Shown here: piece by piece, positions 1 to 64,000 of the stretch | How the letters are laid out: every line of letters begins with the position of its first letter | Numbering within the stretch: position 1 is the first letter of the stretch | Source of the DNA: Anthostomella pinea | Lineage: Eukaryota; Ascomycota; Sordariomycetes; Xylariales; Xylariaceae | NCBI GenBank assembly: GCA_963556695.1 | Contig: CAUWAG010000007.1 | Coordinates: 1,984,001-2,048,000 of the forward strand | Direction: 5' to 3' | Length of the DNA stretch: 64,000 nt | The notes under the pieces: generated by a model | Told to the model about the DNA's origin: nothing | Database searches by the model: none | The model's input: only the letters and a program-made list of their open reading frames with translations | Translations under genes and position numbers: made by a program

Positions 1-1
1 T

Positions 2-880
2 CAGAAGTGCCGTACTGGGGACAAACTCACACCGTCCGAGACAAACTTGCTCATGGACCACCCATGCAAAGTCCACAATGCCACCAAGCTTTTCGCTACC
101 CGCGACGAAGTCGGAAGAGTCAACCAGGAGGCTTTCAGGAAGCTCAAGTCCCCAAACCACATCTACTGGTGCCGAGACTCCTTTTTCTGGCAGAAACATC
201 ATCCCCATCTTCAATGGAAGAACACGAGAAAGGCCAATGGCCCTGAAGAGCAGAAGCCACTCTCAGCTCTGGACGACCATCGTTATGGCGAATGTGTTGA
301 GCTCAAGAAGGGCATGCTGGTAGTTTTGCTCACAAATCTGGACCTTTCTGCAGGCCTTTGCAATGGGAGCCAGGGACTAGTATGCGGGTTCGAGCGTTTC
401 AGCAAAGAGAGAATGCCCAAAGCGAAGACCGGCAATGGCAAGCAAGAACCTGAGAATCCGATTCTTGGCGAACGTGCTTCATTAAAAGAGGCAGAGATCA
501 GGCAGTTTCTTGAGGGCCCTGGCACGAGCTTCAAGGTGTGGCCCATTGTCAAGTTTCACAATGGCGTTACCCGTACCATCTATGCCGAGTGCTCTGACAA
601 CGAGCTGGGAGACGAGAGGCCTTACAGTCTTTTGTGCAGGACTCAAGTCCCATTGGCCCCGGCGTGGGCCATGACAATCCACAAGAGTCAAAGTCTGACT
701 CTCGACAGAGTGATAGTAAACCTCTCCAAGGCATTTGAGGAAGGGCAGGTTTATGTCGCCCTTTCACGAGCAACAGGATTGGGGGGACTGAAGATCGAAG
801 GAGATGTGGCTGGCCTACGGACGGGTCTGGGAGGCAACCAAACGGTCCAGACATTCCTACTGGAGAAGTTTGGACATTGA
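2..880 (+). CDS. PIF1-type DNA helicase, C-terminal part (5' truncated by window edge)
   Basis: The reading frame is open from base 2 to the stop at 878-880 and continues beyond the left edge, so only the C-terminal ~290 residues are visible. The visible part contains the late helicase signature of the PIF1 family: a LKKGMLVVLLTNLDLSAGLCNGSQGLV-like stretch, cut here in citation, then WPIVKFHNGV, and near the C-terminus AMTIHKSQSLTLDRVIVNL followed by YVALSRAT. These correspond to the motif V/VI region and the UvrD-like C-terminal fold of PIF1 proteins, which are 5'-3' ATP-dependent helicases acting in mitochondrial and nuclear genome maintenance. The Walker A part would lie outside the window. 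Filamentous fungi often carry many PIF1-like copies, some inside Helitrons. I see no Rep domain or Helitron terminus downstream, so whether this is a host or a transposon helicase is open. Confidence 0.85.
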   Translation, partial: QKCRTGDKLTPSETNLLMDHPCKVHNATKLFATRDEVGRVNQEAFRKLKSPNHIYWCRDSFFWQKHHPHLQWKNTRKANGPEEQKPLSALDDHRYGECVELKKGMLVVLLTNLDLSAGLCNGSQGLVCGFERFSKERMPKAKTGNGKQEPENPILGERASLKEAEIRQFLEGPGTSFKVWPIVKFHNGVTRTIYAECSDNELGDERPYSLLCRTQVPLAPAWAMTIHKSQSLTLDRVIVNLSKAFEEGQVYVALSRATGLGGLKIEGDVAGLRTGLGGNQTVQTFLLEKFGH

Positions 881-1822
881 AATCCTTTGTTGTAGATGAG
901 CGTTCGCACAGTTGGATACCCGGATTACTGCTTGGATACCTGGATCGTTTCCTGGATACCTGGATCGCTCTTTGGCTGTCTGGGTCGATCCTTGGCTAGC
1001 GGCATTGGGGAGATGCTGGGACTAGATGTAGGGTGTTCATGAGAAAATTGGGTTGAGGTCGGTTTGGCGGCTCAATCATACTAAACCAATATGTGTCTAC
1101 CTTGTTGCCCATGTTCATAGACGTAACGAGTTTCATACACTCCGACCAGGCTTCAGGATGCACGGTAACTTGACAAGGCGGCCTACGATCAGCTACAGAT
1201 CCACGTTCTGGCGGTGGTTACCGGCGCATGTGGCGAGCTTGTTAAACGTGTTATGCGAGCCCCCTGGAATATGATATCCCTACGAGCGGCTTTCCATGGC
1301 CATCTCAAGACGTGCCGTTCGCCGTTCGTACCGCGTGGTGTATGGCCGATACTGAGTACGGGTCCGGGATTTGCTTCAAAGTTACGAGCTTGCTGGTCTG
1401 ATGCTTCGAGACTTCTATTCTCTTTCGGACAGTTCCTAGCCAATAACTAGAGGTGCTAGTGGGTCGAGCGTTAGAGTTTTGGCAACATGGAATTTCGGCG
1501 GCGGTTGGATTGGTGGTCGTTTCACTTGGTTTAGCATTGTAAAACTCATTCGTGGGCAGGGCTGAACTCAAAGTTGCAGCTTCCTCAGATGTCCATTTTA
1601 GGGGCACATTCAAACTCTCTTGCACTCTTTATCGTCTTCAAAACATTTCGCTTTTCCAACATTTCATTGATCTCCAGGCTTGGGGCAATAAGCACTCTTC
1701 CTCCAGAGCACCGCTTCACTCATCACTACTTACGACTCCGCCGAAGACCCCCTACTGCAACCAACCCCGACAAATTACAGGAACACAGCCCATCGAAGAA
1801 CCAGGGCCAGCGCATCGACGCC
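881..1822. other. Unassigned spacer between helicase and LINE; short degenerate tandem repeat
   Basis: No convincing gene is seen. Around 905-965 a GGATACCTGGATCG-like unit recurs imperfectly about four times just after the helicase stop. The 5' untranslated part of the LINE probably lies in the right half of this stretch, but no 5' boundary or target-site duplication could be identified. Confidence 0.4.
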
Positions 1823-3577
1823 ATGGCAGACGAGACCGAGAAGAAAAGGCAGCTGATGGAGTCCAGCCACACACTCTTGCCAAAAACAACTATTTTTCTT
1901 GGCGCCCCGCTGTTAGGGCGCAACCTCTATATCTGCACTAAAGCAGGCATTTGTCTCAGTACCTGACTATCCTTGCCAAGGCGCAGAAAAATTTTCTCAC
2001 AAGCTGGATGGCACCCTTTCACGATAGGCCCCCAAACACGCCAGTGGCCGTCCCAAAGACGACTACTGGCGGCGTGTTCAAATCCCCAGTCCCTAAAAGA
2101 ACACATGACCCGGCAACCCCAAGCAGGCTCCGCCAGGCACTGCTCGACGACATCAACAGCAGCCCGTCACAGGTCTCTGAGGCTGACTTCACCACTGTTT
2201 CCCCTCTGAAAGGAAAATCCCGAAATATCATTAATAGCAGCACCATTGATATGGGAATTACCTCAGTCAAGCGAAATCCTACAGACCAAGCCATTGGAGG
2301 TGATACAGGGAACAAAGTCTCTTCTTCAGAGTGCCAGGACCAAGTTGCCAAAATACTGGCTAAAGACAAGCATCTCTATAATGACAATGTTTCAGGAGTG
2401 TGCTGCAGCAGTCGATAAGACACTTGAGAAAGCTGGAACCAAACTATACTCTCATGCCAAGGAGTTCAGCGCTTTCTTCTCCAAATGTCTGAATGAGTGG
2501 CTGGAAACCCGAGATCTGACCACAAGAAAGGCCACTTCTGGGGGGATAGAAATAGGGAAGCCCACCATGACCTTCGCCCAAGCTGTCTCCTCTGGCCAAC
2601 GACAGCATCCATGGATAGTCAACACTACCATAAAGAAAACACAGCCTAGTGCCCTTATCACTATCAACCAATTGAAGAGGAAGCAGGATGATCTCCGGGT
2701 TTTTGTCCGCATGGATAATAGCCACCTTGAGCCTTATGGAATTAAGTCTACACTAAACAGAAGACTTAAGCTCCACCCTCAGGAGCTTAGAGAAATGACA
2801 CGGTGTCCTTCTGGATTTACCTTACACCCAAGGGACAAGCCAACTCAGGCTAAGCTTCTGGCTTTCTAAGAAGAAATTGCCGACATTCTCAAGGCACAAA
2901 AGATTAAGACCCACACAGTCTGGCATCATTACAAGGTCGATAGATGCCCAAGAAAGGTCATCAGTGCAGAAGGGTTCACAATCGATATTACCGACACTGT
3001 TGTTGCCAATGAAGTTGAAGCCCAAACAGGCGACAGACCTCTGAGGTGCATACTCTCAAAGAACACGACTGATTCTGATCCAGAAACCACGTAGATAATC
3101 TCTCTGCCCAGTGCAGCAAGGAAACCATTCACGCTTTTTGCCCACTCAATGACCTCAAGGCATATTCAACACACCCCCAAGGTTCACCAGTGTGCAAGCT
3201 GCTTCAGATACCATGGTAGGAATTACCGATGCGAAAAGCAAGTATGTGCACACTGCGCCAACACAGTACACCAGGGAGAGTGCGAAAAACCAATCCCAAA
3301 GTGTGTCAACTGCAAAGGACCTCATGCTGCCAATTTCAATAAATGCCCTGCCCGCCCCAAGGTTGTGAAAGGTACCATCCATAAGCACACATGGGAGCAA
3401 ATCCAGGAAATAAGGCTAGCCGGGGAAAGAGCCAGATCCAAGGCCTTCAATGAAGCAGGCAGAAACCAAGCTAGGTCAACACCCAGCAACAATAACAAAG
3501 ACACCACAATGCAAATCGACACAACAGATACAACTCATCCCAGAGATGCCGATACCATTGTTGTCAGTCAATGTTAG
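1823..3577 (+). pseudogene. LINE copy 1 ORF1 (gag-like, CCHC zinc knuckles), broken
   Basis: The gag-like product would bind element RNA. It is read in pieces: an ATG at 1823, a frame change near 1950, a second near 2250-2418, then one frame to 3577 interrupted by TAA at 2867-2869 and TAG at 3092-3094. The C-terminal part (from about 3186) has closely spaced Cys/His knuckles (CASCFRYHGRNYRC, CAHCANTVHQGEC, CVNCKGPHAANFNKC), the hallmark of LINE ORF1/gag proteins. Both in-frame stops could come from CAA or CAG by a single C-to-T change. The last bases overlap the ORF2 start in the 7-base string ATGTTAG (3571-3577). The exact start and the repair of the frameshifts are uncertain. Confidence 0.75.
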
Positions 3578-6500
3578 GTACATCAAACGAAACACATCAA
3601 CACAGGCATCTAGTCATCCATTCTGTGAATACAGCAGGAGGACAAAAGAGTACAGGCCTTACAGAGTTAGCCATCAACCTGGCTGACTACAAAGGAGAAC
3701 AAGCAGACATCATTCTGATGCAAGAGCCCTGGGTTGGCATACCACCAGGCAGAAGAATGGGAGTAAAGACACACCCTAATTACAATATATACTCCCCAGT
3801 GGATTCCTGGGACAGCGACAGTACACGGCCCAGATCTCTCATCTATGTGAGAAAACACCTTTAAGCGGATCAACTTCGGCCCTATGCTACACGAGACATC
3901 ACCTGGGTCAAGGTACATGGCATCACTTTTGCCAGTGTCTACCGGCCATGTGACAACCCACAGGAAGTGGATGATATTCTAGAAGTATGGACTCCACCTT
4001 TTGGCTGTGTTATAGCTGGAGATTTTAATGCTAGCGACATATCCTGGGACTCGAGCAATCCAGGATATCACGGTGGCGTCATACTGGCACAGACTATGGC
4101 AGACCACGGACTGGATCTGATTTCTGAACCAGATGTCCCAACAGATGACGATGGAAATGTACTGGATCTGGTGTTCTCAGATGTCCCCATGGCTGAAGCC
4201 TCAGTCAATGATACACTTCAGTGCACCTCAGATCATGAGACATTACGAATAGTCATTCCAATTCAGGGAGATCGGGACCGAGTTCCTAAGGCCAATCATT
4301 GGATAGTACCGGACGATAAACTACAAGAGCTGGCAGACAATGTCCAAACCAGGATTTATGAACTCCCCCGGCTGGGTGTATCCCCTGGCCAGGTGGATAC
4401 CTTTACACAAAGCTTGATCAATATGATTCAAGGCTGTATCAGGACAGTGGGCAAGAAGCCCCGTCAATCTAGGCCCACTGCTTGGTGGAATGATGACTGC
4501 AAAGCCGCTGTTCAGACATACAGGGCCCTTTCTAAACAGACCACAAGCCAAGAAGGGCGAAATTCAGCCCGACGGGAATTTTGTTGTGTGGTCCGAAAAG
4601 CTAAGAGAGAGTACTGGCAGACTCTAATTGATTCAGCGACTGAACCAAAAGACCTGTACAGAATTGTTTCCTGGCACAAGCTGTCAGCAGGATTGCGTTC
4701 CCCCCCAATTATCATAGGGGACCAAATCTTTGAGTTATAAGAGAGCAAGGCAAATGCACTACGCTTAGCCACGCTTGAACGAAGTACCCCAGACAACGAT
4801 ATCATCGGCCCCTGGTCTGCTCAGATCACACAACCCAAGCCACACATCCCCCTTGAATACCATGTCGGACTAGAAGAGGCTGAAGGGTGCACTATAGGGA
4901 CCAAGAGCAACTCCCCAGGAGTAGACACCCTCACAGTACGGATTCTGAAAGCTTGCTGGCCAGTCATTGGGGAGCATATCAGAGCCCTTTTCCAGACCTG
5001 TTTACAGATTAGACACCACCCTAAACCATTCAAAGTAGCTGAGGTAGTAATGATCCCAAAGCCAGGCAAGAAAGACTACTCTAACCCCAGGGCCTACAGA
5101 CCAATATCGCTATTATCATGTCTTGGCAAAGGCCTAGAATGACTCATTGCAAAAAGAATTGCCTGGTTTGTCATCAAACTCGGAATTCTAGCTCCACAAC
5201 ATTTTGGAGCTCTGCCAAAGCACTCTGCCGCCGACTTGGTAGCTGCGCTCATACACGATATCGAGCAGGCCCTTGACCAAGGCCTTGTTGCAACGGTAGT
5301 CACAGCAGATGTAAAAGGGGCCTTCGACGCTGCCCTAATGGGACGGCTGGTGGTTCGCATGAGAGAACAGGGCTGGCCAGACTTTCTCATAAGATGGGTC
5401 CAGTCATTCATGTCTGAACGGTCCGCAAGAGTTCGGTTTGAAGGTATTGTGACCGACATAAAAGCTCTCACTTGTGGGCTACCACAAGGCTCACCAGCTT
5501 CTCCAATCCTTTATATGCTGTATACAGAGCCAATCTGTGCCCGACTCGGTATGAAAAGGAGACGCTTTGGATATGCAGACGACCTAGCGACTCTCTGTAT
5601 TAGAAAGAACCTTAAGGAAACAGCTACAGAGGCTTCTAAAAACCTTCATTTACTCAACCAATGGGGACACAATAATGCTATTGAGTTTGACCCCGACAAA
5701 ACTGAGATCATGCACTTCTCACGGAAAAAGAACTCAGACAATCCTCCGGTCCGCCACAGGACAATAAACAGAACAGCAAAGAACTCCATGCGATGGCTGA
5801 GTGTCTTCCTGGATAGAAAACTGAACTTCAAAGATCACGTTTCCTACTGGGCCAAGAAAGCTAATAGGGTAACAAACCACCTTTGAGGACTATGCAACAC
5901 AGTCAAAGGACTTCCAGTAAAGTCAACCAAGAGGGCTGTGAAAACTTGTGTTATTCCTATTCTTACACATGGCCTGGAGGCCTGGTACCCAGGAATGGAA
6001 AAAATTAGGAGCTTAGGTGGGACATCAGCATGTCGCATTAAAGGGCTTCTTAGAACGATAGATGCTGTACTATGAACGGCGATCAGGGCTATCTTGCCAG
6101 TCTGGAAAACACACCCTGGACATATCTTACACTTTGAATCGCAGATTCCCCCAGCAAGAGTTCTTGCAGAGTCAATAAGAAGACGTCACGGCCTCCGACT
6201 CGGACGAGTAGATCAGAGACACCCTCTTGTTAGCAGGCTCTAAATACAAGCTCGCAAAGAACCAATAAGGCTACAAAGGAGCTTCCAACTAGTCCCTGAC
6301 TTCCAGAGACCAATACTCACCAAGCCATTATGGAAGAAGCCCCCAGTCTATAAAGACAAAGACAAAGAAATAGAGCTCTTTAAGCAATGGCTACAGGAAA
6401 GAAATACGAACACTGACCTTGTCATCTATTCAGATGAATCACAATTGGACGACCAAGGCACAACCCGCACTGGATGGGGCTATACCATCAGGAAAGGCGG

Positions 6501-7263
6501 CACTACACAAGAAGTATACCGGAGAAGGGGCAGACTTCTACAAGCAGAAGTAGTGGATGCTGAAGTCCATGGTGCTCTCCAAGGTCTTGCAGCAGCCAGG
6601 GCAATTGGACACAGAAAACAGCTATATGTCTGCCTGGACAACACATCAGTGGTGGATGGGCTCAATGGGACTCCACCCGAGACATCACAGAACATTTTTC
6701 TGCGATTCCAAGAACTCGCCACAGCACACACTCCTGGAGTGACCGTCAAGTGGATTCCTGGACACAGAGATATTGATGGTAACGAAGCTGCCGATATATT
6801 AGCAAAAGAGGGTGCTATGCTAGAAACAGACATAACAAACCTTCCTATAATCTCTTGGGTCAAGAGAGATCTTAAGAGAAAGGGCAAGAAAGAGTTCAAC
6901 CAATGGTAAAAAGACCAATCAGAACCTAAGTATCAAGAAGTATACTCACATGCAGTAACTAAAAGAGGCCTTATATCCTTTAAGAGGAGCACTCTACACA
7001 GACTTCTAGCGGCCAGATCTGGACATGGCGACTTTGCCAGATACCACGAACGCTTTGGGCATACAGACTCGAACAACCACTACAGCTGTGGTGAAAAGAA
7101 AATACCACAACATATTTTCTTTTGTAAGAGGCTAGGAAAAAATCGGTTGTTGCCTAGGTACTCGCCTAGGACAGCCTGTTTACAATACTTAGGGGAGAGG
7201 AGCACAAAATGGGCAAAATTCATGGAGAAGAGCAAATTCTTTTCATCAATCTGTCCTCGATAG
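3571..7263 (+). pseudogene. LINE copy 1 ORF2: endonuclease - reverse transcriptase - RNase H - CCHC, nonsense-damaged
   Basis: The frame starting at 3571 runs to the natural stop TAG at 7261-7263, about 1,230 codons, with no frameshift. It is cut by stops at 3862, 4738, 5140, 5884, 6073, 6241 and 6907. Domains in order: EEP endonuclease (MQEPWVG near 3718, AGDFNAS near 4015, SDHE near 4230); reverse transcriptase with motif A TADVKGAFDA (5308), motif B GLPQGSPASP (5476) and an intact catalytic YADD (5572); RNase H with YSDES, AEVHGALQGL, CLDNTSVV and GNEAADILAK (6427-6810); and a terminal knuckle (CGEKK...HIFFC) near 7090. Comparison with copy 2 shows that the stops at 5140 and 6241 are CGA and CAA there. 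Confidence 0.85.
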
Positions 7264-7699
7264 ATAGCTGTTCTTGAAGGACCAGATGGATGACCCCAAG
7301 GTCATACCGCCGCAACAACGGGGATGGGCCCGTGAGTGGGACTGACTGTACTTATTTTCTTGAGACCTCCACAACCCTGCGATACAGAGGCTCTGGGAGG
7401 CGTGGTCTGCACTACTGAGGAGCTACCCCCCACGTTAAATACAAAACAAACAAACAAACAAACAAGTGTCGTGGTGTCAGTGAATCCTCCTCCGACCGAT
7501 AAACTGTTTATAGTGCATTCCCACAAGAACAACCCCACAGCGGGCACCAGGTCACATACATGGATATATTACCGTGGTTGGCAGTTAGAGACGCCCTGCC
7601 GAATATAGCACAGGACCCATGCTGCATCGCCACTGATGACGAACTACCTATGGTGGATCCAGGGACCAGATCTAAAAATTGAATGCACCATCTCTCGGG

Positions 7700-7713
7700 C
7701 ATTGCCATTTGCC
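7700..7713 (+). repeat. Left target-site duplication of the SINE (14 bp)
   Basis: CATTGCCATTTGCC is repeated exactly at 8292-8305 directly after the CAAA tail. This marks the insertion as a single target-primed event. Confidence 0.88.
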
Positions 7714-7805
7714 GGCCGTATGGCGCAATGGTCAAATGCGCCTGGTTGTGTTCTCGTTTGTGCGGTGGGCGACGAGAACAAGTGGGTTCGAATCCTGCTA
7801 TGGCC
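7714..7805 (+). other. tRNA-like head of the SINE (internal Pol III promoter)
   Basis: A box TGGCGCAATGG is at 7721-7731 and B box GGTTCGAATCC at 7785-7795, both matching consensus, 53 bases apart. The first seven bases (GGCCGTA) pair with the last seven (TATGGCC, 7799-7805) as an acceptor stem with one G-U pair. GCGC at 7723-7726 pairs with GCGC at 7738-7741 as a D stem. The anticodon arm is not preserved: the middle instead forms an 8-bp hairpin GTTCTCGT (7750-7757) with ACGAGAAC (7772-7779). It is therefore a tRNA relic and not a functional tRNA gene. Confidence 0.8.
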
Positions 7806-8291
7806 CCCTTTCTGACCCGGCTTGTGCGAGTCGATAACCAGCACACGACAGTGGAGAGGCCCCATTTTATCGCAGAGCCCGATAGCCAAGCAGCTTGTCT
7901 CCACAATACCCACTCCTGCGAGGTTTTCCCCCTTGTGGTTTCCCTCGCCAGCAGATAACAAACACCTACTCCACCCACCAATGCGACATATATCGAACGG
8001 CTACTGGAACGATATGTACACCAGAGAACTGAGGTTCACTGGGTCGCTTTGTCACTAGATAGGAGGTTTTTCTGACGGAATCGTGCTTGGGTATTGACTA
8101 AAAAACCATCTGAACACTCCAGATTGGTACCGCTACAGCGAGGATAGGCTCGTGCGCGGATCTGAATGTATCTAATTTGACACCTCTACAACCTTGCGAT
8201 GCAATGGCTCTGGGAGGCGTGGTTTGCACTACTGAGGAGCTACCCCCCACGTTAAATACAAAACAAACAAACAAACAAACAAACAAACAAA
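7714..8291 (+). mobile_element. tRNA-derived SINE whose 3' tail is shared with the neighbouring LINE
   Basis: A 578-bp insertion is flanked by a perfect 14-bp duplication, CATTGCCATTTGCC, at 7700-7713 and 8292-8305, so its ends are defined by the sequence. The head (7714-7805) is tRNA-like with RNA polymerase III A and B boxes. A body of about 320 bp without recognisable coding follows. The last ~165 bp (from about 8126) align with the LINE 3' end, and the last ~86 bp (from GGCTCTGGGAG at 8206) are almost identical to it, including the (CAAA)n tail. SINEs that borrow the 3' end of a partner LINE to recruit its reverse transcriptase are known in other eukaryotes. That this one uses the 1.8-7.5 kb LINE family is inference from the shared tail. 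Confidence 0.85.
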
Positions 8292-8305
8292 CATTGCCAT
8301 TTGCC
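8292..8305 (+). repeat. Right target-site duplication of the SINE (14 bp)
   Basis: Identical to 7700-7713. The sequence after it (ATCAAGG) would have been contiguous with the left flank before insertion. Confidence 0.88.
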
Positions 8306-9385
8306 ATCAAGGTCAGACCCTTGGCAACCCAATTATAGACCAATGGACCCTTGATCATATCCATGGCCGTGTGCAATGCCCAAGGCGTGACGCAGGTCCC
8401 ATTCCCATTCATTCCCATCACTGCATGCTCAGCCACGTTGGACAACATTGACTAGTACCTTACCTACTTTGCCGTCACAATCTTCCATAGACGCGCCTTT
8501 GAAGGGATCGACCGTGTGAGGGCTGGAGGGTCAGTCGATTAGATCGGGAATCCAAGGATCGTCAGCCTCATCAGGGGACCAAATTCTCTGCGCCATCCAT
8601 CATGCCATGATCCACCTCAGCTTCAATGGCCACCCCATCCGCCCATCGCCTATAGTTAGTATACCGCAGGGCAGCGCGATAGATTCTTAGCTTGTGCTTC
8701 GAAAATAGATGCCAGCCAGGCTGCGCGTCCTCGCAGCGGAGCGGCATCGGGATCGCAGGTCGGACCGACACCCCTCGACAAGGGCCATCAATCCAACATT
8801 GCATCATCATCATCATCATCAGGAAGCGTCTCGGCCAAATATACTCACCCTAGTTCTTCAAGCAACAACCTTATTATTAGTAGCATCGCAGGCAGCTGGA
8901 ATAGAGCCGCGCGGACATCCAGTTTCTTGTTCGGCCCGGAGGAACTGATGGCTGTGCTCATGTCGGCCCGTGGCATATCTACACTCAGCCCTCATCAGTC
9001 TTCGTACACGCATGTTAGCAAGACTCCAGATCACCAGTGGGATAGTTGGAAATGCTGGAATAAGCCTACAAGAATCAGCAGCTCTGGTTTGGTACGTCAC
9101 TTCTAACGCTTATTCCATGGTGCCTTTTCCGATTCCATAGATTTACCGTTTTATATTAGAGGGAGGTTGTACGGAGACTTGTGAGGGTGCAGCACGTGTA
9201 CCTTGGCCAATCACCAGGCTCAAGCACACTGACACACAATTCGTCGTAATGACAATCTGGGATGATCGATTCCGGCAACGTGCGTTCTTGCCGAACGTGT
9301 CCTACACCTGCATTCTCCCTGACCGTGTTCTACTGCCACATTCTGAACTGTCCCCCATCCATAGTCATACCGGGATCATACCACA
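8306..9385. other. No supported gene; short CAT microsatellite
   Basis: Only short ORFs without family resemblance are present. A trinucleotide (CAT)6-like tract lies at about 8802-8819. Confidence 0.4.
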
Positions 9386-9796
9386 TCAGCTGAGAAGCTC
9401 GTCCGCCCAGAGCGGGCTCTCGGCTCCTCTGAACCCATGCTTTGAACGCTGATGTCCCGAGTATCCGTTGAAACTAGCGATCTCCTTGTCGCAGACGGCG
9501 CATCGGAACACTCTGGTCTTGTCTTGCTTCTTTTGGTACTCAGAGTTCGGGTTGTGTTGCTTGTAGAAGTCACTTTCCAGGTTCGGCTTGTCGTTCTTCA
9601 TGGTAGCGCGGCACAAGCCGGTGCCGTCAAGCTTCTGCTCATAGCAAACGAACTTGGTCTCGCCATCAGGGAGGGTGCCCACGACTCCGTTATAGCTAAT
9701 GATTGCCGGGAGGTCGTTGCCCCTTATAACGGGGATTTGTCGGGTTTAAACCATGAGCAGCTGATTGCCGATATTGAACGACATCCTGGAGGCCAT
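9386..9796 (-). pseudogene. Small C2H2-finger protein, interrupted by one stop
   Basis: On the minus strand an ATG at 9796 opens a frame of about 136 codons to the stop at 9386, broken only by TAA at 9746-9748 (codon 17). Both halves are in the same frame. The second half contains CRATMKND, a basic/Gln-rich linker and one C2H2 finger, FRCAVCDKEIASFNGYSGHQ then RSKHG (C-x2-C-x12-H-x4-H). The stop could arise from CAA by one C-to-T change, in keeping with the RIP-like damage nearby. Alternatively a GTG or non-ATG start, or a poor-donor intron (GTTTAA), could bypass it. I do not recognise the family beyond the zinc finger; a transposon-associated or BED/C2H2 fragment is possible. Confidence 0.45.
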
Positions 9797-10688
9797 TGCC
9801 GTTAGCTCAGTACACGAATATCAGACCACGGATCCTGTTGTAAAAACTTACTTGTACTTGCTTAGATGGAGTAGTCAGTAACTTTTTATGTTGCGGCGAG
9901 TGGCATCCAAGGCTGTGGCGAATAACAGCGAACAAGGTTATTAATGATCAGTCGTTATTTTATTAAATAAAAAATCCATCCCGTAAATGTTAAATCTTAA
10001 ATGCAGTTTAAGGTCGTGCCGGCCCTCTTTTCTTCTTTTTTCCCCCGTCTTGCAATATTACAAGATCCTTTACCATAAGCCATATACACCACCATAAGAT
10101 GTCAAGCAGCATGCTTGACATTTAACATCCTTTTAATAGGAGATCTAGGTCTTTGGTTTGGTTTGGTGGTCGAGGTTTGCTAGATTGTCGCACAAACCCC
10201 CCTTTTCCCACAAACACCCCATCCCGCAACATCAGAATATCATCAGCCACGAGCCTAACATCAAAGCAAGGATAGCTCTGAGTGCCGGGGCTTGGTTTGG
10301 TGAGCCTCGAACCGATATCTAACCTCGTGGCAGGGGTGTTCATTACCAATTAAGCTTCTGAGAAAGCAAAACCTAGCAAGGTTTGCTGGATTGTCACACA
10401 AACCCCCCTTTTCCCACAACAGCCCGTCCTGCAACCAACATCAGAAAATCCTCACCATCACCAGGAGCCTAACCTCAGCGCCAGGAATAGCTTTGAGTAC
10501 CAGGCCATAGTTAACAGCTAACAACAGTCCATATCCAAGAGAAAAGTCGTCCGTCCCCCAGCTCCAGCAACCCACAAGCACCACCACAACATACCGGTCC
10601 CCATTATCCATACACCGTGGCCGCATCGTACATACTCCCAAACGCCTACAAGATACGATACGCTACCTCCAGAGTCCAGTCCCATTAC
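9797..10688. repeat. Intergenic stretch with a degenerate direct duplication
   Basis: About 10171-10330 and 10377-10530 are diverged copies about 206 bp apart. Both contain GCTGGATTGT-like, ACAAACCCCCCTTTTCCCACA, CGCAAC..ACATCAG and GAGCCTAAC elements in the same order. Around 9940-10010 the DNA is AT-rich. No gene is supported. Confidence 0.45.
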
Positions 10689-11152
10689 TGTTACGAACCA
10701 ACAAATACCATGGCCTGTTGGAGGGCCAAGGGGAGTACACCAAGAACCAATGGAATCAGAAGCCAGGAACAGAACAACGGGTATTACGGATTACATAACA
10801 AAGGTCACGTGACGGATCACTGGATTACGGAGTGAGCCAGTGAGCATCACTCTGGGACAAGGTGATCCTATTCCATCAGTGAGGGAGAGATTGGATATAT
10901 AAGGACAGACATTTCGCAACTAGATAAATAGACAGTCTCTACCTCAGTGATCAATTTAAGCATCTTAGCCAACCCTAAGGTGGGAGAAATCTTCTGATGA
11001 CTCGACTACACAGTAAACCCAGTTCAGACCAAGCCCCAGTATCTGAGTGTCTTCTAGTTGACAGAAGCCTCTATCGTCCTTTGTGTTGACTTACCTCAGA
11101 ATATAAAACCCTATAGAACCCTTTAGCCTTATAGGTTAGACGGCTCGTCACA
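10689..11152 (+). mobile_element. Solo LTR of an LTR retrotransposon (family A), with 5-bp target duplication
   Basis: This 464-bp unit begins TGTTACGA and ends TCGTCACA (imperfect inverted termini, TG...CA) and is flanked by ATTAC at 10684-10688 and 11153-11157, a canonical 5-bp integrase duplication. A TATA-like GGATATATAAGG lies near 10894-10905. A diverged copy in opposite orientation is at 55146-55578. No gag or pol is next to it, so it is a solo LTR left by LTR-LTR recombination. Confidence 0.87.
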
Positions 11153-11157
11153 ATTAC

Positions 11158-11999
11158 CTCTGCATTGTATATTTCCCTACAGTCCCTCAGTCTGGCACGA
11201 CGACCTTGAAACTGCATTCAAGCCTCAACAATCAACATTCGCAAGACTGATCTTTTCATTCGGCAGCACTACGAACAACCGATTATCAGAGACAGACACC
11301 TGTCCGCCTTGCGTTTCCTCCGTCCTGGCCCGTCTCGCGTTAAACCCCCTGTCCGACTCATGTTGAACAGCGTGTATTATGGTCCATCTGGTTGATAACG
11401 TGTATTCTGGTGACTTTCATTAGAGTGTGTGTTTCTGAAGGATCTACTGTCGTAAGCTGTAGGGCCCGAAATTGCCCTAGAGGCCCTGTTGGTGCACTGC
11501 CACTTCCCTGAACGCCACTGTGGCTTGCGTGCCAGTTGACAACTCACGCCTCCCTTACGAATCAGCTTTCCCTGTCTTTGCGCTTGCTTGGGCTGCAACA
11601 AGACCTTCTCGACATGGACTGCAGAGATGACACTGACAGCATCGAAGGTGCTTGACCAACATCGCACACAAGCACATAGTTAGACAATTCATGGGCAATC
11701 CAAGCATTCGCCTCGAGTCTTCCAATTCACTAGGACCCCCCGCCGAGCTATTAGCCTTCTTCTGGGTAAATGGTATGTTGTTCTGCAGAGAGGTACAGTA
11801 CTAATCAGGCGTGGAAGCCCTGTATATGTACATGAATGGTTCCTTTTTTCACGGGATGCTTCCTGACAGCGGGCATAAACGCCAACGATATCTCAGTATC
11901 AGTGTTTGCACGGACAAGATACCACATCTATGTAAATAACACTTCTGAAAAAGCACAAACAGCAGCCAACCATCAGCCGTCAGCCGGGATAAAGTAAGC
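11158..11999. other. Unassigned flank with a dispersed repeat fragment
   Basis: The segment at about 11494-11536 (GTGCACTGCCAC, CCCTGAACGCC, GTGGCTTGCGTGCCA) recurs at 58395-58443 with a small indel, so it belongs to a dispersed repeat. No coding gene is supported. Confidence 0.4.
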
Positions 12000-12960
12000 T
12001 TGAAACGTTAATTCATAAGCGAATGGTACATGGTAATAAGCAGCAATAGAAATGCAATAAGCCATTTAAATCTAATTAAGAATATAGTAAAAAGACCTTA
12101 AAAATGCTAAAGTGTATAGATAATACATAAGTCCTTATATACGTCGTCTTTGTTTTATAAAAATATTAAATATACGTTAATACTATTGATTTCCTATAAC
12201 TTTTCAATTAATATAACCTTATAATAATATATAAATTATCGTTTAACTTAATATATTCTTTAACTATAACCTTTAATAAATCGCGGCTTTTAAACCCTTA
12301 AGCCTCTATTGTTAATTAAGTCCTTAAATTTTTAATTTATACGGCTGAGTTAATAAATTAGTATATTACGTAAATACGTATTTTATTCGCGATACTTAAA
12401 AGCTTCGCGATATTATTAAAGGTTATTTCTTTTTATTAACGTTTCATATTATTATAATAATTCATAATGTTGTTTATTTAACATTATAAAATTAAAAGGT
12501 TTTTAAATCGAGCTTGAATAACTTTAATTTAATATCATTATTTAAATTTATTAAGTCTTTAAGGCTTATATATTCACAAAGTAATTTTGAATACTGGTTG
12601 AAATATTACTTAAAGTTATCTTAATATTGAAACACTAATAAAACGTTCAAAAATTAGTTCTTATAGCTTAATATTTATAAAATTATATCGCTACGTATCA
12701 TGAGTGCTATTTGATTCATATAGTTATATATAATATATACATAAATCTTCACGAAATTTAACATGAAGATCCGTTTTTATATAAAACTTTTATAACTTAT
12801 TAAATAAAAGTATATAAAAGTTTCGCTAATAACATTAAAATTAAAAGTAAAACCGAATAAAATTTAACTATAAGCCACTAAAAAAACCCATGATTTATTT
12901 ACTTAAGGTTGTAGCAAAGCCTACATTGATTCTATAACATCGATATCATCTCAATCTGCT
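12000..12960. other. AT-rich, gene-free block (RIP-type isochore)
   Basis: Base composition shifts abruptly to strongly A+T, rich in TpA and with no sustained ORF on either strand. In Pezizomycotina such blocks are usually ancient repeats saturated by repeat-induced point mutation. Identity of the original repeat cannot be read. It lies directly downstream of the 3' end of the reductase gene at 13054-16917. Confidence 0.65.
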
Positions 12961-13053
12961 AGGTTAGGAACACGAAGACATACGTCGTTTACAAACAGTC
13001 CGACCCTCCAACCCCATGCCCACCTTCTAAGCCCAACGTACCACAATTTCAAC

Positions 13054-16000
13054 TTAGATCGGCTCATCCCGCGGCTCAATCAGAACCTCATTCACAGCAA
13101 CGTGGGCTGGCTGGCGCAGCGCATAAATAATCGCATCCGCCACCTCGGCCGGCTCAAGGACCTTGGCGCCCGTCGGCTCGCCGAACTTCTTGATGGCCTC
13201 AGCATCAGTCGACATGCCCAGGAGATCCGTGGCCGTGTTTCCGGGCTGGACCGCGGTGACGCGCAGGCCGGTGCCCGCAGTCTCGAGGCGCAGACTCTGC
13301 AGCGTCGCCTCGACGAAGAACTTGCTGGCCGAGTAGACGCCCAGGCCCGGGAACACCTTTCGCCCGGCATCGGATGAGATGGCGACGATGTGGCCACTGC
13401 CCCGCGAGAGCATTGATGGGACCGTCGACGACAAGCAGTGTAGAAGACCCTTGCAGTTCACGTCGACGGTGCGCTCCCAGTCTTCCGTCTGCACATTTGC
13501 CATCATCGTGAAGTACATCACTCCCGCACAGGAGACGAGTATATCGATGGGGCCGAGCTTCTCGTTGGCCGTACGCATCAGCGATTCTACTTCTTCGCGT
13601 TTGGTCACATCTGTCTTGTGAACAAGGACTTTGCCGCCGGATCTGGCAATCTTGCTCTTGAGAGACTCGAGGGCGTCAGTGCGGCGAGCAGCAATGGCGA
13701 CATGCGCGCCCTCTCTAGCCAAAGCAGTAGCGACGGCAGCCCCGATACCGGACGACGCTCCCGTAACGACAGCGACTCGGCCTGCCAGGGGTCCATTCCT
13801 GGTGGCATGTACAGCCGCATTCGACGGATGTCGTTTAGGGGGTCGTGGCAGCCAGCCTCTGGCGCAGAAATGCCGGGCATAGATCTCGAGCAGCTTGGTG
13901 TCGATCTTTGGCCTTTCCATGCCTGCCTTCTTCGACGCCGGCGCAGTCGCGGGGTCCTTGAGTACAGTCACCCACGTGAGAAACTCAATCGAGGGCATAC
14001 CACGCCGAAGGATCTCGACAGTGAAAATATTATCTGCCTTGCCAGAACCTCTCTTCTCGTTCCACAGCGCAACCCAGTCTTTCCACGCCAGGGGCTCTGT
14101 AGGATACCCAAGCTCGGCGAGGCTGTTGAACACGTCCTTCGTAGTGACGGGGTTGGGGTCACCGAGATGAAATACGCGCTGCTCGGTATCGGCGAGGTCT
14201 GCAAGGGACAGAATCGCCTTACTGACGAAATCAACTGGGGTCATCTCAGCGTACCAGCCCTCGATGTCTGGCGCACGCCCCAATTGAAGCGACTCCACGA
14301 TCAGCGCATTTAGTAGATCGTACGTGTTCGAGGAGCCAGAGGTGCTGTGACCGCTGATGGTACCGGGACGGTAAATCCTAGCTGGCAATCCCCGTTTCTC
14401 GGCCTCGAGAACGAGCTTTTCGGCCACCCACTTCGTCTGTCCGTATCCATCCAACAGCTTATCTGGGACGTCACCGACGTCTACCATGGCGTCTTCCGTC
14501 CAGCCCTCAACCGAGTTAGGCAGTACGCCATTGGTCGAGATGTGGTGCACAGTCGCGCCTCCTTGGCAGGCCAGCCGGAGAATCTCTCTCGTGCCAAAGA
14601 CATTAGCACCCTGCATCGCCGCGTAAGGATACACAAGGTTGACAGTAGCAGCCGAGTGGATGATGACCTGCACGCGTGAAGCCAACGCGTCAAAGGCGTC
14701 AGGCGACAGACCAAATCGCTTTCGCGCCAAGTTCGCGGGTATAATCTCGATACGATCAAGCATTGAGTCGTTCCAGAGGCCCAAGTCCAGAAGATTGTTT
14801 CGCACACGTGCCATTCCAGCTGACGGGTTGGTAGTCGAAAGGTCAGCGAAACGCACAAGACAAATGACGTGCGCCGATGTGGTCTCTAGGAGAGTGTTCA
14901 GCAGGAATGCCCCCAAAAATCCAGTCGTGCCGGTCAGTAGGACAGTGTCGGCTTCGCTGAGACGCTGCATCTTGGCTCCTTTCGGTTTGATATCCACTGG
15001 AAGGACTGAGTCGGTTTCCAAGACATGTGGAAGATCGGCCTGGACTGCTGCAGTGTGTCCGTCACGGGCGTTTTGCACAACTTCCAAGTGACCCTTTAGT
15101 GTTGGGTTACCAGCAAGGCGTGCAAGCGGCACAGGAAAGCCATAGGCACCGGTGAGTCTTGTGACAAGGTCAACAAGGCAAAGTGAATGACCTCCGAGAT
15201 CGAAGAAATCGTGTTCCTGTTGCATTACAGATTTATATGGTATGCTGAGAGCCGCAGCCCACATCTTCGCGATGTCCTCGAGGGTGATCTTCTGATCTGC
15301 GTCCTTCTTGTTTCCGTTGACCAGAGCCTGTGGGGGGCTGCGAGACCGGGTTGGAGAGGGCAGACGTTTCAGGTCGACTTTACCTGACACTTCGTGAGTA
15401 GGGAGGGAGTCCATCTCAACCCACAATGCAGGGACCATGTAGTGGGCCAGACGCGATGATAGTGATCGTCGAGCTGCAGGACTAAATCCTGCCTCGTCGA
15501 TAACAACAGCAGGGCGATCTCCTGGTTCATCTCTGTCAGGAACCACGTATGCCAGCAGTTGTCGATCAAGGCCATCGCCGTGAGAGACGACAGCACAATG
15601 GGAAACAGCAAGATGAGTGACGATGGCGTTTTGGACAGCACCGGGTTGGACACTGTATCCCCGGATCTTGATCATGGCTCCGACACGGCCAGTGATCTCG
15701 AGGAGACCCGAGGGAAGCATCCGTGCCGTGTCACCGGTTCGGTACAGACGTGCTCCGGGTGTCCCGTCATAAGGATCCTTGTTGAAGGCCTTCGCTGTGG
15801 TTTCCGGGAGATTGAGGTACCCTCGGGCCAGAAGACCGCCACCGATGAGCAGTTCACCGCTGACACCTGCCTCAACCTGCTTGCCATCCTCATCGACAAT
15901 GTAGGTATGGTCAGGGTCGAGAGGAGGCCCAACTGGGACCACCTCGGCCTCACTGTCAAACATCTCCTTGATATCTCCACAGGCGATCTCGTGAGTTTCG

Positions 16001-16917
16001 CTGGCACTGTAAACGTTGAGAAGGCGTGCATTCGGGAGCGCCTTAATTCCCCTGTGGGCGAGGTCGTTGGTGACCACCTCACCATTCAGCCACACGGTAC
16101 GCAGGTTCTTGACACGACTTCCCAGCTGCGAGTGTCGAGCAAGTACTGTCGCGAGCAAGGTAGGAGTCATGAGAGTCTCGGTAATGTTCTTGGAGCGCAG
16201 CAGCTCGACAAGAGCGACAGGGTCGTAACTCGTCTCGTCTGGGACAGTGACTACCGTGGCTCCACGGAGTAATGGACGGAGGATTTCCCAGATGAAGAAA
16301 ACATTGCAGGCCACACGGTCACCGGGCTTCAGGTCACTCAGACCAAATCTCAAGTCATAGGAGCAAACCGCAGCCCTGTGTGGGTTGGCAATTCCCTTGG
16401 GGCGTCCCGTAGTGCCAGACGAGTATGACACGAAGGCGAGACGTTCGAGGTCATCCTCGGCGGGTAAGTTGGGTAGAGTCTTTGTATTTCCGTCAGCGAC
16501 AGCGGCACTGTCCGTATCCGTACCTGCTTCGTCGAGGATGATCAGAGGAATATCGCGGTTGATTTGGCCGGCGTGAGCTCGATGGGTGATGATGACCTTC
16601 GGCTTGGCATCTTCAACGACGTCGGCCAGCAGCCCGGGCGGGTAGGCAAGTTCAAGGACAAGGAATGCTCCACCTGCCCGGAGCGCGGCGAGGCAGGAGA
16701 TAACGTAGTCGGCACTTCGGCCCAACAGCACACCCACCAGGTCATCACGGCCGACCCCGTCGTGGCGCAGGCGGTTAGCGAGGGCGCCGACCTTCCGATC
16801 GAGCTCCGCGTAGGTCAGGCTGATGGGCCCATCTTCCAGGGCAACGGCATCAGGCGTGGCTTTGACCTGCGACACGAAAAGTGCCGACAGGTCTTTGGTG
16901 GTGTCAATGACGGGCAT
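13054..16917 (-). CDS. NRPS-like carboxylate reductase A-T-R-R (glycine-betaine-reductase type)
   Basis: The single exon encodes 1,287 residues from the ATG at 16917, chosen because family similarity starts there; an in-frame ATG at 17025 would add 36 unlike residues. Domains: adenylation ~10-515 (A3 YSSGTTGRPKG 165-175, A5 NVYSASE, A7 YRTGD, A10 Lys513); thiolation with LGGHS 574-578 (phosphopantetheine Ser578); thioester reductase ~655-990 (TGTTGFLG 662-669, Tyr825-xxx-Lys829); and a second, SDR-type reductase ~1045-1287 (TGASSGIG 1052-1059, Tyr1195-xxx-Lys1199). There is no condensation domain. This order matches the fungal ATRR family, in which one member reduces glycine betaine through the aldehyde to choline. 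The A4 region reads FFIWE (207-211), where amino-acid-activating domains have an Asp that holds the alpha-amine, consistent with a substrate lacking a free alpha-amine. The exact substrate is inferred. Confidence 0.88.
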   Translation of the reverse strand: MPVIDTTKDLSALFVSQVKATPDAVALEDGPISLTYAELDRKVGALANRLRHDGVGRDDLVGVLLGRSADYVISCLAALRAGGAFLVLELAYPPGLLADVVEDAKPKVIITHRAHAGQINRDIPLIILDEAGTDTDSAAVADGNTKTLPNLPAEDDLERLAFVSYSSGTTGRPKGIANPHRAAVCSYDLRFGLSDLKPGDRVACNVFFIWEILRPLLRGATVVTVPDETSYDPVALVELLRSKNITETLMTPTLLATVLARHSQLGSRVKNLRTVWLNGEVVTNDLAHRGIKALPNARLLNVYSASETHEIACGDIKEMFDSEAEVVPVGPPLDPDHTYIVDEDGKQVEAGVSGELLIGGGLLARGYLNLPETTAKAFNKDPYDGTPGARLYRTGDTARMLPSGLLEITGRVGAMIKIRGYSVQPGAVQNAIVTHLAVSHCAVVSHGDGLDRQLLAYVVPDRDEPGDRPAVVIDEAGFSPAARRSLSSRLAHYMVPALWVEMDSLPTHEVSGKVDLKRLPSPTRSRSPPQALVNGNKKDADQKITLEDIAKMWAAALSIPYKSVMQQEHDFFDLGGHSLCLVDLVTRLTGAYGFPVPLARLAGNPTLKGHLEVVQNARDGHTAAVQADLPHVLETDSVLPVDIKPKGAKMQRLSEADTVLLTGTTGFLGAFLLNTLLETTSAHVICLVRFADLSTTNPSAGMARVRNNLLDLGLWNDSMLDRIEIIPANLARKRFGLSPDAFDALASRVQVIIHSAATVNLVYPYAAMQGANVFGTREILRLACQGGATVHHISTNGVLPNSVEGWTEDAMVDVGDVPDKLLDGYGQTKWVAEKLVLEAEKRGLPARIYRPGTISGHSTSGSSNTYDLLNALIVESLQLGRAPDIEGWYAEMTPVDFVSKAILSLADLADTEQRVFHLGDPNPVTTKDVFNSLAELGYPTEPLAWKDWVALWNEKRGSGKADNIFTVEILRRGMPSIEFLTWVTVLKDPATAPASKKAGMERPKIDTKLLEIYARHFCARGWLPRPPKRHPSNAAVHATRNGPLAGRVAVVTGASSGIGAAVATALAREGAHVAIAARRTDALESLKSKIARSGGKVLVHKTDVTKREEVESLMRTANEKLGPIDILVSCAGVMYFTMMANVQTEDWERTVDVNCKGLLHCLSSTVPSMLSRGSGHIVAISSDAGRKVFPGLGVYSASKFFVEATLQSLRLETAGTGLRVTAVQPGNTATDLLGMSTDAEAIKKFGEPTGAKVLEPAEVADAIIYALRQPAHVAVNEVLIEPRDEPI

Positions 16918-19900
16918 TGTCCCTTCCTTGGACGGTCCGACTTGGGACCAACGGCGGCGAGCAGGATTCGGGGGGGGACGGACAGTGGCAGGTGGCCGTT
17001 TCAACGGCTTGACAACACCCCCCAATCAGTGGCACGTGGTGATATCTCAACCACGCGCAGAGTGAAGAATCCGAGCCTCGACGATGCCCGAAGCTGTGGT
17101 GGTGGTGGTAGTGGTAGTCTGCTCAAGACTCACTGTCAGAGGACAGCGGTGGGAGACGGAAGAGCAATCAGGTCTTCGTGACTTGGGTGGTGTCGAATTG
17201 ACCCCCGGCGATGACGATTTTGGTCGAACTGGTACGCGGCAGTCCGGTTCTCTTGGTTCCAAGGTTGTCGGGTGTTTTGCGGACGGCTGGAGTCTGGAGG
17301 TGCCTGGGTGTGTGGAGTGGGCTGAACTTGTGCTGCAGCTAGTCAAGAAGGTATTAAAGGGTATCCGCAAGCGGAGGCTTCGCTCTAACTCACGGGGAAG
17401 GCACGAACTCTGCTGTGTTCTAAGGTTGGTATCACGCCTTCTGTATGCGAAGTAATAAAGTCAAGGCAGACATTAATAATAATACAACTTATAGTTTTTA
17501 TCCTAGGTCATCCCTCTACTCTACTCCCCAAGTTGCCTACCATTGCCCCAATAGTGTCCTATCCGCCAAGATAGATAACGGGCGGACCGAGGCGGCAAGG
17601 TCAGGGTCACCCGGAGACACATCCAATTGGTCTCAGAGTAGCAGTCTGGATGGCAATCCTCCTTGCCGGGTACGATAGCGACCGTCGTCGTTGATATGGC
17701 TGGCGATACCTGTATCTCTGCTTCTCGACGTCGGTGGCCAGCCAGCGAATGAGAAGCCTTACCATCCCAGCGCCGTCCAAGCAACCGCCCAGGGTGTTGT
17801 GGTCACCGCTACGTAGGTGGAGGATCTCTTTTCCATGTTCCCGGTCTGCCGGTGTTCGCCTCGCTCGCCTCTTGAGTTCCATGCAGCTCTGTGCCTTGGC
17901 ATGCATGGTCTGGCACCGTCAAGACCGTCTGAAGACTGACTCGGCAGCAGCTCGGGTGGGCAGAAGAAGCATGCTGTTCAGGCTGTCAGGCCGTCCGACT
18001 GGATTGCCGGATTGCCTAGTCGAGATGACCTCGTAGCATTCGGGACCATCCTACTGGCTGCCCCCACCAATCACCCCATCGCCTGGTGCAATGGTCCAGT
18101 GGTCCCATCTCCGGGCCCCGATCGACGAGGCACGCCGACGCCGGCTTGTTCCGATCTGCTGGTCGGCGCACTATCGGAGCCGGCTATCGAGATTCAATCT
18201 ACCTTCATATGCCGTGAAACACGACCGACCCCCAACTTTCCATAGAGGAAGGGAAATACATCACGAGACCACATGTCATGATTCTCCAAACCCACGTCAT
18301 CACGACCGGCTGCGAAGCTCCGACTTTGCGAGTAAACCTGTCACATCACTAATTGATAAAGTCCGAAACGTCCTTGTGCGGTTTATTGTTCCAGTTGGAG
18401 AGGGAATGTCATCACTAACCTTGAATGGACCAGCGGCCGTCAACATCTGTTATGTCGCGCCGTTACTTCATGTTGTGTCTACCGTCGTCTCAACAAGTCG
18501 ATCGAATGGAAAGAAAGCTGACTTTTTCTACTCACTCAAGATATCCCGTTATACGTAGGGGGTTTACCGGTATTCAGTGGTAATGACACAGAGATCCGTG
18601 ACTGGCAAGACCATGAGCTCCTGATCGCTGGTGAATTTGACTATTCCAGGACATGTGCGTTGTCCGGGGATGAGGTAGAGTGTCCCAAGCCAGTAACATC
18701 TCTCCATTCTCCGGGTGTCACTCGTTTCACTTCCTACTCGTTCCTTGTGGACAGCCCATTCGTCCGGCAGCCTGCTGCAAAAGGAATTCGTTGCGGGCTC
18801 GAAGTTGTTTAATACCAAGCTCAGTGTCTGCATCGGTACCTGCAATTACAGTGCTCCCCGTTTTCGGCACGCCATGCTGCTTTTCTCGAAGTAAGACAGG
18901 TTGTGTGTAGGAGAACCCTTGAGTTGTAAGCAAAAGGCACTCTTTGCGGTTATCTGGTCAGTCGAATATCATTGCCTACTTTTCAACGGGCTGGTATAGC
19001 TTACTCTAGGAGTAAACATAACGAGCATCTGAAATATGTCTAAGGCAGGTCTGCACGCCAGCATGCCTGGAGGATATACTGGGCAAACCACATGGATTTG
19101 AATGGATCAGAATAAGGACCGAGGCAGCTTTGGCTATTCATATGCTGGTGTTGCCTAAGTTGAGTAGTATGCCTCGGTTCTATGGTGTAGATTACAAGCT
19201 GCCTCCCACGGGCTAGGGCTACGGCTTTTCGCGGCTGCAAAGCGTGAATACAATCAAAAACAAAGGTGTCCGGGGTCGAGGTTGCATTGTCTGGGCTAGG
19301 ATAGCCGTTTCTTGGGTCTCCGAACAATAAACACAATCAGGGTGAAGTGTAGAAAACAGCTTCTTACCTCCAAGGAGCCATCCACTGGGCCGACTTTCGA
19401 CACTTCCTATGCCATGCACTATATGCCTCTAGGAAGCCTCGTCATGTAACAGTGAGTATTCCCCGGAGAACCTCATGACCCGTGGGGCCAAGATACCCTT
19501 ATCAGGAGTTTCCATATTCAAGGGGTCTGGGTATGAGGTGGACAATATGTCTTGTTTTCTACTGATTGGGCAAAATGTAAATCTGCTTTGAGATGCTTTC
19601 AAGCTTGCCTCTTGTCGAGAACAATAATGGCAACATACTTCAACTTAAGGCGGTCACGTAGGCATTCACATGACCCTGAAGCGAAAGCATTCCCCTACGA
19701 CTTGGCGAGAGTATGTTGGATTCTGGGCTATGTTAGCCCATCCATAGTCATCCTTCAGGATCACCATCCCCATTTGTGACTCTGTCACATACGTGGCCAA
19801 TATAAGGCCACGTATCCTTTCCTTTAGTATCTTGGATATATATAGGGCCACTCTGGCCGCTCCAGAGTAGCTGGAATTCCTCTCCTTAATAGAACACTTT

Positions 19901-22900
19901 GAAACCTCACAGAGTATCTCACCGCATGGCCTTCGTCTCGCCCTCAAAAGAGTGTATGCGGCGTTATCACCACAGCGAGGCTGCAGAAGGCACAAATCAA
20001 ATCGGGTCCCGTACAAGGACAGCTTCGTATATAACCCAATATCCGTAGTCCATGGACCATCCTTATCAATAGGGCGCGACTTCAAACCAAGCTACCCTTA
20101 CAAGATCTCCCCTAATGGGCAATCAAGGGACCGAAGCTGTACTACACGGGATCAGAGCCGCAAAGTGCCTAGCCATCGACTTGCAGTAACCCCTACCGAG
20201 GTAATCAGTCAGAAGCCAGAGTGCAAGGAACACAGCACGGGTAAGATCAGAGAAAAAGACTCGTCTAAAACCATATGCTCCTCAACGCCTCAAGGTCACT
20301 ACTTGTCGGCTGGACATCCAATAAGGCTCCCAAGACAGAGCCATGCCGGGTATTCGGCTAGGTATATCTCTAAGCACCCTGACCCATCTGAAATACAGCT
20401 TCCTTTATTCACGTACACTGTTACACTACAATTGCCGGCTCGTGATTCTCCAGCACCGATCTATAAGCCACAACACGGGGCAAATCCACATGTCATCAAG
20501 GTCTTTATGCTTTTATTTACATAGGCCCAGCATGTGGAAGCTAATGTCACAAGGAAAGCAAGAAGTTCAAATTCCTCCGACCCAACGACGTTCGACCATG
20601 ACAATGAGTACCCCGACTGAACGACGATGCACGACATCAAAGGACCTGTCTCAGCCCGGAGCTAGTCACGTGGGAGCAGCGACACGCCAGCCCAGGGTCC
20701 GCTTCTAGAACAGTCGCACAGACTCAGCCTGCCCTCAAGGGACGGAACGAAGAGTATGTCTGTTATCGCTACTCCTCCGGCAGTGTGACATCTGTAAGTT
20801 ACTAGGGTGTAGCGGATCGGCTACTCTATGACACGCAGGTAGCACCTCCGAGCTATGGGCGCATTGCCGGCTGCGTATCCAGATCGCAGCGAGGAGAAGA
20901 GATGCCAGCGGAGGCTCATGTTGGTTCCCAAGCGCAAGCGTAGGCGCCGGCTACGCTTACAATAGCGTGGGGTAGCTAGGCCGAGATGTATCGTATGTTT
21001 TCACGTGCCAGAGTCTGCATATTACAATAACAATTGCGTATCAAAATAACAACTCGAAGTCGACGACCGCTGTAAGCCGCAGAATCAGTAAATCACAGGC
21101 CGTCATGATTGATAGATACCTCGATGACGTGATTTGACGTGTGGTGCTGTGAGAAGCCGGGCTGTCCAATCACGATGGCGATTGGCCAGGGTGAGAGAAG
21201 GTCCCTGATTGGTAGGTGGACTGTTAATCAATCGAGAGATTCGAGGTTGTGTTGGCTCTGGACATACCAGCATTCTACAAATTTGCGTTTCTGGGCGCGG
21301 TAAGGATAGATGCGTTGGAACTATCCCGTCAAAATGGGGTAGACAATGTCGAACTCGCACGCGTCGAAGGAATCATTTTTACTCGTGAAGCAGCAGACAA
21401 TACCAGTCTCGCCACTTGACGTCAGCTGTGGTGAAGCCTCGGCAAGGCGACGGAAAAGCTCTGGCAAAGAACATTGAAGAAAGGAAACGAGACCCCCATT
21501 TTTATGGGTATGTGACAGTGTGAGGCACTGGCTACCGGCAGATACTTGCGCCCTCTGAGCCGCAGTCGTGCAGGGTCAGCTTGCCTGCATCCAATGGAAA
21601 TGAAAACGCTCGGCGCTTGCATCAATCCTGTGATTCCTGTCGCGACGCGGCGTGATCCACGTCTGAGCACAACGCAGGTAAGATGAGTTCCTCGGGCCTC
21701 CGTCGAAATACGTCAACTGCACACAGGGGAAGACAGACACGGTCTGCGATGACTTTGGGACGATGGCGTTGATGAATGAAAACACTGACCAGCGCAAGTT
21801 TGCGCGATATGGCATATGGCGGAAGCAAACATGCGACCGGCCGACGCCATGGCGATAAGAGGCTGCGAGTGAGTCATAACCAAACGCGCCAAGATGTGCA
21901 TGATAGGACTGCAGGAATGCGGAATGGGGTGGCTGTGCGAGGCTGGGAGCGGCCTGGAGGGAAAAGGGGCAGAAGGGGAAGAGGAAGATAGTGGAAAAAT
22001 TTAGAAGCGGCAACGGCACCAGACAGGGATTGGATCATGGATCCCACTGAGTGTACCGGCATAGGATGAAACCCACTCGGGCAGGCGAACCAAGGATACG
22101 AGACAAGGGGAAGCCCGCCTTCTCATCCTCCTTTTCCCAGCCCATGGCGACGCATGAAAACAAACGGACGAGCGAAAACGACACCTTTGCATGGCAGAAC
22201 AGAATGGCTACAGCGTCGTAAAACGAAGTAATAAATGACGCTTGAGCATGATTCCTGGACATCACCGTTTGTAGGATGCCTGACCGCAAGAGCTGTGCGG
22301 TATTGTATGGTGCTCTGAATGAATCGTCGCGTTAGAAACCGATGGTGTCATTCTGTCCTCGCCGGTCGCGGCTGGTACCCCCGAAACCCCGGAATTGAGA
22401 CCTGTGACGGCTCAACCATGATCATCGCAACCCAAAAATGCACCGTAAGAATGTACTGTGTATGTGCGATGGCATGCCGTCAGCAACCCACGGTCGCATG
22501 GTACTTACTACTCACCGATTGCCGATTGCCGATTGATCGAATAAAATCAATGAGCCCGAACACTTGACTCTCAATCACCAAAGCAAACCGACGAATGTTT
22601 GGCTTCCCAACAATAACAATCACTGCCCACTAGCCGGGCACAGCCGGGAGAACTTGGTGATGTGTCCGTTCGAGATTCCTTCGCGTGGGTTGAGCTTCCT
22701 TCTGGTGGGAATGGGAGGACGATCGACGAAAAACTAGTGGCCAAGAGTCAACCAAGCGGAAAAAGCATCGAAGGATACCTAGGGGACTATCGAAAGAGAT
22801 AGGGGGCAAGGGGGGTGCTGATTGCGCATTCACGGCGTTTCAGTGGGGTGGAGAGTTTGTGTGCCAAGGCTACCCGGGACAGTGCCAGGAGCGGTTGGGG

Positions 22901-23700
22901 TCTAAAACTCCCTAAAGCTCTGGCTCTGGCCACACCCGACCGTCCGTCCATTCTACTGTAGACCTGTCCGATGGAGTGGCTGTTGGATCCGATCCAGCTT
23001 GAATATTGGCGATTGGCAGTGGCCTGATCAGTGGTCCCAGTGCGAAATTGGTGGACGCCAACAGTGTACTGACCAGTGACGATAGCATCGCGCAGGCTAT
23101 CGGTCTGCCGAGTCATGCGCGTGGGTGCGTCCCTGCCAACTGCGTAGGTACGCGCAGAGCAGAGGGGCAAGACACCTTTTGTTTCTCTGACAATACCTGG
23201 GGGCGTATTGTCGCAGAGGCATGCGCCTGTTGGACACTGCGAACGAGGGGATGGATGAACACAGCAACTGCCTAACGCCCGACGACGATGATGATGCCTG
23301 GTGGTGTTGAACGAGGGCAGGATGGCAGGATGGAGGGTTTCTGGTGGTGAGTTGATGGTTGATGGTTGATGCAGATGGTGAGATGGATGGATCAAATGCT
23401 TTTGGGTTTGTTCTGGCCTGTGCAGGAGAGAAAAAGGGACTTGGGGGAACCCAGGGCTCAAGACGGCGCGACGGCGCAGGTTGGCGAGTCGCGAGAGGTA
23501 AAATCAGGGGGTTTTTGGGAGACATGATTGGCCGATAGCCAGGTAGCGCCTCCACTAAGATGGCAGCAGGGAGCAGCAAATTGTGGGCTGCCGCCACACA
23601 AAGCTTGACTATAGGGGCGTGCTGGGGCTGGCTGGGGCGTGTGTGCCAGAAAAGTCAGTGCACAAGCGGCGGAGCAGGCTGGCTTCGAAAAATTATAAAG
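16918..23700. other. Long stretch without a supportable gene
   Basis: The minus-strand promoter of the reductase lies at the left end. Frames in this stretch are short, lack family resemblance or have UTR-like composition. A GGT/GTA trinucleotide tract sits at about 17098-17116. A hairpin is described separately. Some lineage-specific multi-exon gene or ncRNA could be hidden here, but I see no sequence evidence for one. Confidence 0.35.
19789..19815. other. Perfect 10-bp hairpin, possible LTR/promoter remnant
   Basis: ATACGTGGCC (19789-19798) and GGCCACGTAT (19806-19815) are exact inverted repeats separated by AATATAA. Directly upstream is TGTGACTCTGTCACA, itself palindromic, and a TATATATAGGG box follows at about 19837. 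The arrangement looks like the start of an LTR or a strong promoter element, but no matching end was found. Confidence 0.3.
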
Positions 23701-25123
23701 AGCTGGACATCCCCTCAACCTGGATGTTTCGAAAGTCTTGCGCCGAAGTCCGGACCGAACGTCCCCCCCAAAAGTCAACTACCCCCACCCACCACCGAGC
23801 CTCTCGTCCTCATTTGTCAGCAAGCCCTGCCAGCTGTCAGTCTGCCAATCACACCCCCACCTATTGTCCTCATCATTGCCATCGGTCTGTCACCTGCACC
23901 TGCCAGCCACAGCCTGCCAGAGACGACCCACTTTTGAGAGCATCCCCACACCACGTCATCCCCCCGCAACACCACTACAATATCGTAGTCGTTGCCGACC
24001 TGGTCTTATTCATCCATCGTCCATTCACACGGCTCACCACTCACCTCACCTCGTCGTTGCACCTTCATTCAAGTGTGTCCTGTCGTCGGCCGCGCTCGTC
24101 CACCGAAACAGTCATTTCCGACAACGACCAACAAAGGATACTGCGCCCTCGGCCTGCCTGCCTTCCTTTGTTCTTTGCCGCCGACATATCTAGGACTCGA
24201 GTCACCGTCGTCAGACACACGACCTTCCTCCCCGTTCCCCCTCAACCCATCGGCGATACATCTAGCCGCACAGGCCACAGTGCAGTGTAGCCAAGAAACA
24301 GCCCATCTCCAATAGAGGAGAGATCTGAGCAGAAGAGCAGAAGAGAAGTGAAGCAGTCTAGTATCTCGGCTTCCTCGTCGTCGCCTCCGCAGGAACTCGA
24401 GTTCCCTCCGTCGTTGTCGCATCGCATCAGATCCCCGACGTCGTCGATAATCAACCCTCCTCGCAGTCCGCACCTCGTCACGAAGCCTACGATCGCTCCG
24501 ATTTGACCATCGAACCGATCGTTGACCTTTGAGGTCCTGCCCGTGTGTCAGATATATAGGTCTTCGCCAGATCTATCTACCGTATCGCCTTTCGCAGTTG
24601 CTGTTGCATCTGCTGTGTTGGAGAGACATTTACTTGTTTATCTCCTCCACGTCTGCACTTCACTCGGTAAGGCTCTTCTCAATCTATTTCTGCCTTGCCT
24701 TGTCCGGAAGTTGTTGCCATGCTGTGACCGATATTCGTAGAAGTTGGGGGGTTGGTCAGATTGATTTGGCGGTGACCTCGTTGCCCTCCAACCCTATCAG
24801 CCTTATCCCTTATCTCTTATCCTCTGTTGCGCTGCTGCCCCGCGCTGATGCGGTGCCCCACTTTGCCATTTCCCAAAAACTATTTAAGGACCCTTCCTCT
24901 GCCCTCAGTTTCTTCCCTCTCCCACAATCGCCGACGGGATCGCACGATCGCGACAACAACTTTCTGTATTTCTTCCGCGCCTCCATTCATTTCCAACTTC
25001 GCGCACTGCATCGCATTGCATTCTTCGTTTTGACATCCTTTCTGACATTGCACATCATCCGCAGTCCCTCGGTTCAGCTTGCCCTCATTCGTGGAAACAC
25101 AGTGAGCATACATCATCCACAAG
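23701..25123 (+). promoter_or_regulatory. Probable promoter and long pyrimidine-rich 5' leader of the TBP gene
   Basis: From about 23760 to 25100 the plus strand is strikingly C/T-rich (CACC, CTCC and TCTTCC runs), a composition common in promoters and leaders of constitutively expressed filamentous fungal genes. Many short ATGs are present upstream, so either the transcript starts late or the leader contains introns. The transcription start is not determinable by eye. Confidence 0.4.
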
Positions 25124-26076
25124 ATGGACGGCATCCAGACCCATCCCGCCACGGCTGCGCAGGCAAAGGCTTTCACTGCCACCGGCTCTCTCTCGTTCCC
25201 TGGCGGTGCTGTTGAGCTCGGTACACCTGCCTTTGGAGTCGACCAGAACGGACAGCGCCTTGTGAACGCTGGTCCTCAGCAAGGCGGCCCAGTTGCCAAC
25301 GGTACCGGGGTGACTCCCGCCACACCTGCCGCGACTCCTGCTGCTACTCAGGGTGGAAGTGGATTGACTCCTACCTTGCAGTATGTATAACCTGTACGAT
25401 CTGCATGTTTTTGGACTTGGGCTCACCTCGCATGCCAAAAGGAACATCGTCGCTACGGTCAACCTCGATTGCCGATTGGACCTGAAGACGATTGCCCTGC
25501 ATGCGAGAAATGCTGAGTACAATCCCAAGGTACGTTCAATGCGATGCCCCAGGTATTCCTATCACATGCTAATCTCGTGTGAGTAGCGATTCGCCGCTGT
25601 CATCATGCGCATTCGCGAACCCAAGACCACGGCTCTCATCTTTGCCAGCGGCAAGATGGTTGTCACTGGCGCCAAGTCCGAGGACGATTCCAAGCTCGCG
25701 TCGCGCAAATACGCACGCATCATCCAGAAGCTCGGCTTCAATGCCAAGTTCACGGACTTCAAGATTCAGAACATCGTCGGTAGTTGCGACATCAAGTTCC
25801 CCATTAGGCTTGAGGGTCTTGCTTCTCGTCACCACAACTTCAGCTCCTACGAGCCCGAGCTGTTCCCCGGTCTTATCTACCGCATGATCAAGCCCAAGAT
25901 TGTGCTTCTGATCTTCGTCAGCGGCAAGATCGTTCTCACCGGTGCCAAGGTCCGAGAGGAGATCTACCAAGCCTTTGAGATGATTTACCCCGTGCTTCAA
26001 GGTAAGCCCGCATGTTCCACGTCTGTGCATGAACGAATGACTAACATCTTGCCCTGCAGATTTCCGCAAGGTCTAG
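25124..26076 (+). CDS. TBP: TATA-box-binding protein (TBP)
   Basis: The product is the general transcription factor that binds the TATA element and nucleates TFIID, TFIIIB and SL1-type complexes. Four exons: 25124-25380, 25442-25529, 25587-26001 and 26060-26076, with introns of 61, 57 and 58 bases, the second with a GCTAATC branch site. The 258-residue product has a Gln/Pro/Thr/Ala-rich N-terminus of about 85 residues. The near-invariant saddle of two repeats begins at [13 protein letters not shown] and includes [35 protein letters not shown] and [18 protein letters not shown]. The C-terminus YPVLQDFRKV is the normal TBP end and is followed by TAG (26074-26076). The stretch [18 protein letters not shown] replaces the more usual [17 protein letters not shown] and is a small lineage difference. 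Identification is secure. Confidence 0.96.
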
Positions 26077-26232
26077 AACACCTTGAACGACAAGTACGAG
26101 GATAAGCACAAGGTTGACCTGGCCCGCAACAAAGCTGGACTTCCCCCTCTCACGGATGAGGATTTGGCGGCCCAGGATCGCCCCACCACCGTCAAGGCTG
26201 GTGCATCTGCTGTAGCTCGCAAGAAGCAGTAA
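26077..26232 (+). other. In-frame 51-codon open extension directly after the TBP stop
   Basis: Immediately behind the TBP TAG the same frame stays open for 51 sense codons and ends in TAA (26230-26232). It reads [19 protein letters not shown]... and ends ...GASAVARKKQ. Codons look protein-coding: a strong purine-first bias, 34 of 51 with G or C in third position, and a hydrophilic, charged product. Splicing to the AG inside the TAG would put the preceding exon (phase 1) out of this frame, so only readthrough, editing or an ancestral sense codon would append it to TBP. A constrained UTR or chance is the alternative. Confidence 0.4.
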
Positions 26233-27028
26233 CTCACTCTACCCCTCATCCTACCCACGCTTCGCATGGGCACCTTGTACGAGTATATCTCTTCATGATT
26301 TCACGATTTTCCTCCGCCGGCGGTGATCAGGACACAAAGAAAATACAACTTTCACGAGCCCGGATCACTAGTCCCCTGTATCATTGTCATTTCCCACACT
26401 GCATTGCACAGGCGTTCTACAGGAGTGGATCTTTACACCAGGGCCCAGACTGTCTGGTTTCACGGAAAACGTCTCAAAGGATTCGATCGGACGGGACACA
26501 AAGACTGCGACCTGGCATTCACCTACGACACACGCCTGATGGTTGATAATGCCATCATAATTCGACCGATGGAGCATGGGCTAGTCCCAGGGTGAGAGGA
26601 GGGTCTGTGAGGAGGCGCATGGATGAGCCTGACGTCGCGCAGCTGCCTCAAGGATGGCGACTGTTGCAGGCGGGGGAGTTTGTGATGAGCTGCATCAGCA
26701 GTATCATTCGATGGGGGCACGCAGCATATCAATCGCCTCAAGGCATTCATAAGCCTGCGTGGGCTTTTGTGCATTGTGCATGGTGAATGCTCTCTGCCTC
26801 TTTTGCTTGATCAATGCTTCTTGAAGGGCATGATCACAATAGATGCATGCATTTTTGCCTGCCACTTACAGAAACCCGTACTTTAGACGACTCAGCTTAG
26901 AGAATACATTTCAGTACGCACCAAATCATTGCCCAGCTACAATTTTGTGAATTGCTCTTGCTAGCCGGTTTGGGGCTGAGATTTAAGTCTAGCTGCCTGG
27001 TCTATTTCGTCAATGTAGATCATGCTGT
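26233..27028. other. Intergenic, convergent 3' ends of TBP and the flavoprotein gene
   Basis: The stretch holds 3' untranslated sequence of two genes facing each other. No further ORF with family resemblance was found. Confidence 0.45.
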
Positions 27029-28678
27029 TCAATCATGACTCGCCCGATCTAATTCCTCTTGTAATATCAGCCCGGTCCTGCCTCCTCTGCTCCCATCCTC
27101 CGTAGCAATGGACTCCTCGACATCTTCCTCCGCAGCATTCCCATCACTGCGGCTGAGCGCACCACCACCACCCCTCCAAGCCCACTTGTCCGCAAACTCG
27201 GGCGGGCGCCGGCCCACGATGCAGTCGACCACGCTGTCCCCCAGCACGGGCAGGAACTTGAATGCGTGGCCGCTACCACCAGTAGCGATGAAGATCGACC
27301 CCTGCCGCCCGGGCACGTAGTCGACGATCCAATCGCCTGTGGACGTGTCGGTATACCAGCAAAGCCGGGTCCGGAAGAAGGGCCGGTCGTGCAGCGCGGG
27401 CCAGGGGACCAGGCGGCGCAGGGCGCGGCGCAGGTCCTGCTCGCCCTCGGGGGGGATGGCGAGGGTGGGGTCGTTTAGGTGGGTGTGGGGTTGGGAGATG
27501 GTCTGGGGGCGGGAGTTTGTGTTGGTATCGGTCTTGGAGGTGTTGGTGGTAGTGGGTTCGGACTTGGTGTTAGAGCTGGGGTGGGGACCCAGCGGCTTCG
27601 AGGTGACGGTCTTTGGGTTCAGGTAGCCGTAGCCGTGACGCGCGACCTTGAGGACGCCGTCGCACGGCGGGATGATGAAGTGGCCCGTCGACATGTTGAG
27701 CAGCACGGGGATCTTCTCGAGTTTGGCCTGCTCTTCTTCCGTGATGTGCATGTAGGCCAGCACCTGCCCCGTTGCCACGGCCTGCGATTGCAGGTCGAGG
27801 AGCGAGGGCGTCCAGGCGCCTGCCGCTACTATCACGAGGTCCGCGGACAGCCTGCTGCTCTCCCCATCTTCTGCTGATGGCTTCATTGTGGCTCCTGTCA
27901 CCCGCCCGTCTGACGCGGTTTCCAGGCGCTCTGCCGTGCCGTTGACGAACTCGACGCGGTTCGTCGCGAGCACGCGTCTGTATAGCCAGTCCATGCACCG
28001 CTCCGCGTCCGCCCACCCGCTCCCCTCGTTCAGGTACCCCCAGTCTGCAAACTCGCCGCCCGTGCCACTTATGTGTCCGATGGCCCGAGGCGACGGGAGC
28101 ATCCTGATGGAATCCAAGGGGCGGCCCTCGCGCTGTGCTAGAGCTAGCGCGTTAACCCAGCTCCTTTTTGCGTAGCCCAGGGCCGTGGGTACAGTCCTCG
28201 GGGCCGCAACGCCATCCTTGTTCTTGCCGTCTGTGTTCCCGTCCTGGGTCTTTTCCGCACCGCCGAGAACGCGCACGGTATCCCCATTGCCCGCGTCCGC
28301 GGCCAGCAGCAGCCCGGACTCGGAGTAGCGCCCCTCGCGGCCCAGGTCGTCGGCCGGATTTGTAGTTTTGCGGCGCCAGTGCTCCGAGGCGCGCGAGGCG
28401 AGGGACGCGTAGGCCGGGTCGGCGTAGTCGGCGCGGATGATGCGGCTGCTGTCGATGGACGCGGCGTCACGCGCGGGGAAAACGCCCGGCTCCGGCGAGC
28501 GGTCGAGGATCGTGAGGCGCGTCTGCGAGAACTCGGGCCGCTGGGTCAGCGTCCAGGCCGTGCTGAGGCCGAAGGCGCCCGAGCCGATGATGAGGATGCT
28601 GGACGGGGCTTCGTAGGGGGGCGGGTGGCTGCCTGTTGGAGCTGGGTTGCTAGTCGGGTTGTTGGGTTCGGTCGTCAT
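27029..28678 (-). CDS. FAD-dependent amine/amino-acid oxidase, sarcosine/pipecolate oxidase family
   Basis: The single exon is read from the ATG at 28678 (549 residues), preferred over an in-frame ATG at 28810 because the extra 44 residues are unlike the family. Residues 28-38 carry the FAD-binding IIGSGAFGLST (GxGxxG). Next comes SRIIRADYADPAYASLA, typical of monomeric sarcosine oxidase, pipecolate oxidase and fructosyl-amine oxidase relatives. In the C-terminal third, LCWYTDTSTGDWIVD matches the C-x-Y-T-x-T signature whose Cys carries the covalent flavin in this family, followed by GGSGHAFKFLP. Such enzymes oxidise secondary amines to imine/aldehyde plus H2O2, often in peroxisomes, but the C-terminus here (RASHD) is not a clear PTS1. 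A Ser/Thr/Asn-rich insert (SNTKSEPTTTNTSKTDT) is unusual. The substrate is unknown. Confidence 0.85.
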   Translation of the reverse strand: MTTEPNNPTSNPAPTGSHPPPYEAPSSILIIGSGAFGLSTAWTLTQRPEFSQTRLTILDRSPEPGVFPARDAASIDSSRIIRADYADPAYASLASRASEHWRRKTTNPADDLGREGRYSESGLLLAADAGNGDTVRVLGGAEKTQDGNTDGKNKDGVAAPRTVPTALGYAKRSWVNALALAQREGRPLDSIRMLPSPRAIGHISGTGGEFADWGYLNEGSGWADAERCMDWLYRRVLATNRVEFVNGTAERLETASDGRVTGATMKPSAEDGESSRLSADLVIVAAGAWTPSLLDLQSQAVATGQVLAYMHITEEEQAKLEKIPVLLNMSTGHFIIPPCDGVLKVARHGYGYLNPKTVTSKPLGPHPSSNTKSEPTTTNTSKTDTNTNSRPQTISQPHTHLNDPTLAIPPEGEQDLRRALRRLVPWPALHDRPFFRTRLCWYTDTSTGDWIVDYVPGRQGSIFIATGGSGHAFKFLPVLGDSVVDCIVGRRPPEFADKWAWRGGGGALSRSDGNAAEEDVEESIATEDGSRGGRTGLILQEELDRASHD

Positions 28679-29616
28679 GGTGGGTGGTGGTCGTGGAGGG
28701 TAGGTGTGCCGTATAAGAGGTCTCTCGCTCTCTTTCGAGCTCTGAGCTTGCGTCCACTCGCTTTGGAGTTCTGAGGTTGTGCCTACACAAGGATGGTTAG
28801 ATGTCCTCAAATGTACGGGTGAGGTAAAGACATATGTTCGTATGTAGCTGTATATTCATGGAGATAATTCACAGTATATACGAGCTGGCTGAGTCAGTAC
28901 GTCTCCGACTCTGCGAGGTGGAAATATTGATAGCAGATTGCCCCGCAGATGCGGTCTATGTCACTATCATGAGAACGAGAGGTGGGTTGTGACTTCCAGT
29001 TGTGACTTCAAAATGTGACTTGGGTAAGATAAGGAATGATCAATCGATTGATGGCAGAGAGGGAAAGGGCGCCGGTGACGATTTCGTCAATTGCGCACAT
29101 GCAATCTCCAGCCTGGAGCAGGTCGGAGGGGAAGAAAGTCAACAAACTCCGAAGTCGCCTCCCGAATGTGTCATCCCTGTTGACTACAGTATTTTCTCCC
29201 TCAGAAGGTTTTGAGTCCCCCTATCTAGCGCGAGTGGCTTGCGTGCAGAAAACTACCTCACGAGCCTCAAGTGGCTTCTTATCGGGATTATTTCATAATC
29301 AGCCACAACTAGATGCGGCTAGTGTTATATTTTCGCACGCAGGCCACTCGTGGTCGACTCAGAAGCTTCTGAGCGAGAAAACATGGTACCGAGGCAGCAA
29401 GGCTCCGTATGCGAACAACCTCATCCAGCCATTTTCGGCGACATCATTTATTGTGCGCAAGAAGGTGCTCACCCATCGTAACATACGCCCTCAGCTCTAC
29501 CTTGCTGGCAGGCACGTGGAAAACTGCTCAGCACTATCTCCATTCCATATAGAATGCGCAATCCCACGTAGCACACCGTTCCACCTCCCCAACCGGCTTT
29601 TCGTTGCGACTCGACC
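28679..29616. promoter_or_regulatory. Divergent intergenic region between flavoprotein and SR140-like genes
   Basis: The two genes are transcribed away from each other, so this 0.9 kb holds both promoters. The flavoprotein leader near 28680-28720 contains a GT-rich (on plus) tract. No distinct regulatory motif was identified. Confidence 0.4.
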
Positions 29617-32070
29617 ATGTCGTCCTCCAACAATCAGAAACTGCCGGATTTCCCCGACGTCGAGGCGAAGCTCCAGAAGCCATCGAGGCAGTCCGCGTTC
29701 GAGAAACAGAAGGCTGATGCCGAGGCCAAGCGCAAGAGGGAGGCTGCCGAGACCGCTGCCGTGTACGAGAGCTTCGTCAAGAGTTTCGATAACGACGATG
29801 ACGACGACAATGGGAACATGCCAGGCCAGCGCGGCGGTCACCAAGGAGCGAACCTCGGTCGCCCAGGTGGAAATGGTCCCGCCTTTGGGGGTGGAGACCC
29901 GCCGAAGAGACATTTCGGTGCAGGAAACGCAGGTCTGGGCTTGAAGAGCGGACCTGGATCTCTCCCCCCAGCGCCGCCCGCCTTCGGCAAGAAGAAGTTC
30001 GACAGCTTCCAACAAGGCTTCAACAGGAAAGGCCTGGATGACGGGCGTGGGCAACTCGGACCTCGTGACGATGACAGTGAAAGGAGCCAGGCGTCGAGAC
30101 CCAAGGGCATTCCCAAGGCATTCGATACCAGCGATGACGAGACCGACACGCGATCTCGCGATGCGGCGGAGGAGAAGGCCACCGCGAGACCTACACTCCG
30201 GCTGTCCAACCTACCTCCCGTCACTTCGCCTGCCGTGATTAAGGCCTTGATACCCTCCACCTTGACCGTGGAGAATATCAAGATTTTACCGTACAACAAT
30301 ACGAGAGGGGGCGAGCGGAAATCCATCGCCGCTATCGTCACACTCTCCCAGGAGACCCCAGCAGCTGATATCGAGGCCGCTGTCAGCTCCCTGCAGAACA
30401 GGTATCTTGGCTACGGGTTCTACTTATCACTTCACAGGCATCTATCCTCTGCTGTTGCCACCACAACGATACCGACACTATCGTCCTCGTCGACATCCCA
30501 GGCTTTCGGTGCCAAACCTGTCCCTCAAGCAAACGAAAACAACATTTACAAGCCTGGTGGGTTTCACCGCGGGTTCGCTCCGCCGTCGTCCTATGGACCA
30601 GGTGGTGGTCCGATGCAGAGGACCATTCTACATGTTCCGGTACAACCCCCAAAGGATATCAAGCAGATTCAGCTTATCCACAAGGTTGTCGAATCGGTTC
30701 TGGAGCATGGCCCCGAGTTTGAAGCTCTTCTCATGTCGCGCCCCGATGTGCAGAGAGAAGAGAAATGGGCCTGGCTTTGGGACGCTCGCAGCGAGGGTGG
30801 TGTTTGGTATCGATGGCGGCTGTGGGAGGTCATCACGGGCGCCGAGGCGAATGCTGTCCGACAGGGGAAGTATCTGCCACTCTTTGACGGCAGCCATGCG
30901 TGGAAGATGCCTGAGAAGCCACTGACTTACGAATACACTACTGCGATTGATGAGTTCGTATCGGATCCAGAATACAGCTCCTCTGATGAGGAGGATTTCG
31001 AGGACGAAGGCAACAAGCCCCCGGAAGGTGGTGACAACGAGAAAACATACCTCAACCCGTTCGACAAGGCAAGGATGGCACATCTACTTGCACGGCTTCC
31101 TATGACCCTGACAAAGATTCGGAAAGGGGACATTGCCCGCATCACCACCTTTGCCATCACCCATTCTAGTCGTGGAGCTGACGAGATAGTCGACATGATT
31201 GTGTCAAATATTGTGAAGCCATTAGCCCTCACATCCGCAAACCCAGAGCACAAGAAAGGTGGGAGTGACGAAGAGCTCGGACGCGGGTCCCAGGATGCAA
31301 CACCATTGCCTGAGGACGTAGCTGCGAAGACAGCCGAGGCACAGGATACCAGCGGCTCCAGCTTAGTTGGTCTCTACGTTGTCAGTGACATTCTCTCGTC
31401 CTCGGCTACAAGCGGACTCCGACACGCATGGCGCTATCGCCAGCTCTTTGAGACCTCGCTCAAGCAAGGCAAGGTCTTTGAGATCTTGGGCCTCACTGCC
31501 GAACGCCTGAATTGGGGCAGACTTCGTGCGGAGAAATGGAAGCGCAGCATTGGTCTCGTCCTCAGCCTCTGGGAAGGCTGGTGCGCATTTCCTAACGAGA
31601 GCCAGCAATTATTCATGCAGACGTTCGAGAACCCCCCGAGTGCGAAGAAGGAGGAGCAGACGGAAGAGGTGGTCAAGAAGGCGGGCAAGTGGAAGACCGT
31701 CGAAGCGGGGTCTGGGGTACTCGGCGAAGAGAAGGCATTCCTCCCCGTGTCTACACGCACGGACGCAGGAGATGACAATGGGGAGGGTGGGGCATCGATG
31801 GATGACGTTGACGGCGAGGTCATGGATGAGGATGCGGACATGATGGACATGGACCTCGACAGCGACATCGATGGCGTACCTATGGACGACGACGAGGAAG
31901 AGGGTGGGGTGGCCATGGATCAAGATCAAGCAGACAATAACAATGCCGACGAAACCAGTCACGCAGAGAAGCCCCGCGCGTCTCCACCGAAAGAATCACA
32001 ACAGCCCAGGAGGCGCTTGAGGGCGGTGGATATGTTTGCCGACTCTGACGGTTCGGATAATGGCAGGTGA
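29617..32070 (+). CDS. SR140/U2SURP-like U2 snRNP-associated splicing factor
   Basis: The intronless 817-residue protein has an N-terminal charged, coiled-coil-prone segment (AFEKQKADAEAKRKREAAE, ~27-46), a Gly-rich stretch and an RRM-like domain at about 193-278 (LRLSNLPPVTS ... YGFYLSLHRHL). A SURP/SWAP-type module lies at about 350-402 (IHKVVESVLEHGPEFEALL, then EEKWAWLWD, VWYRWRLWE). A CID/RPR-like helical domain follows at about 485-660 (LTKIRKGDIARITTFAI ... VGLYVVSDILSSS ... RYRQLFETSL). The acidic C-terminus ends in RRRLRAVDMFADSDG. This order is that of SR140/U2SURP, a U2 snRNP-associated protein acting in pre-mRNA splicing in the nucleus. The long Asp/Met-rich acidic tail (about 720-770) is low complexity. 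Recognition rests on domain order and signature residues. Confidence 0.85.
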   Translation: MSSSNNQKLPDFPDVEAKLQKPSRQSAFEKQKADAEAKRKREAAETAAVYESFVKSFDNDDDDDNGNMPGQRGGHQGANLGRPGGNGPAFGGGDPPKRHFGAGNAGLGLKSGPGSLPPAPPAFGKKKFDSFQQGFNRKGLDDGRGQLGPRDDDSERSQASRPKGIPKAFDTSDDETDTRSRDAAEEKATARPTLRLSNLPPVTSPAVIKALIPSTLTVENIKILPYNNTRGGERKSIAAIVTLSQETPAADIEAAVSSLQNRYLGYGFYLSLHRHLSSAVATTTIPTLSSSSTSQAFGAKPVPQANENNIYKPGGFHRGFAPPSSYGPGGGPMQRTILHVPVQPPKDIKQIQLIHKVVESVLEHGPEFEALLMSRPDVQREEKWAWLWDARSEGGVWYRWRLWEVITGAEANAVRQGKYLPLFDGSHAWKMPEKPLTYEYTTAIDEFVSDPEYSSSDEEDFEDEGNKPPEGGDNEKTYLNPFDKARMAHLLARLPMTLTKIRKGDIARITTFAITHSSRGADEIVDMIVSNIVKPLALTSANPEHKKGGSDEELGRGSQDATPLPEDVAAKTAEAQDTSGSSLVGLYVVSDILSSSATSGLRHAWRYRQLFETSLKQGKVFEILGLTAERLNWGRLRAEKWKRSIGLVLSLWEGWCAFPNESQQLFMQTFENPPSAKKEEQTEEVVKKAGKWKTVEAGSGVLGEEKAFLPVSTRTDAGDDNGEGGASMDDVDGEVMDEDADMMDMDLDSDIDGVPMDDDEEEGGVAMDQDQADNNNADETSHAEKPRASPPKESQQPRRRLRAVDMFADSDGSDNGR

Positions 32071-35000
32071 TGACAACTCAACGAAGATGTTGATTGCGCC
32101 ATGCGCCGCGCCACTCTGCTCACGATTTGGCTTGCGCAAATAGCTCCACCGTGTGATGTAAGTTCAGCACTTTGTGTACACAGCCTCAGCCACGCAGCCC
32201 ACGAAAGTTGTCTTTCGCGTAATTGACAGGACTCGTTCCTATCAATCTCGCACGTGTTTGTTTTGAGGAAAGAGATGCGAAGGCGTGCGTGTTGTCACGA
32301 GACAGAGACGCGAGGTGTGAACAGAGTGCTTACGGCGTTGGAAACAGTCAGCTAGTTCAACTCAATCCGAGTCGACTGCAGTATCAAATGCCGTGCAATT
32401 CTCTGGTGTCAGCGTTGTTGGACATGAGGTCAGGGCGATACTTCAAGGCAACGGCACCAACTCGAACAGGCTGTGGAGCCCGAGGAACGGACTGGTCAAT
32501 TGTTGAGGACAGAGACTACGTCCACTTTGGATGACAGACCAGGAACCTGCCTTAGGCGCCAAGGCTGGTGCATTGGTCCCCTTGGCTCTCCCGTGGTGAG
32601 ATTCGCGGCTTGCACACCGAGCTCGGCGTGGGCAGGCAGTAGCAGCTAGTAAGTTACCTGCACCCGCAATGTTCGCGGCGGTGGCGTTGTGTCGGCAGAC
32701 CAGAGCTGCAGAGTTTGACCCTCGACTCTCGACGAACTCGACGCACTCGACGAAATCGTGGTCCATGCTCCCATATTCCATTCATAAGCTTGATGATATG
32801 GTGACCGGAGAGTCTTGCTCCAATGTCAAGAAGCCCTGCGGAGCCTGATGCCCACGCCAATGCTGGTTAAGGTTCTGTCACCGGAAGCCTTCGAGCGAGA
32901 TCTCGAAACTTTTTCGCGCCGAGCGAGTTTCTTAGTCATCCTCGGTGGTAGTTGTCAAAATTGAAACAATCAAATTCCCATCTGACGCCAGCCGCCCAAG
33001 TGATACGCGCGCCGTTGTCTTGTCGGCGCCACCCCGTAGTGTAGTATCCACTAACTACTTACTCTCTTGCTCGACAGGTGCTTAACAACGCGGCAAAGAA
33101 GCCCAAGAGCGGTTTAGGTTTAGACCGGTCGAGACCATCCAGATGATAGATCCTAGTCTGACCCAATCTGGCCTCTTGATCGTTGCGCTGATCCTCTTCT
33201 GACATGGCGCCCGGTACCAAGATCCGTCCAGTGGCCTACTGTACCCCGAATTTGATGAAGCTAGCTAGAGTACCATCATCACCTCTGACCTTCTCACTTC
33301 AATGTTGTGAAAGTTTGTATCGCGTACAGCTGATCAGATGATAGAAAGGAAGTGTTCTTCATGCTAGGATCTATGAAATGGAGCCGGGGAGCTGCGCAGG
33401 GACGAACCCCTGTGCCTAGTCACGTACCTATAGGTACCACCTGGTCACGTGGGTACCACCTTGCGACAGCTTGTGAAAGTTGTCATCAAAAGTACCGACA
33501 CTTACCTCTCCAGTCTAGCTAGCTGGGAGCGAATCCATTCCTCAGCACTGCGCCGTCCCCTGCGCCTAACCGACAGTGGCCAGGCTCACCGAACTCTCAT
33601 CTGCTTTTCTTGGCACCTGTTCTCCATGGCCCCGCGCCCCCGACCCCAAGCCCCCGTTTTGGTAGAGCACCGATGCCCCCAGTCACGTTCCTGGGACGTC
33701 CAAGGCTCCGTCTACGAGGTTCGGGACATCGGGCTAGATAGGTGGCGCTCACCAGGCACCGCTCACCAGGCACCGCTACGTTGACTACATTTGACTAGCT
33801 AGAAACGCTAATACAATTCCGTCATACCTTTGACGACGACATCACTTCACTTCGCAAGCAAGCAATCAAGCAACATGATGTTCAACCGAGAGAGAATGTT
33901 ATTGTTCATTTTACTAGCTTCAAAGCTGTGTGATGACACATCGCACTTGATGAAGAATCGGCTTATACAGGATTCCCTCGCGCTTAGCTAGTGCGACGTC
34001 AGCGCCAGGAATGTCGAGGTGAATCTGATCGGGGCAGTGAAGATGTTTGGTGCCGACAGTGTATGTAGAGTTGGCCGGTGACATTTGTCTAGGTTTGTTT
34101 TGATGAATGATGGCTGGCAGGTGATGGTGCCCGGGGCATGGTGGATACGGTAGCTCAGACAGGTACTCGTCAGGGCTCTAATCGCCTTGACTCAGTTTTG
34201 AAGTCGTGCCGACTTCTGGGCCAGGGCCGTTTACTTGGTTCCCGCATGGTATCCCAGAACGAGGAACGACTGGAAAAACCTGGGTCAACGGCAATTCGAG
34301 CCCTGGCGAGTACGTTGAGATTGACGGCTCACTGGGATGTTGGAGAAATGGGGCTTGGTTATAGCATGACTAAGCAGGTTCGACATCATCCCGCCATATG
34401 TATCTTCTGTCCCAAGTTTACCTAATTTAGCCCGCGAGCTCAGAAGGTTTTGGGCCTCGTAGAGGGGCGTCTGTACAAAGTCTACAGAGGCAGACGCTAA
34501 GCAGGGGTTCTTGCGACTGAGTTTCTCACCGAATAGTTTGATATCAACAATGTCTTCATCAAGTTTCGCGCGGACGACGAGGATAGCCGCATAAATTGGG
34601 CTATGCCAGATGGAGAACACGGACTACGCGCTTTCGTCGCAAAAATCATAATAAACAATCATCACACTCCCGAGCTTTGCCTCTTTCGAGCAGGCCTGAC
34701 TCAGGATCACAAGGTAGTTCGATGAGGAGCAGGGGTGTCAGGACATAGTTATGGGTTGATGGTCAGCCAGCAAAATGCAACGAGTTGCGACTATGTGAGA
34801 ACCTGTCTGCAGCATAGCAATTTACTTCGGCTAGTATTGTCATAGAGCAGTTCAGAATATCCCAGTAATCTTGAGCGGAGCTGAAGAATCAGGGCGGACC
34901 TGATAAGTCCATCCAATGTAGGTGGTGCCTAACGTTTCCCAGCTAGAGCTGTCACCTAAGTTGGAGCCTGGTTCACGCAATGGATGGGGTGGCGTATCAT

Positions 35001-35511
35001 TGGCGTTGGGCAAGGCGTTGGGAACCTAAGTACTCCTGGATCACTGGCTGAAATCCATGTGAAGCTCCGGCCAGACCAGGAGGTGCCAGAGGCGTCCACA
35101 GCAGCATGCCAGCACGACTACGGTCCACCTTTGGACGCCACGCAGTTCTTCGCCGCTGTACGCAGAGGCTTGTGCTGCTGATTCTCCGGGAACTGTTCCC
35201 TCTGCAATGTGGGCTAGATGATATCCGGCTTGGACTAGATACGCGTGAAGAAGTTGATACCGTTGTGGCGGGAACGTGAGCGTATAGAGCTGCCGAAAGA
35301 GAAAGAAATAACGGCTTAGTTGGGCTGCGCTAGATGCGCCTTGCACTTCAAACAGTATACTTGGTTGATTTTCCTTCTTCCAAGTGTAAACCTTGATATT
35401 CAGGGCTCGGAGAATAAGACAGGTTGAATCAGTGGACCAGAGGCAGCCATAATACTTAATAAACGAGACCTCTGCTCTTGTCTATCCTTCCCAGTTGACC
35501 TTTTACACTTA
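32071..35511. other. Long intergenic stretch without a supportable gene
   Basis: Only short frames without family resemblance are present. A small tandem CACCAGGCACCGCT repeat occurs at about 33749-33778. At 33390-33415 the stem CAGGG..CCCTG with a GTTCG loop on the minus strand resembles a tRNA T-arm, but no A box or acceptor stem accompanies it. Confidence 0.35.
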
Positions 35512-35797
35512 TTCCCACCCTGCACCGACAACCCCCCCCATAACTTCGGTGACCACAAGCACAATCGAACTGTTGCCCACATTGCATCAACACGTGCTTC
35601 ACGATCACCTGGAAATCACAAGCAACACCAGCCAACAGTGATTTATTATATATCACGTTCCCACCGTGCCTCGACGACTTCCCCTCATTACTTCCACAAC
35701 CACAATCGAACTATTCCCACATTGCACCAACACGTGCTTCACGATCACCTACAACATCACAAGCGACACCAGCCAACAGTGAGTTATTCTATATCTC
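35512..35797 (+). repeat. Tandem duplication, two ~145-bp units
   Basis: Units 35512-35657 and 35658-35797 are diverged tandem copies. Both contain TTCCCACC, ACCACAA..CAATCGAACT, CAACACGTGCTTCACGATCA and CACCAGCCAACAGTGA in order. The tract lies about 1.3 kb upstream of the copper-fist gene, in pyrimidine-rich DNA that may be its promoter/leader. CACGTG E-box-like cores recur in both units. Confidence 0.6.
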
Positions 35798-35943
35798 GAT
35801 CACTCCCGCCGCCCGTCTTTGCCTTTCCATCCGCATGCTCATGCTCTTGCCGGGACGCCTCTCCTACCGGTCTCGCTCCCACTCCCTCCCGGCTCCAAAC
35901 TCTGACTTGACCGGGCCCCCCTCTGACCCCCATCCTGTTCTTC

Positions 35944-36078
35944 CATCAGCCTCGCACTTCATCGCAGGGCTCGTCACACTGTACCGCGGGCCCAACCCCG
36001 GCTTGATCGAAACCCCTTCTGAACCCCCTTCTGTCATTTCATCAGCCTCGCACATCATCGCAGGGCTCGTCACACTGT
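35944..36078 (+). repeat. 39-bp direct repeat (two copies, one mismatch)
   Basis: 35944-35982 and 36040-36078 share a 39-base sequence beginning CATCAGCCTCGCAC and ending GGGCTCGTCACACTGT with one mismatch. A reading frame across it would repeat SASHxIAGLVTL, but I have no other evidence that it is translated. Confidence 0.6.
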
Positions 36079-37081
36079 CCCACGTGCCCACAAGCTACTC
36101 GCCTCGGTCTAGTACCCGAGACGTCCCCGTACTGAGACCGTCTATTCGGCGCCTGGTAGCTCGCATCCATTCATCTTCTCGTTCTTGTCCTCGTCCTTGT
36201 CCTTATCTTTACTCTTCATCTTCTCACCACCCCCTTACTTGATCATCGCATTTGCATCCATCCTCCTCTACATACGGTTCACTCCACACGTCAACGTCAG
36301 TGTCACTTCTCTTCATGTTCCATTGACCACTTCGAGTGCCCAGTGGTACTCGAGGCTGCATCATCCTCTCCCGGTCGCCTGAACCACGGGTCATGCAGCT
36401 GGCGCCCGCTGACATCCGACCGAAGTGTCGAGTCTGTCGTTTACTAATGTCCAGGCACAACAGACTCCCAACTTGCCGATTATCGGTATAGATCTTCGGA
36501 TTGCTATCCTTCCCCGAAGACATCGTCGGCCGAGTGACCATCACTTGACCGACGATCACAGTAAGTTACTACCCACCTCACTTCCGTACCTACCTTGCCC
36601 ATCGGATCAGCTTGCAGTTGAACGTCTTTGTGGCCGTTAAACTTTGGTCCAGTGTGGCTACCCACACTGTCGGCTGCACCATCACAGCTGCAACACCAGA
36701 TTATCTGCTGCCCGTGATATCTCTACCCCCAAGGTATCCGAGACAAGAGTTACAACTGACATCTTTTTGCACAGATATTCACTCTTCATCCATCGAACAA
36801 CATCTCAGCGGCGACCATATACTGTCTGGCCAGTCTCACCCATCGCAATATATCCATCTCGTCGTCGAAATATCTCCAGGTTACACTTTAGTGAGGTTTG
36901 CAGCCCTGTCGGAAGACCTCTATGAGCCGCTTGTCATACTAAGCTGACCCGACTGTCGATTGATTATAGAGCGAATAAGTCATCATCGAATACCAAATTG
37001 ACTAGCGCCCCTTTCCCCACGCCATCCCTGACCTACTTTGCCCGTGTCGTGTCGGATCATTGTCAACCCCCCTTGTTGAAA
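36079..37081 (+). promoter_or_regulatory. Pyrimidine-rich upstream region of the copper-fist gene
   Basis: C/T-rich DNA with many short frames. It probably holds the promoter and leader of the gene starting at 37082. No specific site was recognised. Confidence 0.35.
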
Positions 37082-38451
37082 ATGTCTACACAAAACGAGG
37101 AGATGGAGGAGAGACAGGTATGGCTTGCGGTGATGGGGGTGTGGGGTGTATTCATCAAGGAGAAGGGTACATTCTTCGGCGGAGTAAAGTACGCCTGGTA
37201 AGTCTTATCCTATAGCCTATTACGTCTACGCATCGTTTCTCTGCACATAGGCGCTAACACTCTGACCCCACTGCTTGTAGTATACCTTGCCACATAGGAG
37301 GCCGCAATTGGGAATGCGAGCATCACAAGGAAGAACTATTTCCGGCGAAAGGACCGGGACGGCCACGCAAGGGAAGCCCTCATGTTCAGAGCAAAAAATG
37401 TTGGCGCGGCCAATGCGACATATGCGGTCCGGGTGCTGCGCGGAATTCCGCGGCATTACGAGCCCAGGCGAAGCTGGGAATTAACACGGGATCGGTGGGG
37501 AGTGCACCACCGATGCTGCCTACGGGAGCAACGTCCTCTTCGTTGCCGATGTACTATTCCGGTCCCGGCCAAGACGGGCAAAGCTTATTCATGCCTCCGC
37601 AAGGCTTTGGTCCCGGCCCTGGTGTTGACATGGGCCTAAACCCATACTATCCAACGGGATTAAATCAGCCGCACCAGCTCGAAAACCTCCAGCTGCCACC
37701 GCACATGCCGGCCCAGATGCAGAATCAGGGCACTCAGCATGGGCCGGCTTTCGATTATTCTTTCCAGCAGCACGTAGGATACCCTCCGATCCCACAGAAC
37801 GGCGTATCTAAGAAGGAGTACGTGCCCACCGGCAAGCCTCGCAGTCTCCCGAAAGGAAACGGCGTGAAGAAGGCCACCAAGGCCAAGCCCGCTGCTGCAG
37901 CTGTATCGACGCGTACTGGCGGTCGCGGTCGCGGCGGACCCACCGGGCCCGGACTGCCGCCGGGCTCGGGGCTTATCGGTTCCGGTACACCATCGACAGG
38001 ATACGAAGGCCATGGCTATGGCTTTCCCGAAGTCTTCCATACCATGCCTTCCAAGCCATACTATGGAGGCCCCGTTATTAGCTTACCTCCTCTCACCGAC
38101 TTACCTCCTCTCATGACGCCATCCGCGAGCGGACAGTCGTCCAACTCGGACTTTATGGGCCCCGGCACACCAGCGGCATCCTATGGAGTCCTCTACAATG
38201 GCTTACCTAACGCCTTCGCCACCATGCCGGATCCCATGACGCCATTCGGGGGCGGACAGCAGCCCGGCTCGGGGCCTGGGGCTTTTGGCATATCAGCGTC
38301 AGGCTCTCAAGCCCAGGACATGGAAAACCCAGGGGAATTCATGTCCCGGGTTTGCAATGGAGATCCCACGAATTGCATGTGCGCCGCCTATGTGGCATTC
38401 AACCTTGACTCCATGAGCGGCGCTCTCTACTCGCAGCCCAAAAGGCAATGA
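37082..38451 (+). CDS. Divergent copper-fist transcription factor
   Basis: Two exons, 37082-37197 and 37281-38451, give 428 residues. The 83-base intron (GTAAGT...TGTAG) falls inside a Cys codon, so GVKYA-C is completed across it. The joined text reads GVKYACIPCHIGGRNWECEH followed by HKEELFPAKGPGRPRKG and a CWRGQCDIC cluster. Known copper-fist domains read GxKYACxxCIRGHR..C.H.DRPL....KGRP...C..C, so the zinc ligands and the GRP DNA-contact motif are recognisable, although the RGHR core is HIGGR here. Family members (ACE1, MAC1, CUF1, GRISEA) control copper or iron homeostasis genes. The rest is Pro/Gly-rich (GGRGRGGPTGPG), with a C-terminal CNGDPTNCMC resembling the Cys clusters of copper-sensing regulators. 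The start and the short N-terminus are less certain. Confidence 0.68.
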
Positions 38452-38454
38452 TAC

Positions 38455-39858
38455 AGGGTACTTACTAACTCATATCGTGGGACAACGATGTACGACACAT
38501 AACGGATTTGATTTTTACGGGAGGTTACTGGATATAGAGCTGTTACTGCTGCCTCGGTCATCACCAGGTATCTTCAACATATTACTTCGGCGACCTGCGC
38601 AAGCCTCGAGGCAGCAAGGTGTATAAGAAGGAATGATTATCGGTTATTGCATGGATTAGGAAGCGTGGCATTTGGTACAGCAGGCATAATGATGCGCTAG
38701 GAAACTTGACCCATTGGTTGCTCATTACTCGTCTGGGTGTGATGGCTATCTTCAGACTAACAAATTGCGGGTGGGACAATCCGCTTAGTCTGGAGCTGAC
38801 GTTAGACCCAGACGAGTAGGTTGACACAAGGAAAGTTGGGACACATTCAACCATTATTGATCATCACAGGAATCGGCAAGCGGGACGTTCGAAAGACAGA
38901 ATAGAGGGGGAGTAGGAAGGTGAAGGCGTTGATGCTTCGTTCGACGGGTGGACACAAGATGACTTGGGAGGGAACCCAGACATCAGATCCATAATAAAGC
39001 CGGATGTATTGTTAACACAGTGTTTGCCTCATTAGGTCGACACAAGATAACGTGGGACCAGGGCCGATGAAGAGCCTGTCCATGGAGGAACTCAGACATG
39101 ACATACAGAGTAATTCCAAATATATTATTAACACCGGAGGCCATCAAGTGTGACTGTGATTCTGTGCACCTTGCCTGTGTAGCCTTGCTCCGATGGATGA
39201 TATATGTAGAGCATGCCGGCGTTTTGGGTTCTGCTGATCTGCTGTTGACGGGGTCGGGTCGGGTCAGGTCCGGTGCCGGCTCGTCGGGTCGGCCCTTACC
39301 ATAAAGTTAAGAGGGATCTTGATGCCAAGATGTGAGGCTGAGGTAAGGAAGCACCCAATCGATATGGGAGTAGCAGTGGGTATGTGACAGGAGTTGTGGT
39401 TTGGCACGAATAATGATATGCAGTACCCCATGTGATATATTTAGACGTTCTTGGCGTTGAGGCTGAATGAAAAGGGGCGTGGAACTTGGATCTGGGGTAC
39501 ATGCCCCCGTCAGGGGACCCCTGTCATGCATCGTCCGGGTCCCCACATGTAACAATGTAACCCACATGTGACAACTCTGCCGCAACTGCAAGACATCGAA
39601 ATAATAACATCATCTTCCAATAAGCCAGCTCATCCTACCATCGATCACACTGAGTCCAGCAGGAGCCATATTGAAACCCATAATCCTCGACGCGTCGATC
39701 ACCCCCGACCGTACGAGACGACAATTTAAACCGGGGTCCCCACCCGAGAGTCGCAGCACAATTTGCACACTGCTCCACTGGCATAGCTACCGTACCACAC
39801 TTGATACAGACGATACCCATTCCTGCTATATCAATGACACGGTCTACGTCGCACCACT
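38455..39858. other. Intergenic, nothing recognised
   Basis: The stretch contains the 3' flank of the copper-fist gene and the upstream region of the next gene. A GGGTCGGGTCGGGTCAGG-like short repeat is at about 39250-39268. Confidence 0.4.
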
Positions 39859-41322
39859 ATGGCTGAACCTGGGTACCGACACCGAGACCGCGGACTCGAA
39901 CGCAATGACGAGCGTGGAGAGCGGTCGGACGACAGTTTTCCCGGACGAGCTTCCAAAACCAATGACAAGCGATCGCGCGACGACGACCCTGATACGGATG
40001 AGCGACGGGCGAGGAGGAGATATGCGTATGGAGATGGAGATGGTAGGAGAAAGAGGAGGAGATCGGAGTCTCCACGACGGAGGGAGGAGCGAGAACGTTA
40101 CGATGGACACAGGCGGAGGGACGATGGCAATACCACAGAGCGACGGCGGGATCGAGAAGAAGGGCGAGATGACTCAAAAATACTCGACGACAGAGACGCA
40201 CGCGACCATGCCTCTCGATCCACACGCCGTACGCATCATCGAGACGACAACGACAACCACGACCGCAATCACAAACACAAGCACCACCACCACCGTCACC
40301 ACGCCCACCACCGCTCCCCAACACGCGTCCAGAAGCCGACGCCCACCACCCTGCCCTGCGATGCGCGCCCCCTATCCCGCACGGCCGACTACGGCACCTT
40401 CCGCCCGCTGCTGGCGCGCTACCTCGACGTGCAAAAACAAAAAGACATCACGGCGCTCGACGAGCGCGAGGTGCGCGGCCGCTGGAAGAGCTTCGTTGGC
40501 AAGTGGAACGCCGGCGAGCTGGCCGAGGGCTGGTATCATGCTGAGCTGTTCCAGGAGGCTGTACTGGAGTGGAAGGAGCTGGGGCTGGATCGCGCGATGG
40601 AGGAGGCGGAGGCGGAGCGTGGGCGTGGACACGGACGTTTGGGAAGCGGTGATGGGGAGAAAAGGGGGGTCGATGAGGTACTAGGTGGTGAGGTCCTGGG
40701 TGGTGGCATAGTGGCTGGGGAAGATGTGGATGGCGCTGGGGAAGGGCACGGAGGTGACGATGAAGACGACGACGATGACTATGGCCCCATTCTCCCCGAC
40801 CAAGCCACAACATCTTCATCCGGCACACAGCATCCACAAACAAGACACGGCCCCGGCATCCCCAACCTGCAAGACCTCTCCCTCCAGCGCGAAGCCCACA
40901 CCGAGTCCACCCTCGAAGCGCGCGACCGCCTCCGCCTCGACCGCAAAGCCGACCGCGCCACGCAGAAGGAGCGCCTCGAGGACCTAGCGCCCCGCGCCGA
41001 GCCGGGCACGCGCGAGCGCCAGCTCGAGAAGAAGCGCGAGGTCAACGAGAAGATGAAGGGGTTCCGGGAGAAATCGCCCGGCGGCGAGATAAACGACGCC
41101 GAGCTGCTTGGGGGAGGAGGTGGTGGGGGAGGGGATAGTCTGGAAGAGTATAAACGCATGAAGGAAGCGGATCAGCGAAAGAAGACGGAGCGCGAGGTCC
41201 GGAGGGAGGAGGTGCAGAGGGCGAGGGCTGCGGAGCGGGAGGAGAGGGTCAGGGAGTATCGAGAGAAGGAAGAGGGAACGCTCGCTGTGCTGAAGGAGAT
41301 TGCGCGGCATCGGTTTGGGTGA
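39859..41322 (+). CDS. Arg/Asp-rich, probably nuclear protein with a conserved central helical module
   Basis: One exon encodes 487 residues. Residues 1-155 are an RD/RE/RS- and His-rich low-complexity region (RRKRRRSESPRRREERER, HKHKHHHHRHHAHH) of the kind found in splicing-associated nuclear proteins. The central module, about 175-255 (GTFRPLLARYLDVQKQKDI, EREVRGRWKSFVGKWNAGEL, AEGWYHAELF), is well ordered and looks conserved. An acidic stretch and YGPILPDQ follow. The C-terminal third is a long charged coiled coil (TRERQLEKKREVNEKMKGFREK; QRKKTEREVRREEVQRARAAEREERV, cited in parts). Similar proteins in other fungi are generally annotated as hypothetical or RNA-helicase-HEL117-like, but no helicase motifs are present here. 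Function is not assigned; a role in mRNA processing is a guess from composition. Confidence 0.7.
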   Translation: MAEPGYRHRDRGLERNDERGERSDDSFPGRASKTNDKRSRDDDPDTDERRARRRYAYGDGDGRRKRRRSESPRRREERERYDGHRRRDDGNTTERRRDREEGRDDSKILDDRDARDHASRSTRRTHHRDDNDNHDRNHKHKHHHHRHHAHHRSPTRVQKPTPTTLPCDARPLSRTADYGTFRPLLARYLDVQKQKDITALDEREVRGRWKSFVGKWNAGELAEGWYHAELFQEAVLEWKELGLDRAMEEAEAERGRGHGRLGSGDGEKRGVDEVLGGEVLGGGIVAGEDVDGAGEGHGGDDEDDDDDYGPILPDQATTSSSGTQHPQTRHGPGIPNLQDLSLQREAHTESTLEARDRLRLDRKADRATQKERLEDLAPRAEPGTRERQLEKKREVNEKMKGFREKSPGGEINDAELLGGGGGGGGDSLEEYKRMKEADQRKKTEREVRREEVQRARAAEREERVREYREKEEGTLAVLKEIARHRFG

Positions 41323-43633
41323 GGATAGCGGGTGGGTGTAAGAGGAGGGGCTCTTAATTCACAGGTGTTTTCCGCGATACTTATCTCAGCCTCATGGTTC
41401 CTTGGGTATGTAGTACTCACTTCGCTGGTTTATTGCAAAAGCTCATCATGGTACTTGTATCCTGGGGCTGACGACGTGAAGCACTAGTGGTGGGCGACTT
41501 TGTTCAGTGGCGGCACGGGGACTACCTACTTGATGAAGAGTCCAAGCTACGCACGAGTGACCCACGAAGCAACGATTGGACGGCTTTGAGCTCAAATAGA
41601 GAGTATAGTACTATCAGTATCGCGAGACCTAATATAGGCTCCTAGCCGAGGGGCAAGTCCACTATGCTTGGCTGCTCTGTGCGGATCACAATCACGCCCA
41701 GGCGGGCTTCTTATTCCCTCCCAAATAAGTACTTTACGCGGCACATCAGAGGCTATCTAACTCTTCAGATAGACAGACCTCCCCGAGCCTAACGCGGCGG
41801 AACAGCTACCTCCCTCGATCGAATTCATGACATTCACCGTCGGCACCGGTTTGAGAACAAACCCGTCTCGTCAAACTCCAGGCTCGACATCGAGGTCGGA
41901 TAACGTCGGATAACCGCGCTTGTTGTGTATGGCTGGGTCGTCGCAGGCGTATCGGCACGCTGTTAGGTGCTCCCTGTGGAACATGCGCAGAGTGCAGTGC
42001 ACTCCAAGTAGGCCTGCACGTTGGCGAATAAGAGATGGCGACGGGCCAACATGGCATCCTCATACGTCCAACCGCGCGGCTCGCAGAGCGGCGGCAGCTG
42101 GATGTATGTTGACGCGCGCGCCGGGAATGCTGCGGCTGAACTGCGGTAGGTGGGCCAGGGAGGCTGGTGCATGAGAGGCTGGTTGCGATGTTGGGAACCA
42201 GAGGGGGTAGCAGTTGTATATATGCTAACGTGAGCCGAAAACAGCATCAATGACGTTCCCTTGCCGGTTTTCCGGGTGGTAAATTAGTCGGCAGGACAAA
42301 CTTGAGCTTGCTCGTTTTCCGGCAGTACTCAGGAGCCCAGGCTTTAAAATGAACCTCACTACTGTTCTTTTTTAACAATTCAGCACGCTTTCTAGAGGTC
42401 TGCTGTTCAAATGGCATCTGCGAAATTTTTGATTTTTTTTGAAATGGGTATTTTTTGAAATTGATCTTTTACACCATACCTACGGTTGAAAAGATCGCTG
42501 ACTCACATGGCGTCGACCTGCTGCGTCTTGTCTGTGGGTGAGTTCTGCAACGATGCATAGGTGGTCGACCCAGGGGTAGGTGGCGCTGCCCCAGATCCGT
42601 GCACATGCGGATTGGGTCGCGGATAGTGCTGGCTGGCTGGCTGGCTCGCGACGTCGATGGTGGATTTGGAGTGGGAAGAAGTCGCGGTGGCGGTCTTGCT
42701 GGTTCGTTGCTCGCTCGTCCATGGCAGCTCTGGATGCTATGTAGCTGATGGCTACGTAAACGAGGCGTCCTTCCACCACGTCGATGAGCCGGACGATGGG
42801 CGGCTTCTCGAATGCGGTGGATGGGTTGCAATGCTCGTTCGAGGCGATGCACACGCCTGATTGCTTCTATCGTGCGGTCTATGCGCCGGAGCATCGAGCC
42901 CACTACAGAGATAGGAGGGTCTGTTGAGAGAGTCAGGGACCCCTTTTCCTGCCCATTGGGGGACTCGCGTACGAGAACAAGGTGTCCGACGTTGTCTACT
43001 CCTTCGCCATGCTGGTCATGCTCCATTGCACCTCTCGCTGCTGCCACGTGAGAGAGAGGAACAGCTGGGGCAAACCAGAGTGAGAGCGGCTAATTTTTTC
43101 CTCCGCGAGGGACGGCTGGAGGAACTGGTTGAAGACCTCACAGAGGGGACAGGATGCAGGGCTCTGCGGTGCCGAGATCGGTCTGTAGCATACTAACTGC
43201 TTGGTCCCGACGCAGAATGAGAGGTGGCTCTTACCGCAGGTGGCGGCAGTGGGAACACAATCCTTCATCGGCTGGGCGGCCTGCGGTCCTGGCAGGATTG
43301 GCAGGCATTATGGAAGAGATGGGTGGCGCTCCAGCTCTTGTGTGGGGAGCTGTCTGTTATTCAGTCAGAGCCGTGTCGACAGGTGGGTTGGACGCCGACT
43401 ATGACCTGGCAGTAGTTGCAGTCCGGGGAGGGGTTATTGCAGTTCTGCATCGCATCTCTGATGGAAATGGCACGAAGTCGTGTTTGTGAGGTCAGACTGG
43501 TGAGACAATACAACCCCTATCTGTGATCTTAAAAAGGGGTAAACTTCCGCTTAGTCAGAAGAGACCTTGCCGTTATTAGGCTGGGGGAGTACCTCTTACT
43601 TGCGTGTAGAAATCAATACCCCTACTTGGCAAT
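41323..43633. other. Intergenic, no supportable gene
   Basis: Several frames of 60-190 codons occur on both strands around 42470-43490, but they overlap one another and lack family resemblance. None can be chosen with confidence. Confidence 0.35.
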
Positions 43634-43651
43634 TCTTCATGGCTTCATTGG
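43634..43651 (+). repeat. Left 18-bp target-site duplication of the LINE-tail insertion
   Basis: TCTTCATGGCTTCATTGG is repeated exactly at 43785-43802. Confidence 0.92.
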
Positions 43652-43784
43652 GCCCGTGAGCGGGACTGACTGTACTTATTATCTTGAGACCTCCACAACC
43701 CTGCGATACAGAGGCTCTGGGAGGCGTGGTTTGCACTACTGAGGAGCTACCCCCCACGTTAAATACAATCAATCAATCAATCAA
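43652..43784 (+). mobile_element. 133-bp 5'-truncated LINE 3'-end insertion with 18-bp target duplication
   Basis: The insertion is bounded by TCTTCATGGCTTCATTGG at 43634-43651 and 43785-43802 (18 of 18 identical). The insert begins GCCCGTGAGCGGG and matches the last ~120 bp of LINE copies 1 and 2. Its tail is (AATC)5 rather than the (CAAA)n of the other copies. It is a dead-on-arrival product of target-primed reverse transcription. Confidence 0.92.
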
Positions 43785-43802
43785 TCTTCATGGCTTCATT
43801 GG
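43785..43802 (+). repeat. Right 18-bp target-site duplication of the LINE-tail insertion
   Basis: It is an exact copy of 43634-43651, directly after the AATC tail. Confidence 0.92.
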
Positions 43803-44071
43803 AAACATGTCCGGTATCGTGTCATGAACTACGCATCCTGCCCTCTCACGGAACAAGTGGCTCCTATGAGGAAATTTAAGATGGAAGCTTTGGGATGGAG
43901 TTGGAATATCTGAACTCGGATCGTGATCTACCGATAACTCCAATGACGTAGTGCGAGGATGCCCCACCAATGTCGTATACCATCTTTACATCCACAGAAT
44001 TATCCCACTCTTCGACCGCAAGAAATTCAGCAGCCTGTACTCAAACTATCAAAAAAACCATATCCCAGTGA

Positions 44072-45526
44072 ATGTCTAGTAGACTCTCGCTCCTCCCACC
44101 TCGTCTTTTCAGCCGCCCAATAGCTCGCGCAATGTCCACCACAGCCCCTCCAAAAGACATCACCATCGTCGGCGGCGGCATCATCGGGTGCAGCACCGCC
44201 TACTACCTGACGCGGCACCCGGTCTACTCGCCAACGACACACCGCATCACCCTCCTCGAAGCCTCGTCCAACAGTGCCGGCGGCCGCACCGCAGACAGCA
44301 TCCAGGACCCCGCCACGCTGGCCGACCCCACCACGGCTTCGAAGAAGAACCTCGCACACGACGGCATCGCGGGCGGCGCGAGCGGCAAGGCGGGCGGCCT
44401 GCTCGCATTGTGGGCATTCCCGCAGAACATCGTGCCGCTGAGCTTCAAGCTGCATGACGAGCTGGCGAAGGAGCATGGCGGCGATAAGAGGTGGGGATAC
44501 AGACGGTGCTGGGCGAGCCAGGTCGACTGCAAGGCGCGGCTGCCGCCCGGGTTCGGCGGCAAGAGCGGCGATGGAGCGGCGGACCCTGTGAGTGCGATGG
44601 GGGATGGCGCATCCAAGGGACTGCACAAGGACCACAAGAAAGACTCCAAGGCATTGAAGCGACTCGGGGCGCCGGACGATCTGGACTGGTTGGATACCAA
44701 GGAGTCGCTGGGCGGGTACGAGAACATGGGCACGCCCGACAACACGGCACAGGTACACCCGGAGCTCTTCACGCGGAGCATGGCGCAGCTTGCCGAGGAG
44801 AAGGGAGTCAAGATCGTGACCGGCGCAAGGGTCACAGCCATCAACAAGAGCGCAGATGGGAAGAGCGTCGAAAGCGTGACCTACGAGAAGGACGGCCAGG
44901 AAGCGACACACCAACCCACGACAGACTGTATCGTAGCAGCCGGGCCCTGGACCCGCCGGCTCCTCCCCGAAGTGCCCGTCACGGCGGCGCGCGCACACAG
45001 CGTCGTGATCCAGACCCCCAAACCGGTCTCGGCCTACGCGCTATTCACGGCCATCGCGCTGCCGACCGGCTTCCCGACGCCCACACCGCAGAAGGCCCGC
45101 GGGACGGCCGCGGCGCAGACGCCGCTCAAGAAGCAGCAGGTCGTCGAGCCCGAGATCTACGCGCGGCCCGACGGGACGGCGTACGCGTGCGGACCGACCG
45201 ACAACGTAGTGGAGCTGCCGGCGACGACAGCCGACGTCGAGGTCGACGTCGCGCGCTGCGACGACATCGTGTATCAGGTGGGCGGCATCAGCGACGAGCT
45301 CGGCCGCGACGGGAAGGTGCTCGCGCGCCAGGCGTGCTACCTGCCGCAGGGCGGGCCGTTCATCGGCGAGGTGGGCGGCACGAGGGGTTTGGTTGTCGCG
45401 GCGGGGCACACGTGCTGGGGCATCCAGAACGCGCCGGGCACGGGGAAGCTGGTTAGTGAGATTGTGCTGGAGGGGATGGCGAGAAGTGCGAAGTTGGGGG
45501 GCTGTGACCCGGCGCGGGTGTTGTGA
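44072..45526 (+). CDS. FAD-dependent oxidoreductase, TDA3-like (DAO superfamily)
   Basis: The intronless 484-residue protein begins MSSRLSLLPPRLFSRPIARA, an Arg/Ser/Leu-rich, acid-free stretch that could be a mitochondrial presequence; an internal Met21 (MSTTAPP) could give a shorter form. ITIVGGGIIGCSTAYYL (27-43) is the FAD-binding GxGxxG helix. GIAGGASGKAGGLLALW follows and is characteristic of the fungal TDA3 group. The C-terminus has PQGGPFIGEVGG and AGHTCWGIQNAPGTGKLVSE, the family's FAD/substrate end. Yeast TDA3 is a flavoprotein of poorly defined role linked to topoisomerase I damage sensitivity and endosomal trafficking; the reaction is unknown. The coding region is markedly more G+C-rich than its flanks, which is why several long antisense and out-of-frame ORFs overlap it. 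Confidence 0.85.
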   Translation: MSSRLSLLPPRLFSRPIARAMSTTAPPKDITIVGGGIIGCSTAYYLTRHPVYSPTTHRITLLEASSNSAGGRTADSIQDPATLADPTTASKKNLAHDGIAGGASGKAGGLLALWAFPQNIVPLSFKLHDELAKEHGGDKRWGYRRCWASQVDCKARLPPGFGGKSGDGAADPVSAMGDGASKGLHKDHKKDSKALKRLGAPDDLDWLDTKESLGGYENMGTPDNTAQVHPELFTRSMAQLAEEKGVKIVTGARVTAINKSADGKSVESVTYEKDGQEATHQPTTDCIVAAGPWTRRLLPEVPVTAARAHSVVIQTPKPVSAYALFTAIALPTGFPTPTPQKARGTAAAQTPLKKQQVVEPEIYARPDGTAYACGPTDNVVELPATTADVEVDVARCDDIVYQVGGISDELGRDGKVLARQACYLPQGGPFIGEVGGTRGLVVAAGHTCWGIQNAPGTGKLVSEIVLEGMARSAKLGGCDPARVL

Positions 45527-47627
45527 TTTGTGGGAGGGATGGGGGAGAGGGGAGAGGAGAGTGATGGTTTGGATGTGGTTATGATGGATGTATGAGAAAT
45601 GATCGCGGATGTATGTGAATAGATAGATAGGGGGCTTGGATGCGGGACGTATTGCCGTGGCGGTGTCTGCCATTAGCCTTGTAGATGTAGATCCCGCGCC
45701 AACGGTATATATAGAACGAGAAATAGCTTTCACATATCCCTTTGAGCGTTCCATAGCACCAAGTTGTACTGTACATGCCAGATCACCACTTGCATTATCA
45801 ACTGAACTCTACCCACTGTAATAAACCAATCGTCTTGTTTAGAGCAGACATAGACCGGGCTTTGATTGATGAGAGAAGTGGCCGCAGTGTACTGAATGCC
45901 GTCACATTTGCTTCTTTACGTACTTTGCCTACTTGTCAGTGAGCTGGTGCTATCGAACAGTCAAGGGGATATGGTCCTGGACTCCTGACTTGCTAGTCAA
46001 ATTGGGCTGATACTGACGTGGCAGGAAAAGGGGCCTCACAACCGGACCCGGAGGTTCGGAACTGTGCAATGTTCTATCGACTTCCGATCATCCAGCAACG
46101 TTAAACTAGGTACAGGAGAGTCAAATACTAAAAGTTAACTGCGAGATGTTCTGCAAAGTAATGAGTCAATGCCCACCAAATGTGTCTGATAAAACCCTAA
46201 GGTCACATCACACTTGCCTATACATTGACATTAATACCTAGTTACCGAAGTATATATATGTAGCTGTATATGTCTAGTAGTCAACCAACCGGATCAAGCT
46301 TCCAAAGAGAGAGAGTACCGCTCACCCACGCTGGCCATGACCGCATCTCCATCAGCATCTACCCAAACGCCCCAACCCCCAAGACTAATAATAGGCAGGC
46401 GGTGGCGCGGGAAGTCTGGCGCTGGGGAATTTGGCCTGACAAGGGCCCGCTGATTGAAGCGTTAGGTTAAGAGGAGTTCCTTGAAAAGGGGTAGACTTCG
46501 TGAAGCTCACCTCTTTCTCTTTACTCCATCGTGGACTTATGGACTGGCGGGTCGGGAGCATGTGGAAAGGAGCATGTGGAAATGGGAATCAATCACATGA
46601 TGGCAGTCTGATACAGATCATCTTTAAAGCGCACGTCGTGTCCGAGAAGACGGGAACGAACTGGTTGGATCTACCTTGAGGTCTCCTCGTCGTGGCGGAT
46701 CCTGCCTGGATCTCTTACATGACTAATATACCAGCGGATCGTTGTTGCCGAATTACCCGCCTAGACTAATAACGTGGGCCGCGACGAGCGTCACCAGTGG
46801 GTGCACAGTTACGTATACCTAGCCCTAAATACTGATCATGCGAATGGGGCGAAATCCTGCAGGCTTGATCCAAAAGGGGAGACCGGGGAGACCGGGTTGT
46901 TCCGTCCTTAGCAGTCTTTAGCGGGCCAGGATGCCTTGCAATATACTATAAAGGTCTGTAGGATCGACTTGCTAGAAATCCTGCGGCCCGGCGGTTGGGT
47001 TGGCATGGTCCACCGGATCCGGGTATGAGTGTCCAACATAGTAACGCGCTCCATGACTTACCCCCATTTATATATATATATATATACCCAGCATATGTCT
47101 CTGGTCCCATAGTTAATAACTGAATGACTTGTGGACGTAGAACAACATAACTCGACATACATGTGTGTTTATGAATTTGTGTCATCGGTGACGCCACCTA
47201 CTAGCATCCTCAAGGTCTGTACATGTTGCAGTAGTATAGCTACGCTGGTGTGTACATACATAACTAACCAGGCTAGTGGGGGACGTTAACTTTTACCACC
47301 CTGGGCACCTGCAGTCGGGTGAAATATGTTCGGTGTGTTCGAAGGATGAAAACTCATTCTAGTTGCTGAAATTAGAATCGCGAGAACATCCACCGTCATC
47401 TCCCACCTTTGGCTCGAATAGGCCTCTCCTCTTATAAGATGCCGGGCTCCTCGCGTGCAAGATAGTTCACAGAGGATATATGTACAGAAACCAGCAGCTC
47501 TACAACACCTACTCGACCAGTCATTAAATTGATCCTCTCATTCCTGTCCACTATCTGCACTACTTTACTCCGAGCTCAGAAAATCAACCTAGCCACCACT
47601 GCAGTCTTCGACAGCATACCCCATACC
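45527..47627. other. Intergenic, no supportable gene; short TA repeat
   Basis: A (TA)n tract lies at about 47070-47086. A TATA-like CTTATAAG at about 47431 lies ~195 bases upstream of the next ATG and may belong to that gene's promoter. Confidence 0.4.
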
Positions 47628-48430
47628 ATGCATCTCCTACAATGCATCAGTCTCGGCCTGCTCCTGGTGGAAAGCAGCGTGCAGTTGAGCGTGCGGCGGG
47701 GCATCGAGCCAGAACAGAACGGGTACGTCGCCATCATCGCCACGGCCACCTCCCAGAGACTAGTACCCCAAAGCTGACGAATACAATCAGTCACATTTCC
47801 AAGAGAGCTTGGGATGATGTAAATAAATGCATGGAGGAGCAGTGCTTGAACGGCGTGGCATTCATTCTAATACGCGACACACTCATGACAACACCCGGGG
47901 GGAAGAAAGAGCTCGGTGAGAAGAACGCGCAATGCAAAAAATGGTGCCAGAAGAATTGGAATACGATCGGAAGCGACGACCAAAAGTGGGCGGATATCTT
48001 GCTAAATGAAATGAAGGAGCCGGACACAGCGCAGTCAGGCGCTCCGGTGACAAGCGCTTACACGCCGTCGTCAGCCGCTTCGGGACCAGGCGGGCGGTAT
48101 TGTAACGTGAGATATTCAAAGGCGTACACGAAGGCCAACATAAAATTTTCGAAGACGTACACGAAGGCCGACGTAAAGTGGTCAACGTGGGCGTCTCGGT
48201 ACAATGAGGCCACGACACACTGCGAAGAATCCAGCTCAGAAGAGTCCGACAACGAGGAGGCCCAGGAACAGGCCCAACAGGCGCAGGAGGCGGCTCAGAA
48301 GAAGGGAAAAAAGAAGGGAAAGAAGACAGGAAAGGGAGATAATAAGAAAGACTGGCAAATGGTTATGAGGGGTGATGGAACGATAGGTTGGAAAAACAAA
48401 ATGACAGGTGTGATTCAGTGGTCTGGATGA
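47628..48430 (+). CDS. Secreted lysine-rich protein, candidate effector
   Basis: Two exons, 47628-47722 and 47791-48430 (68-base intron GTACGT...AATCAG), give 244 residues. The N-terminus MHLLQCISLGLLLVESSVQL is a signal-peptide-like hydrophobic stretch. HISKR at about 33-37 ends in a dibasic Kex2-type site before the mature chain AWDDVNKCMEEQC. Cysteines occur as CMEEQC and CKKWC pairs plus two single ones. A short internal repeat, YSKAYTKANIKF / FSKTYTKADVKW, follows. An acidic patch (EESSSEESDNEEAQEQAQQ), a KKGKKKGKKTGKG tract and a C-terminal WQMVMRGDGTIGWKNKMTG module follow; the last spaces its aromatic residues somewhat like a WW fold, but the family proline is absent. No known family was recognised. 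Secretion and proximity to a LINE insertion fit an effector, which is inference. Confidence 0.65.
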
Positions 48431-48665
48431 AACTCAGGTCAAATAGCAGGAGGAAAAGCCGGAGCGTTGGTGAGCATGTTTACTGCGGTGGTTGGAAGGC
48501 GTAAGGGCGAAATTAGATATCTCATTTTCCATGTACTGAAGGCAAGTACTAGATGTCAACATGATCAAGCTGGCCGGGTATCCTTTCCACTTGCCCATGG
48601 CCCTTAGAGGTCAACATACGTGACCACATCCTGGTTTGACCTAATTCTGCCCCGCGAATAGTCTG

Positions 48666-48683
48666 AACATAAGAAATCTACTG
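48666..48683 (+). repeat. Left 18-bp target-site duplication of LINE copy 2
   Basis: AACATAAGAAATCTACTG is repeated exactly at 51710-51727. Confidence 0.92.
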
Positions 48684-51600
48684 GGCAAGAAGCCCCGTCA
48701 ATCTAGGCCCACTGCTTGGTGGAATGATGACTGCAAAGCAGCTGTTCAGACATACAGGGCCCTTTCTAAACAGACTACAAGCCAAGAAGGGCGGAATTCA
48801 GCCCGATGAGAATTTCGCTACGTGATTCAGAAAACTAGGAGAGAATACTGGCAGACTCTAATCAATTCAGCGACTGAGCCAAAGGACCTATACAGAATTG
48901 TCTCCTGGCATAAGCTATCAGCAGGATTGCGTTCCCCCCCAATCATCATAGGAGACCAAATATTCGAGTCATAAGAGAACAAGGCAAATGCATTACGCTC
49001 AGCCATGCTTGAACGAAGTACCTCAGACAACGATATCATCGGCCCCTGGTCCGCTCAGATCATACAACCCAAGCCACACATCCCCCTTGAATACCAGGTC
49101 AGACTGGAAGAGGCTGAAGGATATACTATAGGGACCAAGAGCAACTCCCCAGGAATAGACACCCTCACAGTACGGATTCTGAAAGCTTGCTGGCTAGTCA
49201 TTAGGGAACATATCAGAGTCCTTTTCTAGACCTGCCTACAGATTAGACACCGCCCTAAACCATTCAAAGTAGCTGAGGTAGTGATGATCCCAAAACCAGG
49301 AAAGAAAGACTACTCCAATCCCAGGGCCTACAGACCAATATCACTATTGTCATGTCTTGACAAAGGCCTAGAACGACTCATCGCAAAAACAATTACCTGG
49401 TTTGTTGTCAAACTTGGAATTCTAGCTCCACAACATTTTGGAGCTCTACCAAAGCGCTCTGCCACTGACCTGATAGCTGCACTCATACACGGTATTGAAC
49501 AGGCCCTCGACCAAGGCCTCATTGCAACAGTAGTCATGTCAGATGTGAAAGGGGCCTTTGATGCTCCCTAATGGGACGGCTGGTGGTTCGCATGAGAGAA
49601 CAGGGCTGGCCGGGCTTTCTCATAAGATAGGTCCAGTCATTCATGTCCGAGCGGTCTGCAAGGGTTCGGTTTGAAGGTATTGTGACCAATATTAAAGCTT
49701 TCACTTGTGGGCTACCACAAGGCTCACCAGCCTCTCCAATCCTTTACATGCTATATACAGAACCAATCTGTGCCCGACTTGGTATGAAAAAGAGACGCTT
49801 TAGATATACAGACGACCTAGCAACTCTTTGCATTAAAAAGAACCTTAAAGAAACAGCTACAGAGGCTTCTGAAAATCTTTATTTGCTCAATCAATAGGGA
49901 CATAACAACGCTATTGAATTTGACCCTAATAAAACTGAGATCATGCACTTCTTAAGGAAAAAGAACTCAGACAACCCTCCAGTCCGCCACAGGACAATGA
50001 ACAAAATAGCAAAGGACTTCATGCGATGGCTGGGTGTCTTCCTTAATAGAAAACTAAACTTCAAAGATCACGTTTCCTACTGGACCAAGAAAGCTAATAG
50101 GGTAGCAAATCACCTTTAAGGACTATGCAACACAGTTAAAGGACTTCCAGTAAAGTCAACCAAGAGGGCTGTGAAAGCTTGTATTATTCATATTCTTACA
50201 CACGGCCTGGAGGCCTGGTACCCAGGAATCAAGAAAGTTGGGAGCTTAGGTGGGACATCAGCATGTCGCATTAAGGGGCTTCTTGGAACAATAGATGCCG
50301 TACTACAAACAGCGATCAGGGCTATCTTGCCAGTCTAGAAAATACACCCTGGATATATCCTACACTTTGAATCGCAGATTCCCCCAGCAGGAGTTCTTGC
50401 AGAGTCAATAAGACGACGTCACGGCCTCTGACTAGGACGAATAGACCAGAGACACCCTCTTGTTGGCAGGCTCCAAATACAAGCTCGCAAGAATCCAACA
50501 AGACTAAAAAAGAGCTTCCAGCTAGTCCCTGATTTCCAGAGACCAATACTTACCAGGCCATTATGAAAGAAGCCCCCAATCCGTAAAGACAAAGACAAAG
50601 AAATAGAGCTCTTTAAGCAATGGCTACAGGAAAGAAATGCGAACACTGACCTTGTCATCTATTCAGATGGATCACAGTTAGACGACCAAGGCACAACCCG
50701 CACTGAATGGGGTTATATTATCAGGAAAGGCGGCACTACACAAGAAATATACCAGGGAAAGGGCAGACTTCTCCAAGCAGAAATAGTAGATGCTGAAGTC
50801 CATAATACTCTCCAAGGTCTTGTAACAGCCAAGGCAATTAGATACAGAAAACAGCTATATGTCTGCCTGGACAACACGTCAGTGGTAGATAGGCTCAATG
50901 GGACTCCACCTGAGACATCACAGAACATTTTTCTACGATTTCAAGAACTTGCCATAGCACACACTCCTGGAGTGACCGTCAAGTGGATTCCTGGACACAG
51001 AGATATTGATAGCAACAAAGCTGCCGACACACTAGCAAAAGAAGGTGCCATGCTAGAAATAGACACAACAAACCTTCCTACAATCTCTTGGGTCAAGAGA
51101 GATCTCAAAAAAAAGGGCAAGAAAGAGTTCAACTAATGATAGAAAGACCAATCAGAACCTAGATATCAAGAAGTATACTCACATATAGTAACTAAAAAAG
51201 ACCTTATATCTTTTAAGAGGAGTACTTTACACAGACTTCTAGCGGCCAGATCTGGACATGGCGACTTTGCCAGATACCATGAACACTTTGGGCATACAGA
51301 CTCGAATGATCACTGCAACTGTGGTGAGAAGAAAACACCACAACACATTTTCTTTTGTAAGAGGCTGGGGAAAAACCGGCTACTGTCTAGGTACTTGCCT
51401 AAGACAGTTTGTTTACAATACTTAGGGGAGAGGAGCACAGAATGGGCAAAATTCGTGGAGAAGAGCAAGTTCTTTTCAACAATCTGTCCCCGATAGATAG
51501 CTTTTCTTGAAGGACCAGATGGATGACCCCAAGGTCATACCGCCGCAACAACAGGGATGGGCCCGTGAGCGGGACTGACTGTACTTATTATCTTGAGACC

Positions 51601-51709
51601 TCCACAACCCTGTGATGCAGAGGCTCTGGGAGGCGTGGTTTGCACTACTGAGGAGCTACCCCCCACGTTAAATACAAAACAAACAAACAAACAAACAAAC
51701 AAACAAACA
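48684..51709 (+). mobile_element. LINE copy 2, 5'-truncated inside ORF2, with 18-bp target duplication
   Basis: The body is collinear with copy 1 from 4449 to the tail. It begins GGCAAGAAGCCCCGTC just after AACATAAGAAATCTACTG (48666-48683), and the same 18 bases recur at 51710-51727 after a long CAAA tail, so both ends are fixed. It retains the end of the endonuclease-RT linker, RT, RNase H, the Cys/His knuckle and the 3' UTR, and lacks ORF1 and the endonuclease core. It carries more stops than copy 1, a 1-base deletion near 49564, and the RT active site reads YTDD instead of YADD. Most differences from copy 1 are C-to-T or G-to-A in CpA/TpG contexts. It cannot be autonomous. Confidence 0.9.
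49281..51136 (+). pseudogene. LINE copy 2 ORF2 remnant (RT and RNase H)
   Basis: RT pieces are recognisable from MIPKPGKKDYSNP (49287) through GLPQGSPASP and the altered YTDD (49808). RNase H runs from YSDGSQLDD (50660) to AADTLAKEG (51021). The frame is broken by many stops, for example the Trp codon TGG of copy 1 turned to TAG near 49895 and 50337, and by the deletion near 49564. Confidence 0.8.
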
Positions 51710-51727
51710 AACATAAGAAATCTACTG
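51710..51727 (+). repeat. Right 18-bp target-site duplication of LINE copy 2
   Basis: It is an exact copy of 48666-48683. The first bases overlap the CAAA tail in register. Confidence 0.92.
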
Positions 51728-51982
51728 ATTCTTGAACGCCGAGTTGATGATATTGGATGAACCCAAACCTTTTAGATTTATTAATTATAAGTTTATAAAT
51801 CTATGTCTATTTTAAATTAGTAATTTTACACAGCAAGAGTTGTTACAGTCAAGGATCAGTCCGGTAGTGAAGAGCTTCACTAGGGGGCTAGCGATAAGTC
51901 CACGTCAATTGGTCTCTGGTCAAACCCTTTCAGAACACTCAACTCGGCACCCCACGCTCTTCTCAGTTACGAGGAATGTAAT

Positions 51983-52300
51983 ATGAACCGTTATGAACTA
52001 AAAAATGATATCCTGGCGATGCTTTGTAGCGCAGCCGCAGATGCAGCTGCTCGTGGAACACTCGTCTTTGTGCAGAACAAAGCCTTTCAGCACAATCGGG
52101 CTACTGAACAATCCCATTGTCCAGACTCTTTTGTCTCTTGCGTCTTCGAGACACCCATAGGTACGTACCTATTTCCGTCTGATTCCTGTTGACTTTCCGA
52201 AAGCAAGCTTCTCCCAAGTATTGTACCTCAGGAGGCCTTACCACCATCACCGGGAAGACTCTTCAAGATCGCAAGTATGGCAGACGCGTGTCAGTCTAGT
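51983..52300 (+). other. Possible small two-exon gene, low support
   Basis: An ATG at 51983 opens 59 codons ending at a GTACGT donor (52161). Joining to the CTCAG acceptor at 52232 keeps the frame for 22 more codons (GGLTTITGKTLQDRKYGRR) to a TAG at 52298-52300. It would overlap the start of the next gene by 24 bases in another frame. No family was recognised, and it may instead be upstream leader of the amidoligase-like gene. Confidence 0.2.
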
Positions 52301-53861
52301 GTTGGTATTGAGGCTGAGTTCCTTGTTGCCGTTAGAGTTAAGGGGCGGGACACAGGCACACCTGCCATATTCGCTCATTCCTCAGGAAGTGCCATTATCT
52401 TAACAGAGACACAGATGAACAATATCAGGGAAAGAGGTTCATTCGCAGAGGCGCATATCAAAAGTACGATCCAAGCCAAAATCTCAGAGCGCCCCAAGGG
52501 CGACCGCGTAGTCGTCTCCGACGACGAAACACTAACAGACTTCCACAGCTCCCACCTCCGCAACTACACAGACTGGGTCGTCAAAACAGACCCGACGGTA
52601 AGTCTATCGGCGGAACCAGACCAGACCATCTTCTACGACCCCGACCACCCCTGCGAGTATTTCGCCATCGAAATCACGTCGCCGGCCTTCTGGGCCACCG
52701 AAGCGTCATGGGCCGAAATCCACGCCGTCTTCAAGACACTCTCGCGCACGTACTGGACACTGAAGCCGCGCACAAGTGCACTTCACTTTCACTACGGCGG
52801 AGGTAAGAACTGGATCCCGCTCGGGCGCCTGCGTCGCATCGCCGCGCTGGCAATCGCTGCCGACCCGGTGCTCGCGCAGCTGCACCCGGCGCACATGCAT
52901 GTCAACCTGGCAAGTGCCTGGTGCCGGAGCAACCGACTCTACACATTTCTAGCGCACGGCATGACGGCCGCCGAGGCAAAAGAGCGTATTGGGCGGGTCT
53001 TCAGGAGAGCAACGGAACCAGAAACGCCCCCGACTGACGCCGAAATAGTGAAACACATGCAAGGACCTTCCAGGGAGACGTTAGGTTTCCAGCCCGTATT
53101 CGCTCGAGGTGAGTTGAAGGGCTTCGAGTTCTCGTCCAAGATCTTCAAGCAGACAGCCCCCGAGCCCAAGAACGAAGCCGGAGCGAACAATTCCTCCACT
53201 TCGACCCTGCTGCCCGTGAGTATAGCAACAGCAGCGCGGGAGATCCTCCACGCGTCGTCTCACGCCGAGGTCCTGGGCGAGCTGATGAAGATCCGCGCCC
53301 GCGAGGTGGGCCAGGACAGGCCGGCTTATAACTTTAATTCCTATACCAAGGGGCGTTACATCGCGTTCCCTGCCGGACAGCGCGATAAGCGGTGGAGCGC
53401 TGTCACGGAGCGCACGGTGGAGTTCCGTCTCGCCGCCGGGACACTAAACCCGGACAAGATCGTGGCGCTTGGGAAGGTCGTCATCGGGCTGTGCAGTGGG
53501 CAGGCCACGCGAGTCTGGGCGAGTTCTGGGCGCTGGTACGCGAGTGTGCTCTGGGAAAGGAGCAGCCTGAGTTGTTCGACGTGTTCGATCTGCTTGCGCG
53601 ACTGGGGCTCGGGGAGCAGGCAAGGGTGCTTCAGAGGTCTGTGGCTGCCTGGAACGGGCGGTCGATCGTTGATGAGCAGACCGGGGCTTGGGAGAAATTG
53701 GATGACGAGACTGTGATCGCGCGGTACGGCTTCCCGCTGGATGTTCTGCTTGTGGTGTTGCCCGGTAAGTTCTTCCACTGTGATGGGGTGAACTGACAAC
53801 AGGTTTTGTAGCTTTCAGATCACACACAGAGATCTGGATACGACACTCAACTATCATCTAA
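52277..53861 (+). pseudogene. Fungal amidoligase-like protein, one-base frameshift near the 3' end
   Basis: The frame from the ATG at 52277 begins MADACQSSVGIEAEFLVAV. The GIEAEF start, a later FAIEITSPAFWA, HMHVNLA and RTVEFRLAAGTLNPDKIVALG are the signature blocks of the putative amidoligase family (ATP-grasp/COOH-NH2-ligase-like fold), common as lineage-expanded single genes in Pezizomycotina. After KVVIGLC (about 53494) homology-like sequence continues in a different frame as QWAGHASLGEFWALVREC and LLARLGLGEQARVLQRSV. One missing C (TGC-AG-TGG where TGC-CAG-TGG would be expected) explains the shift. Past it a 47-base intron (53765-53811) leads to a short last exon ending at TAA 53859-53861. 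It is either a recent pseudogene or an assembly error. The substrate is unknown. Confidence 0.7.
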
Positions 53862-54600
53862 ACCGTCACGTAGTCTTTAGTTGACGACATGGTATAATAT
53901 TCAATGTACTCTGATAATGTTGCAAAGTGGTGATTCAATGCTCCCTTGGCGGCTCGTGACATCCATTCGGGTTCGACTTGGAGCCCTGAGACATAAATTC
54001 TGGGATCTCGTATTCGACCTGGTGGCTTACCACACCAAGACCACTGCTCCCATATAACGGCGGGGCTATATAAATGGGACACCCCAATATGTGGGACAGC
54101 TTTTACACCAAGAGGCTAGACTTTTACCTACTGATAACCCAATCGGAATTAAAGCTCTAAATAAACTATGTAATGTGTTTAAATTGCTTTTTTAAAAACT
54201 TTTTAGCAATATTATTTGTTTTAGCGGTAGCGCGTAAGCTAGCGGGTTACGTGGCATAGAGATCGTATTATAATTGTTGAATGGAAGCCGGAAATTGTTG
54301 GATTAAAAGTACGCCTAGAGGGCACCTTGACAGTTAGACAACGGAACCTAGTTGTTCCGTCCCAATCCAGCCCCCTCTGGCAAAAAGCTGCCACGGTCGT
54401 ACAGGGACACTTCAAGGACACAGAATACACACATACACTTCAACCTCACGATTGGCTCAAATCTAACAGAAATAGACACCGGAAGATCTCTAGTGGGGCA
54501 GAGACGCACAGGGCATCTGACCCACCAAGAAGACAGATGATCAATCTCTGTACGCTGAAGAAGCAGAGCAGAACAAGAAGTACAACAGAACACACTTGAA
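53862..54600. other. Transition from gene-bearing to AT-rich DNA
   Basis: No supported gene. The segment at 54057-54107 is the left arm of an inverted repeat pair described separately. Confidence 0.4.
54057..54107 (+). repeat. Left arm of a ~49-bp inverted repeat pair flanking the AT-rich block
   Basis: ACGGCGGGGCTATATAAATG and the following ~29 bases match the reverse complement of 57841-57889 with about five mismatches. The TATA-like centre suggests a promoter or LTR piece of a mobile element. Confidence 0.6.
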
Positions 54601-55145
54601 AACCTGAATAATCTGAACTCGCTTGCATCTAACAATAACAAGCTTGTTGGACATATTATCCGTATTATTATTCTTTTTGTTAATAGTAACTTTTTTATTT
54701 TTAAAGGTCCTTAATTCTTTTAAATCTTTTAATTTTAACTTTAAAAAAGGTTTAAGTACTAGTCTTTTCAGTTCGTTAGTGTTTAAGTTTTATAATATAC
54801 GTATAACTTCTCGTCGTTTTTCTTGCTATTTAATAGCAGCTCGTGCGACTTCCGTATGCTCGATTTGGTTTAAATAACGTGTTAAATTTCTTTAAGTCGT
54901 TAACCAAGCTTTTTTAAAAGTGCTTTACAACGCTTGTTTAACTATAAACGCTTAATTTCGTTATTTTTTCTTTTAATAGTTTTTTTAAGAGCGTTAGCTT
55001 AAACATTATTTTATTATAAAACTTTGTAATTAAATAAACTACTACTTACTACTTAAAGGTTTTAATAACTTATAATAAAATTAAGGTTATATCTTGTCTT
55101 AATTCAAAGGCTTTTAAAACCTTTAAAGTGCTTTAAAGGTTAGTT

Positions 55146-55578
55146 TGTGACGAGCCGTCTAACCTATAAGGCTAAAGGGTCTATAGGGTTTATGTTCTGA
55201 GGTAATTCAACACAAAAGACAATAGAGGCTTCTGTCAATTAGAAGACACTCAGATGCTGGGGCTTGGTCTGAACTGATTTCTCCCACCTTAGGGTTGGCT
55301 AAGATGCTTAGATTGATGACTGAGATAGAGACTGTCTATCTATCTAGTTAGGAAATGTCTGTCCTTATATATCCAATCTCTCCCTCACTGATGGAGTAGG
55401 ATCACCTTGTCCCAGAGTGATGCTCACTGGCTCACTTCGTGATCCAGTGATCCGTCACGTGCCCTTTGTTATGTAATCCGTAATACCCGTTGTTCTGTTC
55501 CTAGCTTCTGATTCCATTGGTTCTTGATTTACTCCCCTTGGCCCTCCAACAGGCCGTGGTATTTATTGGTTCGTAACA
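55146..55578 (-). mobile_element. Solo LTR, family A, opposite orientation to 10689-11152
   Basis: The reverse complement begins TGTTACGA and ends TCGTCACA, and aligns along its length with the LTR at 10689-11152, with several indels. The flanks (TAGTT and TTATT) are not identical, so the target duplication is lost or mutated in AT-rich DNA, or this copy arose by rearrangement. Confidence 0.85.
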
Positions 55579-55862
55579 TTATTATAGCTGTTATTATTAC
55601 TTAAATCTTCCTTGATTTTATTATATGCTCGTTTATTGGCATTTTTCGCTTATTTACCGGCTAAAGCCTAGCACTAGGCCATTTTAAACGCATAATAACT
55701 AACGTAATTCTGTTACAAGCTTTTGCTAGATAAAAAAAGATATTAATTTTCTTAATAAAAGCTAAGTTATTAAGCTAGCTAAGCTAAGCATTTAAGTAGC
55801 AATCAACGGCTTTGAGAACTAAAAGAACGGTTGAATATACCAGTTAAAAATATAAAGCTACC

Positions 55863-56118
55863 TGTCACGATTCTGTAAATGTATTACAAGGATACAGGGA
55901 CCCTTATTAACTATTGACGTATAACAAACACTGGTTAAAGGAAAAGAAAGATCTGGAAATACACCCAAATTGGTAGGCAGCTAGATGTGGGCAGTCGTCC
56001 CCCACCAGATCCACTAGTGCATGGATCAACCTATCGTTCGATCAGTCACGTGCTCAGTCACGTGACCCGGAGACCATGGGGACCATCACTAGACCTGATG
56101 GATGGTGGAACTATCACA
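55863..56118 (+). mobile_element. Probable solo LTR, second family, 256 bp
   Basis: The unit begins TGTCACGATTCTG and ends ACTATCACA. Flanking 5-mers are CTACC (55858-55862) and CTACT (56119-56123), one C/T difference apart, which RIP-type mutation could explain. It is a GC-balanced island in AT-rich DNA. No coding sequence. Confidence 0.5.
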
Positions 56119-56883
56119 CTACTCTTATTAGCAACATAACTACTAGTTAATTATATAACTTACCGCATAAGTAAGAAAAAGGCTTATATATACGTTATTC
56201 ATATAATAAAAATATATAAACTTATTTAAATAATAGCTGTTATAACCGTTAAGTATTAATAAGGGAATATTATCTAGATCTTTATAAATAATATTAAGTA
56301 AACATATTTTAAAGCTAATTAATTCATAATTATAATTAGTAACTTTAAAAAACCTTGCCTTTCTTCACTAATATAACGCCATTTTGTTCGAAGTTTAATT
56401 ATTAATAAAGTGCGTTATTATCTAGTTTACCACCGTAAGATGCTTTCTAAACTATTACGCTTAAATTGACTTCGCTTTAAACATAACTAACGGCCGGAGC
56501 TTTTCCCCCGTAGTAATGATTGATGTTACTATAATAATTTACATATAACTGTCGTTAAACTTAACGTTAGCTCTTTTCAAACTAAAACTGCTTATTATAA
56601 ATGATATGTGTCACCAGGGGGTAGTGATGGGGAAGACCCACTATAGCAACTAGATAGATTAGATAAGGGCTAATGAGGCCGCACAATACCATAAATATGT
56701 GCTGTTCCAACCCTTGTAGTTTGTGATCTCCAACCCGCACCCATATACCAATACAGACCCATCTACACACGCTTCAATAAAGCTACTAATCTTATAATAT
56801 TCCGGTTAGCCGTTTAAAAACTACTTAAATTAAACAATTTACTTACTAACGACCTTATATAATGCCGTACTTATTAACATATA

Positions 56884-57085
56884 TGTTGGATCCATGTGAT
56901 TCCACAGTCAAACCATCCATACAGAACCCACATGTATGATTAGATAAGAGATTAGATACCGGATTGTGAGGTCACTTAGCCAGACCTGCAGGTCCAGCTA
57001 GACTTCCCAATCCAACCATCAGCAACATCATGACCTTGATCCAATACTCGAGTATTATGATTGATCGTTCAAGCCTGTTCCAACA
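56884..57085 (+). mobile_element. Probable solo LTR, Copia-like termini, 202 bp
   Basis: Perfect 7-bp terminal inverted repeats TGTTGGA...TCCAACA bound the unit, the form typical of many Ty1/Copia LTRs. Flanks ATATA and ATTTA differ at one base. It is a GC-balanced island in AT-rich DNA. Confidence 0.55.
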
Positions 57086-57840
57086 ATTTACCTGATTTTT
57101 AAGTTCAATAAAACCGAAATCTTTATAACGGTTATAAAAGCTCTCAACATTTTTAAGCGTAGCGATATTAATACGCTTATAATTAAGCTTTTATCTTATC
57201 TTAGTTTTAATTTTTAAGTGCTTGCAGACAAGGTTTTAAATATATTTATTCTTAAAATAATCTGGTTTTCCTTTGTATCATAAGATCTTTTTAATAATAT
57301 GCTTTAAGTTGCCGTAAGTTAGGGCGTAGCCGGCTTTTTCTTAATATAACATTTATAAAACAACCTTTTTTTTCTTACTTAAAGCTAATCTTTAACTTGT
57401 TATAAACGCCTTTACGATTAATCTACGTTTAAATTATCGCGGTGTTTTTAACCTTGCGAAAAACGTTGATTTTAATACTTTATAGCCTTAGGTAGCCTTA
57501 CAAAAAGATAAATTATTGTTATCTATAGCAGTTATTGCTTTTACGAGGTCTTTCAAAATGTAAAAAGCGACATATTGACGTATTGTAACCTTTAATGCTT
57601 ATAAAAAAAGTAAACTTTTATTAAGTTAAAGAAAATAAGGAGCACGGGTCCCATTATCCTTTAAATAAGCCTAGAAATGCTAACTTTCAACCATTACCGC
57701 GGCCTATCCCGTCGCAATAGACCTAATCAAACCTAAATCATAGAAACCATAAAAAAAAACGATTCAAACGCTATACTTACGGTATCTAAAGCTTCATTGG
57801 CTATAGAGATATTTATAAGTGAACATAGTAATGTTGGCTG

Positions 57841-57889
57841 TGAAAACTGTCCTACATATGGGGGTGTCCCATTTATATGGCCCCGCCGT
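57841..57889 (-). repeat. Right arm of the inverted repeat pair with 54057-54107
   Basis: Read on the minus strand it matches the left arm at about 90%. The two arms point inward around 3.7 kb of AT-rich DNA. Confidence 0.6.
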
Positions 57890-58257
57890 CAATGGTCATC
57901 ATACCATGTCCTCCAGCTAGATCACACTTAGACCAATACGGCAATTTCCTCCTTTATAAGCTCAGAGCAGTATCTAGGTCAGTGTGTGTGACGCCTAAGG
58001 TTTTGTTGAATTAGATACACACAAAAAGTAGACGGCAAGCAACGCCATTTCCGAAGCCCTTGTTCAGCAGTTTCTGGCGTCGTGCCGTCACTCATTGAGT
58101 CATGATTGATCTGTGTACAACCATCAACTGGTATGATCTGACAATCTGTTCGGCTGATTGTAGCCTAATAGCTCGTGATCAGAACGGTCCCGAATAGATT
58201 TGGCGTTGTAGATCGTACGCCGACCTGTCACTGAAATGATATATCATATGAATGCAT

Positions 58258-58517
58258 TCAGCTGAGCGTCAGCACGGCGTCAAACAGCCTCCGCTCCGAC
58301 ACCGACCGGTCAAACAGTACGTAAGGTGGCTCATATGTGTGATGTCCGTGTATCCAGTGATAGTACGTGATGTGTGTGTAACTTGAATGATTTAGTGCAC
58401 TGCCACCTCCCTGAACGCCGTGCCATGGTGGCTTGCGTGCCATTCAACACGACCTTGCTTCAGTATTCTCAGCTGAGCGTCAGCACGGCGTCAAATAGCC
58501 TCCGCTCCGATACCGAC
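58258..58517 (+). repeat. 49-bp direct repeat (58258-58306 and 58469-58517)
   Basis: Both copies begin TCAGCTGAGCGTCAGCACGG and end CCGCTCCGAxACCGAC, with two mismatches. Between them (58395-58443) lies the fragment shared with 11494-11536, so this is a patch of dispersed-repeat remnants. Confidence 0.65.
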
Positions 58518-58932
58518 ATTCCGTCAAGGTTCTCAGCTGAACTGTGTTTCATCTTAGATGAGTTCATCTAGGATATATCTAGGACGTGGTTCCCTCTCGG
58601 CACCGATCAACCGGTCACAAGAGATCGGGAGGATGGAAGGATTGGATCTATGAAGTAAGCTTGATATGCAGATCACCATCACCGCACCGCAGCCACCGCT
58701 GATCAATGTCTCAAGCACGAAACCACTTCAAGCCCAAGTTTGCGACATCATGATGTGAGAAACAGGTCAGGAAACTATAAGAAACCGAGGCCATCTGCTC
58801 TAGCAGATATCCAAAAACTCGTCACCAAGCACAGTTCGTTCTCACAATTTATCCTCTCACCCCGTCTCCCAACAAAAGACCACGCAGCACTTTACGGTCT
58901 ACTTAGCCATCAACAACCCTTCCACCGACAAA

Positions 58933-59130
58933 ATGAAGTACACTGCCTTCCTCGCGTTTGCCTTGGCCTCGCTGGCCGTCGCCACTCCTACAACCCCTGG
59001 GGTTCCTATGGGAGAGTTGGACGAGCGAGCCGCCCCTCGCTGCACCGGCCCATGCGGCACAAACAACAACAGGTGCACGAACGGCCTCTGTGCCGGTGCC
59101 GTCGGTGTTTGCAATTGCAAGGGATTGTAA
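58933..59130 (+). CDS. Small secreted cysteine-rich protein (65 aa), candidate effector/antimicrobial
   Basis: MKYTAFLAFALASLAVATPT is a clear signal peptide with probable cleavage near VATP. The mature part ends in a compact domain with six cysteines: RCTGPCGTNNNRCTNGLC, then VCNCKGL, enough for three disulphide bonds. The ACAAA ATG context is good and a pyrimidine-rich leader precedes it. Small size, secretion, even Cys number and location next to an AT-rich repeat block fit fungal effectors or defensin-like peptides. No named family was recognised. A normal-looking intron lies just behind the stop codon (see the separate entry). Confidence 0.7.
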   Translation: MKYTAFLAFALASLAVATPTTPGVPMGELDERAAPRCTGPCGTNNNRCTNGLCAGAVGVCNCKGL

Positions 59131-59146
59131 TGCAGCGCTCTACATG

Positions 59147-59216
59147 GTAAGTTACCGCACTACCCGACTCAGACTTCGCTTGTCCTTTGGGTACCTAACG
59201 TTGTTGCTTGCCGCAG
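59147..59216 (+). other. Putative 70-base intron in the 3' UTR of the small secreted protein gene
   Basis: GTAAGT donor at 59147, CCTAAC branch site near 59193-59198 and GCAG acceptor ending at 59216, 16 bases after the stop codon. All three signals fit fungal consensus. If retained or spliced it does not change the protein. Confidence 0.45.
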
Positions 59217-60322
59217 CTCCCCACAGACGAATCGCCAACCACGAAGGTTGCTGATGCACGATTGATCAGAGGCTTGTACGGTCATTTTCCGCAGGGATGA
59301 ATAGGGGCAAATATCTCGGGCAGGGGCGATGTTTGGTCACTAGGAGGAGCAAGGACTTGGAGCACACAAGGTTCAGAGGAGCTAGGACTACGAGCAGGAC
59401 CAAACGTGTTATCCATATATCAGATGATTTCATCATCGCTTACAATCTTTATCAACATTATTGTCTCAAATACCAAGCCGTAAGACCGTCAAACAAGTTC
59501 CCATAGTAATCGCCGGGTAACGACGTGATATCGCCGGGTAACCGACGTGGTTAGGGTTAGGGTTAGTGGTTAAGGTTTGCCGGGGGTTTGAAGGGCGGTG
59601 CAAGCCCCCCATCTGTAAATGTGTCCTTTGAAAGCGCGTGGTAGTAGTGATGATGGTGATGGTGGTAAAGTGGTGGTAATGATGCATTGCGGTGTTGAGG
59701 ATATGTGGGTCTGTTGATGGATGCGGGTGCTGTAATTGGTCAACCTGGGCCGTATTCGTTTAGTGTTACTGTCCTCTAAAAAGTTCCAATACTACCTAAC
59801 AATGTAAGTTGTTCCATAATAACGAGGACTTTCGTAACCGCTTTCGCTTACGAGATTATACTGGGCCTATAGTGGATGAGCATAAGCACTAACGCCACAA
59901 GCTGCGCCTCGCAGGGCTGTTTCCGTTACACCGGTAAGAGACGAGGTCACGGGAAAGTACCAACCTACAGTAGCAACCAGTCGCAGCTGGCGGGGTGACT
60001 AACATAGCTTCATTTTGTAGTGATACCTCCCTTATGTAGTCAATCAGGCCGTGTTAAGCTACCCTTCCAGTGTTGTTTTCCCAGGTCAATCAGCAAATCT
60101 GCTGTTTTGCGCGGTAGTTGTTTAGTGCTGACGACCGTTTCTCCAGGATCGATAACCCCTGAAAGTGGAGCCGGGGTGATGTGGCCCATGTGGGACCCCT
60201 TTCGGCTTCTAAATTAGACGTCATGCCTGGTGCTTTAAAAGCACGAGTGGTCTTGTCAGACTCCAAAGCCAACTGTTCACGATCACTCCTTCTGTCCTCA
60301 CTCGCCAATCCACTCACTCAGT
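59217..60322. other. Intergenic; telomere-like motif and short tandem repeats
   Basis: CGCCGGGTAAC(C)GACGTG occurs twice in tandem (about 59511-59550) and runs directly into GGTTAGGGTTAGGGTTAG (59549-59566), three units of the fungal telomere repeat TTAGGG. A GTGATG/GTGGTA microsatellite is at about 59639-59682. No gene is supported. Confidence 0.5.
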
Positions 60323-61397
60323 ATGGCCGAGAAGTCGAGCGCACAGCGCGAAGTTCAAGGCGATGTCGTGACCCCTTTCGGTGTAGGCAGCCCTCGAAAG
60401 GTACCGATGAAGGTCATCGTGGGCGGACCGGGACGGACAGGCACTGCGAGTAAGTGAGCCCAGTCGAAGATCACCTCAGCATCGGTCAGTTGACACACCA
60501 TGTGTTGCTAGGCATGAAGACGGCTCTGGAAATCCTGGGGTTCCCGTGCTACCACGCTTTCAACCTGTGGGAAGATAGCACGGAGCACATGGAGGGTTGG
60601 AATCGTGCCATTGAAGCCAAGTACCATGGTAAAGCCACCTTTGGGCGCTATGACTGGGACGAGATACTGGGCAATCACCTTGTATGACCGCCCGCGAAAT
60701 TCTCCCCAATCACTGACTCGACGTCATCGTCCGAGTTCTCTACGAGACATAAACTCACGGCTGACGCGAACTCCAGGCAACCGTGGACGCCCCCTCAGCC
60801 TTCTTTGCGCCTGAGCTCGCGGCCGCATATCCAGATGCCAAAGTCATCATCCTGAACCGCGAGCCGGAAGCCTGGGTCCGCTCCTGCCTGGCGGCATTTG
60901 GCGGCATGCGGCCGGCGAGTCATCTACGGTTCATTTTCTGGCTGCTGATCCGCTGGGACGCGTTCCTTCTGGCGTTCGCCCGCCACATGAACCTCAAGCA
61001 GGCCGACATCTGGGGGTTCGAGTGGGACGACGCGGACGCGCGCGAGAAGGCGCTGCGCTGGTTCGACGAGTACTACGCCGACTGCCGCGCGCGCATCCCC
61101 GAGGATCGCAGGATCGAGTTCAGGGTCCAGGACGGCTGGGAGCCGCTGTGTCGCCACTTGGGCGTGCCGGTCCCGACGGTGAGGGTTGGTGATGGGCCGG
61201 AGAGGGTGCAGGTGCCGTTCCCATGGACGAATGATGCGGCCATGTTCAAGGTTGCACTTGGGGATATGAGACGCAGGAAAATGAAGGGGGCGTTGAGGTT
61301 ATGGGTGGAGAAGATCTGTATCTTTGGGGCAGTTGGATTTGGCGTGTACAAGTCTTGGCCATTGGCCGCGGCATGGTTGGGAAGGCAATCTGCATGA
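60323..61397 (+). CDS. P-loop sulfotransferase-like protein
   Basis: Three exons, 60323-60449, 60512-60681 and 60777-61397 (introns 62 and 95 bases), give 305 residues in phase. KVIVGGPGRTGTASMKTALE (about 31-50, spanning the first intron) is the PAPS-binding P-loop with the GxGRTGT..L pattern. AKVIILNREPEAWVRS is the second conserved block, equivalent to the 3'-phosphate-binding Arg/Ser region. FEWDDADAREKALRWFDEY and the late EFRVQDGWEPLCRHLGVPVP complete the family pattern, seen widely in ascomycetes and often annotated as sulfotransferase or loosely as NAD-dependent epimerase. A C-terminal hydrophobic segment (ICIFGAVGFGVYKSWPLAAA) could anchor it to a membrane. The substrate is unknown; such genes often sit near secondary-metabolism loci. 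Confidence 0.82.
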
Positions 61398-61597
61398 AGA
61401 TTATATTGGCAGAGAGATTGAAATAACGTTGTAATGCTGGCGAAAAAGAGCCAATAAATCTATTTACACTGTAACAGGCAACTAGTCCTTGCCTTCGCCA
61501 TGGTGAAGTTGGGCCACCGTCTTGTCGTTCGACAAATTTCGTAGACTCGTCCGATACCGTGGATTGTCGACTACCATCTTTGATGCACCTACCTGAT

Positions 61598-63492
61598 TCA
61601 TGCGTATGTTATTGGATCGACATCGTCGTCATCGGAGTCCCCGGCTGGCCAAGGCAAGGTAAGACTCGCTCGGGTGGGATGCTTACGTCGCTTGTTGGCG
61701 GCGTACTCTGGCGTTCTGACCGCTCCCGGGCGTTTGGGACTCGGAGGATGCATCGGAGGCGTGGTCATGTTTGCCGTGGCTCCAGTCCCTATGAGGGATT
61801 CCTCCCTGCATATATCTCGTATCTGTAGAATCAAATGCGCCGTGCGACCTTCTAGCTGTCGTCTCCTCTCCCTGGTGAACCCCCGTTAGTCATATCGGCC
61901 AGAAGTGGGATCAAAGTGCCTCATTGATGGACCGGAATAGAGGACTCGGCAAGTCACGGATCGACTTACTGTCGACTATCAATTTCCCACTGATCCCACG
62001 GCTCCGGCCCTTCGTCGTCGCTGTCAAGCGGCTCATTCTCTTCGTCAGTCCAGTCACTGTTATGGTCGTCGTGGTTGTCGACATCCTCGCGGAACTCTTG
62101 GTTCTCCTGCAGACAGCGTCCCACGTATGCGATCCTTTCTCTGCATCAAAGACAGATCGAGCCCCTGTCCTTCGACCCTGGGGCAATACCGTGTTTTCTT
62201 CCGATATTACCAGGCCTCAGTCCGTCAGTCGTAAGCCCAGCAACCGCCTCGTCCCTTGGGTTTGTGAAGTTAGTGGATCACTCTGCACAACACAGAGCCT
62301 GGTGAAGGGCGGCCGTGTCTGAGATTGAGAACTTACCAGTCTCGTGAAATTTTTTTGTCCTTGTCTCCGGGCAGCCAAGCCGGCAAGTTACTTCTCGTAG
62401 TTGGATCTGAACCGCGTGTAGTTCCTCCCCCGCGACCACCTCCTCTTCCGCCTCCACCTCCTCTTCTGCCTCTGTTGCCTCTTCCTGGGGCTGGTGCTGA
62501 CGGTCGAGGGGCTGGTGCTGGCGGTTTAGGGGGCAGTGATGACGCTTAGCCAACAAGGCGTCTCCCAGAACTGCAACAGTTTTTGTCAGCAAAATATGCA
62601 ATGGGGCAAGAGACTGAAAAATAATTGAGAGCAAGCAGACGATCCAAGCCTGGATGTTGGCCATGACGGATAGTCCTCACTCTCGAGGCTTGGGAAGGCG
62701 GTATGTGAGGAGCTCAAGAAGTCGCTTACCATCTGGATAATGCACTAGGAAATTGGCATACACTGCCTTCGATTCAATGCGTGTATTCTCGGCGGTCAAA
62801 ATCAAGAAATCCTTATCAAGCTTCATATGTTTACGCAAGTACCCTATATAGCTCTAAGTCAGTAGCTGCTAAGTAAACAAACGAAGGGGAGATTAGAAAT
62901 ACGGGGGAAATTCATAACTTACGGTATCATAATTTGATCCATCTTCTCGTCCAGTCACTCAAGTGAGTACCCATAGCTCTTTTGGTGTATGGAGGAAAGG
63001 CGAGAATTCTACCGATGTTGTTTCTGATTGCTTCGTGGCACCACCGAGAACTGTTCCTCCAGTCTGCACGATCAATCTCGAATTCTGAAGCCAAGGATTT
63101 CCCTACGTCGATGGCCCTGTCGTAATCCGACATAAGCTCCGCGGCCAGGGGATTTCCTTGCAAACCGTTGTTTCCGGTCTTGTCAAGGTAGTCCAGGCCC
63201 ACCCAGTCAGCCGTGTCTAGAGCACTCGTCACCGCAGCCCGCACGGTGTCATCGGTCTGGTTTCTGAGAAAAAGCAGCACTGACAATGGCGGTTATTAGC
63301 AGCTGGACGGCCTTGCGACAACGAAACTTCAATGTGGGCCGAGCAAAAGCTGGCTGGTATGAACGGGAGGGGATTTGGTCTTTTACATACCGCTGTAGGG
63401 TGTGACCACGGGAGGAGGAAGCTCCTTATAGCCTTTTCTTCGAGAGGGCCATCGTGAATCCTCTCTATGGCGGCAGGATCTGGGCTAGACAT
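61598..63492 (-). CDS. Six-exon gene of unknown function, acidic C-terminal region
   Basis: My model on the minus strand: 63492-63391, 63256-62971, 62843-62730, 62570-62337, about 62138-61970 and 61871-61598. It adds up to 1,179 bases (392 residues) in phase. Donors are mostly GTAAG/GTATGT; the GTACTC donor at 62970 and the acceptors at 63257 and 62139 are the weakest calls. Readable pieces: MSSPDPAAIERIHDGPLEEK at the start, YLRKHMKLDKDFLILTAENT, an EEATEAEEEVEAEEEVVAGEE acidic coil (quoted in part), YVGRCLQENQEFREDVDNHD, DEENEPLDSDDEGPEPWDQW, QIRDICREESLIG, and a basic PSPKRPGAVRTPEYAANKRR end. The acidic then Pro/Lys/Arg-rich pattern suggests a nuclear protein. I do not recognise a family. 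Confidence 0.5.
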
Positions 63493-64000
63493 CGCGCTGG
63501 GGCGTGGTACTTCGCGTTACAGCCGAATCAATCCCAGAGATTCTAGCTTCGACTAAGGCGTGACGACACCGCGAATGACAAGGTATACGACCGATGATTG
63601 ATAACTGGGGGATATTGGTACTAGGCTTTACGGAGAAAGGAACATGACCATCAAGACAGAGCGGGCGGTATTCAACAAAGGCGAGAGGTTGGCGCTGGGA
63701 GTGGGATGTTTCCGTCACCTCCCATACGATCAAAGAGACATCAAAGGAGATCGATCTATTATTTTTGGTAACCTGAGACCCTCTTTGGCTTTGTTCTTCG
63801 CTCGTCTTGGGATAACAATCATAGTCTTCAATGCATGCTACCAGAAATCATTCCTATTCTGCGAAATCATTTAACCATTGGCCTAGGGCCGTGCTGAGAA
63901 CATACGGAGAACTGAGTCTTGCGGAATACTCATGCTTCGTACCCTCACAAATGTATGGAACGCACGTAGGTAATATACACACCAATGTCGTAAGATGCTA
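63493..64000. other. Right edge, nothing recognised
   Basis: The stretch holds the upstream region of the six-exon minus-strand gene. The short frames present have no family resemblance. Confidence 0.4.

Follow-up and report, generated by a model that had tools for sequence, protein, structure and literature searches.

How does a short element with the head of a tRNA gene come to end like the long retrotransposon beside it, and is the combination a transposing unit or an accident of nesting? The question is raised by positions 7714-8291 of a 64,000-nucleotide stretch of the genome of the fungus Anthostomella pinea (the window, i.e., the whole stretch analysed), which an earlier note, made from the sequence, had read as a SINE lying next to its likely partner LINE. 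The sharing of 3' tails between SINEs and LINEs is established in general terms. What a SINE needs in order to change its LINE partner is, in our judgement, often blurred by age.

The element in the window and its surroundings

Positions 7714-8291 are a complete tRNA-headed SINE with a LINE-derived 3' end (Table 1). The parts named in the earlier note are largely as it described them: the 14-bp target duplications are exact, ARAGORN delimits a tRNA whose acceptor stem has 7 pairs (one of them G-T), and the A and B boxes fit the patterns TRGYNNANNNG and GWTCRANNC, which we take to be the Pol III consensus. The homology of the 3' end to the upstream LINE also stood (85.3% over 156 columns), the LINE-like sequence covering 153 bp near the end of the SINE (8130-8282) and the LINE itself stopping 247 bp upstream, while the body showed no DNA-level match to the window LINE in a BLAST search within the window.

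Table 1. Coordinates and basis of the features described, in positions of the window
Feature	Position	Strand	Basis
Left target-site duplication, CATTGCCATTTGCC	7700..7713	+	Exact 14-bp match to 8292-8305
Right target-site duplication	8292..8305	+	Exact 14 bp
tRNA-like SINE head	7714..7808	+	ARAGORN; Rfam RF00005, 28.2 bits vs 29 cut-off
A box, TGGCGCAATGG	7721..7731	+	Element position 8; fits TRGYNNANNNG
B box, GTTCGAATC	7786..7794	+	Element position 73; fits GWTCRANNC
SINE body	7809..8129	+	BLAST of SINE vs window: self and tail only
Older LINE-related tail part, common to SINE-A and SINE-B	8130..8205	+	85% to LINE over 8130-8282
22-nt block, same in SINE-A, SINE-B and LINE consensus	8206..8227	+	Alignment columns 491-512; putative crossover zone
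Putative captured LINE end	8228..8291	+	33 nt as in LINE subtypes A1/A3, then (CAAA)n of A1
Neighbouring decayed LINE copy	1868..7466	+	Homology to L160 and L161 begins at 1868; frames broken
Decayed LINE, endonuclease	3865-4737	+	Pfam
Decayed LINE, RT region	within 4741-5883	+	Pfam RT match 5143-5883
Decayed LINE, RNase H	6244-6906	+	Pfam
Decayed LINE, 3' end	7310-7466	+	BLAST
Second LINE copy, 5'-truncated	48682..51698	+	91% to first; exact flanking 18-bp repeat
LINE 3' end alone, ~135 bp, ending (AATC)n	43649..43784	+	BLAST; exact flanking 18-bp repeat

The head is tRNA-like but degenerate, since its score against the Rfam tRNA model (E 0.0012) lies just under the cut-off; an Rfam scan of the whole window at that cut-off gave no match, and the 'His' attached to the head by ARAGORN is a label only. 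No parent tRNA was found among 20 host tRNA genes (best score 26, shuffle 95% level 28), the two alignments displayed spanning 13 nt of the B-box region. The SINE-A consensus (the subfamily of the window copy, see below) has an internal run of five T at position 354, which could stop Pol III. A genome-wide tRNA search gave at least 66 tRNA matches (from the best 63 of 2100 candidates). As an observation in its own right, the same small tRNA gene clusters recur on contigs C1, C2, C9, C13, C15 and C16 (e.g., C2:322559-323334 and C16:4954607-4955382), as might be expected of mitochondrial DNA copied into the nucleus.

BLAST found four LINE-type 3' ends in the window (7310-7465, 8130-8282, 43649-43784 and 51543-51707), the number previously claimed, although the terminus that they were said to have in common does not extend to the third, which ends in (AATC)n and not in (CAAA)n. 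In the 18-bp repeats flanking 43649-43784 and 48682-51698, a base or more may belong to the tail. For the neighbouring copy at 1868..7466, a target duplication was looked for and none found, and Pfam gave no match for 4741-5139; the closest named-organism matches of its RNase H piece are from Xylaria and Rostrohypoxylon, which points to a host probably of xylarialean type. Since this LINE is broken, ORF2 included, and is one of many copies, its adjacency to the SINE means little.

Some further features of the window were recorded. Another repeat stands in two inverted copies, 88.7% identical, at 10686-11153 and 55145-55581, and a related repeat lies on both flanks of one of the LINE copies fetched from elsewhere in the genome (L159). 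Positions 54001-58000 are AT-rich (GC 0.34-0.37, the rest of the window being mostly near or above 0.48), and a long open frame on the minus strand, at 13054-17025, may encode an NRPS-like adenylating reductase, which it resembles by eye.

A dispersed SINE family and the LINE that shares its tail

The first 34 nt of the head match the 53.7-Mb genome 264 times at no more than three mismatches, against none for the reversed-pattern control. A search with the whole element, for which the best 40 of 868 candidates were considered, gave at least 40 matches that are 98-100% identical over nearly the full length and two partial ones at 84-86%. In a set of 79 copies or fragments (38 head or whole-element loci, 40 B-tail loci and one further SINE-A, L076), target duplications of 9-19 bp (mode 14) flank 63, being exact in 57 and with one mismatch in 6; duplications of at least 12 bp occur in 60 of the 79 copies vs none of 226 mispaired flanks taken as a control. 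Three of the 16 copies without a duplication lack one because the script recognised no tail. A pyrimidine directly precedes the duplicated site in 55 of the 63, and the number of terminal-repeat units differs from copy to copy.

Could the window copy nevertheless be a truncated LINE tail nested by chance in an unrelated tRNA relic? Nested insertions do exist in this genome: a SINE with its duplicated site lies inside a LINE at L049 and also at C5:3495360, and at L138 the initial 383 nt of a SINE-A run directly up to a LINE end (one side was read), which is apparently a LINE inserted in a SINE-A. However, units with the same head, body and tail and with duplications of their own stand at dozens of sites spread over several contigs, which excludes the chance reading with near certainty. 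One unusual SINE-B-type copy (L032, G000:C3:41127-44160) carries about 213 bp inserted just 3' of the head, with a 14-bp duplication around the whole unit.

Do all full copies end in the tail of the window copy, as had been proposed for checking? They do so in part: 21 of the 38 head loci carry that tail (tail A, ...CACTACTGAGGAGCTACCCCCCACGTTAAATACAAAA(CAAA)n), but 15 carry a different one with its own 33-nt segment (tail B, ...CCCTATGGAGGGACTGCACCCACGATAAATACAATC(AATC)n, with variants), and two are cut short (L023 and L026). These are two subfamilies, SINE-A, to which the window copy belongs, and SINE-B, with head and body in common and different tails. At no more than three mismatches, the A string occurs 373 times in the genome and the B string 164 times (controls 0). 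Among the A-tail places without an exact head (n=20), 18 are LINEs and 2 SINE-A; among 40 B-tail places without an exact head among the heads listed, 39 are SINE-B copies or fragments, and the other (L047) is a 42-nt fragment that could not be assigned.

Copies of the LINE with an open ORF2 lie elsewhere in the genome. A Pfam endonuclease search gave at least 150 matches (the best 150 of 268 candidates), of which 24 lie in frames of 1254-1255 aa (the list was read by eye), 23 of them with no stop flagged. One open ORF2 that was scanned has endonuclease, RT and RNase H domains, with its best match in Neoarthrinium moseri (70% over 62%) and further named matches to many Fusarium, Metarhizium and other fungal proteins at ~40-50%; this domain order and the mostly fungal named matches fit the Tad1 clade, to which we presume the LINE to belong. 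Two of the four long-frame copies checked have duplications resembling those of the SINE (an exact one of 14 bp in L159, which is 5'-truncated, and one of 13 bp in L161), and in the other two (L160 and L162) no duplication was found. Six sequences taken downstream of endonuclease matches (L131-L134, L136 and L137) gave no match to the LINE and were dropped.

The 56 LINE ends read fall into four types according to their C run and repeat, namely A1 (six C, AAAC; 21 ends), A2 (five C, AAAC; 12), A3 (six C, AATC; 10) and A4 (GATCCCCC, AATC; 12), with one further end unclassed, counts that follow the picking of loci and not genome frequencies. The long-frame LINEs are of type A2, in which 10 of the 11 ends long enough to compare equal their consensus over ~260 nt, and they have five Cs (12/12) vs six in SINE-A, A1 and A3; the donor subtype discussed below is therefore not the open-ORF2 one.

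Taken together, a stringent-type SINE/LINE pair is supported as the right reading, because head, body, tail and duplications recur together and because the LINE copies of this genome whose ORF2 is open have an end almost equal to that of the SINE, shorter by a single C. The 3' end is common beyond the terminal repeat (156 columns, 85%), its last 33 nt and the 22-nt block being equal to the LINE consensus, and the SINE is a dispersed family with target duplications and with both boxes in its tRNA-like head. A CGTGG/CCACG pairing is possible in the tail, in invariant columns without covariation to judge it by, and the predicted tail folds are unlike between SINE-A and SINE-B.

Origin of the SINE-A tail

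The two SINE consensus sequences are closely similar up to the 22-nt block and diverge after it: 18 of 490 columns differ before the block (14 substitutions and 4 gap columns) vs 9 of 33 after it (Fisher p 1e-5), and within the older LINE-related part the differences are confined to three adjacent sites. The comparison of SINE-A with the LINE consensus, which rests mostly on copies chosen by the exact A tail, runs the other way, with 23 of 83 columns differing upstream and 0 of 33 downstream (p 2e-4). Against the A2 ends (n=12; 11 chosen because of a 1255-aa ORF2 frame and so not by tail, one for a frame of 1132 aa), the difference is one C in 33, missing from all 12, vs 23 of 83 upstream (p 0.002). 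The exact 33 nt of SINE-A stand in 31 of the 56 LINE ends, that is, in all 21 A1 and all 10 A3; as most of these ends had been selected through tail patterns, their agreement with SINE-A is in part a product of that selection. The block itself has one difference in the window LINE copy.

Single copies follow the consensus pattern. Of the A states, the A-tailed copies fetched have 12-14 of 14 upstream and 8-9 of 9 in the tail, and the B-tailed ones at most 5 and 2, respectively. A string across the SINE-A junction is matched 99 times in the genome when no more than two mismatches are allowed (a full listing); read by eye, 96 of these have SINE-like and three LINE-like bases. Three adjacent upstream columns (460-462) also separate SINE-A from SINE-B, and SINE-A looks slightly LINE-like there, which makes one crossover perhaps too simple an account. 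A LINE with the 33-nt end of SINE-B was not found, and a LINE/B-tail hybrid pattern had 0 genome matches; the reading of B tails covered 40 of the 164 matches and the 15 B-tailed head loci, which leaves room for a rare donor LINE.

The subfamilies also differ in age. SINE-A copies lie a median of 0.55% from their consensus (n=14, range 0-2.96) and SINE-B copies with the same exact head 3.05% (n=14; p 2.4e-5), while 31 long SINE-B copies picked by tail have a median of 3.72%. These figures exclude the first eight loci, which had been chosen for their likeness to the window copy and show 0.00% divergence from the A consensus throughout; one of the 14 SINE-A copies (L076) was picked by tail and not by head, and the exact-head choice favours young copies in SINE-A and SINE-B alike. 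By this divergence SINE-A is young and SINE-B older. In 46 SINE-B copies, 670 of 899 changes are C>T or G>A, with CpA changed at 7.0% vs 3.1-5.2% in other contexts, which suggests mild RIP or deamination; heavy RIP as an age signal of SINE-B was considered and rejected, since the CpA excess is modest and at most mildly RIP-like. SINE-A copies, for their part, are little mutated despite a length of more than 500 bp.

The probable explanation, in our view, is that a tRNA SINE is mobilised by the enzyme of the LINE whose tail it shares, and that SINE-A arose from a SINE-B-like element by capture of a LINE end. Pol III would transcribe the SINE from its head, and the LINE enzyme would treat the 3' piece of the transcript as that of the LINE itself, after which the LINE endonuclease would nick the target and reverse transcription would begin, target-primed, in the terminal repeat (these enzyme steps are modelled on work on stringent LINEs described in PMC3747384). 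At some point the last 33 nt and the terminal repeat of a SINE-B-like element would have been replaced by those of a LINE, with the crossover in the 22-nt identical block. The donor was presumably of subtype A1 by its repeat (the 33 nt alone fit A1 and A3), and the exchange may have been a template switch, in which the LINE enzyme starts on LINE RNA, copies its end through the common block and jumps to SINE RNA. SINE-A would have expanded after the capture, and perhaps as a result of it.

The direction of the exchange might have been the opposite, SINE-A having kept an ancestral LINE-like end without any capture and SINE-B having changed. If the terminal segment is selected for recognition by the enzyme, its identity to the LINE could be retained for long, and no LINE donor was found for the end of SINE-B (0 matches for the hybrid pattern, and further SINE sequence in 39 of the 40 B tails fetched). 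Nonetheless, we consider this unlikely. In the neighbouring LINE-related stretch, SINE-A and SINE-B alike stand 22-25% away from the LINE types (a comparison in which some LINE rows are 5'-truncated, inflating the LINE-to-LINE medians), but over the final 33 nt the difference is 0 (A1, A3) or a single base (A2); SINE-A is by far the younger subfamily; and, counting the repeat unit, SINE-A fits one LINE subtype, A1. The manner of the exchange is a different matter, since gene conversion or DNA recombination of a SINE-B copy with a LINE tail could have made SINE-A as well. The 22-nt identical block would suit DNA recombination too, and SINE and LINE copies nest in each other. Nothing decisive speaks against it, although the swapped piece reaches the very 3' end, terminal repeat included, as expected of an enzyme starting there, and DNA recombination seems to us a rather improbable route. 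Capture of the LINE end by template switching on RNA is the reading preferred here.

Known systems and the meaning of a probable small swap

The earlier note had held a clear fungal case to be much rarer than those in animals and plants; LINE-tailed SINEs are already reported from three fungi (PMC3747384, PMC5063351). Mg-SINE with MgL and SINE2-1_BG with Tad1-24_BG are listed as tail-sharing pairs in PMC3747384, and AfuSINE2-1a with I-1_AF, from Aspergillus fumigatus, is described in PMC5063351. Mg-SINE of Magnaporthe grisea is, like the present family, tRNA-derived, from a filamentous fungus and with a 3' end in common with a LINE (MgL/MGR583; PMC3747384); it has 472 bp and ca. 100 copies (PMC5063351) vs 578 bp and 264 head matches here, and the passages on it, from which the likeness is drawn by description, mention no tail-swapped subfamily. 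SINE2-1_BG of Blumeria graminis is also a tRNA SINE with a LINE end, likened here by description, and the name of its LINE places that LINE in Tad1 (PMC3747384). In AfuSINE2-1a, positions 210-335 resemble the 3' UTR of I-1_AF, but it ends in ACT repeats, unlike the (CAAA)n and (AATC)n found here, where SINE-A is young (PMC5063351).

Exchange of parts is known from animals. HaSE1, HaSE2 and HaSE3 of Helicoverpa armigera have one part in common and differ in another, which their authors attribute to template switching; HaSE3 has a different head and HaSE2 a mariner-like 3' region, whereas the change seen in the present case stays within one SINE family and is limited to the final 33 nt with the repeat (PMC3272025). 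In marsupials, recombination brought WALLSI2 a tail region common to other SINEs (WSINE1/WALLSI2), a similar event although a mammalian one (PMC3403934), and PMC6685494 deals with changes of the tail in SINEs of butterflies. The Neoarthrinium moseri paper mentions SINEs and LINEs in general terms only, in the parts that concern them (PMC12369201). No earlier description of this SINE family or of its small recent swap was met in the literature searches made, one on Xylariales included. LINE-tailed fungal SINEs and the exchange of parts in animals being known, what recommends the present family is a swap that is recent, small and mappable.

The value of the case lies in a single assembled genome that contains the SINE in its older and its newer form, LINE 3' ends of several subtypes, and LINE copies whose ORF2 is open. 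Differences between SINE-A and SINE-B are densest in the final 33 nt and the repeat, a pattern that provides a small, defined segment for testing what a fungal LINE reverse transcriptase recognises. A wider reading can be put forward tentatively, at somewhat less than an even chance: that the LINE lineage has (AATC) and (CAAA) subtypes, that an (AATC) SINE was overtaken by a derivative with the captured 33 nt and (CAAA), which then expanded, and that the swap thereby maps the recognition signal. If this were true, the signal would be narrowed to some 55 nt or less, together with the repeat, and the two subfamilies would amount to a natural domain-swap experiment in a fungus.
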